Assembly (NCBI GenBank): GCA_958295785.1
Contig: OY282377.1
Coordinates: 1,750,394-1,814,393 of the forward strand
Length of the DNA: 64,000 nt
Direction: 5' to 3'
DNA from: an uncultured Latescibacterota bacterium
GTDB taxonomy: Bacteria; Latescibacterota; UBA2968
The translations under genes were made by a program, and so were the position numbers. This document shows positions 1 through 64,000 of this stretch, piece after piece (position 1 is the first letter of the stretch; each line of letters starts with the position of its first letter). The notes below the pieces were generated by a model. That model saw nothing but the letters and a program-made list of their open reading frames with translations. It had not been told where the DNA came from and did not search any database.

Positions 1-575
1 AAGTCGGACAAGATGTCCAAGTGGGCGCGATGCGGATTTTTGGGATCGATCTCCCGGATCAGCGACACATGGCCGAGCACATCGCGGTGGGGATCGCGCT
101 TGTGTTCGCGGCGGTGAACAAAGGATAGGGTCAGGTGGTCGGTAGCGGTCTTGAACAGCGCCACAGTCGGCATTGGAAATCGCTTGTTGAGCTCGCGGGT
201 AAATGTGGCGTATTGGCCGCGTGGGTAGGACGCGCCGTTTAGCTCAACAGCGGCAAAGAGGAAGCTACGCGCATTGCCCGCGTCAAAATCGCCTGTGTCG
301 AACAGCGTGCTGTGCGCCGCGATTTCAGCATCGGTCACCTGAAAGAGAATCCGCACGGATTGGACGTTATTGCGGAATGCCTGTTCGGTCTGCGTGTTCT
401 CGTTTGGCGCGGGGAATTGAGAGATAAAATCATCCACCCTGCCCGAGAGGTCTAAGGTGCGTTCGCTCTCATAACCGAGGACGCCAAGCAGATGTTTGGC
501 CGCCCCTGTGAACTCTGCGTTGGGCAACGCGGTCAAGGCATCCCCAATTCGCGCTTTGATGTTGTCGTCGTTCAT
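1..575 (-). CDS. Eco57I-type adenine-specific DNA methyltransferase, N-terminal part (truncated by window edge)
   Basis: The open frame starts at the ATG at 573-575 and runs off the left edge, so only about 191 N-terminal residues are visible. The pattern (a conserved helical stretch around LPNAEFTGAAKHLLGVLGYE, then LFQVTDAEI, then FPMPTVALFK and VHRREHKRDPHRDVLG) matches, from memory, the N-terminal region of large Eco57I-like R-M methylases. The catalytic NPPY motif would lie outside the window. It is the last visible gene of a minus-strand set with a PLD-SNF2 helicase and MazEF, and starts 25 bp after the mazF remnant. The family call rests on this N-terminal likeness and on context. Confidence 0.7.
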   Translation of the reverse strand, partial: MNDDNIKARIGDALTALPNAEFTGAAKHLLGVLGYESERTLDLSGRVDDFISQFPAPNENTQTEQAFRNNVQSVRILFQVTDAEIAAHSTLFDTGDFDAGNARSFLFAAVELNGASYPRGQYATFTRELNKRFPMPTVALFKTATDHLTLSFVHRREHKRDPHRDVLGHVSLIREIDPKNPHRAHLDILSD

Positions 576-600
576 TTGTTTGTCCTGTGCTATTCGCCTC

Positions 601-957
601 TTACTCTTCATTCCTTGCCAAGCGCATTTCGATTTTCCGTAAAATCGCATCTACAGTCTCTGCGGGCAAAGGGCATATCAATGTTGCATTTCTCGCCCGC
701 CAATCCATGCTTTTGACCTGATCGGCCAGAATAACACCTGTCACCTCCAGTCCCGCAGGAAGGGCGACCTCAAAGGGATATCCCTTTACTCAATTGGTGA
801 TTGGGCATAGAATCGCCAAAAGGGTCTTGTGGTTATAGGTTTCCGGTGAAAGCACAACGGCGGGCCGATGACCGGCTTGCTCATGCCCCGCTTGCGGATT
901 GAAGTTAATCCAAACTACATCGCCGCGCTGTGGGATGTACTCGGTTGACTTCACCAT
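601..957 (-). pseudogene. mazF: MazF/PemK-family endoribonuclease toxin, interrupted by an in-frame TGA
   Basis: The frame opens with ATG at 955-957, overlapping the last codons of the mazE-like gene. It reads a typical MazF N-terminus (YIPQRGDVVWINFNPQAGHE, then GHRPAVVLSP and LCPITN). A TGA at 790-792 then stops it after 55 residues. The same frame resumes immediately with VKGYPFEV, the VILADQVKSMDWRARNA segment and CPLPAETVDAILRKIE, ending at TAA 601-603. The stop sits where MazF proteins normally have a sense codon between TN and VKGYPF. No indel is needed, so this is one nonsense change (or a sequencing error). An intact MazF would be about 118 residues and cleave mRNA at short motifs. 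Confidence 0.85.
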
Positions 958-1193
958 ACTTCACCGCCTACCACAGGGCCAGTATCTACTTCGCCGTGCA
1001 AGTTTTCCTCGGTCACTTGGGCTAAAAGGTCGTCCAACTTCAAACTGGGCGCAATCACAGGCGCAATGACCAACTCCGCACCGCGAAGCGACAATTCGAC
1101 AGGTGAATTGGGTTCAATCCCAATCTGGGAAGCGAGCGATTGGGGAATGCGTAGGGCCAAACCATCGCCCCATTGTTGCACGCGGGTTTCCAT
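951..1193 (-). CDS. mazE: MazE/AbrB-fold antitoxin
   Basis: An 80-residue SpoVT/AbrB-type protein that starts METRVQQWGDGLALRIPQSL, the usual MazE DNA-binding swapped-hairpin sequence. The acidic tail (TEENLHGEVDTGPVVGGEVW) is what would bind MazF. The ATG at 1193 is chosen because AAGGAGGAA lies directly upstream; a longer upstream reading lacks a better site. It follows the helicase stop by 17 bp and overlaps the mazF start by 7 bp. The antitoxin is intact although its toxin is broken. It probably autoregulates, as is usual for MazE, but no operator was identified. Confidence 0.9.
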   Translation of the reverse strand: METRVQQWGDGLALRIPQSLASQIGIEPNSPVELSLRGAELVIAPVIAPSLKLDDLLAQVTEENLHGEVDTGPVVGGEVW

Positions 1194-1210
1194 ATCTTCC
1201 TCCTTCAAAA

Positions 1211-4200
1211 TTACAATTCGGGTTGTTTGATCACCAACCATGTTACCAATTCAAAATCGCCGGCAGAACGCGCAGATCGAACTGGCAGTCTAACATCGCG
1301 CGAGCCGCGAAGGCCCAATTGTCGGATTTGCGTCGATTTGTTCGCCCCGCTGATGTGGGCGATCACCGCGTTCATCAACGGGTCGTAAGCCGCCATGTCC
1401 TTGCCGTTTTGGGTCTCGCTGTCAAACTGGTCGCACAGCTTTTGCAAGGGCTCGGTCTTTCCTATCGCCGCCCGTTCAAACAATTCGAGCACCTGTTTGG
1501 CACTGGCACAGCCATAGCGAATATCGCCGCTGTCGCGCACATATACCGCGTAGTATGGATGCACCGGGCTGGCGGCTTTTTCCCGCTTGTCCGCGCTGGC
1601 GTCGCGCTGGCGCAATAAAAATATCGCGCCCGGCCGTGCGGTGTCGCCATCTCCATCCGTTACGGCATAAACCCCATTGGGCGCGGCCTCCAATTCCGCC
1701 TTGTTTTTCTCTAAATACCCCAACAATTGGGCAAAGAAGTAATCGAAGGTGAAATCGCTCATGACCACGCTGTCGGATAAGGCGTCGAAGTCCAGAACCT
1801 CTTCGCGCAATTTTTTCAATTGCTCGTCGCGGAAATTGATCTCCCGTTGCGCCGCTTCTTCGTTCAGCGGGTCATCGTCGCCGCTGGCCGCCGCATCCGC
1901 CAAGGCCATGCGCGCTTCAACGCGGTTTCGCAGGCGCAAATAAACATCCATATCCCGCGTGGGCCAATAGTTGATCATCTGCACGGATGGGTTGCGGTTG
2001 CCAATGCGGTCAACGCGCCCGAACCGCTGGATGAGGCGCACGGGATTCCAGTGAATGTCGTAGTTGAGCACGGTGTCGCAGTCCTGCAAATTCTGCCCTT
2101 CCGAGATGCAATCCGTGGCGATCAGCAGGTCAATTTCAGCGGTGTCGTCCACTGCCCTGCGGTTGCGCGCGACAGGGGCGAAGTGGGTGAGGATGGCGTT
2201 GAAGTTGTTGTCGCCAAACGCGGTGTGCGTTTCGTCGCCCGAGACCATCGCGATGTGGATGCCCAGTTCGCGGGCCAGCCCGGTCAAATTATCGTACAAA
2301 TATCGCGCCGTGTCCTTAAACGTGGTGAACACCAACAACTTGCGGTTGGTCTTGGCGGCCTTGTTCCGAAGGTGTTCCACAATCGCTTTGAGCTTGCCGT
2401 CTCGTTGCGGCGTGATGGTCGCGACCTTTTTCCAGACCGAGGTCAGGATTGCGCGGTCTCTCAACAAGTCCTTTTTCCACGCACGCAAGTCCAATTCGCG
2501 CAGGTGATAGGGCGTGCGCGCCCGATTGACCAAAAATTCCTCGTCGTCTTCGTCATCGTCCGGCAAAATATCGGCTCGGGCATCCCGCGCGGTCAAGCGG
2601 TCTATTTTTTGAACCATATCGTCAATTTTGCCAACGGTGCGTTCGAGGGTTTTCGCAAGCGAATGCGCGGAACTCTCCAGACGTTTGAGCAAGTTCGTCC
2701 GCATCATGCCGATGAGAAACCGCTCGCGGTCTGCCTGATTGAACCGCAGGTGTTTCTTTTCTTCGGCCAGGCGTTTCTTGGCCTCTTCACCGATCGCGTA
2801 TGCAGATGGCCGGTAGATGGACAAGGCGAATTGCCCGATTTGATCGGCCAACGCCCGATAGGAAAATTCGCCCCTCAGATCGGTTGGCGGATAGCAATTT
2901 TCCGGCGGCCAATGCGCGGGGAATTTTCCGATTCGGTCCATTTCCTCGGCGTAAAACATTTCGATCTGCCGCCGCGACCGGGCGATAGAGACGCCGCCGA
3001 GCAACGCAAAAAAATCAGCCCCCAGCGTCGCCAACAACTCGGCCTTGTCTTTTTGTTTCGCCGCGTTGGTCTCCCAGGCCTTAAACGCCTTTTGCGCCTG
3101 TGTGAGCAACGCGCCGATATGCCCGATGCCCAAACTGCTTTGGAACGCGTCCTCGCGCTTTTCGGTCATCAGATAGATTTGATTGCGGAGGTCGATCAGC
3201 GAGGTGTTGACCGGCGTTGCCGAAAGCATGAGCACCTTTGTTTGCGTGCCTTCCCGGATCACCTCTTCCAACAACCGCGAGTACCGGCTGTGGCGAATCT
3301 CGCCGTCATCGCCCCGGCGCGGCTTGGTGTCGTTGCGGAAATTGTGCGATTCGTCGATGACCACCATATCGAAATTGCGCCAGTTGAAATTTGCCAGATC
3401 GATATCGCCTGCGCGCCCCCTGTTGCGGGACAAGTCCGTGTGCGACAGCAGGGTGTAGCCAAAGCGATCCGCGGGGAAGGGATTGTGAATGTGGGCATTG
3501 GCCACGGGATATAACGCCCAGTTTTCGCGCAACTTTTTGGGGCACAAGACCAGCACGCGCTCGTTTCGCAACTCGAAGAACTTGATGACAGCCAGCGCGG
3601 TGTACGTCTTGCCCAAGCCCACGCTATCGGCCAAGATGCAGCCGTTGTGCCGCAACAAGCGGGCGATCGCGCTTTTGGCCCCGTCCTTTTGGAAGCCGTA
3701 CAGCGCGTTCCAAATTTGGGTGTCGTAAAGATGCGTATCCGCGAGTTGGCTTTCCCGGTCTCGCCTTTCTTCGATGTCTGCGCGGAACAATTCGTAGAGC
3801 GTTTTGTAATAGATAAATTCCGGCGCGTAATTTTTGCCGATGCGGTTCAGCGCGGCCAACACGTCCTTTTTGACATCCACAGTCAACGCCTCGGCCGCCC
3901 ACAGGTCGTCAAACCACGCCCTCAGTTCCGCGCACACGTCCGCATCTCGGGTCGCCAAGTTGATTTCCACATTTGCACGCGCCCCAACGCCCAAGCCGCT
4001 GCGGGTAAAGTTGGAACTGCCGACTATGGCTGCGCCGCCGGTGGCCGATTCGGCGAGGTACATTTTGCCGTGCAGAAAATTGGATTGGCCGATAGAGCGG
4101 ATTTTGACCCCTTTTCGGCGCACCCATTGGGCGCATTGCCGTGCGAGATATTTTTGCAACAATGCGCGATTCGGCGCGAGCCCGCCTTCGGTCAGGTCAA

Positions 4201-4429
4201 AGGATTTTTCTTTTTTTTCACCGGGATCCACCTCGCCGACCGATGCCGGATCCCCAAAGAGAAAGCGCACGTCCCCCACGCCGCGCAATTCGCTTTGCAG
4301 CGCCTCATACCCGTAAATGGTAAAGTACGCCGATACCAAGCGGAATACCTGCGCGGCGGGCAGGTGTTCGCGCAAATAATCGACGACCGCAACGCGGCGA
4401 TTGTCCAGAATGTGTTTGTCTTTTTGCAT
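1211..4429 (-). CDS. PLD-domain SNF2-family DEAD/DEAH helicase of an R-M-like defence operon
   Basis: About 1072 residues. Counting from the upstream TTG, the N-terminal phospholipase D-like module shows HGKMY near 127 and GSSNFT near 144, a single HKD-type half-site. The helicase core follows: GLGKT (Walker A) near 278, DESHN near 366, LSATPVN, and in the second RecA domain TDCISEGQNLQ and RFGRVDRIGN. The ATG at 4429 is preferred over the TTG 21 bp upstream. PLD-SNF2 helicases next to N6-adenine methylases are known as defence modules related in parts to DISARM and BREX, but no drmA, drmB or pgl/brx gene is visible. It follows fumarase by 24 bp on the same strand, and MazEF separates it from the methylase. 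Confidence 0.85.
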   Translation of the reverse strand: MQKDKHILDNRRVAVVDYLREHLPAAQVFRLVSAYFTIYGYEALQSELRGVGDVRFLFGDPASVGEVDPGEKKEKSFDLTEGGLAPNRALLQKYLARQCAQWVRRKGVKIRSIGQSNFLHGKMYLAESATGGAAIVGSSNFTRSGLGVGARANVEINLATRDADVCAELRAWFDDLWAAEALTVDVKKDVLAALNRIGKNYAPEFIYYKTLYELFRADIEERRDRESQLADTHLYDTQIWNALYGFQKDGAKSAIARLLRHNGCILADSVGLGKTYTALAVIKFFELRNERVLVLCPKKLRENWALYPVANAHIHNPFPADRFGYTLLSHTDLSRNRGRAGDIDLANFNWRNFDMVVIDESHNFRNDTKPRRGDDGEIRHSRYSRLLEEVIREGTQTKVLMLSATPVNTSLIDLRNQIYLMTEKREDAFQSSLGIGHIGALLTQAQKAFKAWETNAAKQKDKAELLATLGADFFALLGGVSIARSRRQIEMFYAEEMDRIGKFPAHWPPENCYPPTDLRGEFSYRALADQIGQFALSIYRPSAYAIGEEAKKRLAEEKKHLRFNQADRERFLIGMMRTNLLKRLESSAHSLAKTLERTVGKIDDMVQKIDRLTARDARADILPDDDEDDEEFLVNRARTPYHLRELDLRAWKKDLLRDRAILTSVWKKVATITPQRDGKLKAIVEHLRNKAAKTNRKLLVFTTFKDTARYLYDNLTGLARELGIHIAMVSGDETHTAFGDNNFNAILTHFAPVARNRRAVDDTAEIDLLIATDCISEGQNLQDCDTVLNYDIHWNPVRLIQRFGRVDRIGNRNPSVQMINYWPTRDMDVYLRLRNRVEARMALADAAASGDDDPLNEEAAQREINFRDEQLKKLREEVLDFDALSDSVVMSDFTFDYFFAQLLGYLEKNKAELEAAPNGVYAVTDGDGDTARPGAIFLLRQRDASADKREKAASPVHPYYAVYVRDSGDIRYGCASAKQVLELFERAAIGKTEPLQKLCDQFDSETQNGKDMAAYDPLMNAVIAHISGANKSTQIRQLGLRGSRDVRLPVRSARSAGDFELVTWLVIKQPEL

Positions 4430-4453
4430 TTGCACCCCTGCGGTTGGCAATCT

Positions 4454-6070
4454 CTACGGTCGCATGAAGTTCGAGAAGAAGTCGTTGCCTTTGTCATCTA
4501 CGACGATGAAGGCGGGGAAATTTTCGACCTCAATGCGCCAGATCGCTTCCATGCCGAGTTCGGGATAGGCTTGGCATTCGACTTTGCGAATGGCGTCTTT
4601 GGCGAGGCGAGCGGCGGGGCCACCGATAGAGCCGAGGTAAAAACCGCCGTGTTTTTTGCACGCCTCTGTCACCTGGCGCGAGCGGTTGCCCTTGGCCAGC
4701 ATGACCATGCTGCCGCCCGCGGCTTGGAAGGACTCGACATAGCCGTCCATGCGCCCCGCGGTTGTGGGGCCAAAAGAACCCGATGCGTAGCCCGCCGGCG
4801 TTTTGGCCGGGCCTGCGTAGTACACACACAGGTCTTTGAAATACTGCGGAAGCCCTTCGCCGCGGTCCAAGCCTTCTTGCAGTTTGGCATGGGCAATGTC
4901 ACGGGCGACGATCAGCGATCCCGAAAGGGACAAGCGCGTGCTGACCGGGTATTTGCCGAGGGTTTCGCGCACCTCGTCCATGGATTGGTCGAGATCGATT
5001 TTGACCACATCGCTGCCCAGGGCTGCTTCGTCAATTTCGGGCAGGTACTTTGCCGGATCGCTTTCCAAGGCTTCGAGAAAGATGCCCTCGCGCGTGATCT
5101 TCGCCAAGATCTGTCGGTCCGCAGAGCACGATACGGCAATGCCCACCGGGCACGATGCGCCGTGGCGCGGCAGGCGAATCACGCGCACGTCATGGCAGAA
5201 GTATTTGCCGCCAAATTGCGCGCCAATGCCGAGTTGATGGCTCATTTCGAGGACTTGCTTTTCCAGGTCGAGATCGCGGAAAGCGCGGCCGTATTCATCG
5301 CCCTGTGTGGGCAGGGTGTCGAGGTATCGGGCACTGGCGAGTTTGGCTGTTTTGAGCGTGTATTCCGCGGAGGTGCCGCCAATGACGAGGGCGAGGTGAT
5401 AGGGCGGGCAGGCCGCAGTGCCGAGTTCGCGCAGGCGTTGGTCGATAAAGTCGCGCAAACGCTCGGGATTGAGCAGGGCTTTGGTTTCTTGAAAGAGCAG
5501 ACTCTTGTTGGCCGATCCCCCGCCTTTGGCCATGAACATGAATTTGTACGCATCCCCCTGCGCCGCGTAAATCTCGATTTGTGCGGGCAGGTTGGTTTTG
5601 GTATTGGCCTCTTGAAACATGTCCAGCGGCGCCAGTTGGCTATAGCGCAAATTCGTTTCCCGAAAGGCCGCGGCAATGCCGCACGAGAGCGCGGCTTCGT
5701 CGCCGCCATCTGTCCACACGCGATGGCCCTTTTTGCCCATCACAATGACCGTGCCCGTGTCCTGACACATGGGCAAAACGCCCCCGGCCGCGATATTGGC
5801 ATTTTTGAGCATTTCAATGGCGACAAACCGGTCGTTGTCAGACGCTTCGGGGTCCTCGAGAATTTTGGTCAGTTGTTGCAAATGCGCGGGGCGAAGCAGG
5901 TGCGCGCTGTCCCGAATGGCGCGGTCGGCCAGCATGGTCAACCCCTCGGGTTCGACTTTGAGGATCTCTCCGCCCTCGAGTTTGCCCGTTGAAACCCAAT
6001 CGGTCGTCAAAAGCTGGTAGGGCGTTTCATCTTCGCCGAGCGCGATCATTTCGCGGTGTTGATAGTCCAT
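4454..6070 (-). CDS. fumA: Fumarate hydratase class I (iron-sulfur)
   Basis: A 538-residue class I fumarase that hydrates fumarate to malate in the TCA cycle with an oxygen-sensitive [4Fe-4S] cluster. The N-terminal alpha domain carries the cluster cysteine in MCQDTGT (about residue 102). Further cysteines lie in the [12 protein letters not shown] and [11 protein letters not shown] stretches. The C-terminal beta domain contains [15 protein letters not shown] and KGN. Length matches single-chain FumA/FumB. The ATG at 6070 is chosen because AAAGGACACC precedes it; the 17 in-frame codons upstream have no ribosome site. It is separated from the sialidase-like gene by a short gap on the same strand. 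Confidence 0.95.
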
Positions 6071-6105
6071 GGTGTCCTTTCTGTTGAAGGTTGCGGCTGC
6101 GATCC

Positions 6106-7194
6106 CTAATCCGTCAGCCACGCGAGGTCAAAGCGAGCCACGGTGACGTATCGCGTGTCGTTTTGCCGCGTGAAGATCTGGTTCTCGTAGATGCAGCAGA
6201 GCGTGCCATCGGCTGTTTGGGCCAGGTCCGAATAGCTCGACGGGCCCGGTTCGAGAATTTTGGAGACCGGCCAGGTGCGGCAATGGTCCGCGCTCATTTT
6301 GACAGTGAGGCGTTTGCGGTCGCAAGCAACGTTGCCGGGCCGGGTCAATTCGCGTTCGAGATTGTCCGGATTGGCAAAAATGATGTTGCCATTGTGCAGC
6401 TTGATCAGGCTGCCCATGCACACGGGTTCGAGCAAAGCGTTGTCAAATCTGAGCTTTGACCAACGGGTCGCGCCATCGGGGCTGGTGGCGATGAGGCGAC
6501 GGTGGCGTTTGGATTCCGTGCGGATATTGAACAAAACGCGCCCATCGCCGAGTTCAACCGGAAGCGTCTCGCTCGGGTTGATGTACTCGCCTTCTGTCCG
6601 CACGACAATGTCGCCGCGCTGCCATGTCTGCGCGTGGTCGTCGCTGTATATCCCGGCGACTGCGGAGGGCCGATGCCCGAGTTTGCCCGCGCCAAATTCC
6701 GTGCCGCTGCCGTCCGACATCCACAAAGGCACGATGAGGCGGCCGTTTTGGAGTTGAATGCCGTGCCCGGGCCCGGTGGCAATGACGCGCCAAGGGTACT
6801 GTTCGCGGAAGGGGATGAACACGTCTGTGATTTCAACCGGGTCAGACCAACTGGTGCCATCGTCTTTGCTGCACATGTAAAAGACGCGGGCGTAGTTGTG
6901 GCAATAAAGGGCGTGAACCGCGCCGTCTTTGCGGTCGGAGATCATAACGAAATTGCCGATGGGGCCTTCGCCGTACATGTCGCAGCGGGCAACAACGCGA
7001 AGCGGCGTCCAAGTCTGCCCGCCATCCGCGCTGCGTCTCATTACCACGTCATTGCCATCCCAGTCCCCGCCCCTGCCGCGCCTGGCCTCGGCTGTGGCGA
7101 GCAGGACGTTATTTTGCGTACACAAAATACCCGGCACGCGATAGATGTGATACCCGTGTGTGCGGCCTTCAAAGAGGTGGGTTTTGTCGATCAT
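6106..7194 (-). CDS. Sialidase-like BNR/Asp-box protein
   Basis: About 362 residues with a six-bladed sialidase-type propeller signature. A YRVPG (FRIP-like) motif lies near the N-terminus and four Asp-box variants follow ([32 protein letters not shown]). The early arginine and [15 protein letters not shown] region fit family 33-like sialidases, but similar folds occur in other glycosidases, so the substrate is open. No signal peptide is visible from the chosen ATG at 7194, which has AAGGAGCG upstream, suggesting a cytoplasmic enzyme. It lies between fumarase and a divergently transcribed dioxygenase. Confidence 0.8.
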
Positions 7195-7298
7195 GTGACG
7201 CTCCTTTTTGTCGCGCATGTCTATCGGGGAATTGTATATTATAGCACAATGAAACGATGGTGCAAGAAAAAGCACTGCTGTGAAAATGAGGTTTCACT

Positions 7299-8111
7299 AT
7301 GTTTGCAATACCCAAAGATGCAGAGGCGCAGTTTGATGAACGCGGGTATTTTGTCGTTCGCCAGATTATTGACGCGGATGCCGCGCAGGCCGTGCGATCT
7401 GAAATTGCGCGGATTATCGCCGAAGATGCAGCGGGGTTTCAGTTGGACAGGAGCCGCATTGATGGCGCGGAATTGGATGGCGCAGATGCGGTGCGCGCGG
7501 TGCGAGATGGCAATTTTCTGAGTGACGTGCTTTGGAACCGCTGGTTGACCTCAGAGCGTGTGGTGGCTCTCCAGCGGCGGTTTGTGGGGGACGACGTTCG
7601 GATTCAAGGGACGCGATTTTTCACCAAACCCGCGCGCGTGGGCGAAGGCACGCCCTGGCATCAGGATATATGGCTGTGGGCGAGAGACCCTCGCGATAGC
7701 ACGCGCAAATACAAAACGCGCCACCTGAGTTGCTGGGTGGCGCTGGACGATGTGGATTTGGAAAATGGGTGTTTGCACATGGTGCCGGGCATTCACAAGG
7801 GTGAAGTCATTGAACACATCCAATACGCGGACGGGGTTCACGCAGAAATCCCCCGCGACTTGGCGACAGAGGTCATACCCGAACCCGTTCCCCTGCATGC
7901 GGGCGACGCGGTGGTCTGGCATGCAAAAATGTGGCACATGAGTCCGCCCAACCCGAGCGAACGCACGCGCTGGGGCGGCGTGATGGTGACTTTGCCCGCT
8001 GAAATGGCCGAAGGCGCGGGGCAAGCCGACCGCCCATTCCTCATCGCAAACGGCAAGGCGTGTGATCGACCTAATCAGTCCCAAAGGCGATCCGCAGATG
8101 GACGCAGATGA
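7299..8111 (+). CDS. Phytanoyl-CoA dioxygenase (PhyH) family protein
   Basis: A 270-residue non-haem Fe(II)/2-oxoglutarate oxygenase of the PhyH family. It starts with a typical FDERGYFVVRQIIDADAA segment. The iron ligands are the H and D of TPWHQDIW, and a distal histidine lies in VVWHAKMWHMS, followed by the 2-oxoglutarate arginine in SERTRWGGV. The ATG at 7299 has a GAGG site. The last residues (SQRRSADGRR) read into low-complexity sequence like the genome's intergenic boilerplate, so the C-terminus may be slightly altered. The substrate cannot be inferred; such enzymes are abundant in Poribacteria-like genomes. Confidence 0.85.
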   Translation: MFAIPKDAEAQFDERGYFVVRQIIDADAAQAVRSEIARIIAEDAAGFQLDRSRIDGAELDGADAVRAVRDGNFLSDVLWNRWLTSERVVALQRRFVGDDVRIQGTRFFTKPARVGEGTPWHQDIWLWARDPRDSTRKYKTRHLSCWVALDDVDLENGCLHMVPGIHKGEVIEHIQYADGVHAEIPRDLATEVIPEPVPLHAGDAVVWHAKMWHMSPPNPSERTRWGGVMVTLPAEMAEGAGQADRPFLIANGKACDRPNQSQRRSADGRR

Positions 8112-8166
8112 ACTGGCTTGAGCAACGAGGTACAACGGGCTGCCTCTCATACTAAATTTTTTGTTG

Positions 8167-8562
8167 ACCTGATGTGATGCGATATACGACCCGCAAATGA
8201 TTCCCTTGCCGTTATGCAGTCATTCAGAAAAGCCATTGCAACAAGGCCATCACAAGAAACCATCGGAAAAAGCGATCACGCACAGCGCGCAAGGCCGTCT
8301 CGCAACCCACATCCATCTTGCAACCCACCTTGCAGGCCAGCGCATGTCGTCCTATTACAAAAGCGATTTGCGCTGTGCAGAGCACCCCTCGGCGTTTGAG
8401 AGCGGCATTTTTTGCTTCCTTTTTTTTGCTATTAAAAAAAAGGATGAAAACGCGAATAATTTGAGCGTTTGACGCCGCACGCCGTAGGCACAGGCGTAGC
8501 CAACGCATCAAAGGCAACCCACGAGGAGTTAGGACCAAACGCTTGAGACAAGCAACGCCTGA
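8167..8562 (+). repeat. Dispersed ~350-400 bp structured repeat, copy A
   Basis: Conserved with copies at 32735-33097, 41046-41392 and (inverted) 57886-58218. Shared landmarks in order are GCAGTCATTCA, CACGCACAGCGCGCAAGGCC, GCGATTTGCGCTGTGC, a CTCTC...GAGAG hairpin, a T-run/A-run hairpin (CTTCC-T7...A7-GG), GCACGCCGTAGGCACAGGCG and ACCAAACGCTTGAGACAAGC. No reading frame is conserved between copies. This copy lies just 3' of the PhyH gene. In its T/A hairpin the 3' arm reads AAAAAAAAGGATG, and about 20 extra bases follow. Confidence 0.85.
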
Positions 8563-8599
8563 GTGCTACGGAACATCTGTTGATTCTGACGGGGATGCT

Positions 8600-8628
8600 T
8601 GACATGAAATCCAAAAACCGCTATTTTT
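8600..8628 (+). promoter_or_regulatory. Sigma70-type promoter upstream of the ileS leader
   Basis: TTGACA at 8600-8605, a 17-bp spacer and TATTTT at 8623-8628 give a perfect -35 and a 4/6 -10. Transcription would start near 8635, just before a small ORF and terminator in front of ileS. Confidence 0.55.
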
Positions 8629-8657
8629 AGCTATACCGAATGCAAAAAGGATTGAAT

Positions 8658-8795
8658 ATGACCGCAACCCATCACACATTTCCACAACTGAGAAAGGGTC
8701 CTGCCCGGGCGACAGGTTATCTGACACCGGGCAGTGCTATTGGAAGGATATGTATATCCGCTGTGAAAATGCGCGTGGGGTGTTGTTTGTCTTAA
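8658..8795 (+). CDS. Candidate 45-residue leader peptide with clustered isoleucine codons
   Basis: A small ORF (ATG 8658, TAA 8793-8795) preceded by AAAAAGGATTGAAT, an acceptable ribosome site. It contains IGRICI at residues 28-33, that is three isoleucine codons (ATT, ATA, ATA) in six, and sits between a promoter-like sequence and a Rho-independent terminator upstream of isoleucyl-tRNA synthetase. This arrangement is what a transcription-attenuation leader sensing charged tRNA-Ile would need. No homologue is recognised, and translation is unproven; the peptide could be fortuitous. Confidence 0.4.
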   Translation: MTATHHTFPQLRKGPARATGYLTPGSAIGRICISAVKMRVGCCLS

Positions 8796-8818
8796 GCGAT
8801 GTACCGTTGTATGACACA

Positions 8819-8848
8819 CCGCCCGGCGTTTGTCGCGGCGGTTTTTTT
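8819..8848 (+). terminator. Rho-independent terminator/attenuator before ileS
   Basis: CCGCC at 8819-8823 pairs with GGCGG at 8837-8841, followed by seven T at 8842-8848. It starts 23 bp after the leader ORF stop and lies about 160 bp before the ileS start codon, so it could act as an attenuator. Confidence 0.65.
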
Positions 8849-8889
8849 GTTGATGGGAATAGCGATCAGCCATCCCTACCGCCGGGTGC

Positions 8890-8918
8890 GAGGACAGGCA
8901 CAGGGGCCTGTCCCTACG
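8890..8918 (+). repeat. REP-like palindromic repeat, variant form
   Basis: GGACAGGCACAGGGGCCTGT followed by CCCTACG. A variant of the dispersed REP-like family with GGCCTGT in place of GGCATCGC. It lies between the terminator and ileS. Confidence 0.55.
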
Positions 8919-9011
8919 ACTGATGGGGCAAAAGGTTGGGACTGGTCACCGATCACTTGATGGCTGATAAAATTTGCACGCTACACTCTACACTGCTTCA
9001 AGGAGTTTTTC

Positions 9012-12000
9012 ATGTTTGAAAAAGTGGCGACACAGGTGAGTTTCCCGAAAGAGGAAGAAAAAGTGCTCGCTTTTTGGGATGAAATCAACGCCTTTGAAAA
9101 ATCGCTCGAAATCCGAAAAGGTTGCGCGGAATACGTTTTTTACGATGGGCCGCCGTTTGCAACGGGGTTGCCGCACTACGGGCACTTGCTGGCCGGCACG
9201 ATCAAAGACGTGATCCCGCGCTATCAAACGATGAACGGCAAATACGTGGATCGCGCCTTTGGGTGGGACTGTCACGGATTGCCCGTGGAATACGAACTCA
9301 GCCAGGAATTGGGCTTGAACAACAAGCGCGAGATCGAAGAATACGGCATTGCGGCGTACAACGAGGCGTGCCGGGGGATCGTTTTGCGATATACGGGCGA
9401 GTGGCGGCAATTTGTCAAGCGCATCGGGCGCTGGGTCGATTTTGAAAACGGCTATCGCACGATGGACCGCGACTACATGGAATCGATCTGGTGGGTGTTC
9501 AAACGGCTTTGGGACAAGGGCTTGATCTACGAAGGGCACAAAATTTTGCCCTATTGCCCCAAAGATGCCACGCCCCTGTCCAATTTTGAAGCCAATTTGG
9601 GATATGAGGAGGTGCAGGATCCGGCCATCACTGTGGCATTCAAGCTCGAGGGCGAACAGGAGATGTATGCGCTGGCTTGGACCACAACGCCGTGGACATT
9701 GCCGTCCAATTTGGCCCTGACCGTACACGAGGACGTGGATTACGTCTATGTCCAAGATGGGCATGTCACCTACGTTCTCGCCGAAGCGCGGTTGGACACC
9801 TATTATCCCGACGGCAGACCCGAAATCGTCAAGGCGGTCAAGGGCAAGGACCTGCTCGGCATGCAGTACGAACCGCTTTTTCCCTATTTTGAAAATCTGC
9901 GAGACCAAGGCGCGTTTCGCATCATCACCGCGGACTTTGTCACCACCGGAGACGGCACCGGGATTGTCCACACCGCGCCTGGGTTTGGCGAAGACGACGC
10001 CGAGGCCGGGCGGGCACACGGCGTTCCTTCTGTCTGCCCGATAGACGCCGAGTGCCGGTTCACCGCCGAGGTGGGCGACTACGAAACCCGCTTTGTCAAG
10101 GACTGTGACGCCGACATTGTGAAACGCCTAAAAGGAGAAGGCAAACTCGTTCACCAGACCACGCATCACCACAGCTATCCCCACTGCTGGCGGTGTGAGT
10201 CGCCCCTCATTTACAGGGCCATCTCCACTTGGTTTGTCGATATCGAAAAGATCAAAGACAAAATGCTCCGCGCAAACGCGCAAATCCACTGGGTGCCCGA
10301 ACACCTCAAAGACGGGCGTTTTGGCAACTGGCTGGAAGGCGCGCGGGATTGGGCGGTTTCCCGCAATCGGTATTGGGGTTGTCCGCTTCCCCTGTGGCGA
10401 AACGAGGAGACCGGCGAGACCCTGTGCATTGGCTCGATTGGCGAACTCGAAGCGCGCACCGGGGGTAAGTTTGACGACATCCACAAACACTTTATGGACC
10501 CCGTGATCATCGAAGGCGAAACCGGCCCCTTGACCCGCGTGCCCGAAGTGCTCGACTGCTGGTTTGAAAGCGGCGCGATGCCCTATGCCCAACGGCATTA
10601 CCCGTTTGAGAACAAAGCCTGGTTGGACGCGCATTTCCCGGCGGATTTTATCGCCGAGGGGTTGGACCAAACGCGCGGCTGGTTTTACACCCTCGTCGTG
10701 CTCGGCGCGGCGCTGTTCGACCGTCCCGCGTTTAAAAATGTCGTGGTCAATGGCATGATTTTGACCGAAGATGGGCGCAAAATGTCCAAGCGATTGAAAA
10801 ATTACGCCGATCCCATGCACGTTATGAACACGTATGGCGCGGACGCCTTGCGCCTCAACATGTTGTCTTCCCCTGTGGTGCGCGGCGAAGACCTCGTCTT
10901 TTCGGAAAAGGGCGTTCAAAAAACGATGCGGAGCGTGATTCTGCCCCTGTGGCATGCGTATAGCTTTCTCGTCACGTATGCGCGCATCGACAACTGGCAA
11001 CCCGCTTCTGAACGGTCAGATCATCCGCTCGACCGCTGGATTCGCGCCCGCTTAAATCACCTGGTGCGCGATATTCGCAATGGCTTGGATCGCTGTTATT
11101 TGCAGACCGCGGCCACGCGATTTGCGACCTTTATCGACGATATGACCAACTGGTATATCCGGCGCAGCCGGCGGCGGTTTTGGAAGAGCGAGCGCGATGG
11201 CGATAAACGCGCGGCTTATGCGACCCTCTACCATGTGCTGTTGACCACGGTCAAGGCCCTCGCCCCGTTCGCGCCTTTTGTCACAGAGACCATCTATCGG
11301 AATTTGCGGTCGTCCGAGATGCCCCTCTCCGTTCATCTGTGCGATTATCCCGACGTGATCGAAGCGGATCTGAATGAAAAACTCGAGCAGCAGATGGCGC
11401 GCACGCGAACCGCAGTCGGCTTGGGCAGGTATTTGCGGAGCCAAGCCCATGCCAAGACCCGGCAGCCGTTGCGCCAAGCCATTCTCGTGTCGTTGCACGA
11501 CGACGTGCGCGCAGACCTCATGGCATTGCGAGATATTGTCGCAGACGAACTGAATGTGAAACATGTGGAGATTCGCGCCGACGAAGAGGAGGTCGTCACC
11601 CTCTCGGCAAAAGCCAATTTCAGGGTGCTGGGGCCGCGCTTGGGCAAAAACATGAACGCCGTTGCCGGACAAATTGCCCGCCTCGGTTTTGAGGAAATCC
11701 AATCCCTACGCGAAGGCAACGCGCTCGCATTGGAATTGGAAGGCGCGGAGCCTTTCGCACTCGCGGCGGACGATATTCTCATTCAACGAAAGGAAAAAGA
11801 GGGGATGGCCGTGGCCAATGAGGGCGATATTACGGTGGCACTGGATTTGAACCGGGATGAAAAGTTGGTGCGCGAAGGCCAAGCGCGGGAGATCGTCCAC
11901 GCCATTCAAAACATCCGCAAGGAGAAGGGATTGGATGTTGCGGATCGGATCCGCGTGACGTATCGCGTGGCCGATGACTTGGCCCCAGCGTTCGATCAGT

Positions 12001-12158
12001 TCCGGGATTACATCATGGGCGAGACGCTCTGCACGGCGTTGGATCGCGCAGGCGAGGTGGGAGGAGATGCCATTGACCTCGACGGGCATGCCGCGACATT
12101 TCACATTGAAAAAACGCGCGCAATGTCTCGGTTTGCGCGCGCGAAAGCAGACCTGTGA
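9012..12158 (+). CDS. ileS: Isoleucyl-tRNA synthetase, IleS2-like
   Basis: A 1048-residue class I aminoacyl-tRNA synthetase that charges tRNA-Ile. The HIGH box appears as PHYGHLL (about residue 55) and the KMSKS loop as KMSKR (about 590). The DGPPFATG, GWDCHGLP and AWTTTPWTLPSNL editing-domain segments are present. The length, YADPMHVMNTYGADALRLNM and the C-terminal half resemble the eukaryote-like IleS2 type rather than the shorter IleS1 with its C-terminal zinc finger. IleS2 enzymes often tolerate mupirocin. AAGGAG precedes the ATG. It is single and may be controlled by the leader at 8600-8848. Confidence 0.95.
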   Translation: MFEKVATQVSFPKEEEKVLAFWDEINAFEKSLEIRKGCAEYVFYDGPPFATGLPHYGHLLAGTIKDVIPRYQTMNGKYVDRAFGWDCHGLPVEYELSQELGLNNKREIEEYGIAAYNEACRGIVLRYTGEWRQFVKRIGRWVDFENGYRTMDRDYMESIWWVFKRLWDKGLIYEGHKILPYCPKDATPLSNFEANLGYEEVQDPAITVAFKLEGEQEMYALAWTTTPWTLPSNLALTVHEDVDYVYVQDGHVTYVLAEARLDTYYPDGRPEIVKAVKGKDLLGMQYEPLFPYFENLRDQGAFRIITADFVTTGDGTGIVHTAPGFGEDDAEAGRAHGVPSVCPIDAECRFTAEVGDYETRFVKDCDADIVKRLKGEGKLVHQTTHHHSYPHCWRCESPLIYRAISTWFVDIEKIKDKMLRANAQIHWVPEHLKDGRFGNWLEGARDWAVSRNRYWGCPLPLWRNEETGETLCIGSIGELEARTGGKFDDIHKHFMDPVIIEGETGPLTRVPEVLDCWFESGAMPYAQRHYPFENKAWLDAHFPADFIAEGLDQTRGWFYTLVVLGAALFDRPAFKNVVVNGMILTEDGRKMSKRLKNYADPMHVMNTYGADALRLNMLSSPVVRGEDLVFSEKGVQKTMRSVILPLWHAYSFLVTYARIDNWQPASERSDHPLDRWIRARLNHLVRDIRNGLDRCYLQTAATRFATFIDDMTNWYIRRSRRRFWKSERDGDKRAAYATLYHVLLTTVKALAPFAPFVTETIYRNLRSSEMPLSVHLCDYPDVIEADLNEKLEQQMARTRTAVGLGRYLRSQAHAKTRQPLRQAILVSLHDDVRADLMALRDIVADELNVKHVEIRADEEEVVTLSAKANFRVLGPRLGKNMNAVAGQIARLGFEEIQSLREGNALALELEGAEPFALAADDILIQRKEKEGMAVANEGDITVALDLNRDEKLVREGQAREIVHAIQNIRKEKGLDVADRIRVTYRVADDLAPAFDQFRDYIMGETLCTALDRAGEVGGDAIDLDGHAATFHIEKTRAMSRFARAKADL

Positions 12159-12170
12159 TTTCTGTCGTGT

Positions 12171-12797
12171 TTAATCGGCAAACCACTCGCAGAGAACTTT
12201 CCGGAAACGATTAAACGATTCGTCTTTGCACGACTCTAAACCGACCTTTTGGGCGAGACGGACAAACAGCGAAGACGAACGCTTTTTGTTTGTCTGACGC
12301 AATACGGCCTCCAATAACTCCTTGGGCCGGGTCGGCTTGTTCTCATTCGCATTCCAGTATGCTTTTTGCCGACCTATTTTTTTGATTGTGTTCCAATCTG
12401 CGTTCAGCAATTTTGGAACATGTAGAGATTGATTCCACACCCAAATTTCGAGTTCGGGGTTGAGCACAATAACTGCACTTCGTCCTTTCCAGCCATTTTC
12501 ATCCAAATCAAATTGGATCTTTTTTTTAATTTTTGCGACATCCAACGGGCTACCGCCCCATTCTGCATCGATCAGTACAAGGGCGTGGCTATACTGCTTT
12601 GCAAATGGTGCGAGGAAATTCCCCGCGTCGTGATAAACCCCGGGGTCATGACGCGGGTGCGAAAAAATTTCCGCTTGTATCTGGCGAATCCCAAGAGATT
12701 GCCACCGATGCCTTAAAAGGGTCGCAACAGTTTGTTTTTGTTGGGTATCCGCTGTCAATACAATCAACGGTTTCGGTTCGTGAAACGTTGCTTTCAT
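12171..12797 (-). CDS. Unknown protein coupled to an AAA ATPase (putative effector)
   Basis: A 208-residue protein that I do not recognise. Visible features are a beta-rich start (KPLIVLTADTQQKQTVATLL), an acidic strand-end ALVLIDAEWGG and VIVLNPELEIWVWN, then a basic C-terminal third (NKKRSSSLFVRLAQK). Acidic strand ends followed by a helix recall TOPRIM-like partners of OLD/PARIS-type ATPases, but no motif is decisive. The ATG at 12797 is chosen because it overlaps the ATPase stop as ATGA, implying translational coupling. It ends 13 bp from the convergent ileS. Inference: effector or toxin subunit of the ATPase. Confidence 0.6.
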   Translation of the reverse strand: MKATFHEPKPLIVLTADTQQKQTVATLLRHRWQSLGIRQIQAEIFSHPRHDPGVYHDAGNFLAPFAKQYSHALVLIDAEWGGSPLDVAKIKKKIQFDLDENGWKGRSAVIVLNPELEIWVWNQSLHVPKLLNADWNTIKKIGRQKAYWNANENKPTRPKELLEAVLRQTNKKRSSSLFVRLAQKVGLESCKDESFNRFRKVLCEWFAD

Positions 12798-14071
12798 CCC
12801 AAAACTCCCGCCGCGTAGAGCGTCCCGATGTCGATATTTCCTCGCCAATCCCTTAGCTTCGGATGTTCGTTGCCAAGTGCGATGGAAGTCGCGCCCGAAG
12901 GATTTTTTTTAAAGCAGAGAATTTGTTCAGGCTTGGCTAGACCAACGATCAGGGGCGAATGCGTTGCAATGAGAATTTGTCCATCGTAAACCGACGAGAG
13001 CGACTCAAAAACCCCTTCTATGGCGCGGGGATGGGTGCCGTTTTCAGCCTCCTCAATCGCGTATATTTCCCGGTTGTGCGGCAGGTAAGCCAACAGGGTT
13101 AACGCCAACAAACGCAAGGTCCCATCGGACAACAGCCACGAGGGGATTGGGTTTTTTAGACGAGCATAACGCATTGTGAGATAGAGATTGCGATCTTCTG
13201 CTCTTTCGACGATATTGACGGTCTCAATGTCGGGTAAAACAGTGCGAATATGTTCGAGCCAATCGCAAAACGCGGTTGGATGATCCCTGCGAAACTCGCG
13301 CAAAACAAGCGGTAAATTTGAACCATCCACGCGGAATGAACGCGAAGTCGATGGGCTTGATGGGCGGCGCATCGCAGCAGTGTTGAGGGCTAAAATGTGA
13401 ATCCCTTCCATCAACAAATTTCGCGTCCACAGGGCAATGGGGAAACGGTCGTGATCTTCGGGAAGGTTGGACAGTGCTGCACGCCTTGGGCCAATTCGGA
13501 AAGAACTCGTCCATTTGCCCCTTTCAGAATAAAAGTGGTCGTTACCCCTTTCCGTTTTGCCGATGATTTTTTTCCAGCCCCTATCTGCTCGTTTGGTCAT
13601 AATGCTATTTGGTTGCACCGGTTCGACGGGAAACAGTGTGAGAGAACGCCTCGGCTGTCGAACTCGAGGTTCCGGACAAAGCCAAAGAGATTCTTCAATG
13701 ATCGCCAATTCATCGCTTCCCTCTGCCTTCCCCAAAGCGATTTCATATCGCACGACGCGGTATTGACCGTTTCGCGTTTTATTTTTTAGTGAATCTGGGA
13801 CAGAAAGTTCAACAGCGACTTCAAAGCGGTCGCCTTGTTGGTTAAAAAAAAGTTCTTCCACTCGGCTTGCGCGTCCGCTGTGCCCTTCTTGTGCCAGAAT
13901 CGCATTGTCCAACCCCATGGTCAAAAAATCTCGGATCAGCCCAAGCACGTCGAGAAATGTACTCTTTCCAGATGCGTTCGGTCCCACGAGAACATGAAAC
14001 GGGTATAGGGGTTGACTGACATAAGCCAAGCAACGGTAATTCAATGCCTCAACGAGCCGAATCATTTTCAT
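12794..14071 (-). CDS. AAA family (AAA_21/OLD-like) ATPase
   Basis: A 425-residue SMC/OLD-type ATPase. Walker A is GPNASGKST near residue 31, a signature-like LSDGTLRLLALTLL lies near 315, Walker B is YAIEEAENGTHPRAIEG, and the H-loop/D-loop region is ILIATHSPLIVG. No TOPRIM domain is fused. These stand-alone ATPases usually work with a separate effector in anti-phage systems such as PARIS or RloA/RloB-like pairs. It is coupled on both sides by ATGA overlaps, upstream to an 81-residue membrane protein and downstream to the 208-residue protein. Two ATGs are possible (14071 or 14065); the first overlaps the upstream stop. Confidence 0.85.
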   Translation of the reverse strand: MKMIRLVEALNYRCLAYVSQPLYPFHVLVGPNASGKSTFLDVLGLIRDFLTMGLDNAILAQEGHSGRASRVEELFFNQQGDRFEVAVELSVPDSLKNKTRNGQYRVVRYEIALGKAEGSDELAIIEESLWLCPEPRVRQPRRSLTLFPVEPVQPNSIMTKRADRGWKKIIGKTERGNDHFYSERGKWTSSFRIGPRRAALSNLPEDHDRFPIALWTRNLLMEGIHILALNTAAMRRPSSPSTSRSFRVDGSNLPLVLREFRRDHPTAFCDWLEHIRTVLPDIETVNIVERAEDRNLYLTMRYARLKNPIPSWLLSDGTLRLLALTLLAYLPHNREIYAIEEAENGTHPRAIEGVFESLSSVYDGQILIATHSPLIVGLAKPEQILCFKKNPSGATSIALGNEHPKLRDWRGNIDIGTLYAAGVLG

Positions 14072-14313
14072 TTTCTCCTGCTTTTGTACAACCCCAAAAT
14101 ACCCACAGCGATCAATATGACCGCTGCGGGGCCCGCCCTATCTAGCCCCAACCAGAAGCCTTCTTTCCACGCGACACTCTCGGTGCCAAACAGGTCATCC
14201 ACGATCACGACCTGTTGCTTGTTCTTGGTAAAAATCTGTGCGCCATCCACGACCCACTTTGTGCCCACACCGAGCGCGAGGACAAATGCGATTGCGCTGA
14301 TGATCTTCCACAT
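14068..14313 (-). CDS. Small two-helix membrane protein, first gene of the ATPase operon
   Basis: An 81-residue protein with an N-terminal hydrophobic segment (WKIISAIAFVLALGVG), a polar middle of about 40 residues (KNKQQVVIVDDLFGTE), and a second hydrophobic segment (AAVILIAVGILGLY) ending in SRRK. GGAGTGAGCC precedes the ATG. Its stop overlaps the ATPase start as ATGA, so it is the first cistron of a three-gene unit. The first 15 residues and the upstream sequence are nearly identical to the start of the small ORF at 19091-19237, so the 5' part is shared with the array. The function is unknown; a membrane sensor or effector anchor is an inference. Confidence 0.7.
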   Translation of the reverse strand: MWKIISAIAFVLALGVGTKWVVDGAQIFTKNKQQVVIVDDLFGTESVAWKEGFWLGLDRAGPAAVILIAVGILGLYKSRRK

Positions 14314-14398
14314 GGCTCACTCCGAGAATATCAGTTGTCTTGGAAATGCCCTTGTCCATTGCAGTCGAAATATCAAATTAACCACGGGAATTTGCGAA

Positions 14399-14426
14399 GG
14401 GCAGGCACGGGGGCATCGCCCCTACG
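14399..14426 (+). repeat. REP-like palindromic repeat
   Basis: GGGCAGGCACGGGGGCATCG followed by CCCCTACG, a canonical copy of the dispersed family, upstream of the truncated P copy's 3' end. A near-identical context recurs at 19421-19447. Confidence 0.8.
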
Positions 14427-14478
14427 TTTTTATGGGGTTGGTTTTCGCCTTTCATCCGCGCAATCCGCGTCATCCGTT

Positions 14479-14964
14479 TCATCCGCGATCCATCTTCCCT
14501 CTCACCTTTAATAAAACACATGCAGTTGCAGCGCGTAGCGCGATGAGCGAAGCCCGCTGCCCATCGTATTTCTCCGGGCCAAAATTGTACGTACCTTCGA
14601 CCTTGAGGGCATTGGAGGGCCGCACGACGCCATACAGCGCGGCCTGCATTGGAAACACCCGCCGCTTGGCGTCTGGGGAAACATGAGACCGCGCCATTTG
14701 CCCGCGCACATCCGCACCCAACAGCAACAGGCCATCGGCAAACGCGGTCTTGCCCGGCAAAACGTAATTGGGCGCGAGCACCCCCACGCCATCCATCGAA
14801 TACTGCCCCAACTCATCCCGCTGCGCCCCGCCCTGCGTGCTGACGTGGCAGTTGATGCAGCGATTGCCCGTTAGCAATGCAAATTGCGACAGTGCCTCGG
14901 CTTGTCCCATCCATCCGATACCGAATAGGATCACCCATCCCAACACGCGAAAATACGTTGTCAT
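14479..14964 (-). pseudogene. P-family CxxCH outer-membrane-type protein, internally deleted copy P1
   Basis: Starts like the intact copy at 19530-20681 (MTTYFRVLGW signal peptide, RCINCH haem-type motif) and follows it for about 137 residues to EKYDGQR. It then jumps across about 700 bp to the last codons of the gene in a different frame, so the reading frame ends in unrelated residues. The remains of the normal 3' end (coding RSSRYALQLH in the intact copy) are visible out of frame at about 14515-14545. The product would be a 161-residue fragment lacking the barrel. It follows Rpn copy 1 by 36 bp, as in the intact pair. Confidence 0.85.
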
Positions 14965-15000
14965 ACTTTTATTCCTTCTTGCCATTCATCGGGAAATTCG

Positions 15001-16050
15001 TCACGCATCCCCATTCAACAAACGCTGAAATTCATCCAGTTTATCCACTTGCACCGCCGCACGAAGCAACCACTTGAGCCGTTGCAAATCGTCAATCGCG
15101 GCGATGGGAGCAGCAAAGGGATGTGCAGGGATCAGACCAAAGCGAACCTCCAACACTTCGAGGATATCTTCAATCGCACGTTCTCTGACCCCTCGCTCAA
15201 TGCCCTGCTCAATGCCCTGCTCAATGCCCTGTTCAATGCCCTGCTCAATGCCCTGCTCAATGCCCTGCTCAATGCCCTGTTCAATGCCCTGCTCAATGCC
15301 CTGCTCAATGCCCTGCTCAATGCCCTGTTCAATACCCTGCTCAATGCCCTGCTCAATGCCCTGTTCCTTGAGGTATTGGGCAAAGGATGATTCACGCATA
15401 ATCGCGTCCATAAGACCCTCCTGGGAAATGATACTCGTGATGGTGCTTGGTTCGTACACCAAGCCACTCAATAATGCCAACCCGCCCAAAAAGTCAACCT
15501 TGGTTGCATGATCCAACGACACATCATCGGTCCTGCGGATACACTGACGCAACCATTCCTCTGAAGCCATTCCCGCAGGACGCTTCATCAATGGCGCAAA
15601 CGGTAGCAGGCCATGATGACCGCCCGCGACAATATCTTGCCCCTCAATTTCACTCAACCGAATCACCTTGTATTGCACAAAGAAGCGATGGCCGGGCAAC
15701 CTTTGGATAAAGCGTCCTTTATCGCGTCGCCCGGCATTGGGTCGCAAGTAGATCACAAAGGAATAGACCGGCAGGCCATACTGCTCAATGATTCGGATTT
15801 TATAGCCTGCCATGCGGATCGGCATGGGCGTATCCGTGCTGTCGGTGGTTTGAAATTCCGTGTGAACCAAGGCCTCCTCGCCATCGATCCGCACGAGAAT
15901 CAAGCTGTCTGTTCGGTGCATTTCGACCTTGGGTTGTTCGGTTTCGAGGATTGCGCGGACCTCGATGTCGTCTCGTCCAAGTGCAAAATGGACGATGTCT
16001 TTCGGATAAGTTTGAATCAGGCGTTTGGAAATCGCATCGTATTCGGCCAT
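15001..16050 (-). CDS. Rpn-family PD-(D/E)XK nuclease, copy R1
   Basis: 349 residues. Rpn proteins (recombination-promoting nuclease/putative transposase families) are PD-(D/E)XK DNases that raise recombination. Catalytic positions fit D48 (RTDSLILV) and E65-x-Q67 (HTEFQT). A middle region with [11 protein letters not shown] and [11 protein letters not shown] is followed by SFAQYLKEQ, 13 GIEQ tetrapeptides plus GIER, and a C-terminal helical domain ending LLNGDA. The ATG at 16050 has GAGG upstream and is the shared start of all four copies; longer in-frame extensions read through spacer sequence. R1 lies 36 bp upstream of the P1 remnant. Confidence 0.9.
   Translation of the reverse strand: MAEYDAISKRLIQTYPKDIVHFALGRDDIEVRAILETEQPKVEMHRTDSLILVRIDGEEALVHTEFQTTDSTDTPMPIRMAGYKIRIIEQYGLPVYSFVIYLRPNAGRRDKGRFIQRLPGHRFFVQYKVIRLSEIEGQDIVAGGHHGLLPFAPLMKRPAGMASEEWLRQCIRRTDDVSLDHATKVDFLGGLALLSGLVYEPSTITSIISQEGLMDAIMRESSFAQYLKEQGIEQGIEQGIEQGIEQGIEQGIEQGIEQGIEQGIEQGIEQGIEQGIEQGIEQGIERGVRERAIEDILEVLEVRFGLIPAHPFAAPIAAIDDLQRLKWLLRAAVQVDKLDEFQRLLNGDA
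15193..15360 (-). repeat. 12-bp VNTR in R1 (14 units encoding GIEQ/GIER)
   Basis: Fourteen tandem 12-bp units, each encoding GIEQ (the last encodes GIER). Units differ mainly at the synonymous third base of the Glu codon (GAG/GAA), in an order different from the R4 array, so arrays expand or are shuffled independently. Confidence 0.95.
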
Positions 16051-16124
16051 GGGGATACCTCGGTGCAATGACATGCGCGTGCGACGGAATGACGGCGGGC
16101 GAGTGTCTTGCGTCTTGTATCTTT

Positions 16125-16151
16125 GGGCGAGCACGGGGGCATCGCCCCTAC
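16125..16151 (+). repeat. REP-like palindromic repeat
   Basis: GGGCGAGCACGGGGGCATCG followed by CCCCTAC, in the spacer between P2 and R1. Confidence 0.75.
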
Positions 16152-16189
16152 ACACTTCTTGTATCTTCCGGCAGACACGTCCGCACCGT

Positions 16190-16769
16190 ATTCGGCGTAA
16201 TTGGGCGCGATCAGGGACGCGGCCCCGGCAACATCGGGCGTTTGTCGCACGAGCATGGTGTGATCGTCATACCGCATGCCAATGGATGGCTGAAAATGCC
16301 CCACGCGCAACGCGGGCCAGTTGTAATTGGGCTGATAAATCGCCGACGCGGTCCACGCCCGTTGCCCATCGTATTTCTCCGGGCCAAAATTGTACGTACC
16401 TTCAACCTTGAGGGCATTGGAGGGCCGCACGACGCCATACAGCGCGGCTTGCATTGGAAACACCCGCCGCTCGGCGTCTGGGGAAACATGAGACCGCGCC
16501 ATTTGCCCGCGCACATCCGCACCCAACAGCAACAGGCCATCGGCAAACGCGGTCTTGCCCGGCAAAACGTAATTGGGCGCGAGCACCCCCACGCCATCCA
16601 TCGAATACTGCCCCAACTCATCCCGCTGCGCCCCGCCCTGCGTGCTGACGTGGCAGTTGATGCAGCGATTGCCCGTTAGCAATGCAAATTGCGACAGTGC
16701 CTCGGCCTGTCCCATCCATCCGATACCGAATAGGATCGCCCATCCCAACACGCGAAAATACGTTGTCAT
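16190..16769 (-). pseudogene. P-family protein, 3'-truncated copy P2
   Basis: Matches the intact P copy for about 194 residues from the signal peptide to APNYAEYGA, then runs into array spacer and the start of R1 without the remaining beta-barrel half. The open frame continues to 16017, but those residues are spacer-derived and overlap R1. The RCINCH motif is kept. It sits 36 bp downstream of R2, the same R-P spacing as in the other units, so it is a duplicated R-P unit broken by deletion. Confidence 0.85.
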
Positions 16770-16805
16770 ACTTTTATTCCTTCTTGCCATTCATCGGGAA
16801 ATTCG

Positions 16806-17711
16806 TCACGCATCCCCATTCAACAAACGCTGAAATTCATCCAGTTTATCCACTTGCACCGCCGCACGAAGCAACCACTTGAGCCGTTGCAAATCGTCAA
16901 TCGCGGCGATGGGAGCAGCAAAGGGATGTGCAGGGATCAGACCAAAGCGAACCTCCAACACTTCGAGGATATCTTCAATCGCACGTTCTCTGACCCCTCG
17001 CTCAATGCCCTGCTCAATGCCCTGTTCCTTGAGGTATTGGGCAAAGGATGATTCACGCATAATCGCGTCCATAAGACCCTCCTGGGAAATGATACTCGTG
17101 ATGGTGCTTGGCTCGTACACCAAGCCACTCAATAATGCCAACCCACCTAAAAAGTCAACCTTGGTTGCATGATCCAATGACACATCATCGGTCCTGCGGA
17201 TACACTGACGCAACCATTCCTCTGAAGCCATTCCCGCAGGACGCTTCATCAATGGCGCAAACGGTAGCAGGCCATGATGACCGCCCGCGACAATATCTTG
17301 CCCCTCAATTTCACTCAACCGAATCACCTTGTATTGCACAAAGAAGCGATGGCCGGGCAACCTTTGGATAAAGCGTCCTTTATCGCGTCGCCCGGCATTG
17401 GGTCGCAAGTAGATCACAAAGGAATAGACCGGCAGGCCATACTGCTCAATGATTCGGATTTTATAGCCTGCCATGCGGATCGGCATGGGCGTATCCGTGC
17501 TGTCGGTGGTTTGAAATTCCGTGTGAACCAAGGCCTCCTCGCCATCGATCCGCACGAGAATCAAGCTGTCTGTTCGGTGCATTTCGACCTTGGGTTGTTC
17601 GGTTTCGAGGATTGCGCGGACCTCGATGTCGTCTCGTCCAAGTGTAAAATAGACGATGTCTTTCGGATAAGTTTGAATCAGGCGTTTGGAAATCGCATCG
17701 TATTCGGCCAT
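16806..17711 (-). CDS. Rpn-family PD-(D/E)XK nuclease, copy R2
   Basis: 301 residues, nearly identical to R1 except that the tetrapeptide array has contracted to one GIEQ plus GIER (16998-17021). This is the minimal allele in the window and shows that the array is dispensable for keeping the frame open. Catalytic D48, E65 and Q67 are conserved. Small differences from R1 include Y21-F22-T23 in place of H-F-A. It is followed by the truncated P2 copy after 36 bp. Confidence 0.9.
   Translation of the reverse strand: MAEYDAISKRLIQTYPKDIVYFTLGRDDIEVRAILETEQPKVEMHRTDSLILVRIDGEEALVHTEFQTTDSTDTPMPIRMAGYKIRIIEQYGLPVYSFVIYLRPNAGRRDKGRFIQRLPGHRFFVQYKVIRLSEIEGQDIVAGGHHGLLPFAPLMKRPAGMASEEWLRQCIRRTDDVSLDHATKVDFLGGLALLSGLVYEPSTITSIISQEGLMDAIMRESSFAQYLKEQGIEQGIERGVRERAIEDILEVLEVRFGLIPAHPFAAPIAAIDDLQRLKWLLRAAVQVDKLDEFQRLLNGDA
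16998..17021 (-). repeat. 12-bp VNTR in R2 (2 units)
   Basis: Two units only (GIEQ and GIER), against 14, 6 and 14 in R1, R3 and R4. Confidence 0.9.
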
Positions 17712-17863
17712 GGGGATACCTCGGTTTGCGTAGCGTCTATAAAATAAGCCCGTGGCGTATGGACGAACCTACAGAAAAAAAAACAAAAGTCACTGGATTA
17801 CTTACGTTGTGCTTGCGCGTGCGACGGAATGACGGCGGGCGAGTGTCTTGCGTCTTGTATCTT

Positions 17864-17890
17864 CGGGCGAGCACGGGGCCAGGCCCTACT
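17864..17890 (+). repeat. REP-like palindromic repeat, variant
   Basis: GGGCGAGCACGGGGCCAGGC followed by CCTAC; identical to the copy at 23586-23611 in the equivalent spacer. The rest of the 17712-17995 spacer holds ATCCGCGTAATCC-like short repeats and no gene. Confidence 0.65.
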
Positions 17891-17995
17891 GTTGCTTTTC
17901 CTCCGAGAACTCTGCACTCTTTGCGTCGTCTGTGTTTTCTGCACCCTCCGCCCTCCCTGCGCCGCCCAATCCGCGTAATCCATTTAATCCGCGAT

Positions 17996-19078
17996 TCAGA
18001 CAGCTTCAATCAGCGCAAGATCGGTCACAACGTCAATTTGGTTGAACCCGCACGGCTCGGCTTCTTCTTCCAATTGGGGCCAGAAGTATTCGTAGCCCTC
18101 GGCTATTGCATCCAACTCGACCCAGGTTCGCCAAAGCAAACCGGCGTCAGAGTGATGGAGCCACGTACAGCCGAGATCATACAGCCCTTGCTTTACCGCT
18201 TCCGCTTCCGAATTGCCATCAATTGTTGTCCAAAACCATCTACCCATCGTTCGAATCGATTCACGGGCTTCATCCTTGAATATATACGGATGTCTCTCCG
18301 GAAGATAATCATCAATGTGTATCAAAGCCATCTTTTGGAATTGATTACCACTCACATCACTGCCACCGTCGCTGAGTGTCATAGTTGCTCTAACAAGAGT
18401 TTCCAAGTTGCCGCCGAGCAACGAAAAGTAACCATCCGTGGGATTCGTCGTAATGATACGCTCCGGGTCGCCGCCAACGGCGATGTTGTACCTTTGTGCG
18501 ACCAACTTCCGAATCCCATATAGGAGGTCGTAGATATTTTGCAGTCGGCCGCGGATGTCGCTGGAAAGCCGAAGGCCAAAGTTGAGCACGAGAGACGAGG
18601 ACAACGAGTCGTTAAACTTTGAAAAATCATTGCAGAGACCTGAAAGAGCACGCAGGTCAACCCCCTCACCGGACACGGCTTGGCGAAGCACGTATTCCAA
18701 GGCGTGTCGAAAGTTGTTTTCCGCAACTTGGATGTCGATGCGATCAACTTTCGACACGATATAATCAACCTTGCGTTCAATGCGATCCACCGTCTCTTGG
18801 AGACGATCCATTTTTCTGTGCAGGCCGGCAACTTGTCTGGCAATGTACACGGAAACGCCCAGAGTCAGAAATGAACAGATGAGATTGGCCCCGGCCAAGC
18901 CAGCAGTCAAGCCCGATGCACTCGTGTTCATCGCGTTGGCAGGCAGTTCTCCGCTGTCTGCCGGCAGGTATCGGATGTTCTGCGGATTCATAATCGGCCC
19001 GTCCTGACCGAGCACTTGATACGCGAGCCTTCCAGACTGCCCAGGCCCCAGTTTGTCAAACGGAACAGTGTTCATCAT
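17996..19078 (-). CDS. M-family membrane/coiled-coil protein, copy M1
   Basis: 360 residues, family not recognised. An N-terminal segment of about 50 residues is followed by a hydrophobic span at about 57-80 (LTAGLAGANLICSFLTLGVS) and a predicted coiled coil at about 83-125 (LHRKMDRLQETVDRIERKV). The rest is a soluble, mostly helical domain ending DLALIEAV. GGAGGAGA precedes the ATG pair. A 48-residue ORF lies directly upstream. Compared with M3 the sequence is almost identical to about residue 236 and from about 301 onward, but residues 237-300 are different, suggesting segmental exchange or diversification. The function is unknown. Confidence 0.8.
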   Translation of the reverse strand: MMNTVPFDKLGPGQSGRLAYQVLGQDGPIMNPQNIRYLPADSGELPANAMNTSASGLTAGLAGANLICSFLTLGVSVYIARQVAGLHRKMDRLQETVDRIERKVDYIVSKVDRIDIQVAENNFRHALEYVLRQAVSGEGVDLRALSGLCNDFSKFNDSLSSSLVLNFGLRLSSDIRGRLQNIYDLLYGIRKLVAQRYNIAVGGDPERIITTNPTDGYFSLLGGNLETLVRATMTLSDGGSDVSGNQFQKMALIHIDDYLPERHPYIFKDEARESIRTMGRWFWTTIDGNSEAEAVKQGLYDLGCTWLHHSDAGLLWRTWVELDAIAEGYEYFWPQLEEEAEPCGFNQIDVVTDLALIEAV

Positions 19079-19090
19079 CGTCTCCTCCCA

Positions 19091-19237
19091 TTAGGGTGAA
19101 CCGCGTTTGAGTTCGTTCACAAAACGAACGATTTCACCTGGGTCATGAGAACACAATCGCGGTTTTGTGTCGCCATACATCCACGTGCCCATACCGAGCG
19201 CGAGGACAAATGCGATTGCGCTGATGATCTTCCACAT
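19091..19237 (-). CDS. Small membrane-anchored ORF (48 residues) upstream of M1
   Basis: Begins WKIISAIAFVLALG like the 81-residue protein at 14068-14313, then GTWMYGDTKPRLCSHDPGEI and a tail ending NELKRGSP. One hydrophobic helix and a polar tail. GGAGTGAGCC precedes the start. The tail is repeated at 24804-24887 before M3, so tail plus M forms the duplicated cassette. It ends 12 bp before M1 and is probably co-transcribed with it. The function is unknown. Confidence 0.6.
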   Translation of the reverse strand: MWKIISAIAFVLALGMGTWMYGDTKPRLCSHDPGEIVRFVNELKRGSP

Positions 19238-19322
19238 GGCTCACTCCGAGAATATCAGTTGTCTTGGAAATGCCCTTGTCCATTGCAGTCGAAATCTCAA
19301 ATTAACCACGGGAATTTGCGAA

Positions 19323-19349
19323 GGGCGAGCACGGGGGCATCGCCCCTAC
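19323..19349 (+). repeat. REP-like palindromic repeat
   Basis: GGGCGAGCACGGGGGCATCG followed by CCCCTAC, first of two copies in the 19238-19529 spacer, which holds no gene. Confidence 0.75.
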
Positions 19350-19420
19350 ACACACTCGCCTTTTGTGCCTTTGAACGGGTTGTCGCCAGTTGTGGCTAAA
19401 CTTCCATCTCGCCTTTCTTT

Positions 19421-19447
19421 GGGCAGGCACGGGGGCATCGCCCCTAC
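19421..19447 (+). repeat. REP-like palindromic repeat
   Basis: GGGCAGGCACGGGGGCATCG followed by CCCCTAC. Its flanks (TTTTGTGGGGTTGGTTTTCG) match those at 14399-14426, so this copy was duplicated with the P 3' region. Confidence 0.8.
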
Positions 19448-19529
19448 GTTTTTGTGGGGTTGGTTTTCGCCTTTCATCCGCGCAATCCGCGTCATCCGTT
19501 TCATCCGCGATCCATCTTCCCTCTCACCT

Positions 19530-20681
19530 TTAATAAAACACATGCAGTTGCAGCGCGTAGCGCGATGAGCGAAAGGTCTCGGTATCGAGCACGCGGTATT
19601 CGGGGCGCAACTCGATTTGCGGCGTCAAAAACATCTGGATGCCCAACACGGCTTGCCGCGTGGTCAAATCGAGACGGTTTTCTGCGGTGCGGATCACAGT
19701 GCCGCGTTCCCCGCGCGCAAACAAAAGCAAGCCGGGCCTTGCTTGAAAAGAGACATCGACCGAAGCGGTTTTTGTCTCGCGTGTGCCATCCTTGTCGGAC
19801 AAGGCGTATTCGACCATAACCGCGACCTTGTCCTGCATCCCCACCCCGGCAAAAAGGTTCGTCAGCAGAAAATCGCCATTTTTAAGCCATGACCCACCGA
19901 GATAAAAATTGATCTTCTGCTCGACCCAGCGCGGCCACAACACCACGCGCCCCAAAAAGGACGGTTTATCGCGGTCTGCGATCAAAGAGACCGGTGTGCC
20001 GCTGGCGTCTCGCACGGTGTTTTCGGCGAGGGCGTGGGCGCGATAAATCCCCGCGGTCAGGGACAGCCACAACTTTTTGTAATAATGCACTTCCGCGCCG
20101 TATTCGGCATAATTGGGCGCGATCAGGGACGCGGCCCCGGCAACATCGGGCGTTTGTCGCACGAGCATGGTGTGATCGTCATACCGCATGCCAATGGACG
20201 GCTGAAACTGCCCCACGCGCAACGCGGGCCAGTTGTAATTGGGCTGATAAATCGCCGACGCGGTCCACGCCCGTTGCCCATCGTATTTCTCCGGGCCAAA
20301 ATTGTACGTACCTTCAACCTTGAGGGCATTGGAGGGCCGCACGACGCCATACAGCGCGGCTTGCATTGGAAACACCCGCCGCTCGGCGTCTGGGGAAACA
20401 TGAGACCGCGCCATTTGCCCGCGCACATCCGCACCCAACAGCAACAGGCCATCGGCAAACGCGGTCTTGCCCGGCAAAACGTAATTGGGCGCGAGCACCC
20501 CCACGCCATCCATCGAATACTGCCCCAACTCATCCCGCTGCGCCCCGCCCTGCGTGCTGACGTGGCAGTTGATGCAGCGATTGCCCGTTAGCAATGCAAA
20601 TTGCGACAGTGCCTCGGCCTGTCCCATCCATCCGATACCGAATAGGATCGCCCATCCCAACACGCGAAAATACGTTGTCAT
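19530..20681 (-). CDS. P-family outer-membrane-type protein with CxxCH motif, full-length copy P3
   Basis: 383 residues, the only complete P copy. An N-terminal signal peptide (MTTYFRVLGW...GQAEA) is followed by RCINCH at 35-40, a c-type haem attachment motif. The rest is a long run of alternating amphipathic strands (for example WPALRVGQFQPSIGMRYD, VDVSFQARPGLLLFARGERG) ending in a C-terminal aromatic (HVFY), as in outer-membrane beta-barrels. A role as a periplasmic or outer-membrane electron-transfer or porin-like protein is inferred from this architecture. It follows R3 by 36 bp, and both probably share a transcript. The ATG at 20681 gives the best signal peptide. Confidence 0.8.
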   Translation of the reverse strand: MTTYFRVLGWAILFGIGWMGQAEALSQFALLTGNRCINCHVSTQGGAQRDELGQYSMDGVGVLAPNYVLPGKTAFADGLLLLGADVRGQMARSHVSPDAERRVFPMQAALYGVVRPSNALKVEGTYNFGPEKYDGQRAWTASAIYQPNYNWPALRVGQFQPSIGMRYDDHTMLVRQTPDVAGAASLIAPNYAEYGAEVHYYKKLWLSLTAGIYRAHALAENTVRDASGTPVSLIADRDKPSFLGRVVLWPRWVEQKINFYLGGSWLKNGDFLLTNLFAGVGMQDKVAVMVEYALSDKDGTRETKTASVDVSFQARPGLLLFARGERGTVIRTAENRLDLTTRQAVLGIQMFLTPQIELRPEYRVLDTETFRSSRYALQLHVFY

Positions 20682-20717
20682 ACTTTTATTCCTTCTTGCC
20701 ATTCATCGGGAAATTCG

Positions 20718-21671
20718 TCACGCATCCCCATTCAACAAACGCTGAAATTCATCCAGTTTATCCACTTGCACCGCCGCACGAAGCAACCACTTGAGCCGTT
20801 GCAAATCGTCAATCGCGGCGATGGGAGCAGCAAAGGGATGTGCAGGGATCAGACCAAAGCGAACCTCTAACACTTCGAGGATATCTTCAATCGCACGTTC
20901 TCTGACCCCTCGCTCAATGCCCTGCTCAATGCCCTGCTCAATGCCCTGTTCAATACCCTGCTCAATGCCCTGTTCAATGCCCTGTTCCTTGAGGTATTGG
21001 GCAAAGGATGATTCACGCATAATCGCGTCCATAAGACCCTCCTGGGAAATGATACTCGTGATGGTGCTTGGCTCGTACACCAAGCCACTCAATAATGCCA
21101 ACCCACCTAAAAAGTCAACCTTGGTTGCATGATCCAACGACACATCATCGGTTCTGCGGATACACTGACGCAACCATTCCTCTGAAGCCATTCCCGCAGG
21201 ACGCTTCATCAATGGCGCAAACGGTAGCAGGCCATGATGACCGCCCGCGACAATATCTTGCCCCTCAATTTCACTCAACCGAATCACCTTGTATTGCACA
21301 AAGAAGCGATGGCCGGGCAACCTTTGGATAAAGCGTCCTTTATCGCGTCGCCCGGCATTGGGTCGCAAGTAGATCACAAAGGAATAGACCGGCAGGCCAT
21401 ACTGCTCAATGATTCGGATTTTATAGCCTGCCATGCGGATCGGCATGGGCGTATCCGTGCTGTCGGTGGTTTGAAATTCCGTGTGAACCAAGGCCTCCTC
21501 GCCATCGATCCACACGAGAATCAAGCTGTCTGTTCGGTGCATTTCGACCTTGGGTTGTTCGGTTTCGAGGATTGCGCGGACCTCGATGTCGTCTCGTCCA
21601 AGTGCAAAATGGACGATGTCTTTCGGATAAGTTTGAATCAGGCGTTTGGAAATCGCATCGTATTCGGCCAT
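20718..21671 (-). CDS. Rpn-family PD-(D/E)XK nuclease, copy R3
   Basis: 317 residues, nearly identical to R1, R2 and R4, with five GIEQ plus GIER. It carries R54W (ILVWIDGEE), the only substitution I saw near the nuclease core among the copies. D48, E65 and Q67 are intact. It forms the only complete R-P pair, with P3 36 bp downstream. Confidence 0.9.
   Translation of the reverse strand: MAEYDAISKRLIQTYPKDIVHFALGRDDIEVRAILETEQPKVEMHRTDSLILVWIDGEEALVHTEFQTTDSTDTPMPIRMAGYKIRIIEQYGLPVYSFVIYLRPNAGRRDKGRFIQRLPGHRFFVQYKVIRLSEIEGQDIVAGGHHGLLPFAPLMKRPAGMASEEWLRQCIRRTDDVSLDHATKVDFLGGLALLSGLVYEPSTITSIISQEGLMDAIMRESSFAQYLKEQGIEQGIEQGIEQGIEQGIEQGIERGVRERAIEDILEVLEVRFGLIPAHPFAAPIAAIDDLQRLKWLLRAAVQVDKLDEFQRLLNGDA
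20910..20981 (-). repeat. 12-bp VNTR in R3 (6 units)
   Basis: Six 12-bp units, including one with ATACCC in place of ATGCCC (GIEQ with GGT ATT), a variant also seen once in R1. Confidence 0.95.
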
Positions 21672-21744
21672 GGGGATACCTCGGTGCAATGACATGCGCG
21701 TGCGACGGAATGACGGCGGGCGAGTGTCTTGCGTCTTGTATCTT

Positions 21745-21771
21745 CGGGCGAGCACGGTGGCATCGCCCCTA
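21745..21771 (+). repeat. REP-like palindromic repeat
   Basis: GGGCGAGCACGGTGGCATCG followed by CCCCTAC, in the 21672-21931 spacer, which holds no gene. Confidence 0.7.
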
Positions 21772-21790
21772 CACACCTCTTGTATCTTCC

Positions 21791-21815
21791 GGCAGACACG
21801 GTGGCATCGCCCCTA
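21791..21815 (+). repeat. REP-like palindromic repeat, partial
   Basis: GGCAGACACGGTGGCATCGC followed by CCCTA; second copy in the same spacer, 20 bp after the first. Confidence 0.6.
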
Positions 21816-21931
21816 GTTTTGCTTTTCATCCGAGAACTCTGCACTCTTTGCGTCGTCTGTGTTCTCTGCACCCTCTGCCCTCCCTGCGCCGCCCAATCCG
21901 CGTAATCCGCGTAATCCGTTTAATCCGCGAT

Positions 21932-22437
21932 TCAGACAGTTTCAATCAACGCAAGATCGGTCACAACGTCAATTTGGTTGAACCCGCACGGCGTAGCTTC
22001 TTCTTCCAATTGGGGCCAGAAGTATCCGTAGCCCTCGGCTATTGCATCCAACTCGACCCAGGTTCGCCAAAGCAAACCGGCGTCAGAGTGATGGAGCCAC
22101 TTACAGCCGAGATCACACAGCCCTTGCTTTACCGCTTCCGCTTCCGAATTGCCATCAATTGTTGTCCAAATCCATCTACCCATCGTTCGAATCGATTCAC
22201 GGGCTTCATCCTTGAATATATACGGATGTCTCTCCGGAAGATAATCATCAATGTGTATCAAAGCCATCTTTTGGAATTGATTACCACCATTATTATCACT
22301 GAGTGTCATAGTTGCTCTAACAAGAGTCTCCAAGTTGCCGCCGCGCAACGAAAAGTAACCATCCGTGGGATTCGTCGTAATGATACGTTCCGGGTCGCCG
22401 CCAACGGCCATGTTGTACCTTTGTGCGACCAACTTCC
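21932..22437 (-). pseudogene. M-family protein, 5'-truncated copy M2
   Basis: Only the C-terminal 168 residues of an M protein remain (from KLVAQRYNMAV to DLALIETV). At 22437/22438 the sequence switches from M coding (GACCAACTTCC) to the sequence normally found before P and after R (TTCTTGCCATTCATCGGG). So the 5' part of M2, the small ORF and a whole P gene were deleted, with TTCC as microhomology. An open frame exists but has no ribosome site of its own. Confidence 0.9.
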
Positions 22438-22462
22438 TTCTTGCCATTCATCGGGAAATTCG

Positions 22463-23512
22463 TCACGCATCCCCATTCAACAAACGCTGAAATTCATCCA
22501 GTTTATCCACTTGCACCGCCGCACGAAGCAACCACTTGAGCCGTTGCAAATCGTCAATCGCGGCGATGGGAACAGCAAAGGGATGTGCAGGGATCAGACC
22601 AAAGCGAACCTCCAACACTTCGAGGATATCTTCAATCGCACGTTCTCTGACCCCTCGCTCAATGCCCTGCTCAATGCCCTGCTCAATGCCCTGTTCAATG
22701 CCCTGTTCAATGCCCTGTTCAATGCCCTGTTCAATGCCCTGCTCAATGCCCTGTTCAATGCCCTGTTCAATGCCCTGTTCAATGCCCTGTTCAATGCCCT
22801 GCTCAATGCCCTGCTCAATGCCCTGTTCCTTGAGGTATTGGGCAAAGGATGATTCACGCATAATCGCGTCCATAAGACCCTCCTGGGAAATGATACTCGT
22901 GATGGTGCTTGGCTCGTACACCAAGCCACTCAATAATGCCAACCCACCTAAAAAGTCAACCTTGGTTGCATGATCCAATGACACATCATCGGTCCTGCGG
23001 ATACACTGACGCAACCATTCCTCTGAAGCCATTCCCGCAGGACGCTTCATCAATGGCGCAAACGGTAGCAGGCCATGATGACCGCCCGCGACAATATCTT
23101 GCCCCTCAATTTCACTCAACCGAATCACCTTGTATTGCACAAAGAAGCGATGGCCGGGCAACCTTTGGATAAAGCGTCCTTTATCGCGTCGCCCGGCATT
23201 GGGTCGCAAGTAGATCACAAAGGAATAGACCGGCAGGCCATACTGCTCAATGATTCGGATTTTATAGCCTGCCATGCGGATCGGCATGGGCGTATCCGTG
23301 CTGTCGGTGGTTTGAAATTCCGTGTGAACCAAGGCCTCCTCGCCATCGATCCGCACGAGAATCAAGCTGTCTGTTCGGTGCATTTCGACCTTGGGTTGTT
23401 CGGTTTCGAGGATTGCGCGGACCTCGATGTCGTCTCGTCCAAGTGTAAAATAGACGATGTCTTTCGGATAAGTTTGAATCAGGCGTTTGGAAATCGCATC
23501 GTATTCGGCCAT
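22463..23512 (-). CDS. Rpn-family PD-(D/E)XK nuclease, copy R4
   Basis: 349 residues with 13 GIEQ plus GIER, the same count as R1 but a different order of GAG/GAA units. PD-(D/E)XK residues D48, E65 and Q67 are conserved. Instead of a P gene, its 3' side abuts the M2 remnant because of the deletion at 22437/22438. A single A-to-V change (HPFAVPIAA) in the C-terminal domain sets it apart. A longer reading to 23740 runs through spacer and is rejected. Confidence 0.9.
22655..22822 (-). repeat. 12-bp VNTR in R4 (14 units)
   Basis: Fourteen units, richer in the GAA (TTC) form than R1, again pointing to independent expansion. Confidence 0.95.
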
Positions 23513-23585
23513 GGGGATACCTCGGTGCAATGACAGGCGCGTGCGACGGAATGACAGCGGGCGAGTGTCTTGCGTCTTGTATCTT

Positions 23586-23611
23586 CGGGCGAGCACGGGG
23601 CCAGGCCCTAC
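23586..23611 (+). repeat. REP-like palindromic repeat, variant
   Basis: GGGCGAGCACGGGGCCAGGC followed by CCTAC, in the R4-M3 spacer; same as 17864-17890. Confidence 0.65.
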
Positions 23612-23726
23612 TGTTGCTTTTCCTCCGAGAACTCTGCACTCTTTGCGTCGTCTGTGTTTTCTGCACCCTCTGCCCTCCCTGCGCCGCCCAATCCGCGTAA
23701 TCCGCGTAATCCGTTTAATCCGCGAT

Positions 23727-24791
23727 TCAGACAGTTTCAATCAACGCAAGATCGGTCACAACGTCAATTTGGTTGAACCCGCACGGCGTAGCTTCTTCTT
23801 TCAATTGGGGCCAGAAATATTCGTAGCCCTTGGCTATTGCATCCAACTCGGCCCCGGTCCGAAAAAGCAAACCGGCGTCAGAGTGATGGAGCCACGCACA
23901 GCCGAGATCAGACAGCCCTTTCTCTGTGGCTTCAATATCTTCATTCTCAAATATCTCGTCATGAGGCTCCGGAAGACAATCATCAAAGTCTATCAATCCC
24001 ATCTTTTTTTTGCTTTGCTCAGAGAGTAAAGAAGCACTGCGTTTTGTAATCCGCTTTTTGTCTATCAATTTGATTTGCACAGGAGAGAGTGTCGTAGTTG
24101 CGCTAACGAGAATATCCAAGTTGCCGCCGAGTTTCGAAAAGTAATCATCTGTGGGGTTCGTCGTAATAATGCGCTCCGGGTCGCCGCCAACGGCCATGTT
24201 GTACCTTTGTGCGACCAACTTCCGAACCCCATATAGGAGGTAGTAGATCTCTTGCAGTCGGCCTCGGATATCGCTGGAAAGCCGAAGGCCAAAGTTGAGC
24301 ACGAGAGACGAGGACAACGAGTCGTTAAACTTTTTAATGTCATCCCTGAGACCTGTAAGAACACGCAGGTCAACCCCCTCACTGGACACGGCTTGGCGAA
24401 GCACGTATTCCAAGGCGTGTCGCAAGTTGTTTTCAGCGACTTGGACGTCGATGCGGTCAACTTTCGACACGATATAATCAACCTTGCGTTCAATGCGATC
24501 CACCGTCTCTTGGAGACGATCCATTTTTCTGTGCAGGCCGGCAACTTGTCTGGCAATGTACACGGAAACGCCCAGAGTCAGAAATGAACAGATGAGATTG
24601 GCCCCGGCCAAGCCAGCAGTCAAGCCCGATGCACTCGTGTTCATCGCGTTGGCAGGCAGTTCTCCGCTGTCTGCCGGCAGGTATCGGATGTTCTGCGGAT
24701 TCATAATCGGCCCGTCCTGACCGAGCACTTGATACGCGAGCCTTCCAGACTGCCCAGGCCCCAGTTTGTCAAACGGAACAGTGTTCATCAT
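23727..24791 (-). CDS. M-family membrane/coiled-coil protein, copy M3 with divergent central segment
   Basis: 354 residues. The N-terminal 236 residues (membrane span about 57-80, coiled coil about 83-125) are nearly those of M1. From about 237 the segment KLIDKKRITKRSASLLSEQS and the following DDCLPEPHDEIFENEDIEAT are unlike M1 or M2, and identity resumes at DLGCAWLHHSDAGLL. The swap keeps the frame. GGAGGAGA precedes the start. It is the first full M in the transcription direction and follows the 27-residue remnant of the small ORF. Confidence 0.8.
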   Translation of the reverse strand: MMNTVPFDKLGPGQSGRLAYQVLGQDGPIMNPQNIRYLPADSGELPANAMNTSASGLTAGLAGANLICSFLTLGVSVYIARQVAGLHRKMDRLQETVDRIERKVDYIVSKVDRIDVQVAENNLRHALEYVLRQAVSSEGVDLRVLTGLRDDIKKFNDSLSSSLVLNFGLRLSSDIRGRLQEIYYLLYGVRKLVAQRYNMAVGGDPERIITTNPTDDYFSKLGGNLDILVSATTTLSPVQIKLIDKKRITKRSASLLSEQSKKKMGLIDFDDCLPEPHDEIFENEDIEATEKGLSDLGCAWLHHSDAGLLFRTGAELDAIAKGYEYFWPQLKEEATPCGFNQIDVVTDLALIETV

Positions 24792-24803
24792 CGTCTCCTC
24801 CCA

Positions 24804-24887
24804 TTAGGGTGAACCGCGTTTGAGTTCGTTCACAAAACGAACGATTTCACCTGGGTCATGAGAACACAATCGCGGTTTTGTGTCCAT
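24804..24887 (-). CDS. 27-residue ORF, truncated form of the small ORF before M
   Basis: Encodes only the tail (DTKPRLCSHDPGEIVRFVNE ending LKRGSP) found in the 48-residue ORF at 19091-19237. The membrane helix is missing, and the ATG overlaps the stop of the YgiT-HEPN gene as TAATG. This marks the outer boundary of the array. Whether it is translated is unknown. Confidence 0.45.
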   Translation of the reverse strand: MDTKPRLCSHDPGEIVRFVNELKRGSP

Positions 24888-26044
24888 TATGTTTTCCCCT
24901 GATTTGGTTCGACGAGTGCTACGCGATGGTCTTTTTGCGATTCCTCGTAAAAGATCATCACGTCCAAATCTGGCACTTCTGCTGGCGCGAAGTACCACGT
25001 CGCAATGAGTTTCTCGCCCTCTACGGCCAGCACCTTCAGATCAAAAAACACCTCTTGGCTTGAGAATTTGTGCTTGACCTCGTCGCGCACTTGCTTCAGG
25101 TCGGCTGGAAAGGATGCGCCGCACTTGGGTACGGTGAGTTCGACAGGCACGAGAAAAGGCATTTGTTGGTTGAAGGTCGGCAACCCGTGTATTGGCGCGA
25201 GGACATCAAGGTAATATTGCAACAACTTATTGGTCTTGCGATCAACGACAATTTGTTTTGTCAGCGCACGGACGAGCGCGAGCGCAAAGCGCACCAGATG
25301 GTTGACCTGTTGACCATTCAAGGTCAGGCTGGTTCCCGCTTTGGAATCCGAGAGGGCCAATGTGTCTCCAGAGACACAGAAGCTGTTTCTATGCACGACC
25401 TCATTGCGATACGGCATCAGTTGGCAAAAGAGGGCCTTCGCGTAGTCGTAAAGGTACGGTTGGTTTTTGAACGGGTCGGAGAGATGGAGATTGGATGCTT
25501 GCGTCAGAATTTTCACTTTGTCCGAAAAACTCCAAGGCACCTTTGAGATGTTCCCCAATTTATGATTCTCTTCGAGTATCCATTCAAAGATCATGTCCAG
25601 CGTCTTGAAAGATGCAACGAACGTGAGGGGCATCATGGCGTTCAGGAGACTTGGATCAAGAAAAAAATATTCATCAAAAGTTTGCTCGAACGAAGTCTTC
25701 TGCTCGCCGCTCGTAATCCTGATCGCTACATCGCGTTTGCTCCTGAACATTTCATAGCGATTTTCCAGAAAATTGAGCAGCCAGACCTCATACTCCAACT
25801 TGTTCAAAAGCCTTCTCCGAGCTGTACTTTGGAGATTCGCCTTTGCTTCTCGTTGAAGTTTCGATCTGATTTGTGAGATGCGTTTGACAACCGCTGGCGC
25901 GTACAGATGCTCGCCACAACGCAGACAAACTTCCGCCTGAACTTTCACGAGCTCAGAAAGATCGCCACTTTGCAAAATCTTCTCGACTTCCTTTTTCTTC
26001 ATCGCCGCGCCACCACATACCGGACATTTATCAAACGACGCCAT
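24887..26044 (-). CDS. YgiT-type zinc finger protein fused to a HEPN-like domain
   Basis: 385 residues. Residues 1-48 form a YgiT/MqsA-type zinc finger with C7-x2-C10 and C40-x2-C43 (KCPVCGG, EVCLRCGEHLY), then a helix (VVKRISQIRSKLQ) as in MqsA antitoxins. The remaining 330 residues are helical and contain YRNEVVHRN at 212-220, an R-x4-H motif with a polar residue after R, typical of HEPN ribonucleases. A toxin-antitoxin fusion is therefore plausible but not proven; the rest of the HEPN fold is judged only from helix-rich sequence. AAGGAGACCGTG precedes the ATG. The gene lies at the edge of the array, downstream of a lipoprotein gene. Confidence 0.65.
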   Translation of the reverse strand: MASFDKCPVCGGAAMKKKEVEKILQSGDLSELVKVQAEVCLRCGEHLYAPAVVKRISQIRSKLQREAKANLQSTARRRLLNKLEYEVWLLNFLENRYEMFRSKRDVAIRITSGEQKTSFEQTFDEYFFLDPSLLNAMMPLTFVASFKTLDMIFEWILEENHKLGNISKVPWSFSDKVKILTQASNLHLSDPFKNQPYLYDYAKALFCQLMPYRNEVVHRNSFCVSGDTLALSDSKAGTSLTLNGQQVNHLVRFALALVRALTKQIVVDRKTNKLLQYYLDVLAPIHGLPTFNQQMPFLVPVELTVPKCGASFPADLKQVRDEVKHKFSSQEVFFDLKVLAVEGEKLIATWYFAPAEVPDLDVMIFYEESQKDHRVALVEPNQGKT

Positions 26045-26069
26045 CACGGTCTCCTTAGAGGATTGGTTG

Positions 26070-26621
26070 TCAAAACGTCTGCCCGTCGCCGGGTTCATTG
26101 CCGCCGAAGGTCACTTCTGTGCCCGTGAGGTCGCGCAAAAAAATTTGCAGGCGGATGATATGCACATTGCCCGCGCCCATCCGCATGTTCAGGCCCGCTA
26201 TAACTTCGGGCGTCAGAAAATCGAGGTTTTGCTCCAAAAAGGCGACCCCGTCGAGATAGTCTTCAAACGCGGCTTCAAATTCTTCGGTGTGCAACCTGAG
26301 CAAATACGGATTCTCCGGGCGCATGGCGTGCAAGACAGCTAAAATGGCGTGCAGGCGCGCGGTCATGTTGTGGATAAATTGCCGCGACCAATAGACCGGG
26401 ATCGCGTTTTGCGTGACCTCCGCCGTGACCCCGCCGTATTCCGCGAAAAAGACATCGATAGATGTAAAAGCCCCGTTGATCGCGGCGATATAGGCGTTGG
26501 CCTCTGCCGCAGTCACACGGTCAAAAGTCAGTTCAGCGGGCGGCTCGGAAACGGGCGTTGTGGGGTTTGACGCACCACACCCGATGCACAGCCATGCAAA
26601 ACACAAAATCCATGGTTTCAT
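26070..26621 (-). CDS. Predicted lipoprotein of unknown function
   Basis: 183 residues with a lipoprotein signal peptide (MKPWILCFAWLCIGCGASNP; lipobox cysteine at 15), followed by a Pro-rich linker and an all-helical domain. No enzyme motif is seen. The start overlaps the gamma carbonic anhydrase stop as ATGA, so the two are translationally coupled. The export site (inner or outer membrane) cannot be decided. Confidence 0.75.
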   Translation of the reverse strand: MKPWILCFAWLCIGCGASNPTTPVSEPPAELTFDRVTAAEANAYIAAINGAFTSIDVFFAEYGGVTAEVTQNAIPVYWSRQFIHNMTARLHAILAVLHAMRPENPYLLRLHTEEFEAAFEDYLDGVAFLEQNLDFLTPEVIAGLNMRMGAGNVHIIRLQIFLRDLTGTEVTFGGNEPGDGQTF

Positions 26622-27151
26622 AAGGTCTCCTTCGCGCCCACATCCCGGCCCATATAAATCAAACGCCGTTTTTGGTATCTCTCGGTATTTTTCAAAAGGC
26701 GCGCGATTTCGTTGTCCGACAAGATGCGGCGCGGTTTGGCGGGCACGCCGGCTATGAGCGTGCGCGGCGCGATTTCAGCACCTTCCAAGACCAGGGCATG
26801 GGCGGCCACCAGCGCGGATTCGCCCACCACTGCGCCTGTCAACACGGTCGCCCCCATCCCGATAGTCACGCCGGGTTTGATGCGACACCCGTGCAAAATC
26901 GCGCTGTGTCCAACGGTCACATTTTCGCCCACGTCACAGGGATAGCCCGGGTCCGTATGCACCACGGTGCCATCTTGGATATTCGATCCCTCGTGGATCA
27001 CAATGGGTTCCACGTCGCCCCGAATCACGGCATTGAACCAGATGCTCACCCCCGCGCTGATCACCACGTCGCCAATCACAACCGCGCCGGGGGCAAGATA
27101 GGCCGATGGATCGATGCGCGGGGTTTTGTCTTTGTAAGGCAAAATCGTCAT
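26618..27151 (-). CDS. Gamma-carbonic anhydrase family hexapeptide-repeat protein
   Basis: 177 residues of left-handed beta-helix repeats (for example AYLAPGAVVIGDVVISAGVS, GAVVGESALVAAHA), with histidines in VGHSAILHGC and an earlier VHTD that match the zinc ligands of YrdA/CaiE-type gamma carbonic anhydrases. Usually a homotrimer; activity varies in this family. Start ATG 27151 with GGGGAT upstream. It lies 11 bp after the stop of the envelope protein gene upstream, and its stop overlaps the lipoprotein start. Confidence 0.9.
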   Translation of the reverse strand: MTILPYKDKTPRIDPSAYLAPGAVVIGDVVISAGVSIWFNAVIRGDVEPIVIHEGSNIQDGTVVHTDPGYPCDVGENVTVGHSAILHGCRIKPGVTIGMGATVLTGAVVGESALVAAHALVLEGAEIAPRTLIAGVPAKPRRILSDNEIARLLKNTERYQKRRLIYMGRDVGAKETL

Positions 27152-27162
27152 GGTGTTATCCC

Positions 27163-28116
27163 CTAATCAGCCTCGACAGGACCGAGCGTAAAGGTCTTGC
27201 CGCTTTGCGTGGCTTTCGCGCCTGTCACCAGCCCGGTCACAAAACCGAAAATGCCAAAAATGGCGGCGGCCCAGATCATCGTCTTTTTGACATCGGCATT
27301 GACCTGCCATGCGGCGAGTGCGCCGGTCACTGCGCCCGTGGCCGCGCCTCCGATTCCGGATAAAATCGCCCGTTCCATGGCAACCGAACCGCGTTGACCA
27401 AAAAATCGCACGGTGCGAATGTCGGATACAGCCACCTTTTGAACTTGCAAATCCGTTTCGATCAAGATGCGATGATCTTCGTAAACGGGCAAAAACTCGC
27501 CTTTGATTTGCTTGCCATTTTTTAGGGTGAGCATGCCGGGAAAGCGCGTTTCCACGCGAAAGCGCGCCCTGCGTTCTTCAAAAGAAATGGCGTCTTCGGT
27601 GTATTGCGGATAGGCCGCATCGCTTTGAGACGTGTCTGCAAGGGTGTACTCGCCCTTGAGGATTTCATCGAAATGCTCGATGTAGTCCCGCAACCGGCGC
27701 AAGTCGTTTTCACTTTTCAGATTGACCAACCGCGTTTCGATGCGCGGGCCGGAGCGGTATTGAATTTTAATCGCGAGTTTGCCATTGTCTCGCTTCATAA
27801 ATTCGGCAAATTGAAATCCCGATACGCCCAGCCGCAAGACCGACAGATCTATTTTTTGCGAATACACGGTCGCGCCTTGAAACAGGGCGTAGCGGTTGCT
27901 CTCTTCCAAATCAATTTGGGCACCCACCCGAGGGCTCAACACGATGCGCGTGCCGGATACGCGGCGCACATCCACAATTCCCCAGGCATCTTCGTCCAAG
28001 CGGTCAATCCCGCGCTCGGCCTGCGGTTCCGCATCGCGCTCCGCTGCCTGCATAGGGCACACGGAGAACAACAACATGCACATCGCGGTGATGATGGAAA
28101 TTGATTTTTTGATCAT
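27163..28116 (-). CDS. Secreted or envelope protein with C-terminal membrane segments, unknown
   Basis: 317 residues. Signal peptide MIKKSISIITAMCMLLFSVC then PMQAAERD. A central domain (TRIVLSPRVGAQIDLEESNR, TLKNGKQIKGEFLPVYEDH) is rich in beta strands. Near the C-terminus a Gly/Ala-rich glycine-zipper-like segment (SGIGGAATGAVTGALAAW) and a second hydrophobic helix (IWAAAIFGIFGFVTGLVTG) are visible. No known family is recognised. The ATG at 28116 has CAGGAGAATTTC upstream. It appears to start the operon with the carbonic anhydrase and lipoprotein. Confidence 0.75.
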   Translation of the reverse strand: MIKKSISIITAMCMLLFSVCPMQAAERDAEPQAERGIDRLDEDAWGIVDVRRVSGTRIVLSPRVGAQIDLEESNRYALFQGATVYSQKIDLSVLRLGVSGFQFAEFMKRDNGKLAIKIQYRSGPRIETRLVNLKSENDLRRLRDYIEHFDEILKGEYTLADTSQSDAAYPQYTEDAISFEERRARFRVETRFPGMLTLKNGKQIKGEFLPVYEDHRILIETDLQVQKVAVSDIRTVRFFGQRGSVAMERAILSGIGGAATGAVTGALAAWQVNADVKKTMIWAAAIFGIFGFVTGLVTGAKATQSGKTFTLGPVEAD

Positions 28117-28217
28117 GAAATTCTCCTGTAAAAAATGGATGAAACGGGAAAAAGACAAAAGTCACTGGCCTCCGGCGTTGGAGTGACGAAAATTTACACA
28201 TTACGTCTTGTATCTTT

Positions 28218-28244
28218 GGGCGAGCATGGGGGCATCGCCCCTAC
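28218..28244 (+). repeat. REP-like palindromic repeat
   Basis: GGGCGAGCATGGGGGCATCG followed by CCCCTAC, in the gap between the envelope protein gene and the argH-linked gene. TTACGTCTTGTATCTTTG before it recurs in the array spacers. Confidence 0.75.
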
Positions 28245-28280
28245 CACACCGTTTGTGGCTAAACTCCCATCTCTCCTCAC

Positions 28281-28901
28281 CTATTCCCCGCGAATCGCCG
28301 CGGATATGCCTTCTAAAATGTACGGGCGGTATTTGCGAAATCGCAGGCGGGGGTGAAAAAAGGTGCCCTCGGGGTCTGAGGTGCCGGGCACGGATACCAT
28401 GCAGGTGAGATCCACGCTGGACAAGGTGGCTTCGCCCCAAAACCATTCCGCGATCTGTTTGGCCGTGCGGTTGGGCCTGGCGTTTTCAATGGCAATTTCC
28501 TCATCCAACGGAAAAAACAGTGCCCCATCTCCCAAGGCGGACACTTCTTTTTGATATGCGAGTGCTGCTTCGGTGAGTTGCCCGGGTTCTGAGATGACAA
28601 TGCCCGTGACACACGCGATATCGCGTTTGGACACGATGTCGCTAAACAGGGTGCGAATGCGATTTTGCAGGCCCCCGTATTCGTCCAAGAGATGGGACGC
28701 CCGGGGGTTCACGCCCGCTTGCAACAGCCCCAGCGTATTGTAGCGGAGGCACTCGGATACAAAATCGCCTTCATTGTCAAACAGCCCAACGCCAATGAGG
28801 TGATCGCCATCTATCGCATTGAGCTGTGTGAGCCCAGACCTCGCCTCGTGCTGGAGCAAATCGTAAAAACGCCGCACATCCCGCTCGTGAAAACGCTTCA
28901 T
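28281..28901 (-). CDS. Unknown soluble protein coupled to argH
   Basis: 206 residues, family not recognised. It starts MKRFHERDVRRFYDLLQHEA and contains DGDHLIGVGLFDNEGDFVSE and a C-terminal FRKYRPYILEGISAAIRGE. No signal peptide or membrane segment. The ATG at 28901 overlaps the argH stop as ATGA; the GTG two codons upstream is less likely. The coupling suggests co-expression with arginine biosynthesis, but a functional link is not shown. Confidence 0.75.
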   Translation of the reverse strand: MKRFHERDVRRFYDLLQHEARSGLTQLNAIDGDHLIGVGLFDNEGDFVSECLRYNTLGLLQAGVNPRASHLLDEYGGLQNRIRTLFSDIVSKRDIACVTGIVISEPGQLTEAALAYQKEVSALGDGALFFPLDEEIAIENARPNRTAKQIAEWFWGEATLSSVDLTCMVSVPGTSDPEGTFFHPRLRFRKYRPYILEGISAAIRGE

Positions 28902-30298
28902 CCACACGCCTTTCCATCAGTTAGCAAATGCCGACCCGCTTCAATTTGCCGCAAAACAGCATTGCGGCCTGTGCCGCCGTCCAGATTGCGCGCCTCGGTG
29001 CTCGCCTCGGGCGACAAAACCGCTCGCACATCGGTATCGAACGCCTCGGATGCGGCGCGCAGGGTTTCCATGTCCAATGCGTGCAATTTTTGCCCGCGCG
29101 CCAGTGCCGTTCTGACGAGTTTTCCCACAATGCGATGGCACATGCGAAAGGGCACGCCTTTGCGCGCGAGATAGTCGGCCAGATCCGTGGCTAAAATCGC
29201 GCTGTCCAGCGCGTCTGCCATGCGTTTGCCGTTGATTTTCATGGACTGCCACGCGCCGGCAAACACGGACAGGGAAATATGCACGGTGTCCGCCGTGTCA
29301 AAAACGGGTTCTTTGTCCTCCTGCATATCCTTGGCGTACGTCAGGGGAATGGCCTTCATCACGGTGAGCAACGACATCAAATTGCCGTACACGCGCCCGG
29401 TCTTGCCGCGCACCAGTTCCAGCGAATCCGGGTTTTTCTTTTGCGGCATCATGCTCGATCCCGTGCTGAAGGCGTCGGCCAATTCGACAAATCCAAATTC
29501 CGAAGACGACCAGACGATCAAATCCTCGCAAAACCGGCTCAAGTGCCCCATCAAAATTGCGGCTGCGGACAGATATTCCAAAAAATAATCCCGGTCGCTC
29601 ACCGCGTCGATGCTGTTTTCCGCGATACGGTCAAAGCCCAATTCCGCGCGCAAAAATTCTCGGTCGAGCGGGTACGCGCTTCCGGCCAGCGCGCCCGCGC
29701 CCAAGGGCATGGCATTTGCGCGTTTCCAGCAGTCTTCAAAGCGCGTGCGGTCGCGCGCCAGCATCCAGAACAGGGCCATTGCATAGTGCGAAAACCGGAT
29801 CGGTTGGGCCTGTTGCACATGCGTATATCCCGGCATGATCACATCGAGATGGCTCTCGGCAACATCCAGCACCACCGCCATGACGCGCTCGATCTGCGCG
29901 ATGGCGTCGGCGATAGCCTCGCGCAAAAACAGCCGCTCGTCAAGGGCGACTTGATCGTTGCGGCTGCGGCCCGTATGAATTTTCGCGCCCGCGTCGCCGA
30001 CCAATTCGATCAACCGCTTTTCCACCGCCATGTGGATGTCTTCGAGATCATCGGTCAGTGGCAGCGCGCCCGCGTCGATCTCCCGCTCCACGCGATTGAG
30101 ACCCGCGAGTACCCGTTCCCGTTCCTGTTTTGTCAAAATGCCCATTCGGGCCAATGCGCGGGTTTGTGCGCGGCTGCCTTCGATATCCATTTTGTACAGC
30201 CGCTTGTCAAAGCCGATGGAAGCGTTGAACTTTTCCATCAGTTTTTCGGTTGATCCCGCGAATCGCCCGCTCCAGGGTTTTTCGGATAATTTGTTCAT
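28898..30298 (-). CDS. argH: Argininosuccinate lyase
   Basis: 466 residues. Cleaves argininosuccinate to arginine and fumarate, the last step of arginine synthesis. The fumarase/aspartase superfamily signature GSSMMPQKKNPDSLE lies near residue 283 and contains the catalytic serine. Other expected parts are WSGRFAGSTEKLMEKFNAS, TGRSRNDQVALD and MPGYTHVQQAQP. Length is typical. AGGAACTGACAACT precedes the ATG. Its stop overlaps the next gene as ATGA. Confidence 0.97.
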   Translation of the reverse strand: MNKLSEKPWSGRFAGSTEKLMEKFNASIGFDKRLYKMDIEGSRAQTRALARMGILTKQERERVLAGLNRVEREIDAGALPLTDDLEDIHMAVEKRLIELVGDAGAKIHTGRSRNDQVALDERLFLREAIADAIAQIERVMAVVLDVAESHLDVIMPGYTHVQQAQPIRFSHYAMALFWMLARDRTRFEDCWKRANAMPLGAGALAGSAYPLDREFLRAELGFDRIAENSIDAVSDRDYFLEYLSAAAILMGHLSRFCEDLIVWSSSEFGFVELADAFSTGSSMMPQKKNPDSLELVRGKTGRVYGNLMSLLTVMKAIPLTYAKDMQEDKEPVFDTADTVHISLSVFAGAWQSMKINGKRMADALDSAILATDLADYLARKGVPFRMCHRIVGKLVRTALARGQKLHALDMETLRAASEAFDTDVRAVLSPEASTEARNLDGGTGRNAVLRQIEAGRHLLTDGKACG

Positions 30299-30394
30299 AG
30301 TTGTCAGTTCCTACCTATGAACGTATCTGAACAGCGACACGTTGAAAACCGCTCCGCGTATTTCGCAGTGGTCAATCCGCCCCGTTTATCCGCT

Positions 30395-32401
30395 TTACGG
30401 ATCGCAATGAATCTCGTGCCCATCGCCCGGGAACCAAAGAATATCGACAAAGACGCCCAGGGAAACGCCTGCGATATAGCCCATGATCATCCCCAAAAAA
30501 AAGGGCGCGTAGTGCCGGTAGCGTTCCAGGCCGCCCAATTTCATAATGATGGTCTTCACGCCCCAGATCAGAAATAGGCTGAAGGAATTGTCCTGCATTT
30601 CGACCATGCCGCAAATTGTAAATCCGATGGGATGGATCGGAAAGCCCGGGAAGCGATACCGCAGGTAGTAGAGCACGGCAGTAAAAATGCCCCCAATGCC
30701 CAAAAATAGGAAGCGCGGCCAGTCGGTGAACAGCGCGTCTGACTGAAGCCTGGATACGGCCAAGCGGCTGAAACCCGCGCCATTGAGAGAGCCAATGCCC
30801 TTAAATGTGGTGCGTCCAAAGTTGGCACTGCCAATGCCGTAGTAGCCCTGATAGACGACGAACCCGACGACCGCGGCTATGCCGAGCAGGCAGCCGATCA
30901 GAACAGTGGGTGCCACGGCCTTGCGGCTGCGCTTTGCCATGGCCATGCTCAAGCGCGGAATGTGGGCCATTTGCGTGGTGGCGAAGGTTTTCCCATCCGC
31001 GACGAGGCTCATCGTAAGGGTCAAAATGGAGGCGCCCGCAGCCCCCATATTTCCGACCCCAAAGGCGTGCCATGTAAACCCCTGCGCGGTGAGGGGCACG
31101 CGAAGATAGACGAGACCGCTTTCCACAACAATGCGGGACATGCCGACAAAAAGGACGAGCATGGCAAAGGACCAGCCGAGAACCGGCCCCGGCCCCATGC
31201 CTGCGCGCAACAGCCAGAGAAAAACGAACCCGCAACACGCGAGCAAGAGGCCGACTGCCGTGCGATAGGACATGATCTCTTCCGAGTCGTCAATGCTTTC
31301 GTCGCGCAGAACAGCTTTGCGAAAGATGTCTCGAAAATGAGACCGCGCGATATAAAATCCCCAGCCGACAAAAACGATCATCCCGCCAAAGGTCATCCAA
31401 CCGATAGCGGGATGGCTCGAGCTCCACGGATCGTTCGCGCCCAAATCCAAGCCAAAGCGATTGAAAAGCCCGACCACGCAGATCTGAACGACGTGGAAAA
31501 ACCACAAGCTAAACAGAACTTCCAGCTTGGTGAAGTAGCCCAAGCAAAAGGTGAGCAGCACAAAGGTGGTGACAATGCTCGGAAAGCCCGGCGCGACCGA
31601 AATCACATGCCGGCCGTATCGCCCGGCCAAAAACGGAAACATCGGCAAATTGACGCTGAACCAAGTGAACACATTCCACGCAATGATGGCAAAGGTCAGG
31701 CCAAATCCCCATTGAAACAGGCGGTTGCCCACGAGCGTTCTCAGCGTGCCCGTTGTGCCAGAGACCCCGGTGAGTTCCAAAAGCGCGGTCGCCACCGGGA
31801 AAGACAGCCGCTCGTATTCCATCCACTGCTTGCGGAGCAACACGCTGAGGCACAGGTGAATCGTCAAAATGCCCGCGATCAACATGCCCCACCAGAAAAG
31901 CACAGAGAACCACTCGCCCCAAGGGAAGGCTGTACCGGGCACTTGTCCCTCGTAAAACCCGCGCACCGCATCGCGGTTGGTGATGGTTGTCCAACTCGGC
32001 ATGTGGGGCAGGAGGAGTTCGTCAAACCGGTTTTCGGGCGATGCGTAGTACGCGGGCATGGTCAGCATTTGGAGGAACCACACCGTGAGCCACTCGCCCT
32101 GCATGGTGGATGCCACAAAGCCGATGCAGCAAATCGCGAGCAATTCCGTTGGGGAAAACCCAATGCCGCGCCGCTCGAGAAAGGCGTTCAGAATCAGCAG
32201 GCCCACAAAAGGGATGAGCATCGCCATCGACAGATGCGAATGGTCCGCCCGCGTGGAGTTGAGGACAAAGCTGGTGTACGTGGGCCACAAGGGCATGAAC
32301 ACGCCCATCCCCAATCCGATCAAGAGGGATCGCTTGGTGATGAGAGACGCCCCCTCGGTTGTATCCGGTTTTAAGGCTTGCGATTTTGGTTGTGCAGACA
32401 T
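30395..32401 (-). CDS. DUF6785/DUF6784-type polytopic membrane protein
   Basis: 668 residues with about a dozen hydrophobic helices (for example SLLIGLGMGVFMPLWPTYTS, SVLFWWGMLIAGILTIHLCL). Motifs such as FSPTELLAICC and GEWFSVLFWW resemble, from memory, the large uncharacterised family common in Planctomycetes- and Poribacteria-like genomes, distantly like oligopeptide transporters. Substrate unknown. No clear ribosome site precedes the ATG at 32401. It stands alone between argH and a repeat-rich gap. Confidence 0.7.
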   Translation of the reverse strand: MSAQPKSQALKPDTTEGASLITKRSLLIGLGMGVFMPLWPTYTSFVLNSTRADHSHLSMAMLIPFVGLLILNAFLERRGIGFSPTELLAICCIGFVASTMQGEWLTVWFLQMLTMPAYYASPENRFDELLLPHMPSWTTITNRDAVRGFYEGQVPGTAFPWGEWFSVLFWWGMLIAGILTIHLCLSVLLRKQWMEYERLSFPVATALLELTGVSGTTGTLRTLVGNRLFQWGFGLTFAIIAWNVFTWFSVNLPMFPFLAGRYGRHVISVAPGFPSIVTTFVLLTFCLGYFTKLEVLFSLWFFHVVQICVVGLFNRFGLDLGANDPWSSSHPAIGWMTFGGMIVFVGWGFYIARSHFRDIFRKAVLRDESIDDSEEIMSYRTAVGLLLACCGFVFLWLLRAGMGPGPVLGWSFAMLVLFVGMSRIVVESGLVYLRVPLTAQGFTWHAFGVGNMGAAGASILTLTMSLVADGKTFATTQMAHIPRLSMAMAKRSRKAVAPTVLIGCLLGIAAVVGFVVYQGYYGIGSANFGRTTFKGIGSLNGAGFSRLAVSRLQSDALFTDWPRFLFLGIGGIFTAVLYYLRYRFPGFPIHPIGFTICGMVEMQDNSFSLFLIWGVKTIIMKLGGLERYRHYAPFFLGMIMGYIAGVSLGVFVDILWFPGDGHEIHCDP

Positions 32402-32569
32402 AGGGAGTGAGGGAATGGGCGAATCTACGAATGGAGTACAACTGGCCGTTGGACGGGATAGTTCACGCCTTAATCAGGAGAGCCACGCCCCTGCGATTGC
32501 CTTGCTTCGCGTCCTTCTGCGTTTATCTGCGGATGGCCTTTGCGTGGGCACGGGGGCGCCTACGGGCTC

Positions 32570-32610
32570 ATGTCTCGATTTTGGGTTGGCTGGGTGGAGA
32601 CTGACCCCTG
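32570..32610 (+). repeat. 41-bp direct repeat, left copy
   Basis: ATGTCTCGATTTTGGGTTGG continuing to CTGACCCCTG, repeated at 33172-33212. The pair brackets structured repeat copy B. Confidence 0.9.
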
Positions 32611-32679
32611 ACCACTACGAAAGACGCGAAAGGGAAAACCGATGGGGATTGGCTCCTGACCCCTGCTTTTTGTATCATC

Positions 32680-32707
32680 GGGCGGGCACGGGGGCACCGC
32701 CCCTACG
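32680..32707 (+). repeat. REP-like palindromic repeat
   Basis: GGGCGGGCACGGGGGCACCG followed by CCCCTACG, lying between the left direct repeat and structured repeat copy B. Confidence 0.85.
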
Positions 32708-32734
32708 GTGTTATACTAAATTGATTTTCAGTTG

Positions 32735-33097
32735 GCCTGATGCGATATGTTGCCATCAAACGATCCCCTTGACCTTACGCAGTCATTCAAAGAAGCCATT
32801 GCAACCAGGCCATCCCAAAAGACCATCAGACAAAGCCATCGCGCACAGCGCGCAAGGCCGTCTCGCAACCAACCTCCCTCTTGCAACCCACCTTGCAGGC
32901 CAACGCATGTTGTGTATGCAACGAAGCGCTTTGCGCTGTGCCAGCCTCTCGGCGCATGAGAGCGGCATTTTTTGCTTCCTTTTTTTGCTGTTGAAAAAAA
33001 GGAAGTCGCCGCACGCCGTAGGCACAGGCGTAGCCAACGCATCAAAGGCAACAAACGACGCTTGAGAACCAAACGCTTGAGACAAGCAACGCATGAT
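32735..33097 (+). repeat. Dispersed structured repeat, copy B
   Basis: Carries all landmarks of the family. The T/A hairpin is perfect here: CTTCCTTTTTTT, a GCTGTTG loop, then AAAAAAAGGAAG. The gap 32402-33265 holds no gene: only this element, two REP copies, a partial REP near 32547 and the 41-bp direct repeats. Confidence 0.9.
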
Positions 33098-33171
33098 CCG
33101 TACAAAAGTTTGTTCCTCATTCATCCCTGATGGGAGGCAGGATACGGAAAAATAAAAATCAAATGGGTATT

Positions 33172-33212
33172 ATGTCTCGATTTTGGGTTGGCTGGGTGGA
33201 GACTGACCCCTG
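33172..33212 (+). repeat. 41-bp direct repeat, right copy
   Basis: Identical to 32570-32610 and, like it, followed by a TATCATCGGGCGGGCAC REP copy. Confidence 0.9.
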
Positions 33213-33223
33213 CTTTTATCATC

Positions 33224-33252
33224 GGGCGGGCACGGGGGCACCGCCCCTACGG
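33224..33252 (+). repeat. REP-like palindromic repeat
   Basis: GGGCGGGCACGGGGGCACCG followed by CCCCTACGG, 13 bp from the 3' end of the mannonate dehydratase-like gene. Confidence 0.85.
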
Positions 33253-33265
33253 TCTCACATTTCGA

Positions 33266-34246
33266 TTATTCATTGACCGCTTGCAGCAGCGCGTGGATGT
33301 AGCCGTAAGTATAGGCAAAGCCGACCTGCGCGGCTTCGGGGCCGGATATGCCCGGAACGTGATCGGGCATGATCATGTATTCGTAGCCGACTTCTTTGAA
33401 CGCACGCAGGGCCTTGAGCATATCTACATCGCCCTCGTCTGGGAAAACTTCGACAAAGTTGCGGAGGCCGCCTTTGATGTTGCGGAAGTGGACGTTGAAA
33501 ATTTTCTTGCGCGATCCAAAATACCGGATCACGTCATAGATTTCTTCGGCTGGATTTTCAAGGCTTTCGGCCATGCAACCCAGGCAGAAGTTCAGTCCGT
33601 TGTACGGGCTGTCGTAGAGGGCGATGAATTTCTTGAAGCCATCCACCATGCCGAGCACGCGCGCGACCCCCCGATACGTCGTGCCGTATCCAATGCCCGG
33701 GTCAGAGGGGTGACAGGCCATCTGAATTTTGTATTCTTCGGCCACGGGGATGATGCACTGCAGCCAGTGGTCGATGCGTTCCCACATCTCGTCCTCGTCT
33801 GCGGGCCCGCCTTCAAACGCGGCCGTGGATTGGTCCAATTTGTCGTATTCAAACGACGACAACCTCGCGTGCCCGCGCCCGTATCGCGGTTCTGTGCGAA
33901 GATGCCCCAAGAGGGTGATGTTGTAATTGAGGCCGCGCAGGCCCGCTTCTGCGGCCATTCTGACTGTTTCGCACATGCGGTCAATGGCGCGGTCTCGGGC
34001 GTCGCTAGGCCCCAGGAAAATCGCGCCGGCTTCATTTTTGAACGCGCTTTGAGACCCCAGGGGAATGTGAATCATTTCGAGATTGATGCCGTAGTTGTCG
34101 AAGCGGTCGCGCAGGGATTTGATCGTATCTGCGCGCCATTCCGCCCACGGCCCGGCAGGCGTTTGATCCACGTTAAACACGCCGAGTTGTGCGAGAACCT
34201 CGATGTCGGTTTCGGTTCGACAACGGGTCTGTGTGCCGATGTACAT
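33266..34246 (-). CDS. Mannonate dehydratase (UxuA)-like TIM-barrel protein
   Basis: 326 residues. UxuA removes water from D-mannonate to give 2-keto-3-deoxygluconate in hexuronate breakdown. Family features are ACHPSDPG, YRGVARVL, NGLNFCLGCMAE (metal-binding Cys), VHFRNIKGG and MIMPDHVPG, close to UxuA patterns. It is somewhat shorter than E. coli UxuA (394), so a related sugar-phosphate isomerase-like role remains possible. The ATG at 34246 is chosen for its GGAGGTCAGC site. It is a neighbour of Ldh-family and enolase-superfamily genes, consistent with sugar-acid catabolism. Confidence 0.75.
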   Translation of the reverse strand: MYIGTQTRCRTETDIEVLAQLGVFNVDQTPAGPWAEWRADTIKSLRDRFDNYGINLEMIHIPLGSQSAFKNEAGAIFLGPSDARDRAIDRMCETVRMAAEAGLRGLNYNITLLGHLRTEPRYGRGHARLSSFEYDKLDQSTAAFEGGPADEDEMWERIDHWLQCIIPVAEEYKIQMACHPSDPGIGYGTTYRGVARVLGMVDGFKKFIALYDSPYNGLNFCLGCMAESLENPAEEIYDVIRYFGSRKKIFNVHFRNIKGGLRNFVEVFPDEGDVDMLKALRAFKEVGYEYMIMPDHVPGISGPEAAQVGFAYTYGYIHALLQAVNE

Positions 34247-34419
34247 GCTGACCTCCAATGTGTGGTGTTGGATAACGGATGTTACGTACAGCTTGGCACT
34301 CGCGTTGTTTGTCTAAAGCGTTTGTTGCCTTCATTTACGCAGTGCGTCGGGTTTTTGGCTGTTGTGCGGGGACTGACCACTGACCACTAACCACTGGTTT
34401 TAGAGCGGTATTGCTCGCA

Positions 34420-35421
34420 TCAATTCCATGGAAGCGGAACGTCCAATCGCGCGCTGACTTGGCGCGCGTTTTCCCGTTCCATTTCGCCATAGCGGATGCC
34501 CTCGGCGCGGTGGAGGGCCATGCGTTCTTCCTCTATGGCGCCGGGCAAAAGCGCGCGATCACATCCCGGCATGGGGTCGTAGGTCTTGCGAACGTCTCGA
34601 ACCATGCGATCTGATTCAGCGCGGAAGACCGCGTCGGGAATCGCGGTGTCAATGTGAATCGCAATGACGCACCCACCCGCGCCCGATGCGCGCCATTTCT
34701 CCTTTGTGGCGTGGGAGGACGGAAGGCTGACGCCGGCCAATCCACCGCCGATGAGCGCGGCGACAGCCGTATATCCGATGCTTTTGAAAAATGCGGCCGG
34801 GATCATTTCGAGCAGGGCGTCAAACGCTGCCCCCCGCTGGTAATCGGCCAGGATGCAGGTCGCCGCGTCGAGAACGACCGGCGGCTCATCGCCCGAGGGA
34901 AAGGCAAAGCATATCGGCGGATTGCCAAAATACCCGAGTTGCCGCTCTCTGCCATCTCTTTCCGCATTGCCGTGTTGCCTGCCCTGAACGCAAAATCCAA
35001 TACATCCGGCGTCGGAACACATCCGCGCGTAGTGGCCTGCGGATCCAATATGGCCGACGTGCCGCGCCAAGCCCATGCCCATGCCGAGTTCTTTGGCTTT
35101 GCGAATCGCGTGTTCTGCCGCGCGCACCATTGGGAGGTAGCCGAGCGTGCCATCGCCATCAATGACGCTACACGTCGGGGTTTCGCGCAGCACCCGGATG
35201 TTGGGACGCGGGTTGATGTGCCCGTTTTCAAAACTCTTGCAATAGCCGTTGACGGTTCGCGTGCCGTGGCTGCGAACACCGCGCAGGTCGCTGTTGACGA
35301 GGAGGCGAGCGATAAGCCCAGCGTGATCCGCATCGAGGCCGGCCTTTTCAAAGCAAGCCGCGGCAAAGTCCAAAAGGCGATCTTCACGGACGCGGACAAA
35401 TGATTCAGGCGGTCGGTTCAT
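34420..35421 (-). CDS. Ldh-family (malate/L-lactate/ureidoglycolate-type) oxidoreductase
   Basis: 333 residues of the LDH2/MDH2 NAD(P)-dependent dehydrogenase family. It shows NSDLRGVRSHGTRTVNGYCK (catalytic His in SHG), GHIGSAGHYA, and a C-terminal RAESDRMVRDVRKT with a DPMPGCDRALLPG stretch. The exact hydroxy-acid substrate is not evident. The ATG at 35421 gives the usual family start; the 67 in-frame codons upstream overlap the next gene in another frame. It probably forms an operon with the 2OG oxygenase and enolase-superfamily genes upstream. Confidence 0.85.
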   Translation of the reverse strand: MNRPPESFVRVREDRLLDFAAACFEKAGLDADHAGLIARLLVNSDLRGVRSHGTRTVNGYCKSFENGHINPRPNIRVLRETPTCSVIDGDGTLGYLPMVRAAEHAIRKAKELGMGMGLARHVGHIGSAGHYARMCSDAGCIGFCVQGRQHGNAERDGRERQLGYFGNPPICFAFPSGDEPPVVLDAATCILADYQRGAAFDALLEMIPAAFFKSIGYTAVAALIGGGLAGVSLPSSHATKEKWRASGAGGCVIAIHIDTAIPDAVFRAESDRMVRDVRKTYDPMPGCDRALLPGAIEEERMALHRAEGIRYGEMERENARQVSARLDVPLPWN

Positions 35422-35461
35422 GGGTGCAATCCAGAGATAAAAAAATGAAAGTTGCTCGGCC

Positions 35462-36289
35462 TCAAGACCAGACATAAACCTCGGGATCGTCCTCTGACAT
35501 GCCGATGAACGAGGCGAGTACGACGCGAGGCGTGGATCCGATGACGAAGGGAACTTCGTGGATCGTCTCGGAATAAAAAAAGTAGAGATCCCCCGGGGCG
35601 AGGTGGATCTGCGCGCGCGCAATGCCCTGCTGATCCGCGTATTCCCGAAACCGCTTCGCGTCGAGATGGCATTGAAACTCGGGCGACATGGGGGCTTTGT
35701 ACAAGACGCCTTCGCCGCTGTCGCCTCGGTCTTCGCTGTTCTGAAAGCAGAGCACCCCCGCGAATTGATGGTCGAATCGAGAGACGGAAAAGTCGTAGCG
35801 TTTGGACCGCTTGGACACGGAATCGTAGTGCGGGTAGTGGCCCAATCCCTCGTAGTAGGTTCTGAAAATCGCGGGGCCGTAAAGCCGACCGTCTGGCTCT
35901 CGCGCCGTCATAACCCGTTTGTGCGGAAGCATTTTGGCGAGCGCGCCGCAAAGCGTCTGTACGGGATCGCCATACCCGTCAAACAGGGACGCAAAGAGGT
36001 CATGGGTCTGCCGCGCATGTGCGTAGAAGGCGTCTGGATCGCGCCCGAGATGGCCCAGGCTCGTGCCGATGTCAACGCGCTGGAGACGGCCCTTTTTGCG
36101 CGGGTCGTAGAGGAGACCGCGGGTGTAGAACCGCTCGACGAGTGCCGCGCAGTGATCCGCGGGAAATGCGCGGCGCACAATCACGGCGGGAATTTCGCTC
36201 GCCCTCATCGCATCGAACGGCCGGGGGATTTGTGCGAGAATCGCGTCAACAGTGCCTTCAACAGGCCGCCAAGTTCCTGTTCGCGCCAT
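35462..36289 (-). CDS. 2-oxoglutarate/Fe(II)-dependent oxygenase
   Basis: 275 residues. The iron site appears as HYDSV (H-x-D, in GLGHYPHYDSVSK) and a distal histidine in IHEVPFV, with the 2-oxoglutarate arginine in STPRVVLASF, in proper order for the double-stranded beta-helix. The substrate is unknown. AAGGAGAAACA precedes the ATG. It starts 13 bp after the enolase-superfamily gene and ends 40 bp before the Ldh gene, so these three are probably one operon. Confidence 0.8.
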   Translation of the reverse strand: MARTGTWRPVEGTVDAILAQIPRPFDAMRASEIPAVIVRRAFPADHCAALVERFYTRGLLYDPRKKGRLQRVDIGTSLGHLGRDPDAFYAHARQTHDLFASLFDGYGDPVQTLCGALAKMLPHKRVMTAREPDGRLYGPAIFRTYYEGLGHYPHYDSVSKRSKRYDFSVSRFDHQFAGVLCFQNSEDRGDSGEGVLYKAPMSPEFQCHLDAKRFREYADQQGIARAQIHLAPGDLYFFYSETIHEVPFVIGSTPRVVLASFIGMSEDDPEVYVWS

Positions 36290-36302
36290 TGTTTCTCCTT
36301 TT

Positions 36303-37397
36303 TTAATCCACCGAGCGCAAAGGCTCTGAAATCGCGTCGAGCTTTTCCTCGTCCAGTTCCATTCCCAACCCCGGCCCTTTGGGCACGATCAGATAGCCCT
36401 TTTCATACTGCACGCGCTCTTTGACCACATCGCTCTCGTAGAGCAATCCACCTGTGGGATCGCCCGGATAATCGAGATTTTCCACGACCGAGCCAAACAT
36501 GGCCTGCGCGGCCACGCCAATTGAAAGTTCCTGCGTCGTTCCCACCAGACACGACAGGCCAGCGGCGTCGGCGACTTGTGCAATGTGCAGCGCGTTTGTG
36601 AATCCACCCGCGCCCGACAGGCTGATGTTGAAGATATCCACATACCGATGTCGGGCAAATTGATAGGCTTGATTCAGTGAACTGACGTGCTCGCTGATGG
36701 GCAAGTCAATTCGCTTGCGTACCTCGTACTGGCCCTCGAGGTCTTTTCGGTCAGACACGGACTCCAAGAGAATGGGCGCGTAGTACTTCAACAGGACCTC
36801 GAGTGCTTGGACGACCCGTTTCCATTTGTGTACGCCGCTGAAGTCGAGGGATTTCAAGACAAATCGATCTCCCCAGTTCGATTTCACGCCATCCAAAAAT
36901 ATCTCGTCTGCTTCCAGATTGCCCCCGTGATACAGCCGAAACAGGTCATGGCCCTCTTTCATGCGGCGATCAACGCGCCCGATATTCTCCTCGGCGTCTT
37001 TCCGAGAATAGTTCCTGAAAATCGGGTAGCAAACGCGCAATTTGTCTCTTAGCGAGCCGCCAAATACGCCCGCAACCGACTGGTTTTGGATTTTGCCGAT
37101 CAAATCGAAAAGGCCGATCTCGAATCCCGTTCGAATTGCCCCACCCATTCGCAGGCGAGACCGGGCCGCAAGGACAATGGCGCGCCACGCGCGGGGATCC
37201 TTTCCGACGAGCAAAGACTCGTACGCGCGCTTGACATCATTGAGATCGTACATAACCCCCCAGTCGCCCACATCGGACATTTCGCCCAAGCCGATCAGCC
37301 CCTGATCGGTATGCAGACGGAGAATGACGTGACGAGACACAGCCCCGGTTTCGCGTCTGGATGCAACCGGGGTCAAATCAACGCCCGTGATTTTCAT
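36303..37397 (-). CDS. Mandelate racemase/muconate lactonizing enzyme-family protein
   Basis: 364 residues of the enolase superfamily. The N-terminal capping domain begins MKITGVDLTPVASR. In the barrel, DFSGVHKWK, PILLESVSDRKDLEGQ and PISEHVSSLNQAY are at the positions of the metal-binding and basic residues. The usual KxK is not obvious, so the reaction (dehydratase or epimerase of an acid sugar) is open. GGAGGAATGGTT precedes the ATG at 37397; codons further upstream lack a site. It is the first gene of the operon with the 2OG oxygenase and Ldh. Confidence 0.85.
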   Translation of the reverse strand: MKITGVDLTPVASRRETGAVSRHVILRLHTDQGLIGLGEMSDVGDWGVMYDLNDVKRAYESLLVGKDPRAWRAIVLAARSRLRMGGAIRTGFEIGLFDLIGKIQNQSVAGVFGGSLRDKLRVCYPIFRNYSRKDAEENIGRVDRRMKEGHDLFRLYHGGNLEADEIFLDGVKSNWGDRFVLKSLDFSGVHKWKRVVQALEVLLKYYAPILLESVSDRKDLEGQYEVRKRIDLPISEHVSSLNQAYQFARHRYVDIFNISLSGAGGFTNALHIAQVADAAGLSCLVGTTQELSIGVAAQAMFGSVVENLDYPGDPTGGLLYESDVVKERVQYEKGYLIVPKGPGLGMELDEEKLDAISEPLRSVD

Positions 37398-37601
37398 AAC
37401 CATTCCTCCTTTTGCCAATCCCAGTTCGCCAGATCTGATCGATCCCAAAATAAGGCACTTTACCGGCGATATCAAGTATAAAGACGGCATCTACGGGCGT
37501 TGGGCATTCGGGAAATTTGCGCGTTTTTTTAGCGTGGATTTTCTGCTGTATTTGAAATATCTTACAGGGTGTCCAAAAGCACGCTGGCGATGTTATGAGA
37601 T

Positions 37602-37630
37602 CGTAGGGACAGGCCCTCGTGCCCGTCCTA
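37602..37630 (-). repeat. REP-like palindromic repeat, variant, inverted
   Basis: Minus strand reads GGACGGGCACGAGGGCCTGT followed by CCCTACG, the same GGCCTGT variant as 8890-8918, in the divergent gap between the two sugar-acid operons. Confidence 0.65.
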
Positions 37631-37678
37631 TCACCGCGTCCAAAAATGCGATGGCAGAGTGGATAATGGAGGATTTTT

Positions 37679-38671
37679 ATGCAGCGACGGGTTCCTTTTG
37701 AGGGGTTGAAAGAGATGTTTTTTCGCACCTTGGCGAAGGCGGGGTTGTCAGAGGCGAGGGCGGAATTGTGCGGGCGATTGTTTGCCGAGAATCAGCGCGA
37801 TGGCGTGTATTCCCACGGGTTGAACCGATTTCCCGGATGGGTGGCAAAGTTGCGCGCGGGGCGATTGGATGGGCGGGCCGAGCCCGTGCGCGTGAAGGCT
37901 TTGGGCGTGGTGGAGCAATGGGATGGCAAGATGGGGATTGGGCTGGTGAATGCCCATTTTGCGATGGGACGCGCCATCGAGATCGCAAAAGAACGCGGCA
38001 TGGGATGCGTGGGGTTGCGGAACACCAATCACTGGATGCGCGCAGGTGCCTATGGTTTGCAGGCCGCCGACGCGGGATGTATTGGGATGTGCTGGACGAA
38101 TACGACCCCGCTGATGCCCCCGTGGGGCGCGACGCAGAAGCGAATTGGAAACAATCCCATGACTATGGCGATTCCAAGAAAAGAGGGACATATCTTGCTG
38201 GATATGGCGATGAGCCAGTATTCCAATGGCAAGTTGGAGGTGTTGCAAGCGCGCGGCGAGGCGCTACCCATAGCAGGGGGATTTGATGCTGAGGGCAATT
38301 TGACGTGCGATCCCGGCGCGATTCTCGAGTCAAAACGCGCCCTGCCCATTGGCTACTGGAAAGGATCGGCACTGGCGATTGTGCTCGATGTGTTGACCGC
38401 GCTGTTGTCGGGCGGTCAGGCAACGCACGAGATCGGCGCGCAGGGCGATGAATACGCCGTGTCGCAGACCTATATTGCGATAGATGTGACGTCACTTGTC
38501 GGGCAGGAGGTGCGCGAAGGCATTGTCAATGGCGTGGTGGATGACGTACACGGCGTTCAGGCCGCACGCTATCCCGGCGAGGGCATGTTGCAAACGCGGC
38601 GCGAGAGTTTGGAGAAAGGAGTGCTGGTAGATGCGGATCAGTGGAGAGAATTGGTAGAGATGGCGGGATAA
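37679..38671 (+). CDS. dlgD: Ldh-family 2,3-diketo-L-gulonate reductase-like (DlgD/YiaK)
   Basis: 330 residues. Compared with the other Ldh-family gene, this one carries the YiaK-type RDGVYSHGLNRFPGWV (catalytic His) and RNTNHWMRAGAYGLQAA, typical of 3-dehydro-L-gulonate 2-dehydrogenases that act in ascorbate and sugar-acid breakdown. The C-terminal YWKGSALAIVLDVLTALLSG and GVVDDVH follow the family pattern. GGAGGATTTTT precedes the ATG. It is divergent from the enolase-superfamily operon and convergent with the HNH gene, 2 bp apart. Confidence 0.8.
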   Translation: MQRRVPFEGLKEMFFRTLAKAGLSEARAELCGRLFAENQRDGVYSHGLNRFPGWVAKLRAGRLDGRAEPVRVKALGVVEQWDGKMGIGLVNAHFAMGRAIEIAKERGMGCVGLRNTNHWMRAGAYGLQAADAGCIGMCWTNTTPLMPPWGATQKRIGNNPMTMAIPRKEGHILLDMAMSQYSNGKLEVLQARGEALPIAGGFDAEGNLTCDPGAILESKRALPIGYWKGSALAIVLDVLTALLSGGQATHEIGAQGDEYAVSQTYIAIDVTSLVGQEVREGIVNGVVDDVHGVQAARYPGEGMLQTRRESLEKGVLVDADQWRELVEMAG

Positions 38672-38673
38672 TG

Positions 38674-39082
38674 TCAATGACGCAAAAGAATGCGGAGTTT
38701 CCGTTCTGCAATGCGAGGGGATCGATTGAATTGTAGCAGGCGATCCGTCGCCCGACCTTTTGGCGTGAGTGGGGGAATGTGTCCAGTTTCCCGCACTTCA
38801 AAATGATCGTCCCAAACATCTCGACGAGGATTGAACAACGGCGTGATGCGCCCCGTTTGTGGATCAATGGATGCTATGTCGCTTCCCTTGTACTTGTTGC
38901 AGAGTGAACACGAGAGCGCGAGGTTGTCAGAGATCGTTTGTCCGCCGGGTTTTTGGGCAATGATGTGATCGATTTCGTGTGTGGCAAATGAAAATGATTG
39001 CGGAATAAGACAGTATTCGCACAGTTCTCGAGCGCGCTGAGTGACGTGGCTACGCAGGTTGAAGGGTATAGGATGGATTCAT
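38674..39082 (-). pseudogene. HNH endonuclease with an N-terminal frameshift
   Basis: A clear HNH nuclease frame (RARELCEYC, then HEIDHIIAQKPGG, ALSCSLCNKYKG, and a C-terminal TPLFNPRRDVWDDHF) covers about 130 residues and ends at TGA 38674-38676. It has no ATG in frame. The ATG at 39080-39082, which overlaps the upstream gene's stop as ATGA, leads in another frame to a stop after 10 codons. Removing one C from the CCC run near 39064 joins that ATG to the HNH frame (MNPSYT then FNLRSHV). So it is either a one-base insertion, a frameshift-dependent gene, or one that uses a rare start codon. The two CxxC pairs and the HNH residues are intact. Confidence 0.8.
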
Positions 39083-39432
39083 TTTGTTTTCAGCTTTAAG
39101 GCCGCGTTTGCTTTGGCTAACCGAACGATGTGCTCGAGGTATTCATAATGCGCCCATTCTCTTTCTTCTTCCGGCTGCAATCCCTCTGCGCGGTTTTTCT
39201 TTAGCAGTGCGTCAATCCGTTTTTGCAATTCGTCTGATGGACGGAGATTGATAATTTCCTCGGCAGAGGGAAAAGCGACCAGCGTTTCCAATATCTTCGA
39301 GACATCTTCAAACGTGGCAGGCGTGGTTGCATCCAGTTTGCGGAGGCCGAGTTCAATGATTTGCGGCAACTGATCTTGGCGACTCTGCAAACGCACGGCC
39401 AGATCGTCGGGAACGTCCATTGTGATTTCCAT
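39079..39432 (-). CDS. Antitoxin-like protein paired with HNH nuclease
   Basis: 117 residues. The start (MEITMDVPDDLAVRLQSRQD) resembles ribbon-helix-helix or CopG-like antitoxin N-termini. The rest (LPSDELQ-like RPSDELQKRIDALLKKNRAE, LQPEEEREWAHYEYLEHIVR) matches a family I know mainly beside HNH nucleases in cyanobacteria. No function is established. AGAGGTCACC precedes the ATG. It overlaps the HNH start as ATGA, so the pair forms one unit. Confidence 0.75.
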   Translation of the reverse strand: MEITMDVPDDLAVRLQSRQDQLPQIIELGLRKLDATTPATFEDVSKILETLVAFPSAEEIINLRPSDELQKRIDALLKKNRAEGLQPEEEREWAHYEYLEHIVRLAKANAALKLKTK

Positions 39433-39522
39433 GGTGACCTCTTGGTTTGTGGCGCGGCATTTCCCATAAAATAGTCAATCATGCGCGTTTTTCAAGGATG
39501 AACTTTTCCAAAGGAGGATTTT

Positions 39523-40374
39523 ATGTCCAAAACCCTGTTGCCAATGACCAATGCCGACGGCTTGCCCGTTGTGCCAATGTCTGAAGAGCAGAAGTACCTG
39601 TTTGACCTGAAGGGATGGATCTGTTTGCCCGGCTTGTTGCGCGGGGAAGAACTCGAACCCGTGCGCGAACACCAGAGGGCGTTTTTGTATGCACGCGATT
39701 CCCTCCCGCCCGATGCGCGTGACAATCACGGCGGCGCGTCTCAGATTCTTTTGGATCACCCGGCGGTGGTGGGCGTGTTGAACGAGATCATTTCGCATCA
39801 GGCATTGGCAACCGAAGCCTGTTACGGATTTCGGTTTGACCACACGTACACGAGCCATCGGCGGGCCGGGCACGACAATTTTCGGCCCCACGGCGGGGGT
39901 GGCTTTTTCAATTTTTGCGGCAACTCGCACATTTACCAGATGCAGCCGGGGAAAATTCACGCGGGACTGATTCGCGTGGTCTGGGAGTTGAATGAGGTGA
40001 GAAAGGGCGATGGCGGCACGATGTTTTTGTCGGGCAGTCACAAGGCGGCGTTTCCGCGGCCCGAAACCCTAAGTGGACGCGAGAGCGATTTGTGGGAAAC
40101 GTACTCCTGCCCAGCGGGATCCGCGGTGATTTTCACCGAAGCCCTGTGCCATACGGGGACGCGATGGGTGAATGAGGATCTGGATAGGCTGAGTTTGTTC
40201 ACCTGCTACAACACCGTGAACGCAAAATGGGGCAAAGGTTGCCCGCGGCCCGAGGTGATCGCCGCGATGCCGCCCAAGCGACAAACCCTGTTCCGCGGCG
40301 TTTGGCACGGCATGCGCGCGGTGCCAAATGTGAATAAGTATTACGACGAAGCGAATATCGGGCGGTATGGATAA
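39523..40374 (+). CDS. Phytanoyl-CoA dioxygenase (PhyH) family protein
   Basis: 283 residues. Pattern LFDLKGWICLPGLLRGEEL at the start. The expected iron ligands lie around NFRPHGGGG, in the region where PhyH proteins have HxD; here it is H followed by G-rich sequence, so the aspartate is not evident and activity is uncertain. A distal histidine is in EALCHTGTRW. AAAGGAGGATTTT precedes the ATG. It lies divergent from the antitoxin-like gene and upstream of an epimerase, probably co-transcribed with it. Confidence 0.8.
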   Translation: MSKTLLPMTNADGLPVVPMSEEQKYLFDLKGWICLPGLLRGEELEPVREHQRAFLYARDSLPPDARDNHGGASQILLDHPAVVGVLNEIISHQALATEACYGFRFDHTYTSHRRAGHDNFRPHGGGGFFNFCGNSHIYQMQPGKIHAGLIRVVWELNEVRKGDGGTMFLSGSHKAAFPRPETLSGRESDLWETYSCPAGSAVIFTEALCHTGTRWVNEDLDRLSLFTCYNTVNAKWGKGCPRPEVIAAMPPKRQTLFRGVWHGMRAVPNVNKYYDEANIGRYG

Positions 40375-40393
40375 ACAACGATAGGAGGAAGGC

Positions 40394-41038
40394 ATGAACG
40401 TGTTGATTACATCGGGAGAGACGGCTTTGGCTCGGGCACTGGCAGCGGCGTTGTCGGGCGAGCACGAGGTTGTGTTGACCGATGTTGTAGAGGTGGAGAC
40501 GGATCGCGATTTTGTCACATGTGAACTCGGGCACGAGGGCGAGACAGAAGCACTGGTGGATGGGATGGATGCGATTGTGCATCTCGCGGAATTGCCCGAG
40601 GCATTGAAAAGCGATGAGCGGGAAATGGATTTTCAGACGCGGTGTACGTATAACCTCATGTACGCGGCGCGGGAAAAGAACGTGCCGCATGTGGTGTATG
40701 TCAGTTCGCTGCACTTGTTCGCGTCTTGCGATCCCAACTATCAGGTGACAGAAGTGTGGGCGCCGCGGCCTTCAACAGAGGCGGGGCCTTTGGCGCGGTA
40801 TTTGGGCGAATTTACGTGTCGCGAGTTTGCGCGCGAGCACTCGGTGCGCGTGACGTGTTTGCGCTTTGGCGACGTGGATGGCGATGGCACCATGGCGTTG
40901 ACCGTGGCAGATGCGGTAAAGGCCATTGGGCGGGTTCTGGCGACAGACGGGCCGATGTGGCAGGTGTTGCATGTGCAGTCCGATGTCCCGCATGCGCGGT
41001 TTCCGATAGATCGTGCGATGAGTGTGTTGAAACTATAG
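40394..41038 (+). CDS. Short NAD-dependent epimerase/dehydratase-like protein
   Basis: 214 residues of an extended SDR fold. The usual GxxGxxG start is degenerate (ITSGETALARALAAAL), while YVSSLHLFA and a later LARYLGEF are in place of the typical SS..Y..SK. The shortened C-terminal half and the weak nucleotide motif suggest a reduced or inactive SDR. GGAGGAAGGC precedes the ATG. It ends against structured repeat copy C. Confidence 0.7.
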   Translation: MNVLITSGETALARALAAALSGEHEVVLTDVVEVETDRDFVTCELGHEGETEALVDGMDAIVHLAELPEALKSDEREMDFQTRCTYNLMYAAREKNVPHVVYVSSLHLFASCDPNYQVTEVWAPRPSTEAGPLARYLGEFTCREFAREHSVRVTCLRFGDVDGDGTMALTVADAVKAIGRVLATDGPMWQVLHVQSDVPHARFPIDRAMSVLKL

Positions 41039-41045
41039 ACAATAC

Positions 41046-41392
41046 ACAGTCATTCAGAGAAGCCATAGCAACCAGGCCATCCCAAAAGACCATCAGATCA
41101 TGCCATCACGCACAGCGCGCAAGGCCGTCTCGCAACGCACAGCGATTATGTAGCCAACCTCGCAGGCCAACGCATGTTGTGCGACCCGCAAAGCGATTTG
41201 CGCTGTGCAAGCCTCTCGGCGCATGAGAGCGGCATTTTTGAACTGCTGGGGCAGTTGTACCCCGCTCGCTTCCTTTTTTTGCTGCTGAAAAAAAGGAAGT
41301 CGCCGCACGCCGTAGGCACAGGCGTAGCCAACGCATCAAAGGCAACAAACGATGCTGTAGGGCCAAACGCTTGAGACGAGCAAGGCATGATC
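41046..41392 (+). repeat. Dispersed structured repeat, copy C
   Basis: Begins at the GCAGTCATTC-like landmark and lacks the leading 40 bp of A and B. The T/A hairpin is perfect (CTTCCTTTTTTT, GCTGCTG loop, AAAAAAAGGAAG). A 29-bp insertion with its own AACTGCTGGGGCAGTT palindrome splits the AGCGGCATTTTT segment. The gap 41039-41463 holds no gene. Confidence 0.9.
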
Positions 41393-41463
41393 TCTTTGGT
41401 ATTAGGGGTTAGATGGATGGGTTCGTCTATTCGCACTTTTTGACGTGTATTCTGGAGGTGGAT

Positions 41464-42222
41464 ATGAAAGTTGTCATTTACGGCAGCAATGGCATGTTGG
41501 GGCCGCATGTGGTCAGGGCATTGGAAGGGCATGTGGATTTGCGGCTGACGGATTTGGCGGCGTTTGAGACGCCGCACGAGATGATGCCGGTGGATGTGGC
41601 GGATGCAGACGCGGTGATGCACGCGGCAAAGGGCATGGATGCGATCATCAATTTGTCGGTCTTGCGCCCGCATCGCAAGATCGCGTTTGACGTGAATGCA
41701 ATGGGGTGTTACAACATCATGCGCGCAGCAGTCGCGCACGGGATTCGGCGGGTGATCAATACCGGGCCGCATTTTACCGTGCAGGGCGCGCCCTACGAGG
41801 CGTGGGATTACGGCATTGGCCCGGATGTGCCGCCCAAGCCGAGTACGAATTTGTACGCGCTGTCCAAGGGCTTGGGCCAAGAGGTCTGCCGAATTTTTTC
41901 AACGCATTGCGATGTGTATGTGTTGTGCTATTTGTTCTACATTTTTTGCGATCACAACGATTTGTCAAACGCGCATCAGAATCGCTCGTTTCTCGTGACG
42001 TGGCGCGATGCGGCGGCGGCGTTTTTGCCGGGGTTGACGATTGATCTGACGACCCTGCCATCGCGCTGCGAGGTGTTCAATATCTTTGCGGATCGACCGC
42101 ACGGACAGTTTTCAAATGAAAAGGCAAAGCGCGTTTTGGGCTGGCAACCGCAGGATGGCTTGGAACACACCTATCTGAAAGAACAGACCAATTGGACCAC
42201 TCACCTTGGAAATCCGCGATGA
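41464..42222 (+). CDS. NAD-dependent epimerase/dehydratase family protein
   Basis: 252 residues. The Rossmann start IYGSNGMLGPHVVRALEG carries GSNGMLG. AKGMDAIINLSVLRPHR, a VINTGPHFTVQG stretch and STNLYALSKGLGQEV give the YxxxK catalytic pair (Y and K of LYALSKGL). The ATG at 41464 is used because GGAGGTGGAT precedes it. The stop overlaps the pentapeptide gene as ATGA. The substrate is unknown, presumably a nucleotide sugar or sugar acid. Confidence 0.85.
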   Translation: MKVVIYGSNGMLGPHVVRALEGHVDLRLTDLAAFETPHEMMPVDVADADAVMHAAKGMDAIINLSVLRPHRKIAFDVNAMGCYNIMRAAVAHGIRRVINTGPHFTVQGAPYEAWDYGIGPDVPPKPSTNLYALSKGLGQEVCRIFSTHCDVYVLCYLFYIFCDHNDLSNAHQNRSFLVTWRDAAAAFLPGLTIDLTTLPSRCEVFNIFADRPHGQFSNEKAKRVLGWQPQDGLEHTYLKEQTNWTTHLGNPR

Positions 42223-43439
42223 ACCGTTTACGCACTCGATTTTTTTATTTTTTTCAGATCGCTCTTATCATTCTACTTGTCATTCTACTTGTTTTATTGG
42301 CGGGAATTTTTTTGATGGTCATGGTTCGGGAAGATGTCGAGAAATGTATTTTTGAACTTCTCGGTTTATCTTCAAAACCCGAAGTCCTGAAATTTATCGG
42401 CATCGGTATGGGCGGCGTCTTGGTCGCCTTGCAAGCTCTGATGTCCTACAAGCGTGCTAAGGCGATGGAGGATACCGCAAAAGCACATGCCGACGCCGTG
42501 TTGAACACCGAGCAGGGGTTGCGGCAGGAACGCCTGAAAAATGCCATTGAACACTTGGGGCACGAAAAGGACTCTGTGCGCTTGGGAGGTGCCTACGAAC
42601 TTTTCCATTTGGCAGAAGATACCCAAGAGTTGCGCCAAACCGTGCTCGACATTCTCTGCGCCTATATCCGCCAGACCACAGGTGAAAGCGCGTATCGCAA
42701 AACACATCGGTCAAAGCCCTCGGAGGAAGTCCAAAGCCTGTTGACCCTGCTGTTTGTGCAAGAGCAAGACGTTTTCAAAGATCTCCGCATCAACTTGCAG
42801 GGAAGCTACCTGAACGGTGCCAATCTCAGAAAAGCGCGTTTAGAAAAGGCTGTTTTGACCATGGCCCACCTGAAAGGATCGAATCTTCGGAAGGCGCACT
42901 TGCAAGAGGCTGATTTTCTTGAGGCACATTTGCAAGGGGCTGATCTCGGCAAGGCGAATCTACGGGTAGCTCGTCTTAGAAAGGCGTGCCTACAAGGGGC
43001 TGATTTTCATAAGGTCCGCCTATACGGAGCTGATCTTTTCGAGGCATGCCTACAAGGTGCCAATCTTTATCAGGCCCAATTGCAAGGTGCCTATTTATTT
43101 GGAGCGCAACTACAAGGGGTTGGTCGTATATGGAAGGCCGGCGACACATTTGAGGAAAGAATCAGGGAATCAATTGGCGCAGCAACGTATCTATCGGAAG
43201 TGCATTTCGAGGGTGGATTGAGCTCCAAACAGGTGGATGACATCGTCGAAGGCTTGCCTGATGAAAAAGCAAAAGTATTGCGAGAGAAACTGGAACACCA
43301 CATTGACAAGCCGCCAAGCTCTCAACTGCTCATCATCGGTGCCATTACCGGAACCTACTCTAAAGAAGAAGCCGAAAAGTGGATCGCTGAATACCAAGAA
43401 GCTATGTCAGCGGTACCAACGCAGAATGAAAATACTTGA
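42219..43439 (+). CDS. Pentapeptide-repeat membrane protein
   Basis: 406 residues. Two hydrophobic helices (IALIILLVILLVLLAGIFLM and a KFIGIGMGGVLVALQALMSY region) are followed by a coiled helical part and an EHLGHEKDSVRLGGAYELFH segment typical of this family. A pentapeptide array with A(D/N)Lxx steps (about residues 195-295, such as GANLRKARLEKA, GADLGKANLRVA) precedes a C-terminal helical tail. The ATGA overlap with the epimerase stop chooses ATG 42219. It stands at the left edge of the defence island. Its role, whether a membrane-bound effector or a transport-associated protein, is unknown. Confidence 0.8.
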   Translation: MNRLRTRFFYFFQIALIILLVILLVLLAGIFLMVMVREDVEKCIFELLGLSSKPEVLKFIGIGMGGVLVALQALMSYKRAKAMEDTAKAHADAVLNTEQGLRQERLKNAIEHLGHEKDSVRLGGAYELFHLAEDTQELRQTVLDILCAYIRQTTGESAYRKTHRSKPSEEVQSLLTLLFVQEQDVFKDLRINLQGSYLNGANLRKARLEKAVLTMAHLKGSNLRKAHLQEADFLEAHLQGADLGKANLRVARLRKACLQGADFHKVRLYGADLFEACLQGANLYQAQLQGAYLFGAQLQGVGRIWKAGDTFEERIRESIGAATYLSEVHFEGGLSSKQVDDIVEGLPDEKAKVLREKLEHHIDKPPSSQLLIIGAITGTYSKEEAEKWIAEYQEAMSAVPTQNENT

Positions 43440-43452
43440 AAGGAGAAACACA

Positions 43453-45157
43453 ATGGAACTGCACGAACTCGTCCTTGAAATGAAGCAAACGGATTTCAGC
43501 CGGTGGAAAGGCATTTACGAAACTTGGCAACGCCGCAAAGCAACGTACAGCGCACAAATCCACCAACGCGATCCCGCAGACGCATTGCGCGTGCAACCCG
43601 TTTATTGATGTGGTTGAAAATCCCCTCAAATCTCTTGCCGATTACAGTTACTTTGTCGCTGAAACCTTGAAACGCCTAGGTTTTGATATGCCCATTCTGA
43701 ACTGGCTGACACGAGATGAAGATATACGCGCCGCTGCTCGCGTTCCCTATCGCTTGTTGGAAGAAGTGCTCGACTTTTCCACTGGCGACTTCGGTGCGGG
43801 CAATATGTTGATCCATGGCGACAATCTGGACGCGCTCAAGGCGTTGTTGCCGTTTTACGCCGGGCGCGTGAAGTGCATCTATATTGATCCGCCGTACAAT
43901 ACACGCTCGGCTTTTGAACATTACGACGACAATCTCGAACACGCGCAGTGGCTGGCGATGATGTGGCCGCGCCTCGAACTGTTGCGGGAGATGCTCGCCG
44001 AGGACGGGTCCATTTGGGTGTCCGTTGATGATGATGAAGGACACTACTTAAAGGTTGCTATGGATGAGATATTTGGGCGGAGTAATTTTGTGGCGAATGT
44101 CATTTGGCAAAAAAACACACTCGCGCCAATGATGCGCGGTGGTTCAGCGACAACCATGACTATATAATTGTCCATGCAAAAAACAAAGACGAATGGAAAC
44201 TCAATCTATTACCTCGTAGCGAAGAACAGGATAGCGGATTTTCCAACCCCGACGATGATCCCCGAGGACCTTGGGCTTCACAGCCCATACAAGTGAAAAC
44301 CCCGAGTCAAAAGTATATTTATTCAATTCAAAATCTGGCCGGTAAAGAGTTTTGGCCTCCCAAAGGAAGGAGTTGGCAGTTTTCCAAGGAGCGTTTCGAC
44401 GAATTGGTGGCGGATGATCGTATATGGTTTGGAAAAACTGGAACAAACGTTCCCAGAATCAAGAAATTTCTTTCGGAGGTGCAAAGCGGCATTACACCAG
44501 TGACAATATGGCCTCACCAAGAAGTCGGTCACAACCAAGACGCAAAGCAAGAGGTCAAGGCATTTAATCCCGGTGATGTCTTCAGCACGCCCAAGCCCGA
44601 ACGCCTACTCCATCGCATCCTCCACATCGCCACCACCCCCGGCGATCTCGTCCTCGATTCCTTCCTCGGCTCTGGCACAACGGCGGCGGTCGCGCACAAG
44701 ATGGGGCGGCGTTACATCGGCATTGAGTTGGGCGAGCACGCGGTCACGCATTGCGTCCCGCGCTTGAACAAAGTCATCGAAGGCGAGCAGGGCGGCATCT
44801 CCAAAAGCGTCAACTGGCAGGGCGGCGGCGGGTTTCGCTTCTATCGCCTCGGCCCGCCCGTGTGAAGAGGACGGGCAAATTCGGTCGGACATTCGCTTTC
44901 CCTTGCTCGGCCTGCACGATGGTCGCGCCTATGCCCTGCTCTACAACGGCAACTTAGGCGACAAGCACCCCGGCAATGGCAATGTGCTGACGCGATCCAC
45001 GCTGGCGTGCATCCGTGTGGAAATCGCCAAAGCGCGTCCCGGCTTCAATGGCCCGCTGACAATCTATGGCGAGCAATCGCGCTTGACGCCGCAGGCCCTC
45101 AACCACGAGGCGATCACCTTCAAGCAAGTTCCCTACGATGTGCAAGTGCGAGACTGA
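43453..45157 (+). pseudogene. mod: Type III R-M methyltransferase (Mod), three frameshifts
   Basis: Read in four pieces the protein is a normal Mod. The first (43453-43605) has ELHELVLEMKQTDFSRWKGI. The second has the FxGxG-region substitute GDNLDALKALLPF and the catalytic DPPYN. The third has TRANDARWFSDNHDYIIVHA and the SAM motif DSFLGSGTTAA. The fourth has GRAYALLYNGNLGDKHPG and the YGEQ tail. Breaks are an extra T at 43606, one A missing from an A run (7 left) at 44109-44115, and a shift at about 44862. About 15 residues usual before PLLG also seem to be lost. The first two breaks are in homopolymers, so sequencing error is an alternative. GAGAAACAC precedes the ATG. Confidence 0.9.
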
Positions 45158-45159
45158 TC

Positions 45160-46563
45160 ATGCAACTCAAGCAATACCAAACCGATACCCTGTCTGTGCT
45201 GCGCCACTTCTTTGAGGACGCGCGCGGGCTTACCGACAAATTGGTGGCAATGGGCTTTGAGGAAGAAGACGCCTGCGAAAATATCGAACCAATCCAACGC
45301 GAGTTCGACATGCAGGGCAATTTGTTCGGCCCTCGCCCTGATCAGAAACCCGTATTCAAACACGCAGTCACCGCGACGCCGGGAGTTTTGTACGCGCTAC
45401 AAGAGATCACCTCCGAGGGGTTGCTGGTGCGCGAAATGACCGAAGGCACAGTCGAAATCGCCATCGCCGGTTGGATCAATGCAGATGCGGAAAAGGCGAT
45501 CTGCACGACCTTGCCCGAACAAGCGCAAAAAGAGTTCACCCACGCGGTTGCAAAATACCGCGTTAGAGTTGAAGAACAAATATCACCCGCCGCACGAGGG
45601 CAGGTATTCGCAGTCCCGCGTCTGATGTCAGGCGTGCAAGACACACTGGAATTTGCCGACACAGACACCTTCATGGAGTTCCACGATTGGTCTTTATGCG
45701 ATCACCCGGCAAAGCTGGACGAGCGCGAGTTCGCCATCCGCGAGACCGCACGCAGTTTCGAGATCGACCTTGACGGCAACCGCATCACCTACCAGTTTGC
45801 AAGTGAAAATGTGCAGTTGGCATTGGATGTGGATATCGAAGGCTGGACAGCCGAGGCCCTCGTCTTGTGGCTTGACCAACAAGTGCGGCAAATGGATATT
45901 CACCAGCGCGACATGCTCAAGTGGCTACGTGCCTTGGTCGGCCACTTGATAGACACACGCGGCCTAGACATCGCCGCACTGATGCGCTGCAAATTTATCT
46001 TGGCGCGCAAGGTACGCGAGAAAATTGACGACATTCGCCAGCGGGAACGCAACCGAGTTTATCAGCGTTATCTCTTCGCGCCCCATGCAAAAGTCTCGGT
46101 TTCCTTTGACCACGCCTTTGTGTTTCGGGATGGCATGTATGCTGATCAACGCCGCTATCGAGGACGCTGGAAACCGAACAAGCACTTCCTCGGCCCAGAC
46201 CACATGCCCGCCTTTGACGGTGCCGAAGATGGCGAAGAAGTCCAATGCGCCCAAACCATTGACAACCTGCCCGCCGTGAAGTACTGGATCCGCAATGTCG
46301 CGCGCCATCCAAACTCGTTCTGCCTGCCCACTGCGACGGACAAATTCTATCCCGACTTTGTCGCCTCGCTGAACGACGGTCGCCTACTCGTCATCGAATA
46401 CAAAGGCGCGCACATCGCCGAAGGCTCTGACACAGCGGAAAAGCGAACCATTGGCGCGTTGTGGGAGCGAGAAAGCAAGGGCAAGGGCCTGTTTCTCATC
46501 GCGGAAAAATCGGTTGATGGGCAGGATGTGCGACAGCAGTTGTTGGAAAAAGTAACGAAATAG
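45160..46563 (+). CDS. res: Type III restriction endonuclease Res, lacking the helicase core
   Basis: 467 residues, roughly half the normal Res length. The N-terminus MQLKQYQTDTLSVLRHFFED is that of Res, but it then passes directly to a C-terminal region (LFGPRPDQKPVFKHAVTATP). The Walker A and DEAH motifs and both RecA domains are missing without loss of frame. The C-terminal nuclease remains: KFYPDFVASL and LLVIEYKGAH give the PD...ExK signature. Without ATPase/translocase it could not act as a type III enzyme. ATG 45160 lies 3 bp after the mod stop. Together with the broken mod it marks a decayed system. Confidence 0.85.
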   Translation: MQLKQYQTDTLSVLRHFFEDARGLTDKLVAMGFEEEDACENIEPIQREFDMQGNLFGPRPDQKPVFKHAVTATPGVLYALQEITSEGLLVREMTEGTVEIAIAGWINADAEKAICTTLPEQAQKEFTHAVAKYRVRVEEQISPAARGQVFAVPRLMSGVQDTLEFADTDTFMEFHDWSLCDHPAKLDEREFAIRETARSFEIDLDGNRITYQFASENVQLALDVDIEGWTAEALVLWLDQQVRQMDIHQRDMLKWLRALVGHLIDTRGLDIAALMRCKFILARKVREKIDDIRQRERNRVYQRYLFAPHAKVSVSFDHAFVFRDGMYADQRRYRGRWKPNKHFLGPDHMPAFDGAEDGEEVQCAQTIDNLPAVKYWIRNVARHPNSFCLPTATDKFYPDFVASLNDGRLLVIEYKGAHIAEGSDTAEKRTIGALWERESKGKGLFLIAEKSVDGQDVRQQLLEKVTK

Positions 46564-46760
46564 GACCTCTCCCTCGGCCCCGCCAGGAAGGGGGTTAGGG
46601 GGTGCGAAGAACGCAACAGGTGGGAAGGACATAGCGGGTGTGGGATGTGGGGGTTTTAATCCTGTAAATCCCCAAATCCTACCCCTTGTCTTATAGATTA
46701 TCCAAAGCATGGGGTGTGCGTTTTTAGAAGGTGCGATAATCGAAACATAAAAAGGAAATA

Positions 46761-46789
46761 TTGACAATGAATGTGGGATTATATAAATT
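46761..46789 (+). promoter_or_regulatory. Promoter upstream of the XRE-ImmA/IrrE gene
   Basis: TTGACA at 46761-46766 with TAAATT 17 bp on (46784) or TATAAA at 46782. The 46564-46857 gap otherwise holds only GC-rich boilerplate (CCCTCGGCCCCGCCAGGAAG) and no gene. Confidence 0.5.
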
Positions 46790-46857
46790 GTCTTTGGAGC
46801 GTCTGTCGCAGTTGCTGTGGCCGACAGGTGACACATTGAAGGACTCGGAGGTGCGAC

Positions 46858-48123
46858 ATGGTCATTACCCCTGAAAATATCGGGCAACGCTTGCGTTTTG
46901 CACGCGAAAGTCGGCAGATCACACAAGAGGCCGCCAGCACAGTGCTCGGCTTACAGCGTTCCGCGATCAGCCTCATGGAATCCGGGCAGCGTCAGGTCTC
47001 CACGCTCGAACTGACCCGTCTTGCGGATCTATACGGTCAGCCGGTTGAATGGTTTGTCAATCCGAACATCCCGGTCAAACCGGAAGACCCGGTCGTCGCG
47101 CTCTTTCGCGCCGCGCCGGGCCTGCAAGGTGAGATCGTCCAAAAACAGGCGTCGCATTGCCTGCGCTTGCTCAGAGAAGGGGCATTGTTGCGGCGGCTGA
47201 TTGGCCGCAAGGCCGTTGTCTCTCTGCCGCGTTACGATTTGTCATCTCCGCGATCAGTGGGGCAGGCCATTGACCAGGGCCAACTCGTCGCCGAACAGGA
47301 ACGGCGGCGTCTCGGTTTGGGCAAAGCACCCGTGCGAGAAGTCCCCGAAATGTTAGCTCACCAAAATATATGGACCGCGGCTTTGTCTCTGCCGGATGAA
47401 ATCTCGGGCCTCTTTCTGAGCAGCCCCGACTTCGGCATGGCAATTTTGGCAAACCTCACCCAAGCACCCGTGCGGCGACGGTTTTCTTATGCCCACGAAC
47501 ACGGTCACGCGCTTATGGACCGCGATGAGTTCGCGACGGTTACGAGCACCCACAACGCCAAGACGAGGACCGAACAGCGAGCCAATGCCTTTGCCGCCGC
47601 TTTTCTCATGCCCGAAGAGGGCGTGCGAGATTTTCTGTACAACTTGGGCAAGGGCAGAGGAACGCGCCGCGAAGAAGCCGCGATGGATGCCGTCACCGAA
47701 GAGGGCATTCGGGGGGCATTGCGAAACCCGGCGCGTTCGCAATATGTGACCTATGTAGATGTGGCACTGTTGGCCCGGCATTTTGGCGTGAGCTATGCAG
47801 CGGCGGTCTGGCGCCTGCGCGGCTTGAATTTTGCAAGTGCCGACCAAACCCAAACGCTTCTCGACCAGACCCATGACGCCAATCGGTATCTGTGGGCTAT
47901 AAAGGCGTTCTCCCATGCTGGCTTCAAACCTACTGGAGCAGGTGTCGATGCCTCCAAAGGCGAATCCCCTGCCGAAGCGCATCGGGACAGCGAGTTGAAT
48001 TGGCAGGTTTTGTCGCTGGCCATGGAAGCGCGGTGGCGCGGAGAGATTTCGCAGGGCCGTCTGCTCGAGGTGGGGCGGCTGTTGGATATCAAGGACGAGA
48101 CGATCCTCGATTTGGTCAATTGA
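46858..48123 (+). CDS. XRE-type helix-turn-helix regulator with ImmA/IrrE metallopeptidase domain
   Basis: 421 residues. HTH_3 domain at about 8-62 (IGQRLRFARESRQITQEAAS, VLGLQRSAISLMESGQRQVS). The C-terminal ImmA/IrrE zinc peptidase has AHEHGHALMDR near residue 212 (HExxH) and EQRANAFAAAFLMPE following, the usual third-ligand region. Such proteins are often antitoxins or regulators cleaved or activated by stress. GGAGGTGCGAC precedes the ATG. The PIN gene starts 10 bp after its stop, so the two look like a toxin-antitoxin pair. Confidence 0.9.
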   Translation: MVITPENIGQRLRFARESRQITQEAASTVLGLQRSAISLMESGQRQVSTLELTRLADLYGQPVEWFVNPNIPVKPEDPVVALFRAAPGLQGEIVQKQASHCLRLLREGALLRRLIGRKAVVSLPRYDLSSPRSVGQAIDQGQLVAEQERRRLGLGKAPVREVPEMLAHQNIWTAALSLPDEISGLFLSSPDFGMAILANLTQAPVRRRFSYAHEHGHALMDRDEFATVTSTHNAKTRTEQRANAFAAAFLMPEEGVRDFLYNLGKGRGTRREEAAMDAVTEEGIRGALRNPARSQYVTYVDVALLARHFGVSYAAAVWRLRGLNFASADQTQTLLDQTHDANRYLWAIKAFSHAGFKPTGAGVDASKGESPAEAHRDSELNWQVLSLAMEARWRGEISQGRLLEVGRLLDIKDETILDLVN

Positions 48124-48133
48124 GGCACATTGG

Positions 48134-48652
48134 ATGCAGCGACAAAGCGCGATACCGATTGTTCTCGATGCGTCGGTCCTGCTGAATTTTGTGAAGATTG
48201 GTCGGATCGAGTTGCTCGGCCAGATCGGTACAGTGGTCGTACTGCTCGACCAAGTTTTTGATGAGGTGCGGCGTCCTGATCAAAGGAAGGCGGTTGAAGA
48301 TGCCGTGGCGGCAGGCATCCTTGATTTACAAAGTGTTCGCAATACAGTGGAGGTCGCTCTATTCGCCGATCTTCGCGCAGATGGACGGCTTGGCGCAGGC
48401 GAATGTGCTGTCTTGGCCGTTGCCCTCACTCGAGGTTGGGTCGCTGGACTTCAGGACAAAAGAGCGTGCGTTGAAGGGCAACGCCGATGCAAAGACCTAG
48501 CACTCTGCCAGACAGAGGATTTGGTTTTGGAACTGATCCAGACAGGACATCTAACCCTCAAAGAAGCCGACGGTTTTCTCATTGAGTGGGCGGTAAAGCA
48601 CCGCTTCAAATCCAAGCTCACCAGTTTTCGCAAGAGGTATCCACCCACCTAA
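48134..48652 (+). CDS. PIN-domain (DUF3368-like) putative toxin
   Basis: 172 residues. PIN-fold acidic residues appear as D12 (VLDASVLLNF), E44 (FDEVRRP), E90 (GRLGAGECAVLAVAL) and D108 (LQDKRACVE), which would bind metal for RNA cleavage. The C-terminal segment (KSKLTSFRKRYPP) is basic. It is placed right after the XRE-ImmA/IrrE gene and 18 bp before the CBASS cyclase. No strong ribosome site is seen, so expression may be coupled to the upstream gene. Confidence 0.8.
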   Translation: MQRQSAIPIVLDASVLLNFVKIGRIELLGQIGTVVVLLDQVFDEVRRPDQRKAVEDAVAAGILDLQSVRNTVEVALFADLRADGRLGAGECAVLAVALTRGWVAGLQDKRACVEGQRRCKDLALCQTEDLVLELIQTGHLTLKEADGFLIEWAVKHRFKSKLTSFRKRYPPT

Positions 48653-48670
48653 ACAGAAAGAGAGGCAACA

Positions 48671-49636
48671 ATGGCAAGACAACACGTTGACCACAGCGAT
48701 ATCGTTCGGTTTGCCCAAGATAAGGTGAACCTACCTAAGGATAAGGCATCCGGGTATCGCGCTCAAGCACGCCGACTCCGAGAGAGGCTTGACAGCTATC
48801 TTTCTGAGCACCCAGACTTTAGCCTAAAAAAAATTCTCATGGCGGGCAGCTTGGCGAAAGGCACGCCCCTGCGTTCTCTCAACGATATCGATATGGCCTG
48901 CTACATCAGTGGCGCAGATACTCCGCAAGAGGTGGGAGACCTGTTGGAATATCTCGCTGAGAGGCTACGAACGGCATTTCCGAACTTCAAATCCGATCAA
49001 GTGACGCCACAAACGTACAGTGTAACCGTGTCGTTTCGAGGATCAGGGCTTGATGTTGATGTTGTGCCTATTCTCTATGATGGCGACCCGGATTGGTACG
49101 GTAATCTCGTCAGTCAAGATGATGGATCATTTTTAGAGACTAACATCGCCTTTCATTTGGAGTTCATACGCAAACGAAAGAAAGAGCAGGAAAGACATTT
49201 TGCCCAGGTTGCACGGTTGCTCAAATTTTGGGTCAAAAATGTCAAACGAGAGCGTGAGGATTTTCGGTTCAAATCTTTCATGGTTGAGTTAATACTGGCT
49301 CATCTGTGTGATCGGGGAGATGACTTCGCCGATTATCCCGAAGCACTTCAGCATTTTTTTACTTATGTTGCTCGTAGCAACCTACGGGAAAGAATCGTAT
49401 TTGACGACTACTATGATCCATCTGAGGTCGGTTCATTTTCTGAACCTATTCAGATCATTGATCCGGTAAATCAAGCGAATAACGTCAGCAAGCTCTACAC
49501 CAATTCTCAGGCTGAGGCTATAGTCGATGCTGCTCTCGATGCGGGCGACGCTATAGATGCAACACTCAGAGCACCTACAAAGGGCGAGACCGTTTACTAC
49601 TGGCAGAAGGTCTTCGGACCTTCCTTTTCAATGTGA
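48671..49636 (+). CDS. CBASS cyclic oligonucleotide synthase (CD-NTase)
   Basis: 321 residues, a CD-NTase/nucleotidyltransferase that makes a cyclic nucleotide second messenger on infection. The pol-beta active site is visible as AGSLAKGTPLRSLNDIDM (G59-S60, D72-x-D74) and the third acid as D130 in LDVDVVPI. Length is typical. AGAGAGGCAACA precedes the ATG. It is the first gene of the CBASS set and is followed by HORMA 8 bp after its stop, which identifies it as type III CBASS. The nucleotide product cannot be inferred. Confidence 0.92.
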   Translation: MARQHVDHSDIVRFAQDKVNLPKDKASGYRAQARRLRERLDSYLSEHPDFSLKKILMAGSLAKGTPLRSLNDIDMACYISGADTPQEVGDLLEYLAERLRTAFPNFKSDQVTPQTYSVTVSFRGSGLDVDVVPILYDGDPDWYGNLVSQDDGSFLETNIAFHLEFIRKRKKEQERHFAQVARLLKFWVKNVKREREDFRFKSFMVELILAHLCDRGDDFADYPEALQHFFTYVARSNLRERIVFDDYYDPSEVGSFSEPIQIIDPVNQANNVSKLYTNSQAEAIVDAALDAGDAIDATLRAPTKGETVYYWQKVFGPSFSM

Positions 49637-49644
49637 GGATAACA

Positions 49645-50157
49645 ATGAGCTACAGCCATACGATTTCTGAAACGACGACCTTTACTTTAACCCACGCTAG
49701 ACACATAGCGGCGAAGGTCGCCACCGATTTGAAACGGATGCAGCGGTTTTACGGAAACCTTAGCGATACTCGTATCGCAGATTATGAAATTGAAGCCATT
49801 GCACTGTTAAAGGCCGGCTATCTCGGAACGGTGGCCTATGGATTTCGCCGTAACGGCAACTGGATTGAGCCGACGCTGAAATATACGGCGCAGGAACTTG
49901 CAGAGGGATCGGCATCTGACGACCCGGGACGAATTCGACCTGGTGCCAATATTGATGGTGCCACTTTTTCTAGTTATCTCACCTACAGCTCAAATTGGGA
50001 CGATCTATCGGACTCTGAAAAGGAGAATTTTAAAAAAAGCCTCCCGTTTCGACGGAGTGGTGCATCCGAACCCGGTGTGAGCGGATACTTCAGCACCGAT
50101 CTGGTGTACTCGGCCGGTGGTCAAGCACTGAACCGCGCAAGTGTAAGGAGCTATTGA
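49645..50157 (+). CDS. Bacterial HORMA-domain protein (CBASS type III)
   Basis: 170 residues. Starts MSYSHTISETTTFTLTHARH, followed by KVATDLKRMQRFYG and GTVAYGFRRNGNWIEPTLKY, with the GASEPGVSGYFSTDLVYSAG end that forms the safety-belt region of bacterial HORMA proteins. HORMA binds phage-derived peptides, then the CD-NTase, activating it; TRIP13 resets it. The ATG at 49645 is used; AGGATAACA precedes it. The stop overlaps the TRIP13 start as TGATG. Confidence 0.9.
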   Translation: MSYSHTISETTTFTLTHARHIAAKVATDLKRMQRFYGNLSDTRIADYEIEAIALLKAGYLGTVAYGFRRNGNWIEPTLKYTAQELAEGSASDDPGRIRPGANIDGATFSSYLTYSSNWDDLSDSEKENFKKSLPFRRSGASEPGVSGYFSTDLVYSAGGQALNRASVRSY

Positions 50158-51210
50158 TGGTCAATATACCTGCTATCGACGACCTCTTTGAACATCGTCT
50201 CACTTACCCGGATGTCGATATTCGCGAGCGACTCGCACGCCTTGTTGGCTTGGATGACCATAAAACACGACTGACGAAGATACTTAGTCTGTTGATCAAC
50301 CCAAGTGGGCTAGAGGTATGGGCAAAGAAATATCACCCTAGTGCTGGTGAATTAGTGAACACATTTCTTAGACGCCCTCCCCTTGTCGTGCTTGCCGGCG
50401 ACGTTGGTTCCGGTAAGACAGAACTTGCTGAAACGATTGGAGACGCCGTTGCTCAACAGGAGAAAATTGACATAACACTCTTTCCCTTGAGCCTCTCGAC
50501 TCGTGGACAAGGCCGGGTGGGCGAGATGACGCAACTTCTGTCTGCGGCGTTTGATCGCACTATCTCGGAGGCGAGCAAGCTAAAAGGTACATGCGGCCGG
50601 TCATGTGGCGCGGTTATTCTTTTGGTAGATGAGGCTGATGCGCTGGCACAATCGCGGGAGGCCGCTCAGATGCACCACGAGGATCGGGCTGGTGTGAATG
50701 CTTTCATTCGGGGTATAGACCGCCTTGCAAATAGAAGTCTCCCCGTTGCGGTCATTATGTGTACTAAGAGTCCCTAACAAAAAGCGTTGACATGGATTTG
50801 TGAGAGGCCGACTTCGAGGCGTTCCTGCGGGTGTTCACTCATCTGTTTCAGACGCTTGATTTCTTTATGTTAGGGCTTCTAACAGGCTCGGCGCACTTGA
50901 TCCGGCTGTGCGGCGGCGAGCAGCGGATATTTTGACCTTTGCGCGGCCCGATGAGAAGCAACGATATGCAGTGCTCAAGTCACCCCTCAATCAGCTTGGA
51001 TTCTCAAGATCGCAGATCCAAGACGTTGTAGAGGCTACCGGTGAACGGAAAGAGTATGACTACGGGTTCACATTCTCCGATCTGACGCAACGCCTACTGC
51101 CTATGATCGTGCTAGACGCATACCCAAATGAAAAAGTTGATCCGACCCGTGCGTTGGAGATTGCACGGAAAATAGTTCCAACAGAACCTTTTCAGGAGAA
51201 TAACCAATGA
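50157..51210 (+). pseudogene. TRIP13/Pch2-like AAA+ ATPase, interrupted by a 112-bp MITE
   Basis: The intact gene would encode 312 residues. The first part (50157-50767) has Walker A GDVGSGKTEL at 81-90 and Walker B VILLVDEADALAQ at about 153-165. At 50768 an insertion brings a stop two codons later. Joining 50767 to 50883 restores RLGALDPAVRRRAADI and the rest through IVPTEPFQENNQ. An active TRIP13 disassembles the HORMA-peptide complex. Only truncated pieces can be made, so control of the CBASS cyclase may be lost. The last codons overlap the nuclease start as ATGA. Confidence 0.93.
50768..50879 (+). mobile_element. 112-bp MITE-like insertion in the TRIP13 gene
   Basis: Ends are GAGTCCCTAACA and, inverted, GAAGCCCTAACA (10 of 12 match). 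It is flanked by a TAA direct duplication (50765-50767 and 50880-50882). Removing the element plus one TAA restores the TRIP13 frame. Nothing is encoded. A 3-bp TWA-type duplication fits IS5-like elements. Confidence 0.9.
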
Positions 51211-51935
51211 CTGACTGGTCTCTTTCGCAGATTCTGGGAACCCTGAACGATACCATCCAGTGTCGTTTGGATGGTGCTCGCAAAGGTCTTAGTCATCCTG
51301 GTACCAAAGGCGATGCAAGCGAAAATATATGGCTGGAACTATTCCAAACGTATTTGCCCAAGCGTTATCAAGTTGCAAAAGCCCATGTGGTCGATAGCAA
51401 AGGTAACTTTAGCGAACAAATCGATGTTGTAGTATTCGATAGGCAATACTCGCCATTTATTTTTTTTTATGAAGGCCAAAAAATAATCCCCGCGGAAAGT
51501 GTTTATGCCGTATTCGAGGTCAAACAGTCGATCAACGCCTGTCATATCCGCTATGCTCAGGATAAGGTGGCAAGTGTACGGCGTCTTCATCGTACGAGCT
51601 TGTCGATTCCACATGCAGGCGGCGAATTTAAAGAGAAGACTCTCATTCCTATTTACGGAGGATTACTAACGTTTGAAAGCGACTGGAAAAACCCTGCTTT
51701 AGGAAAGTCCTTATTAAAAGCTCTCAAGACTGAACAAGAGGGAGATAAACACCTCGATTTAGGTTGCGTTGCGGCGCATGGGTATTTCAGTTTTGAGAAA
51801 GATGAGGGATATAAAATCAACGAACAAAGAAAGCCTACGACAGCGTTTTTATTTTGGCTAATTTCACAACTTCAGTCCCGCGGTACCGTCCCAATGATTG
51901 ACGTTCAAGCTTATGCGGAATGGTTAACTAAATAA
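51207..51935 (+). CDS. DUF6602-like nuclease, presumed CBASS effector
   Basis: 242 residues. A PD-(D/E)XK-like core: HPGTKGDASENIWLELFQTY with an acidic residue near 39, FSEQIDVVVFDRQYS (D near 74), and AVFEVKQSI (E-x-K near 104). This suggests a DNase activated by the cyclic nucleotide. It is the last gene of the CBASS set. CAGGAGAATAACC precedes the ATG, and the start overlaps the TRIP13 stop as ATGA. The effector role is inferred from position and fold; the family is not among the common NucC-type effectors. Confidence 0.75.
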   Translation: MTDWSLSQILGTLNDTIQCRLDGARKGLSHPGTKGDASENIWLELFQTYLPKRYQVAKAHVVDSKGNFSEQIDVVVFDRQYSPFIFFYEGQKIIPAESVYAVFEVKQSINACHIRYAQDKVASVRRLHRTSLSIPHAGGEFKEKTLIPIYGGLLTFESDWKNPALGKSLLKALKTEQEGDKHLDLGCVAAHGYFSFEKDEGYKINEQRKPTTAFLFWLISQLQSRGTVPMIDVQAYAEWLTK

Positions 51936-52037
51936 TCGGGGTCACCGTGTATAATAGGTTCTTTTTTCAAAAATGGAACGACGGAGACAAACAGTAACCC
52001 AATGAAGATATAGGTGCTTGCTTTAATACTCTGTAAA

Positions 52038-52748
52038 TTAAGTTATTCTAAGTTTTGAATTGTCTGGATAAACGCGTTGATAATGGGTATTCATCTTGTC
52101 TCTGGCCTTGGGCAAAGTGAACTGCCAATTCAAGGGGATACCCTTGGCCTCCCGCTCCTGAAAGAAGGCCAAAACTTCCCGGCGCAGTTCCGCCTGCGTC
52201 GCGATGCGCCTATTCAAACATCCTCGCGCCAGAGCCGAAAATTCGATCTCGATCATGTTGAGCCAACTCGCCGACTTGGGAGTAAAGAAGAACTCAAACT
52301 TCTGCGCGAGGGCAAACGCCTCATCGGCCGGCAAGTAACGATAGAAGGCATGGCGGGTATGCGTATTGAGATTGTCTTGCACCAAGCGGATTTTCTCCGC
52401 TTGTGGCCAATGCTGTGTCAGCGCCTGACAAAAGTGGGTGTATTCCTTCATCGTGCGCCGGGGATAGATTTCGGCAAGCCGTTTGCCGGTTAAAGGCTCA
52501 ATGGCAGCCAACAGCGCACGCGAGCCGTGTTTGGTATAGGCATCATGTTCTTTGGTCACTTGGCCTGTTGTCAGGGGCAAGGGATCCAGGACTTGTCCGA
52601 TGAGAAAACAAGGACGTTCATCAAAGCAGACCACAGGAACGTTGGGATCATAAGGTTGGTCATACAGCCAAAGCAAGGCTTCCATGCGTGCGAGAAAGGA
52701 CGCATCCACTTTGCGGATGCACCAGGTTTTCTTCAAGTGGGGCTTCAA
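52038..52748 (-). CDS. IS630-family transposase, catalytic part (orfB)
   Basis: About 236 residues. The DDE residues fit VVCFDERPC (first D), LVQDNLNTH (second D) and SWLNMIEIEF (third, E), spaced as in IS630. ORF B is in the -1 frame relative to orfA and shares the A7 run (52754-52760) where frameshifting would join them. Read alone, it starts at a poor ATG. C-terminal NTHYQRVYPDNSK is complete. Confidence 0.88.
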   Translation of the reverse strand: MKPHLKKTWCIRKVDASFLARMEALLWLYDQPYDPNVPVVCFDERPCFLIGQVLDPLPLTTGQVTKEHDAYTKHGSRALLAAIEPLTGKRLAEIYPRRTMKEYTHFCQALTQHWPQAEKIRLVQDNLNTHTRHAFYRYLPADEAFALAQKFEFFFTPKSASWLNMIEIEFSALARGCLNRRIATQAELRREVLAFFQEREAKGIPLNWQFTLPKARDKMNTHYQRVYPDNSKLRIT

Positions 52749-53167
52749 TTCGTTTTTTTGAGACTCGTCTTGACATGCGTGTGTGAGAGATGCTCACAAG
52801 AGCCCAATGCCACGCAGTGATCCGCCAAGAGGCGCAACGTCCATCTGCCATGGCCTGCCGGGGGGGTTGAACAGGCCAAGGCGGTGATTTGGGCCCGTTG
52901 CTTGCCGGTCATCTCCACCGGGCGTCCTGGCCGCGGGGCATCTTTGAGGCCATCCAAGCCGAGGGTGCGGTATTTCTTTGCCCAATTGCTCAGGGTCTGT
53001 CCGGTCATGCCGAGGGTTTGAGCCACTTGGGTGTAGGTTTTGCCTCGGTCAAGTTCAAGCAAGCCCAAGGCGCGTTTGTAGATTCGGGCTTTTTGGTCGC
53101 CTTTGGTGATCAAGGCGGTCAAAGTATCTCGGTCTGTGGGGGTGAGTTGGACGTGTTGTTTGGGCAT
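52745..53167 (-). CDS. IS630-family transposase, DNA-binding part (orfA)
   Basis: 140 residues. Helix-turn-helix region YTQVAQTLGMTGQTLSNWAK, then a WTLRLLADHCVA segment that normally continues into the catalytic domain. The frame ends just past an A7 run; a -1 shift there continues into orfB. CAAGGAGGCGTTCGC precedes the ATG at 53167. Confidence 0.85.
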   Translation of the reverse strand: MPKQHVQLTPTDRDTLTALITKGDQKARIYKRALGLLELDRGKTYTQVAQTLGMTGQTLSNWAKKYRTLGLDGLKDAPRPGRPVEMTGKQRAQITALACSTPPAGHGRWTLRLLADHCVALGSCEHLSHTHVKTSLKKTN

Positions 53168-53329
53168 GCGAACGCCTCCTTGAAACAATTGAAATTCCAA
53201 ATTATTTAATTTACGGAGTATTTAACTATGCAACGTCACTGGCTGAAATCGCTTGATTTCCTTTCAAGTGAGGTATGGAGGTCTTTTTATGACATCCCGT
53301 AGTACGACGCATACAAATGGAGCATTTTT

Positions 53330-53896
53330 GTGGCGTATCTCATCTTAATCAAACACGCGATGCCCCAAATTGACGAGACAAAATCCGCCTCGGACTGGCA
53401 ACTCTCTGAGCGCGGGCGGGCAAGTTGTCGCCATCTCGCCGAGGCGTTGTGTCCGTATAAGCCAGACCTTTTTGTCACGAGCGAAGAACCCAAAGCGCGA
53501 GAAACAGGTCAACTATCCGCCGAACACCTACGGATTCCATGGTCACCTGTTCCCAATCTTCATGAACACGACCGCAAAGGCGTTCCTTTCACGCGCCGGG
53601 AAATCTGGCATGCCGCGCTAAAAACCTTCTTTGCCCGCCCCGACGACCTGATCTTTGGCAATGAAACGGCAAATCAGGCGCGTCTTCGGTTCAGCCGAGC
53701 GGTTGAGACAGTTGTGGAAACGCATCCTCACAAAACCATTGCCATCGCCACACACGGCACGGTCATCTCTTTATTCGTCGCGGAGAAAACTCGGACAAAT
53801 GGCTTCGACCTCTGGCAACGATTGGACTTGCCCTCTTATGTGGTGCTCGACCTGCCGGACTACGGACTGAATACCATTGTAGAACGGGTTGGTTAA
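53330..53896 (+). CDS. Histidine phosphatase superfamily protein
   Basis: 188 residues. The RHG box is replaced by IKHAMP (Lys in place of Arg). A second histidine lies in IAIATHGTV near residue 143, as expected for phosphoglycerate mutase-like phosphatases. The first-box change could reduce activity. A GTG start at 53330 is used; upstream ribosome site is weak. A partial copy of its 3' region is found at 54833-54907. The substrate is unknown. Confidence 0.8.
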   Translation: MAYLILIKHAMPQIDETKSASDWQLSERGRASCRHLAEALCPYKPDLFVTSEEPKARETGQLSAEHLRIPWSPVPNLHEHDRKGVPFTRREIWHAALKTFFARPDDLIFGNETANQARLRFSRAVETVVETHPHKTIAIATHGTVISLFVAEKTRTNGFDLWQRLDLPSYVVLDLPDYGLNTIVERVG

Positions 53897-54021
53897 AGGA
53901 GAAACACCCAGGCGTCCAAAAGGTGGGGTGATCGGATGGGGCTGAAGGTATTACTCTGAAAAAGCGAAAGTCCCTGGAAAATCCCAGGGCCACCCCGCTC
54001 AATAAAGAAAGGAAAAATACT

Positions 54022-54825
54022 ATGCAACTGGTAGAAATAGGGAGAAAGGCCTGGGTTTTTCGAGATCCGACTATTACCTATGAGATCCAGCAAAAACTCG
54101 ATCGAGCATTGGATACCTGGGAAGCGGGTCATGTTGAAAGTGCGAAAAAAATGCTTCGCGCCATCATCGAGGAGTGTCCCAATCACATTGATGCGTGCCA
54201 TCATTTATCGCTTATCTACGAAGAGCAAGGTAGAAAATTGGAGGCTTACGTTTTCTGCCAAACTGCTGTCAGCATTGGGCTACAAGCGATTCCAAAAAAA
54301 TTCAAGTGGGAGCAATCAATAGTCACATGGGGGCTGTTGAATAATCGTCCATTCCTGAGAGCGTACCATAATCTTGGCTTGTGGCATTTCCATAACGATA
54401 GGTACGACGATGCAATTGAGATTTTTGAGAGACTCCTATTTGTTAATCCAGACGACAATCAGAGGGTCAGATATCTGTTGCCGATCTGTTGGTTTGAAAA
54501 AGGCGAATTATCGGCAATTCTCGATCTTTGCCGCCAATATTCGAATGATCTTGCTCCCGCAATTCTCTACTCTCAGGCATTGGCATTTGCACTCCTTGGG
54601 CGAGACGAGGATGCGCGAGCGGTGCTGAAGAATTGTGTCCTTGAACTGCCGTTGGTTGGCAAGGAGCTTTTGAAGAAGATACATCCCAAGCCGAAATTCC
54701 AGATGGACGGTTATATTACTCTTGGAGGCCATGATCAAGCTTATGAATATTGGAGATGTTTTGGCAAATACTGGTCAGATTCGGAATCCGCAATGAAACT
54801 TTTGAGACAGGCAATGAAACGGTGA
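54022..54825 (+). CDS. TPR-repeat protein of unknown function
   Basis: 267 residues. Helical repeats of the tetratricopeptide kind (ALDTWEAGHVESAKKMLRAI, CHHLSLIYEEQGRKLEAYVF, HNLGLWHFHNDRYDDAIEIF). The C-terminal part ends with WRCFGKYWSDSESAMKLLRQ. Unlike its neighbours the codon use is AT-rich and relaxed, which suggests recent transfer. AAAGGAAAAATACT precedes the ATG. It lies between the phosphatase and a remnant of the same phosphatase, so it may have been inserted there. Confidence 0.75.
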   Translation: MQLVEIGRKAWVFRDPTITYEIQQKLDRALDTWEAGHVESAKKMLRAIIEECPNHIDACHHLSLIYEEQGRKLEAYVFCQTAVSIGLQAIPKKFKWEQSIVTWGLLNNRPFLRAYHNLGLWHFHNDRYDDAIEIFERLLFVNPDDNQRVRYLLPICWFEKGELSAILDLCRQYSNDLAPAILYSQALAFALLGRDEDARAVLKNCVLELPLVGKELLKKIHPKPKFQMDGYITLGGHDQAYEYWRCFGKYWSDSESAMKLLRQAMKR

Positions 54826-54832
54826 ATCGCGA

Positions 54833-54907
54833 GGGCGAAACGCATCCTCGCAAAACCATCGCCATCGCCGCCACACACGGCGCGATCATCTCTTTCTTTA
54901 TAGAAAG
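54833..54907 (+). pseudogene. Fragment of a histidine phosphatase
   Basis: ETHPRKTIAIAATHGAIISF matches, with a few changes, residues around ETHPHKTIAIATHGTVISLF of the phosphatase at 53330. It probably came from duplication, with the TPR gene between the copies. Confidence 0.75.
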
Positions 54908-54926
54908 ATGTGAGTCTCCAAAAACG

Positions 54927-54960
54927 AAAACCCGACCACCTGAAGGAGTCGGGTTTTTTT
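54927..54960 (+). terminator. Strong Rho-independent terminator
   Basis: AAAACCCGAC (54927-54936) pairs perfectly with GTCGGGTTTT, followed by three more T. It ends the transcript from the TPR gene and remnant and separates it from the ABC exporter operon. Confidence 0.9.
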
Positions 54961-55038
54961 GCGTGATTTTTCGCATGTCTCTCGCTAAATTTCATATTCG
55001 GCATCTGGGCATCTGCGTGAAATTCGGGAGATGAGTAC

Positions 55039-55824
55039 GTGTTCGCCAAACATCTCAAAACGGTTGTTATGGTTGCCACCCGATCCTTGGACGACAAGGG
55101 GTGGGTCATTGTCGGGGGTTATGGGTTGCGCTTGTTGCGCGTGGTGTTTCTGCTTTCTCTGTGGCGCGTCTTGTTGCCCGAAACCGGTGAAGTCTCGGGC
55201 ATGACGCGCGATGCCGTGCTCACTTATACCCTGATTGCCGAAGTCTTTGCCGGGCAGATTTCCGTGCGCACGGGTCTCGATAACGCGCTTTGGCACGGGG
55301 ATATAGCCAATCGCTTCTTGCGCCCGGTGGGCATCTACGGGCAATTTATCGCAGAGATGTTTGGCACTGGCCTGCCCAATCTGGTCATGTTCTCTTTGCC
55401 CCTCTTTTGCATGGCCCCTCTTTTGGGCGTCGATCCACTTCCGGAAGGTGGGGTCGCCGGCGGTTTGTTTTTGTGCAGCCTGATTTTGGGCATTGCCATT
55501 GGCGCGGCGTTTGACTTCATTTTTGCGAGCCTCATGGTCTTGTTGGAGCAAAACGTTTACGCGCTGATGCAAATTCGAGATGCCATCAGCGTGTTGTTGT
55601 CCGGCGCGATCATTCCCCTCGCGCTGATGCCATGGGGCATTGGGAATGTCCTCGTTTACTTGCCCTTTGCGTCGCTGGCCTCCGCGCCCTTGCGGATTTA
55701 TACGGGCACGGGCGATCCCGCGTTCCTCATCGGCCTTCAGGCCGTTTGGGCCATAGTCCTGTGGCCCGTTGCACACCGGCTTTGGAACGCCAATCGAGAA
55801 CGCTTGGTCTCTCACGGGGGGTAG
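55039..55824 (+). CDS. ABC-2 family transporter permease 1
   Basis: 261 residues with about six hydrophobic helices (for example GYGLRLLRVVFLLSLWRVLL, ILGIAIGAAFDFIFASLMVL, ALMPWGIGNVLVYLPFASLA). Matches the ABC-2 permease class that occurs as two paired permeases plus one ATPase. Start is GTG at 55039, with CGGGAG upstream. It is first in a three-gene operon; spacing to the second permease is 4 bp. The substrate is unknown. Confidence 0.85.
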   Translation: MFAKHLKTVVMVATRSLDDKGWVIVGGYGLRLLRVVFLLSLWRVLLPETGEVSGMTRDAVLTYTLIAEVFAGQISVRTGLDNALWHGDIANRFLRPVGIYGQFIAEMFGTGLPNLVMFSLPLFCMAPLLGVDPLPEGGVAGGLFLCSLILGIAIGAAFDFIFASLMVLLEQNVYALMQIRDAISVLLSGAIIPLALMPWGIGNVLVYLPFASLASAPLRIYTGTGDPAFLIGLQAVWAIVLWPVAHRLWNANRERLVSHGG

Positions 55825-55828
55825 CGCG

Positions 55829-56662
55829 GTGAACACCTTGACCAAACTGATCGCCCGATGGCGCGTGCAGGCGTATTTGGACTTTATGTGGATGACGCGG
55901 GATTTTCGGTTTTTTTTTATCAATATCGTCTCGGACATCATCCTCAATCTCGCGGGCGTCGCGGCGGTGTTTCTCTTGGCCGAACGGTTTCAGGGCATTG
56001 GCCCCTGGTCGCGCGATCAGATTGTCTTCCTGCTCGGTTATGCCGCCCTAGTGCGCGGTCTGTTGGACATGGGATTTAGCTACAATGTCCTCCACATCAG
56101 CCGCCGCATTGGGCGCGGGCAGATGGATCACCTCCTCGTGCAACCTCAGCCTTTGTGGATGGGTCTTTTGGCAGAGGGGTTTATGCCTTTTTCCGGATCG
56201 TGGTCCCTGATCGCCGGCATGGGCATTACGGCTTGGGCCATCCATCAACTCGGCATGGCGTTGACCGCGTCTTGGTGGCTCATTTTTTTCTGCAATCTCG
56301 TGGCCTCCTGCGCGATTGTACTCGCATTTTCTTTCGCGTGGGGCAGTTTGGCATTTTGGGCACCGGTTGCCGCCGAGGAAATCAGCAGCCGTGCGGTCAA
56401 TTTTATGTACCAACTCAAATCTTTTCCACTCGATGGTTTAAGCGCGTTCATGCTCGCCAATATGCTCACCGTCTTGCCCGTGGGGTTTGTCGCGTGGTAT
56501 CCCTGCCGGCAATTGCTCGGCATTGCCCCGTCGCACTTGTGGCACACGCCGCTCGTCGCCATGGTCTTTTCGCTCATCGCGTGGGTCGCGTTCAAAAAAG
56601 GCATGCAACACTATGAACAAACCGGGTCGCAACGCTACCTCGGCTGGGGACATCGCAGTTAA
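55829..56662 (+). CDS. ABC-2 family transporter permease 2
   Basis: 277 residues, six or so membrane spans (IVSDIILNLAGVAAVFLLAE, GITAWAIHQLGMALTASWWL, MLTVLPVGFVAWYPC). GTG start at 55829, with GGGGGG upstream. Its last 50 bp overlap the ATPase coding region, which indicates translational coupling. Together with permease 1 it would form the heterodimeric membrane domain of the exporter. Confidence 0.85.
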   Translation: MNTLTKLIARWRVQAYLDFMWMTRDFRFFFINIVSDIILNLAGVAAVFLLAERFQGIGPWSRDQIVFLLGYAALVRGLLDMGFSYNVLHISRRIGRGQMDHLLVQPQPLWMGLLAEGFMPFSGSWSLIAGMGITAWAIHQLGMALTASWWLIFFCNLVASCAIVLAFSFAWGSLAFWAPVAAEEISSRAVNFMYQLKSFPLDGLSAFMLANMLTVLPVGFVAWYPCRQLLGIAPSHLWHTPLVAMVFSLIAWVAFKKGMQHYEQTGSQRYLGWGHRS

Positions 56663-57644
56663 ACTCAGCGAGGTCGATAAAATTTTTTACCAACGCCAGC
56701 GGTCGGAAAAAATCCAAGACGTTTTCAAAAACCTGTTTCGCCCGAACATCCGAGAAATTCGCGCCTTGCAAAAGGTCGATCTCCGCATTCGCCGCGGCGA
56801 AATCGTGGCTTATGCCGGCCCCAATGGCGCGGGAAAATCCACCACCGTCAAATTGCTTTCCAGCGTTTTGGCGCCCACATCTGGAAGCGTTCAATGCCTG
56901 GGCATGAATCCCATGAAAGACCGCGTGCAGTACGTCAAGCGCATCGGCGTGGTTTTTGGGCAGCGCACCGAATTGTGGTGGGACCAGCCCGTGGCCGCCA
57001 GCTTTGAATGGAAGCGCGTGGTGTGGGAGATTCCCCGCGCCCGCTATGACGCCATGCTCGGCTTTGTCAAAGATCTGCTCGGCATCGGCGAATTTTTCAA
57101 CAGCCTGGCGCGGCAACTCAGCCTGGGGCAAAAAATGCGCGCAGACCTCGCGCTGATGCTCATGCACGAACCGGAAATCCTCTTTTTAGACGAACCCACC
57201 ATTGGCGTCGATGTGCTCGCCAAACGCAACATTCTCGACTTTATCAAAAACCTCAACCGGGAAAAAGGCGTCACGGTTATGATCACCAGTCATGACATGG
57301 ACGAACTCGAGCAACTCGCCGGGCGCATCGTGATGATCGACAAAGGCCGCATCGCCTTTGACGGAGATTTTCGACAACTGCGCCGGCAATTCGGCGACCG
57401 CCGCCACCTCACTATCGAAACCGCCAGTACGTCTCCGCCGCGCATCTCGGGCGTTCAATTCATCGGCAGCAAAGGCAACCGCCACCACTTCACATTCGAC
57501 GCCGCACAAACGCCCATTCCCACCCTGCTCGCTCAGGTGCAAACCCGGATTCACGACATTGAAACCCACCGCATGCCGATTGATGATGTGATTGCAGATA
57601 TGTATGAACACTGGGATGCGAATCGGGAAGGTGTGCGGGAATAG
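56613..57644 (+). CDS. ABC transporter ATP-binding protein (exporter)
   Basis: 343 residues. Walker A GPNGAGKST near 70, a Q-loop region FGQRTELWWDQP, signature LSLGQKMRADLAL near 172, Walker B ILFLDEPTIG near 192, H-loop ITSHDMDE. The C-terminal 80 residues (HLTIETASTSPPRISGVQFI and on) are a domain typical of drug/lipid-exporting ABC-2 ATPases. The ATG at 56613 lies inside the second permease gene. The substrate is unknown. Confidence 0.92.
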   Translation: MNKPGRNATSAGDIAVKLSEVDKIFYQRQRSEKIQDVFKNLFRPNIREIRALQKVDLRIRRGEIVAYAGPNGAGKSTTVKLLSSVLAPTSGSVQCLGMNPMKDRVQYVKRIGVVFGQRTELWWDQPVAASFEWKRVVWEIPRARYDAMLGFVKDLLGIGEFFNSLARQLSLGQKMRADLALMLMHEPEILFLDEPTIGVDVLAKRNILDFIKNLNREKGVTVMITSHDMDELEQLAGRIVMIDKGRIAFDGDFRQLRRQFGDRRHLTIETASTSPPRISGVQFIGSKGNRHHFTFDAAQTPIPTLLAQVQTRIHDIETHRMPIDDVIADMYEHWDANREGVRE

Positions 57645-57663
57645 TGCGGAAATTGTAGCAACG

Positions 57664-57687
57664 ATAGCCGAATAGCCGAATAGCCGA
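57664..57687 (+). repeat. Short tandem repeat, 3 x 8 bp
   Basis: ATAGCCGA three times in a row, followed by another AT. It lies 20 bp after the ABC ATPase stop. Confidence 0.9.
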
Positions 57688-57713
57688 ATCCCATCCAAAG
57701 ACGCACAACGAAC

Positions 57714-57742
57714 CGTAGGGGCGGCGCCCCCGTGCCCGCCCG
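57714..57742 (-). repeat. REP-like palindromic repeat
   Basis: Minus strand GGGCGGGCACGGGGGCGCCG followed by CCCCTACGG. The first of two copies in the 57645-58326 gap, which holds no gene. Confidence 0.85.
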
Positions 57743-57823
57743 AATGGTGGTCAGTGGTCAGTCCCCGTTCAGCCACCCAAGGCGATGCCTGTACTGATTG
57801 CTGACCGCTGATAAAAGGCAATC

Positions 57824-57851
57824 GTAGGGGCGGTGCCCCCGTGCCCGCCCG
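57824..57851 (-). repeat. REP-like palindromic repeat
   Basis: Minus strand GGGCGGGCACGGGGGCACCG followed by CCCCTACG; same sequence as the copies at 32680 and 33224. Confidence 0.88.
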
Positions 57852-57885
57852 AATGGACGGATGGGAGGAACAGACGTTCCGTAGA

Positions 57886-58218
57886 GATCATGCGTTGCTT
57901 GTCTCAAGCGTTTGGTTCTGTCTCCATGTGGGTTGCCTTCGATGCGTTGGCTACGCCTGTGCCTACGGCGTGCGGCGACCGACTTTTTTTTAGCAGCAAA
58001 AAAAGGAAGCAAAAAATGCCGCTCTCAAACGCCGAGAGACTGGCACAGCGCAAATCGCTTTTGTAATGGGACGACATGCGTTGGCCTGCGAAGGAAGTTG
58101 CAAGAGGGAGGTTGGTTGCGAGACGGCCTCGCTGTGCGCGATGGCTTTGTTGCAATGGCTTTTTTGACGTCCTGCGTAACGGCAAGAGGATCATTTGCGG
58201 GTTGCAGATCGCATCAGG
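57886..58218 (-). repeat. Dispersed structured repeat, copy D (inverted)
   Basis: Reverse orientation relative to A, B and C. On the minus strand the T/A hairpin reads CTTCCTTTTTTT, loop GCTGCT, AAAAAAAAGTC, so the last bases are changed. It lacks about 20 bp in the CATCACAAGAAACCATC-type segment. It follows the ABC operon. Confidence 0.88.
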
Positions 58219-58326
58219 AAACAGAAAATCAATTTGGTTTTACTGTGAATTTTTGGTAGGGATTTTGCCGAGGAGAGGTTTTATGGGTGGGCACGCATCT
58301 GTGCTATGCGTGCCCATTTTTGCGGT

Positions 58327-58845
58327 TTACTCGACGGATTTGACGATTTCGATTTTGACTTTGGCAACGCCTTCAGCGACCATGTCCAGCTTTTTGGCCG
58401 CGCCGAGGGAGAGGTCGAGGATGCGACCGCCAACGAATGGCCCGCGGTCATTGACTTTGACGACAACGGATTTGCCATTGCCCAAGTGCGTGACGCGGAT
58501 GATGGTGCCGAGGGGCAACTCGCGGTGGGCAGCGGACAGGCCGTTCATGTCAAAAATCTCGCCGCTGGCCGTTGGGCGACCGTGAAATTTGTTCGCGTAA
58601 TAGGAGCTAAAGCCAATCTGTTCGGCTTGCACGGGCTTGGAGGCTTTGGCTTTGGATTTGGGGGCGGCTGTGTTTGCGATGGGTTTGGCGCGGTAGCGCG
58701 GGTGCGACTTGCAACCCCATGTGCAGGCAATCGCGCACAGGGCGATGCAGAGCAGAAGGAAAATTTTAGGCAGGGGGGTGCATGTTGCCGATGAGATCGG
58801 AGATGCGGTCGATTTGGTGCGTCTTGCAGTAGTTGGCAATGCCAT
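58327..58845 (-). CDS. rlpA: RlpA-like double-psi beta-barrel lipoprotein
   Basis: 172 residues. Signal segment KIFLLLCIALCAIAC followed by TWGC gives a lipobox. The RlpA domain has GFSSYYANKFHGRPTASGEI, FDMNGLSAAHRELPLGT, VVVKVNDRGPF (catalytic Asp) and RILDLSLGAAKKL. RlpA is a septal lytic transglycosylase that cuts naked glycan strands. The ATG at 58845 lies 80 bp inside pyrD but has GGAGGTTCTCA directly before it; no other start fits. The N-terminal 25 residues before the hydrophobic stretch are longer than usual. Confidence 0.85.
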   Translation of the reverse strand: MALPTTARRTKSTASPISSATCTPLPKIFLLLCIALCAIACTWGCKSHPRYRAKPIANTAAPKSKAKASKPVQAEQIGFSSYYANKFHGRPTASGEIFDMNGLSAAHRELPLGTIIRVTHLGNGKSVVVKVNDRGPFVGGRILDLSLGAAKKLDMVAEGVAKVKIEIVKSVE

Positions 58846-59698
58846 TGAGAACCTCCAAAGCGGCGAAAGGGTGTACAAAAGTGGTGGTGCCCACCTGAAT
58901 GGCGGACGCGCCCGCGACGAGAAATTCGATGGCGTCTCGCGCCGTGGCGATGCCGCCCATGCCGATGACCGGGACAGAGACCCGATTGGCAACTTTCCAG
59001 ACCATCGCAAGGGCGACGGGTTTGATCGCGGGGCCGGACAAACCGCCCGTGATATTTCCCAAAATCGGGCGGCGCGCGTCAATGTCAATCGCCATGCCCA
59101 GCAGGGTGTTGATGAGGGCAATGCCATCGGCACCGCCTTCTTCAACCGCAGCGGCAATGGCGGCAATATCGGTTACGTTGGGGGTGAGTTTGACGATGAT
59201 GGGCAATTGCGAGACGGCTTTGACCACGCGCGTGACATTGTGGGCGGCGCGCTCGGAGCAACCAAAGAGCATGCCGCCATCTTTCATGTTGGGCGATGAG
59301 ATATTGAGTTCGAGCGCGGCAATGCCTTCGAGATCGTTGAATCGGGCGGCCATGTCGGCAAATTCTAGATCTGACGTGCCCGCAATGCTGACGATGCACG
59401 CGGTGTTGAGCGCGGTCAGGGGAGGAATTTTTTCAGCTATAAATGCGTCAATGCCCGGATTGGTCAGGCCAATGGCGTTGAGCATGCCAGCGGGCGTTTC
59501 AACCGTGCGCGGCGGCGGATTGCCCGCTCGGGGATGGCGCGTGATGGTTTTGGTGACCAAACCGCCGATTTTGCCCAAATCAAAGAGACACGCATATTCG
59601 GCGCCGTGCCCAAAGGTGCCCGAAGCCATCATGACGGGATTCCTAAGTATAAGCCCTTCGGCGATTTTTGTCGAGAGATCGGGGTGTTCAATCGTCAT
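58766..59698 (-). CDS. pyrD: Dihydroorotate dehydrogenase class 1B, catalytic subunit
   Basis: 310 residues. Oxidises dihydroorotate to orotate in pyrimidine synthesis with FMN and works with PyrK. Motifs: ASGTFGHGAEY, KTITRHPRAGNPPPRTVETP, MLNAIGLTNPG, and C-terminal GMGGIATARDAIEFLVAGAS. The loop ELNISSPNMKDGG has Ser where class 1B enzymes usually have the catalytic Cys (NISCPN). Start ATG 59698 lies 1 bp after the DUF4276 stop, so expression may depend on readthrough of the inserted ATPase pair. Confidence 0.95.
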   Translation of the reverse strand: MTIEHPDLSTKIAEGLILRNPVMMASGTFGHGAEYACLFDLGKIGGLVTKTITRHPRAGNPPPRTVETPAGMLNAIGLTNPGIDAFIAEKIPPLTALNTACIVSIAGTSDLEFADMAARFNDLEGIAALELNISSPNMKDGGMLFGCSERAAHNVTRVVKAVSQLPIIVKLTPNVTDIAAIAAAVEEGGADGIALINTLLGMAIDIDARRPILGNITGGLSGPAIKPVALAMVWKVANRVSVPVIGMGGIATARDAIEFLVAGASAIQVGTTTFVHPFAALEVLNGIANYCKTHQIDRISDLIGNMHPPA

Positions 59699-59699
59699 A

Positions 59700-60392
59700 T
59701 CAGCCTTCTTCTCGCAAAGCCTCCAACTCGCCGAGCCATCTTCCGAAATGTTCGCATTTCAATCGCAAAGTAGGCAATCCGATTTTCGCGGCCACAATGG
59801 GACCTGCGGATGCCTTTGATCCCTCGTATTCTGGTATTTCCTGGATAATTCGTTTTGATGGGGCGGTGTTGTTTCCATCGTTGATGCGTTCTGGTGAATC
59901 AAATTTGGAGGCCATTTCTTCAAGTCTCTGTATTTCAGATCTGCGGTCATAAAACTGCGATTCGAGTTTCTGAGGATCGGACAACAATAACGCCTCAAAT
60001 TCGTGAACTTGAAAATAGGGAATGAACCGCCTCCGCAGATCGGAAATATCATCGCGGAGTGCGTCCTCTAAAATTTTGACACGTCGATAGGGATCGAGGG
60101 GCCGCATAGTATCTCCGTGGCTGGGAAAATCTGCTGGCAAACCGTACAGGTCAAACATAGTTGTAAAACGTGCGTCCGGATTTTGGTCATCTCTTATCCA
60201 AGCATGGATGTCTTTCTTCACCTTCGCATAACTGCTGATACCTCCGCGATGTTTGATGCCGCGTTTACGGCTCGTCATAACACACCGGGCGTCCGCCCAG
60301 ATACACAACTTCGCCAGATGCGGGCGTAGGGTCTGGTTCACAAACGTCTCTTCGGTCTGTCCTTCGACGATGAAATGTAGCCTGATGGACAT
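59700..60392 (-). CDS. DUF4276-family protein, partner of AAA ATPase
   Basis: 230 residues. Starts MSIRLHFIVEGQTEETFVNQ, with the Glu of the VEGxTE motif that marks TOPRIM-like DUF4276 proteins. Other family parts: GGISSYAKVKKDIHAWIRDD, TMFDLYGLPADFP, FQVHEFEALLLSDP. DUF4276 proteins accompany OLD/AAA ATPases and are thought to be nuclease-like effectors. Start ATG 60392 overlaps the ATPase stop as TAATG. It ends 1 bp before pyrD. Confidence 0.9.
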   Translation of the reverse strand: MSIRLHFIVEGQTEETFVNQTLRPHLAKLCIWADARCVMTSRKRGIKHRGGISSYAKVKKDIHAWIRDDQNPDARFTTMFDLYGLPADFPSHGDTMRPLDPYRRVKILEDALRDDISDLRRRFIPYFQVHEFEALLLSDPQKLESQFYDRRSEIQRLEEMASKFDSPERINDGNNTAPSKRIIQEIPEYEGSKASAGPIVAAKIGLPTLRLKCEHFGRWLGELEALREEG

Positions 60393-61498
60393 TAGGGCCG
60401 CCCTCCGAGCACATTCTTTTCCCACAACTCGGAAAGCGAATAGTCGTCGAGCCATTCTCCGAGAGCCTCGTCGTCCAGCCGTCTGAAGGCGGAACTGCGG
60501 TCTTCGCGTTCGACAATGACGATATCCTCTGGCTCAAAGCAATCGACGAGCGGCATGGATTGCGTAGCGACGATGACCTGTATTTTGGTCGATACGGCGC
60601 GTATCAGACCTCCGACAATGTTGATGGCGTAGGGGTGCAGTCCAAGTTCTGGTTCGTCCAGAATCAAAACATCCGGCAAGTCTTGCTCGGGTTGAAGGAG
60701 AAGGGCAATAAGGGCGATGACCCGCAACATGCCATCCGACGCCTGCGACACGCCGAACACCTGATCGCTGTTTCGCTCGCGCCAGTTCAAAAGAAGGCTA
60801 TTGTAGTGCGGTTCCAGTTCAAAGTCGGAAAAGAAAGGCAGGATTAGGCGGATGGTATCTACAATCCGCTGGTAGCACCTGCCGTCGCTCTCCCGCAAGC
60901 GAAACAAAACGGGCGCGATATTGGCTGCATCTTCCTTCAGCCATCGGTTGTCGTCTATATACCACTTGCCGCGGATGCGGGCGGTGTCCGACGTGTTGTG
61001 GAATTGATATACGACGATTTTCTGTAGGATGTTTCGAATGACGCGGGCTGTCCTATCCTCGGCGGCCATCGCGAGGAGTTGCGGCGCGCGGTGTCCGGGA
61101 TCCGTTTCCGTCCACGGCGCGACAGTATTGTAGCTTTTGCTGGAGAATCGGTATCGTTCGTCAGCGAAAATCAACGAGTCTCCCGCTGCAAAAAACAACC
61201 GGAACGCGTACTGATTCTCGCCGGCATCGGTACGAAGCGTCAGTTCGGCCTCGATCTCTCGGGTCTTGGCTGGGCCGTCGTGCAAAAGCGTGCTGGCGCC
61301 GCCTTGTTGACTGACGTAAAGCGGGAAATTGTCCGGGTCTGCCAAGGCCCAACTCAACATGCGAAAGAAGGAGATGAAGTTGGACTTGCCCGCGCCGTTG
61401 GGGCCAATGAGTGCGGTTAAAGAACGAGGATCGAAATTCTCCAACGCTTGAATGGTTTTGAACCCCTTGAGGGTTATTGCGTCCAGCTTGTTTCTCAT
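60392..61498 (-). CDS. AAA family (AAA_21) ATPase of the DUF4276 pair
   Basis: 368 residues. Walker A GPNGAGKSNFI near 33, signature-like SQASDGMLRVIALIALLLQP near 258, Walker B LILDEPELGLHPYAI near 280, and VIVATQSMPLVDCF. A short N-terminal DAITLKGFKTIQALENFDPR begins the fold. No TOPRIM domain is fused; DUF4276 supplies it. CAAGGAGATAGACC precedes the ATG. The pair lies between pyrK (upstream, 106 bp) and pyrD, and has its own ribosome site. Confidence 0.9.
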   Translation of the reverse strand: MRNKLDAITLKGFKTIQALENFDPRSLTALIGPNGAGKSNFISFFRMLSWALADPDNFPLYVSQQGGASTLLHDGPAKTREIEAELTLRTDAGENQYAFRLFFAAGDSLIFADERYRFSSKSYNTVAPWTETDPGHRAPQLLAMAAEDRTARVIRNILQKIVVYQFHNTSDTARIRGKWYIDDNRWLKEDAANIAPVLFRLRESDGRCYQRIVDTIRLILPFFSDFELEPHYNSLLLNWRERNSDQVFGVSQASDGMLRVIALIALLLQPEQDLPDVLILDEPELGLHPYAINIVGGLIRAVSTKIQVIVATQSMPLVDCFEPEDIVIVEREDRSSAFRRLDDEALGEWLDDYSLSELWEKNVLGGRP

Positions 61499-61604
61499 GG
61501 TCTATCTCCTTGCCCTCTTCCACACACACCTTCGCCTAAGCGCGTCGCGTCTTTCCCTATTGGTCTCAAAGATACTCGACAGGCCCCATCATCTCAATTC
61601 CTCT

Positions 61605-62408
61605 TCACCAAACAATTTCATGGGCGTTGACGACCGGGCCTTCGAGGCAGACGTAGCGATAGCGGCGGTCTTCGGTTGGGTATGTTTTGTATTCGACCGC
61701 ACAGCCGACGCACGCGCCAAAGCCGCAGGCCATGTGGTTTTCGAGCGCGGCAAAGCACGGCGCGTTTAATTCGGCGGCAATTGCGGCGACGCGGGCCATC
61801 ATGCGATGCGGGCCACAGGTGAGGAGGGTCGTGTGATTTGGCATCGCGTGTTCGGCAATGCGCTCAGTGACCAAACCGCGCTGCCCCGCGCTGCCGTCGT
61901 CCGTCGTGATGTAAAGGGGCAGATCAGGGGGCAAAAGCGCGGACATATCGGGCAGGCGTGCGGCAGTTGCCGCGCCCATCAAGTAGATCATATCGGATAG
62001 GCGGTCGGGATGTTCCCAGGCCAAAAATGCGAGGGGGACCAGCCCGACGCCGCCAGCGACCAAAAGCACGCGCTTGGATTTGGGGAGATCAAAGGGATTG
62101 CCCAAGGGGCCGATAATATCGCGCGAATCGCCACACCGCGCAGCGGATAATCGCGCGGTGCCAGTACCGATCACGTCGTAGATCAGGTCGAGCCAGCCCG
62201 CAGTGCGATCCGCGCGCAAGACGCTGAAAGGGCGGCGGAGAAAGGGCGACAGCCCCGAATCGGTCAGGATTTGCAGGAATTGCGCGGGGCCACAGGCGGT
62301 TGCGAGCCGAGGGGCATACAAGCGCATCAGATAAATGTCCTGCGCGATGGGTTCATTGTGTTGAACAACGGCAACTTCGCGGATGAAGTTTGGGATGGCG
62401 GGCATCAT
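61605..62408 (-). CDS. pyrK: Dihydroorotate dehydrogenase electron transfer subunit
   Basis: 267 residues. FAD-binding PyrK with SPFLRRPFSVLRAD, a nucleotide-binding GGVGLVPLAFLA and the [2Fe-2S] cysteines CGFGACVGCAVE plus YVCLEGPV. It passes electrons from PyrD to NAD. Start ATG 62408 overlaps the upstream TPR-TonB gene stop as ATGA. Normally pyrK and pyrD are adjacent; here an ATPase/DUF4276 pair of 1.8 kb lies between them. Confidence 0.95.
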   Translation of the reverse strand: MMPAIPNFIREVAVVQHNEPIAQDIYLMRLYAPRLATACGPAQFLQILTDSGLSPFLRRPFSVLRADRTAGWLDLIYDVIGTGTARLSAARCGDSRDIIGPLGNPFDLPKSKRVLLVAGGVGLVPLAFLAWEHPDRLSDMIYLMGAATAARLPDMSALLPPDLPLYITTDDGSAGQRGLVTERIAEHAMPNHTTLLTCGPHRMMARVAAIAAELNAPCFAALENHMACGFGACVGCAVEYKTYPTEDRRYRYVCLEGPVVNAHEIVW

Positions 62409-64000
62409 TCCTCGGGCGGTTCAAAATAGATGGATATGTCATGCCACATATCGCGGGGTACATCTTCGTGGATACCGGGTTCAAATTTGTATTGGGTTGC
62501 GACCTCGATGGCGGCGCTGTGAAATAATTCGGGACCCGAAAGCACTTGGACTTTGCCCACGTTGCCGTCTTTTGAGACCAGCAAACGCAACATGACCATA
62601 GCGGGTTTCCCCTCGGCTCTTGCGGCTTCGGGATATTCGGGTTCGATTTCATCGATCAACTGGGGCTCTTGATCCGCGTCCGTGGCCTCCATCACACCGC
62701 CCCCGATGATCACATTGGGTTTGAACGCGGGCTTTGGCTGGATGAGCGTTTGCGTTCTCGGCGCGGTTGTATCGGACGGTGAGACTGCGGTGGTATCCGC
62801 CATCGTTGTATCGGACGGTGAGGCGGTGGTATCCGCCAGGGTCGAATCCGCGGGCATTGGTTTGTGTGGGTTGAGAAAGTCGCCCTCGAGTTTGTCGGTT
62901 GCAATTTTGCCGTACTGCGTGAGGGGGTAGCGTTCCCGCACTTGTTCGTACAGGGTCTTTGCCTGATCGAGTTGATCCAGATCGTTTTCGTAGGTCCATG
63001 CGAGGGCAAACAGGGCCTGCGGGGCAAAGACGCTGTGGGGATAGTCGTCCGCAATTTGGCGATAGAGGGTTATGGCCTCTTCGGCTGTCGCGCCTTCTGC
63101 GATGAGGTTTTCGGCTTCCAAAAAACGCGCTTCTGCCAGTGCGTCATCGGCGTGCGTTTGATTGAGGCGGGCGCGGGCTTCAAGGGCATAAGGCGTGTGG
63201 GGGTGCTGATCGATGAGCAATTGAAATTGTTCGCGGGCTGCGGTTTCGTTTTTTAAGCTGTCGGCATAAACAAGCCCAATGGCATACCGCGCTTTGGGCG
63301 CGAGATCAGAACTGTCGGACAGGCCCAAGACGCGCTGATAAATGCCCATGGCCGAATCGGGTTCGCCGAGGTTAAAGAGATACAGTTCTGCCAAATTAAA
63401 AAGCGGCGCCAATGCTTTTTGGGAATCTTGGACGCTGTCGGCCTGCTTGCGATAGCGTTCGAGTGCTCGGAGGTCTTTTTGGCGTTGCAAAGCCAATGCC
63501 CCGGCGTCTGAACCGCGATCTTCGCGCACGGCTTTCTCGAACAGTTCTTTGGCTTTTTCCAGATCTTTGCGCTCTTTTTGCTCGATGAGGCCCAAGCGAT
63601 AAAAAGCCGCCGCGCTGTATTCGCTGCGGGGATATTTTTTCGCAATCGCGCTGTAAATTTCTTCTGCTGTTTCGTGTTGGCCTTTCCGGTGGTGGACATG
63701 GGCCTGTTTGAGTTGGGTTTCGGCTTCGTAAATGCGGAGGCGTTTGATTTTTAGGATTTGTCGGTATGCGTCTAATGCCTTGTCAAATTCGCGTTGCCGC
63801 TCGAGGGTCTCGCCAATTTTGACGCGCGTTTCAAAATTCGTCTTGGTGTCGGGTTTGGATTGCAGCACGTTTTGATACGCTTCTAAGGCTTCGTCATATC
63901 GGCCCAATTCGAGCAAATTATTGCCCACGCCCTGCCAGGCCTTGGCGCGCAATTTGTGTTTTTTATCGAGTGTTTTGAGGAGGGCGCGATAGGATGCAAT
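62405..64000 (-). CDS. TPR protein with C-terminal TonB-like domain (5' end outside window)
   Basis: At least 531 residues. TPR and tol-pal-type repeats (NNLLELGRYDEALEAYQNVL, EKYP-like steps ARKYPRSEYSAAAFYRLGLI, LIDQHPHTPYALEARARLNQ) are followed by a Thr/Ser/Asp-rich linker with repeats of SDTT and ADTT. A TonB C-terminal domain comes last (IEPEYPEAARAEGKPAMVML, GKVQVLSGPELFHSAAIEVA). It would link envelope processes or energy transduction across the periplasm. The frame continues through position 64000. Its stop overlaps pyrK. Confidence 0.85.
   Translation of the reverse strand: MASYRALLKTLDKKHKLRAKAWQGVGNNLLELGRYDEALEAYQNVLQSKPDTKTNFETRVKIGETLERQREFDKALDAYRQILKIKRLRIYEAETQLKQAHVHHRKGQHETAEEIYSAIAKKYPRSEYSAAAFYRLGLIEQKERKDLEKAKELFEKAVREDRGSDAGALALQRQKDLRALERYRKQADSVQDSQKALAPLFNLAELYLFNLGEPDSAMGIYQRVLGLSDSSDLAPKARYAIGLVYADSLKNETAAREQFQLLIDQHPHTPYALEARARLNQTHADDALAEARFLEAENLIAEGATAEEAITLYRQIADDYPHSVFAPQALFALAWTYENDLDQLDQAKTLYEQVRERYPLTQYGKIATDKLEGDFLNPHKPMPADSTLADTTASPSDTTMADTTAVSPSDTTAPRTQTLIQPKPAFKPNVIIGGGVMEATDADQEPQLIDEIEPEYPEAARAEGKPAMVMLRLLVSKDGNVGKVQVLSGPELFHSAAIEVATQYKFEPGIHEDVPRDMWHDISIYFEPPEE

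Follow-up and report, generated by a model that had tools for sequence, protein, structure and literature searches.

The window, the whole 64,000-nucleotide stretch of DNA that was analysed, carries on its minus strand a gene (24887..26044, 385-aa ORF) that joins a YgiT-type zinc finger to a HEPN-like domain and a C-terminal beta domain. On balance, we favour the reading that the complete form is a DUF4258/YgiT toxin-antitoxin operon, in which the second gene encodes an antitoxin with an extra effector, a probable second RNase, and that the window copy has been orphaned.

Gene structure and neighbourhood

The gene starts with an ATG at 26044. A probable ribosome-binding site, AAGGAG (26051..26056, minus strand), is positioned six bases 5' of the ATG. 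A second in-frame start at 26098 overlaps the preceding gene, and homologues favour MASFDKC as the true N-terminus over this start. Full-length homologues are 52-63% identical to the window protein. The initial annotation described a finger followed by a HEPN-like domain; profiles and homologues bear out the two-domain architecture, and the observation is confirmed.

A neighbouring 354-aa membrane/coiled-coil gene (23727-24791) was rejected as a partner, since it is adjacent in the same genus only and lies on the other side in L025. Its match to PADLOC JetA (E 0.0023, 14.8 bits) is judged a chance match of coiled coils. Farther along, two near-identical genes (20718-21776 and 22463-23740) contain an in-frame tandem repeat, (EQGI)n, in differing copy number. 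These genes alternate with the full (23727-24791) and a truncated (21932-22447) copy of the 354-aa gene, indicating local duplication in the window.

The N-terminal zinc finger

Residues 1-49 (25898..26044, minus strand) correspond to a zinc finger of the YgiT/MqsA-N type, with the cysteines C7, C10, C40, and C43 arranged as CxxC-x29-CxxC. The profile TIGR03831 matches the finger with 32 bits (E 1.1e-7), above its cut-off of 20.2. PF15731 (MqsA) matches with 28 bits, just under its cut-off of 30 (E 2.6e-6), and this match stops at residue 81. In a Foldseek search with the full-length AlphaFold2 model, the structure of MqsA-N (PDB 3ga8) is found with a probability of 0.97, a TM(target) of 0.65, and an rmsd of 2.9 over 65 columns, the E-value over the whole model being only 0.36. 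The four-cysteine finger first noted from the sequence is thus borne out by a profile match above the cut-off and by an MqsA-N-like predicted fold. The finger is 60% identical to that of L035.

In MqsA, the zinc ligands are Cys3, 6, 37, and 40, the N-terminal domain alone neutralises the BECR toxin MqsR, and the C-terminal HTH binds DNA (PMC2791442). The window protein has no C-terminal HTH-XRE domain; the HEPN-like domain occupies its place. MqsR was rejected as the partner of the window finger: none adjoins the gene, and a PF15723 search of the genome was empty, although its controls equally gave no match, leaving that search without a positive control. The initial remark that no MqsR is seen nearby is therefore correct within the window; relatives instead carry another BECR-family toxin, DUF4258, directly upstream.

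Family members and the DUF4258 gene

Relatives of the C-terminal domain have three architectures, namely fusion to the finger, fusion to another N-terminal domain, and a solo form. The finger fusions number nine (the window, L025, L026, L027, L028, L002, L003, L004, and the interrupted L029).

DUF4258 is a BECR/RelE-type toxin family. A gene of this family (PF14076, E 1e-23; ~104 aa, ~312 bases) is positioned directly upstream of the fusion gene in six of the nine (L025, L026, L027, L028, L002, and L004). It abuts or slightly overlaps the fusion gene, its end falling from 3 bases ahead of the fusion start to 13 bases past it. The same geometry, DUF4258 and then finger, is found at stand-alone YgiT fingers (L020, L049, and L050). 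As DUF4258 precedes the finger both in these six fusions and at stand-alone fingers, the expected partner of the finger is DUF4258 and not the attached domain. Therefore, the finger most likely serves as antitoxin half of a DUF4258 module in which the HTH of MqsA is replaced by the HEPN-like domain. DUF4258 is one of 13 toxin families of the BECR fold, its activity is listed as unknown, and 17 DUF4258-MqsA fusions are on record (PMC11980606).

The solo homologues are 297-320 aa long (~330 aa for an interrupted copy) and come from Dadabacteria (L006), Chloroflexi (L007), Bacillus (L008), a plasmid of the haloarchaeon Salinigranum marinum (L037), and a plasmid of Burkholderia glumae (L038). The gene from Dadabacteria (L006:5965-6969) has one in-frame TAA in its middle and an otherwise conserved frame, and is either a pseudogene or an assembly error. 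A scan of viral contigs gave 15 pattern matches, none a relative, and a phage search with the solo Burkholderia homologue as query gave no match.

The initial annotation took the gene for a single-chain toxin-antitoxin, with the HEPN-like domain as toxin, held in check in cis by the finger fused to it. Fused toxin-antitoxin chains are known for several BECR families (PMC11980606), and the window copy is accompanied by no other toxin. However, the conserved neighbour of the finger in relatives is the separate DUF4258 gene, which adjoins it, and the HEPN-like domain is free of the finger in at least five lineages, in Dadabacteria, Chloroflexi, Bacillus, and the haloarchaeal and Burkholderia plasmids, indicating that it needs no finger for restraint. 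The single-chain reading is not supported, and we consider it very unlikely.

The remaining two relatives (L005:2155-3651 and L030:5452-6945) have the HEPN-like domain behind a different N-terminal domain of ~60 aa (MNTTLDMERIAKELG...GGYFGALQLAAEV). In both, the gene lies directly 3' of a conserved 128-aa gene that is 92% identical between the two loci. Neither the N-terminal domain nor the 128-aa gene has a match in Pfam or NCBIfam, and the sets searched contain no unfused copies. Possibly, these loci represent a second, unrelated two-gene module that has captured the HEPN-like domain.

Loss of DUF4258

In place of the DUF4258 gene of its relatives, the window has a gap of 25 bases (26045..26069, minus strand), as determined by tblastn and comparison with the relatives' loci; tblastn finds no DUF4258 in the window. 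L003 is likewise without DUF4258, and its upstream gene looks, by its translation, like an aldo/keto reductase. At L029, only the 21 C-terminal residues of DUF4258 are left. Three of the nine finger fusions are therefore without the toxin gene, indicating that DUF4258 is not obligatory.

The fusion gene of L029 is itself interrupted by an insert of ~190 bp bearing a stop codon (L029:10589-10918, minus strand, genome G033). Inverted repeats at its termini (TTCGGAC...GTCCGAA) and what appears to be a target duplication make the insert look like a MITE.

The sole other DUF4258 sequence in the genome of the window (G000) is a decayed C-terminal fragment (C1:2330582-2330728, L051) beside an intact 74-aa YgiT finger, a further finger in this genome that has no toxin. 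DUF4258 acting in trans was rejected, since the genome holds no copy but this relic. At its locus and in the searched genome, the window copy is an orphan, and the loss of DUF4258 is secondary.

The protein is maintained. For the C-terminal body, pairwise dN/dS in three pairs of relatives lies at 0.22-0.33, one pair being the orphan L003 and L026 (0.25), indicating that the HEPN-like body is under purifying selection. In a family tree of few sequences and long branches, the window branch (0.32) is not unusually long compared with that of L025 (0.26), so the window copy has no signs of decay beyond the lost partner. Between L004:5687-6150 and L027:7687-8150, synonymous divergence is uneven (0.82 in the finger, 0.40 in DUF4258, and 0.14 in the HEPN-like body), suggesting that the toxin and finger part has been swapped by recombination while the body was kept.

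Conservation in the HEPN-like domain

Residues ~74-385 (~310 aa) match no family in Pfam, NCBIfam, or PADLOC. They include the sequence YRNEVVHRN, whose RNEVVH motif (R213-H218; 25391..25408, minus strand) is positioned at the C-terminal end of predicted helix 3. Presence of the motif by itself is weak evidence, since Rx4H occurs in 31% of shuffles of the window protein and R[NDH]x3H in 3.7%; its conservation is the real evidence. The initial annotation named a family without conserved R213 and H218 as one finding that would refute HEPN; both residues are invariant in all 14 homologues, which are 23-63% identical and share only 17 invariant columns. In addition, the residue following the arginine is N or H in every one of the 14, and a polar residue (N, D, or H) at this position is a trait of HEPN RNases.

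Upstream of the motif, D150 and E154 are invariant, but not as the Ex3[KR] motif that many HEPN families have, which in its exact form is not invariant among the homologues. Y85, E86, K147, W155, K176, D280, H286, and R320 are invariant as well.

An alternative explanation for the conserved domain is that, rather than being a toxin, it stands in for the HTH of MqsA as a module for dimerisation or RNA binding and regulates or stabilises the antitoxin, or, in a variant, cleaves the toxin mRNA like Aave_1719. The domain does sit at the position of the MqsA HTH (PMC2791442), the antitoxin Aave_1719 acts as an RNase on the mRNA of its own toxin (PMC10714953), and non-catalytic HEPN domains occur, usually with loss of the motif (PMC3710099). 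The arginine and the histidine are, however, strictly conserved even in the solo proteins, which have no toxin to regulate. We therefore regard a non-toxin role as unlikely and retain the probable second RNase as our reading.

Fold of the HEPN-like domain

We predicted the structure with AlphaFold2 for the full-length protein (pLDDT 76, pTM 0.68) and for the domain only (pLDDT 81.5, pTM 0.81), with shallow alignments of 7-8 sequences beneath both models. The predicted helical region comprises residues 74-262 (25259..25825, minus strand), with helices at 74-101, 131-162, 196-219, and 244-261 and a beta hairpin (222-243) separating the last two helices. It is followed by a mixed beta domain at residues 296-366 (24947..25159, minus strand; predicted strands 297-306, 311-315, 332-342, and 345-352), which is found in the solo homologues as well. 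In both models, four long helices are present and R213-H218 is positioned at the C-terminal end of the third, in agreement with the description of HEPN domains (PMC3710099).

Foldseek searches matched no HEPN structure, either with the full-length and domain-only models against the PDB or with the domain-only model against viral predictions. Profile searches with Pfam, NCBIfam, and PADLOC gave no significant HEPN match; a single family member matches PF18735 (HEPN_RiboL-PSP) weakly over the motif region (E 0.09). Aligned by hhalign with 11 PF18735 proteins of the same phylum, the family has its motif in register with theirs, with a score of 18.9 that was reached by 5 of 300 column shuffles. 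For comparison, the profile alignment of two accepted HEPN families, PF18735 and PF13643, scores 18.8, equal to that of the window family and PF18735.

The domain might instead have an unrelated helical fold, in which the arginine and histidine are structural or serve other chemistry. The lack of a significant match to any HEPN structure or profile is consistent with this, as are the other residues that are just as invariant as R213 and H218 and the lack of an invariant exact Ex3[KR]. The type of the motif, the N or H after the arginine, the position at the end of helix 3, and the in-register alignment with PF18735 members argue against it, and we consider an unrelated fold quite unlikely. From sequence and models, the domain is HEPN-like and likely a true HEPN domain. 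As no fold search or profile proves HEPN, we name it HEPN-like, a probable HEPN only. The HEPN-like call of the initial annotation thus holds in motif conservation and fits the predicted secondary structure, while its HEPN geometry was not confirmed by Foldseek.

Proposed mechanism

In the complete operon, the finger would bind and neutralise the DUF4258 toxin, as MqsA-N does MqsR. The HEPN-like domain, at the position of the MqsA HTH, would probably act as a metal-independent RNase through R213 and H218, as a dimer. Least certainly, the toxin and the antitoxin-plus-RNase may form one complex, similar to those employed in growth arrest triggered by phage. In the window, DUF4258 has been lost, leaving an intact HEPN-like protein that retains a toxin-binding finger without the toxin.

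More tentatively, the family may represent a conflict module of two genes and three parts, where a BECR-fold toxin has as its antitoxin another RNase toxin, from a HEPN family not yet described. One trigger could then release two RNases, and some genomes, this one included, would have dropped the first toxin and kept the second.

Such an operon joins an uncharacterised toxin family, DUF4258, with a HEPN-like family that none of Pfam, NCBIfam, and PADLOC includes, and offers a testable case of an antitoxin bearing a second effector. One genus presents the complete (G029), decaying (G033), and orphan (this genome) states, a series useful for learning what persists when a toxin-antitoxin pair breaks up.

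Comparison with known systems

The literature searched contains no report of HEPN, YgiT, and zinc finger together; HEPN and DUF4258 occur together in a single paper, as separate modules. HEPN domains with zinc ribbons are already known (PMC3710099), and MqsA-type fingers also occur with other added parts, such as ZBD-HTH-Panacea (PMC10440598).

The closest arrangement is that of DUF4258/YgiT modules (PF14076 and TIGR03831; PMC11980606). Six relatives share it, having the second cistron abutting DUF4258 and a finger homologous to stand-alone antitoxin fingers; however, their antitoxin bears the extra HEPN-like domain of ~310 aa, and the window has no toxin gene. MqsA (PF15731; E. coli ygiT, PDB 3ga8) shares a zinc-binding N-domain, spaced CxxC-x29/30-CxxC and alike in predicted fold, with the window protein, which in contrast lacks the C-terminal HTH-XRE domain and an MqsR partner. 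In the double-ribonuclease toxin-antitoxin system Aave_1720-Aave_1719 (PMC10714953), the antitoxin too has RNase activity, as that of the window family putatively does; the likeness is an analogy of architecture.

DUF4145 proteins (PF13643) also combine HEPN with an N-terminal Cys4-like element (PMC3710099; for example, L068, L071, and L073), whereas no link of these ribbons to a toxin operon is known here and the window finger is of the MqsA-N type. HEPN_RiboL-PSP (PF18735) and other Abi-type HEPN proteins (PMC3710099) share with the window family an R[N/H]x3H motif, at the end of the third helix (a predicted one in the window family), and solo forms that are sometimes plasmid-borne. The window family differs from them in giving no significant profile match and in having a long insert after helix 2, a hairpin after helix 3, and an extra C-terminal beta domain.

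What the first reader, a model, noticed from the sequence alone, without database searches (positions are those of the whole stretch)
50157..51210. Type III CBASS operon whose TRIP13 regulator is split by a 112-bp MITE
Seen directly: 12-bp imperfect inverted ends (GAGTCCCTAACA/GAAGCCCTAACA), a TAA duplication, and an exact restored frame after removal. Known biology: TRIP13 dissociates the HORMA-peptide complex that activates the CD-NTase, so loss would either leave the cyclase unchecked or make the system inert. Either the operon is dying or this state is tolerated because HORMA is not engaged without a phage peptide. The element encodes nothing, so a full-length relative should be elsewhere in the genome.
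Basis: partly seen in the sequence, partly recalled or inferred. Interest (0 to 1): 0.8.

Follow-up and report, generated by a model that had tools for sequence, protein, structure and literature searches.

The report
Jumping DNA broke CBASS off-switch gene
A short non-coding jumping element, present in over a hundred copies in this bacterium and descended from a larger jumping gene still resident there, has landed in the gene for the off-switch of an otherwise intact-looking anti-phage suicide system, giving a natural knock-out of a kind already known for other defence genes.

Summary
Confirmed. Window 48671-51935 encodes CD-NTase, HORMA, TRIP13 and NucC, whose nearest solved relatives are the E. 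coli MS115-1 CdnC-HORMA-TRIP13 complex and NucC-type nucleases. TRIP13 is interrupted by 115 extra bases: a 112-bp element plus a 3-bp duplication. In 52 of 53 related loci TRIP13 is one open frame with the normal spacing; the 53rd shows no TRIP13. The element is a MITE: 124 core matches genome-wide, control 0, and it consists of the two ends of a resident 927-bp IS5-family element with 44 transposase matches at 90% identity or more. One other copy is identical over 112 bases and five differ by one, so the insertion looks recent. Cyclase, HORMA, NucC and both TRIP13 pieces keep nearly all invariant residues, and no second TRIP13 was found. TRIP13 is null by sequence. Whether the system is primed without its off-switch, silent or decaying cannot be told here. 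IS/MITE inactivation of cas genes is already in print. By-finding: pairs of the same MITE bound an amplified cargo gene (12 cassettes).

The parts
46858..48123 (+). HTH fused to M78/ImmA-IrrE-like peptidase: putative regulator upstream of the operon (linked to CBASS by position only)
   Evidence: Pfam HTH_31, HTH_3, Peptidase_M78; PADLOC RmrA, weaker capP/capH
48134..48652 (+). small protein matching PADLOC PDC-S70 (PIN-like is recalled, not tested)
   Evidence: PDLC05071 E 7.9e-11; no Pfam hit
48671..49636 (+). CD-NTase (CdnC-like)
   Evidence: PDLC00808 E 4.8e-143; NF041116; PDB 6p80_A E 5e-143; 68 of 69 invariant columns kept
49633..50157 (+). HORMA (Cap7)
   Evidence: PF18138, PDLC00884, 6p8v_H; 29 of 29 invariant columns kept
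50157..50777 (+). TRIP13 (Cap6) N-terminal piece, ends at a stop inside the element
   Evidence: PDLC00914 positions 4-195; 6p8v_A residues 5-204
50765..50767 (+). TAA, left copy of the 3-bp target duplication
   Evidence: +115 against 52 homologues
50768..50879 (+). 112-bp MITE
50880..50882 (+). TAA, right copy of the target duplication
50881..51210 (+). TRIP13 C-terminal piece; no ribosome-binding site seen by eye; first listed in-frame start is GTG at 50908
   Evidence: PDLC00914 positions 193-301; 6pb3_A 204-310
51207..51935 (+). NucC effector endonuclease
   Evidence: PDLC00745 E 3.4e-105; 6q1h, 6p7o; 33 of 33 invariant columns kept
52038..53200 (-). IS630-family transposase in two ORFs; neighbour only, its ends differ from those of the MITE
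   Evidence: NF033545; sequence

Best explanation
Shown: a 112-bp MITE, made of the two ends of a 927-bp IS5-family element that is still present in dozens of copies, sits in the TRIP13 gene of a CdnC-HORMA-TRIP13-NucC (type III) CBASS, and puts a stop and a frame change into it. Inferred: the MITE was moved in recently, in trans, by that element's transposase; the operon itself was acquired horizontally. Inferred: the truncated TRIP13 keeps Walker A and B but lacks sensor 1, the arginine-finger region and the small domain (motif names recalled) and cannot work as the AAA+ disassembly machine. Inferred: the rest of the operon still encodes a working cyclase, HORMA and nuclease, so the cell carries a CBASS without its attenuator, tolerated because HORMA stays unengaged without its peptide and/or because the operon is weakly expressed or repressed.
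For: Spacing +115 against 52 of 52 TRIP13-bearing relatives. 124 core matches, control 0. The MITE aligns to the first 44 and about the last 64 bases of a 927-bp IS with DUF4096, DDE_Tnp_1 and NF033580 (IS5) matches; 44 of 47 transposase matches are at 90% identity or more. Recency: one other copy 112/112 identical and five with one mismatch among 76 full-length copies; the window departs at 1 of 93, 1 of 69, 0 of 29 and 0 of 33 invariant columns in TRIP13, cyclase, HORMA and NucC. No second TRIP13. HORMA found in 0 of 59 other genomes from genus to phylum. The IS has no match in any of 10 other genomes of the genus.
Against: No expression, read or phenotype data. Translation stops about 430 bases before NucC, so polarity may already silence NucC (though no terminator-like site was found). 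What TRIP13 loss does in vivo could not be read: the primary paper (Ye et al. 2020) is not held. Flanking triplets of MITEs genome-wide match no more often than the TWA preference predicts (33 of 64), so the transposition footprint is not clean in general.
Confidence: 0.8

Rival explanations
1. The operon is inert and decaying: TRIP13 loss plus polarity silenced it, and the other genes are intact only because too little time has passed.
For: Stop and frame change upstream of NucC; the MITE RNA folds better than shuffles (z -2.47); one relative, L112, keeps the cyclase but its HORMA homology ends at residue 67 and no TRIP13 or NucC match lies in the 9.2 kb held; the neighbouring methylase gene is split at an A7 tract.
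Against: No visible decay in the three other genes or in the C-terminal TRIP13 piece; no terminator-like site.
Confidence: 0.35
2. Loss of the off-switch is favoured or tolerated as a more sensitive CBASS; TRIP13 is dispensable in nature.
For: cap6 annotated as frameshifted beside intact cyclase, cap7 and nucC in E. coli MY504 pMY504-2; in K. quasipneumoniae pWP5-S18-ESBL-05_3 cap6 is missing from the gene table and is matched in two pieces beside intact cyclase, cap7 and nucC. TRIP13 is in two pieces in 2 of 43 plasmid records of at least 60% identity, the cyclase in 1 of 43.
Against: TRIP13 is one open frame in 52 of 53 named relatives. Single-base frameshifts may be sequencing errors, many of the 43 records are near-identical, and MY504 holds a second copy with intact cap6 and a frameshifted cyclase.
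Confidence: 0.2
3. Two-chain TRIP13: the pieces are made separately and reassemble.
For: The C-terminal piece stays open and well conserved.
Against: The first listed in-frame start (GTG 50908) lies after the interruption and nine codons into the C-terminal homology, with no ribosome-binding site that I can see. Conservation is explained by recency.
Confidence: 0.02
4. Assembly artefact.
For: Repeats of more than 100 copies can mis-assemble; reads were not available.
Against: Single-contig genome, flanks that are the two halves of one gene, exact +115 spacing.
Confidence: 0.03

Closest known systems
E. coli MS 115-1 type III CBASS (CdnC, Cap7/HORMA, Cap6/TRIP13, NucC)
   Same: Gene order; its complex (6p8v, 6p80) and NucC are among the best PDB matches of the four proteins; TRIP13 N-piece 75.5% identical to E. 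coli plasmid copies
   Different: TRIP13 interrupted; upstream there is a same-strand HTH-M78 fusion plus a PDC-S70 gene, where MS 115-1 has an HTH gene and an ImmA/IrrE peptidase gene on the opposite strand
IS and MITE insertions that inactivate cas genes (PMC10359306, passages seen)
   Same: Mobile elements, MITEs included, inserted in defence genes
   Different: That text does not contain the word CBASS; here a negative regulator is hit
IS-derived MITEs of prokaryotes (review PMC10969869, passages seen)
   Same: Short, non-coding, inverted ends, more than 100 copies, related full-length element
   Different: Nothing in kind; the review speaks of intragenic examples as reported cases beside the usual intergenic ones

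Membership tests
Type III CBASS | CD-NTase | tested here: met
Type III CBASS | HORMA protein | tested here: met
Type III CBASS | effector (NucC) | tested here: met
Type III CBASS | intact TRIP13-like ATPase | tested here: not met
   Family member present but split by the MITE; no other copy found. So: a type III CBASS by descent, with TRIP13 as a pseudogene
Type III CBASS | phage protection | not testable with these tools
MITE | short, no transposase gene, terminal inverted repeats | tested here: met
   112 bp, 10 of 12 end bases match
MITE | many copies in one genome | tested here: met
   124 core matches; 76 full-length copies read with flanks
MITE | target duplication | tested here: inconclusive
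   Met at TRIP13 by +115 = 112 + 3; over the genome only 33 of 76 copies have identical triplets
MITE | ends shared with an autonomous element | tested here: met
   927-bp IS; that its transposase is active was not tested
IS5 family (the parent) | DUF4096 plus DDE transposase | tested here: met
   PF13340, PF01609; NF033580 above its cut-off for the second ORF (115.8 against 110), below it for the first (101.3)
IS5 family (the parent) | IS427 group placement | not tested
   Only recalled from the two-frame layout and TNA-type targets; no ISfinder at hand

The most novel reading that the evidence does not exclude
A naturally TRIP13-null type III CBASS that is expressed and lives: the HORMA-CD-NTase switch does not need its ATPase to stay off, and losing it merely makes the alarm more sensitive or longer lasting.
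Probability: 0.2. Interest if true: 0.6.

Novelty: new member of a known kind. Interest (0 to 1): 0.36.

Why it matters
TRIP13/Pch2 is the conserved remodeller of HORMA proteins from bacteria to humans. A natural null beside intact-looking CD-NTase, HORMA and NucC genes is a ready test of whether the off-switch is needed to keep a suicide system quiet. It also shows that a burst of a non-autonomous element can reach the regulator of a defence system and so disarm or unleash it.

Tried and rejected
Rejected: the neighbouring IS630 element as parent of the MITE (its ends, read by eye, differ). Rejected: a second TRIP13 in the genome (the other three matches cover only profile positions 74-263 at most, and the same family search rings in 14 of 14 control genomes). 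Rejected: that the 112 bp is a normal TRIP13 segment (0 of 52 relatives). Rejected as evidence: equality of flanking triplets. No promoter-like or terminator-like site in 50600-51300. MITE not matched in plasmids and no exact core in viral contigs.

In print: the listings of four searches show no report of an interrupted TRIP13 by title or start of abstract; several listed papers were not opened (e.g. PMC12893667, PMC11109961, PMC10732049, PMC11153139), and only open-licence papers are held. Papers: PMC9122588, PMC10419184, PMC11676413, PMC13373217, PMC10359306, PMC10002423, PMC10969869: passages. PMC13367494: abstract and outline. PMC8793285: one reference-list passage. PMC4133298, PMC3934969: search listing only. 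Ye et al. 2020: not seen, recalled.

Full report
Observation. The element is 50768-50879, 112 bp, with imperfect 12-bp ends and TAA on both sides. The open frame that starts at HORMA's end stops inside the element; TRIP13 homology resumes just after it. The TRIP13 profile is hit at positions 4-195 and 206-301 of 302 by the two ORFs. Against the solved MS115-1 and Rhizobiales TRIP13 chains the pieces meet at about residue 204, within the sensor-1 stretch (motif name recalled).

Comparison with relatives. A pattern-based scan of the named genome collection with the HORMA protein, which finds close relatives only, gave 53 loci; a few are near-identical to each other. In 52 of 53 TRIP13 is present as one open frame with exactly 27 bp between the two reference points; here it is 142, so 115 extra bases, i.e. 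112 plus a 3-bp duplication. The 53rd, L112, has a HORMA whose homology ends at residue 67 and no TRIP13 or NucC match in the 9.2 kb held.

The element. Its 30-base core occurs 124 times in the genome with up to 3 mismatches, 0 in the reversed control; not all places were listed. Of the copies held with flanks, 76 distinct ones are full length; one other is identical to the TRIP13 copy over 112 bases and five differ at one base. It has no match in 40 related genomes, ten of them of the same genus, nor in the plasmid collection, and no exact core in viral contigs. Most of those 40 genomes are fragmented drafts, in which repeats can be lost.

The parent. The first 44 and about the last 64 bases of the MITE align to the two ends of a 927-bp element. 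That element encodes a transposase in two overlapping frames with DUF4096 and DDE_Tnp_1 domains; NCBIfam IS5 model NF033580 is passed by the second ORF (115.8 against 110) and missed by the first (101.3). Its first ORF matches 47 places, 44 of them at 90% identity or more, and 3 of those 44 have a stop inside. At least 40 near-full-length DNA copies exist; only 40 of 192 candidates were scored. Three copies, L127, L134 and L144, read as one frame of 302-305 residues; L134 matches only the first 914 of 927 bases. There is no match in the 10 other genomes of the genus. That its transposase moves the MITE is inference from shared ends.

A point against easy reading. Of 76 copies, 64 carry TAA or TTA on both sides, but only 33 of those 64 carry the same triplet twice, no more than chance given that preference; the IS copies behave alike. 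I cannot explain this; recombination between copies is one possibility. The duplication in TRIP13 therefore rests on the +115 spacing.

State of the operon. The best PDB matches of TRIP13, HORMA and the cyclase are chains of the E. coli MS115-1 CdnC-HORMA-TRIP13 work (6p8v, 6p80; for the TRIP13 C-piece the Rhizobiales chain 6pb3 scores better), and NucC matches 6q1h and then the MS115-1 NucC. At columns invariant in at least 98% of relatives, the window departs at 1 of 93 (TRIP13, both pieces; 52 relatives), 1 of 69 (cyclase; 49 of 53 relatives used, four short ones dropped), 0 of 29 (HORMA; 52 of 53 used, L071 dropped because my trimming failed on it, L112 kept although its tail is foreign) and 0 of 33 (NucC; the 30 relatives with a match). 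No second TRIP13 was found in the genome. HORMA is absent from 59 other genomes searched from genus to phylum, so the operon was probably acquired horizontally. The insertion looks young.

Function. [quoted passage not shown]). The truncated product should be inactive (inference). Then either signalling is undamped, or the system is quiet for another reason: HORMA not engaged, low expression, an upstream regulator, or polarity on NucC. No terminator-like or promoter-like site was found in the region; the MITE RNA folds moderately better than shuffles (z -2.47). My best estimate is a recent null whose host survives because the switch is not engaged or not much expressed.

Natural parallels. In 5,426 E. 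coli genomes, 13 carry an operon like that of MS 115-1, in 14 records; 11 of the 14 are identical to it over 3,237 bases, MS 115-1 itself included. I looked at the annotation of three of the 14. MS 115-1 itself is intact; in plasmid pMY504-2 of strain MY504 cap6 is annotated as frameshifted with cyclase, cap7 and nucC intact; in the same strain's pMY504-1 cap6 is intact and the cyclase frameshifted. A K. quasipneumoniae plasmid lacks cap6 in its gene table and matches it in two pieces. Among plasmid records of at least 60% identity, TRIP13 is in two pieces in 2 of 43 and the cyclase in 1 of 43; many of these records are near-identical. Single-base frameshifts can be sequencing errors, so these are leads, not proof.

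Known kind. Insertion sequences and MITEs in cas genes have been surveyed (PMC10359306, passages), and gene-disrupting MITEs are reviewed in PMC10969869 (passages). This case is a new member of that kind, with the feature that a negative regulator is hit. The listings of my searches show no report of an interrupted TRIP13; not every listed paper was opened.

By-finding. The same MITEs bound a cargo gene in direct pairs. Among 20 stretches fetched because they held closely spaced or otherwise chosen copies (so a biased sample), 13 same-strand pairs lie 900-1700 bp apart; 12 hold the same cargo, 1109-1441 bp, with constant inner edges. In 10 of these 12 the outer triplets match; the other two form one tandem array whose outermost triplets match too; the 13th pair, with other cargo, does not match. 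A stricter pattern scan recognised both ends in 5 of 11 cassettes, with matching triplets in all 5. Twenty-six full-length matches of the cargo gene at 95% or more lie in the genome. MITE-bounded composites are known (TIME-COMPs, PMC13367494, abstract), so this too is a variant of a known kind, but such amplification of one gene in a chromosome deserves its own look.

Noticed in passing
L040-L053 (G000 e.g. 4603548-4606694, 1534890-1536445, 5085306-5086755): MITE-gene-MITE composites: pairs of this MITE in direct orientation bound a 1.1-1.4 kb cargo with constant edges, encoding a protein that begins MAEYDTISKHLIQTYPDDF (a 70% relative had no Pfam family at E 0.001 and only repeat-region matches in NCBIfam; Rpn/PD-(D/E)XK-like is recalled). 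12 cassettes with consistent outer triplets; 26 full-length matches at 95% or more in the genome.
   Followed up: partly
window 15577-23512 (-): Four relatives (73-74% identical) of the same cargo gene lie clustered in the window; the only MITE ends found in the window are those in TRIP13.
   Followed up: no
window 43610-44865, A7 at 44109-44115: DNA methylase gene (N6_N4_Mtase in both pieces) in two overlapping frames that meet at an A7 tract: phase variation, decay or sequencing error.
   Followed up: partly
window 46858-48652: Same-strand HTH-M78 fusion and PDC-S70 gene, where MS 115-1 has HTH and peptidase genes on the opposite strand; weak homology to the fusion (26-43%) on the opposite strand in 8 of 53 relatives.
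   Followed up: partly
window 52038-53200 (-): IS630-family element with its transposase in two ORFs directly downstream of NucC.
   Followed up: no
L149-L151, L153: cap6 annotated frameshifted in E. coli MY504 pMY504-2, cap6 in two pieces in a K. quasipneumoniae plasmid, and the cyclase annotated frameshifted in MY504 pMY504-1.
   Followed up: partly
L112 4501-5028: Betaproteobacterial MAG AG20: cyclase kept, HORMA homology ends at residue 67, no TRIP13 or NucC match; the genes that follow look conjugation-related (recalled impression).
   Followed up: partly
G000, IS and MITE flanks: TWA flanks match each other no more than chance for MITEs and ISs in general but consistently at the outer ends of the composites.
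   Followed up: partly
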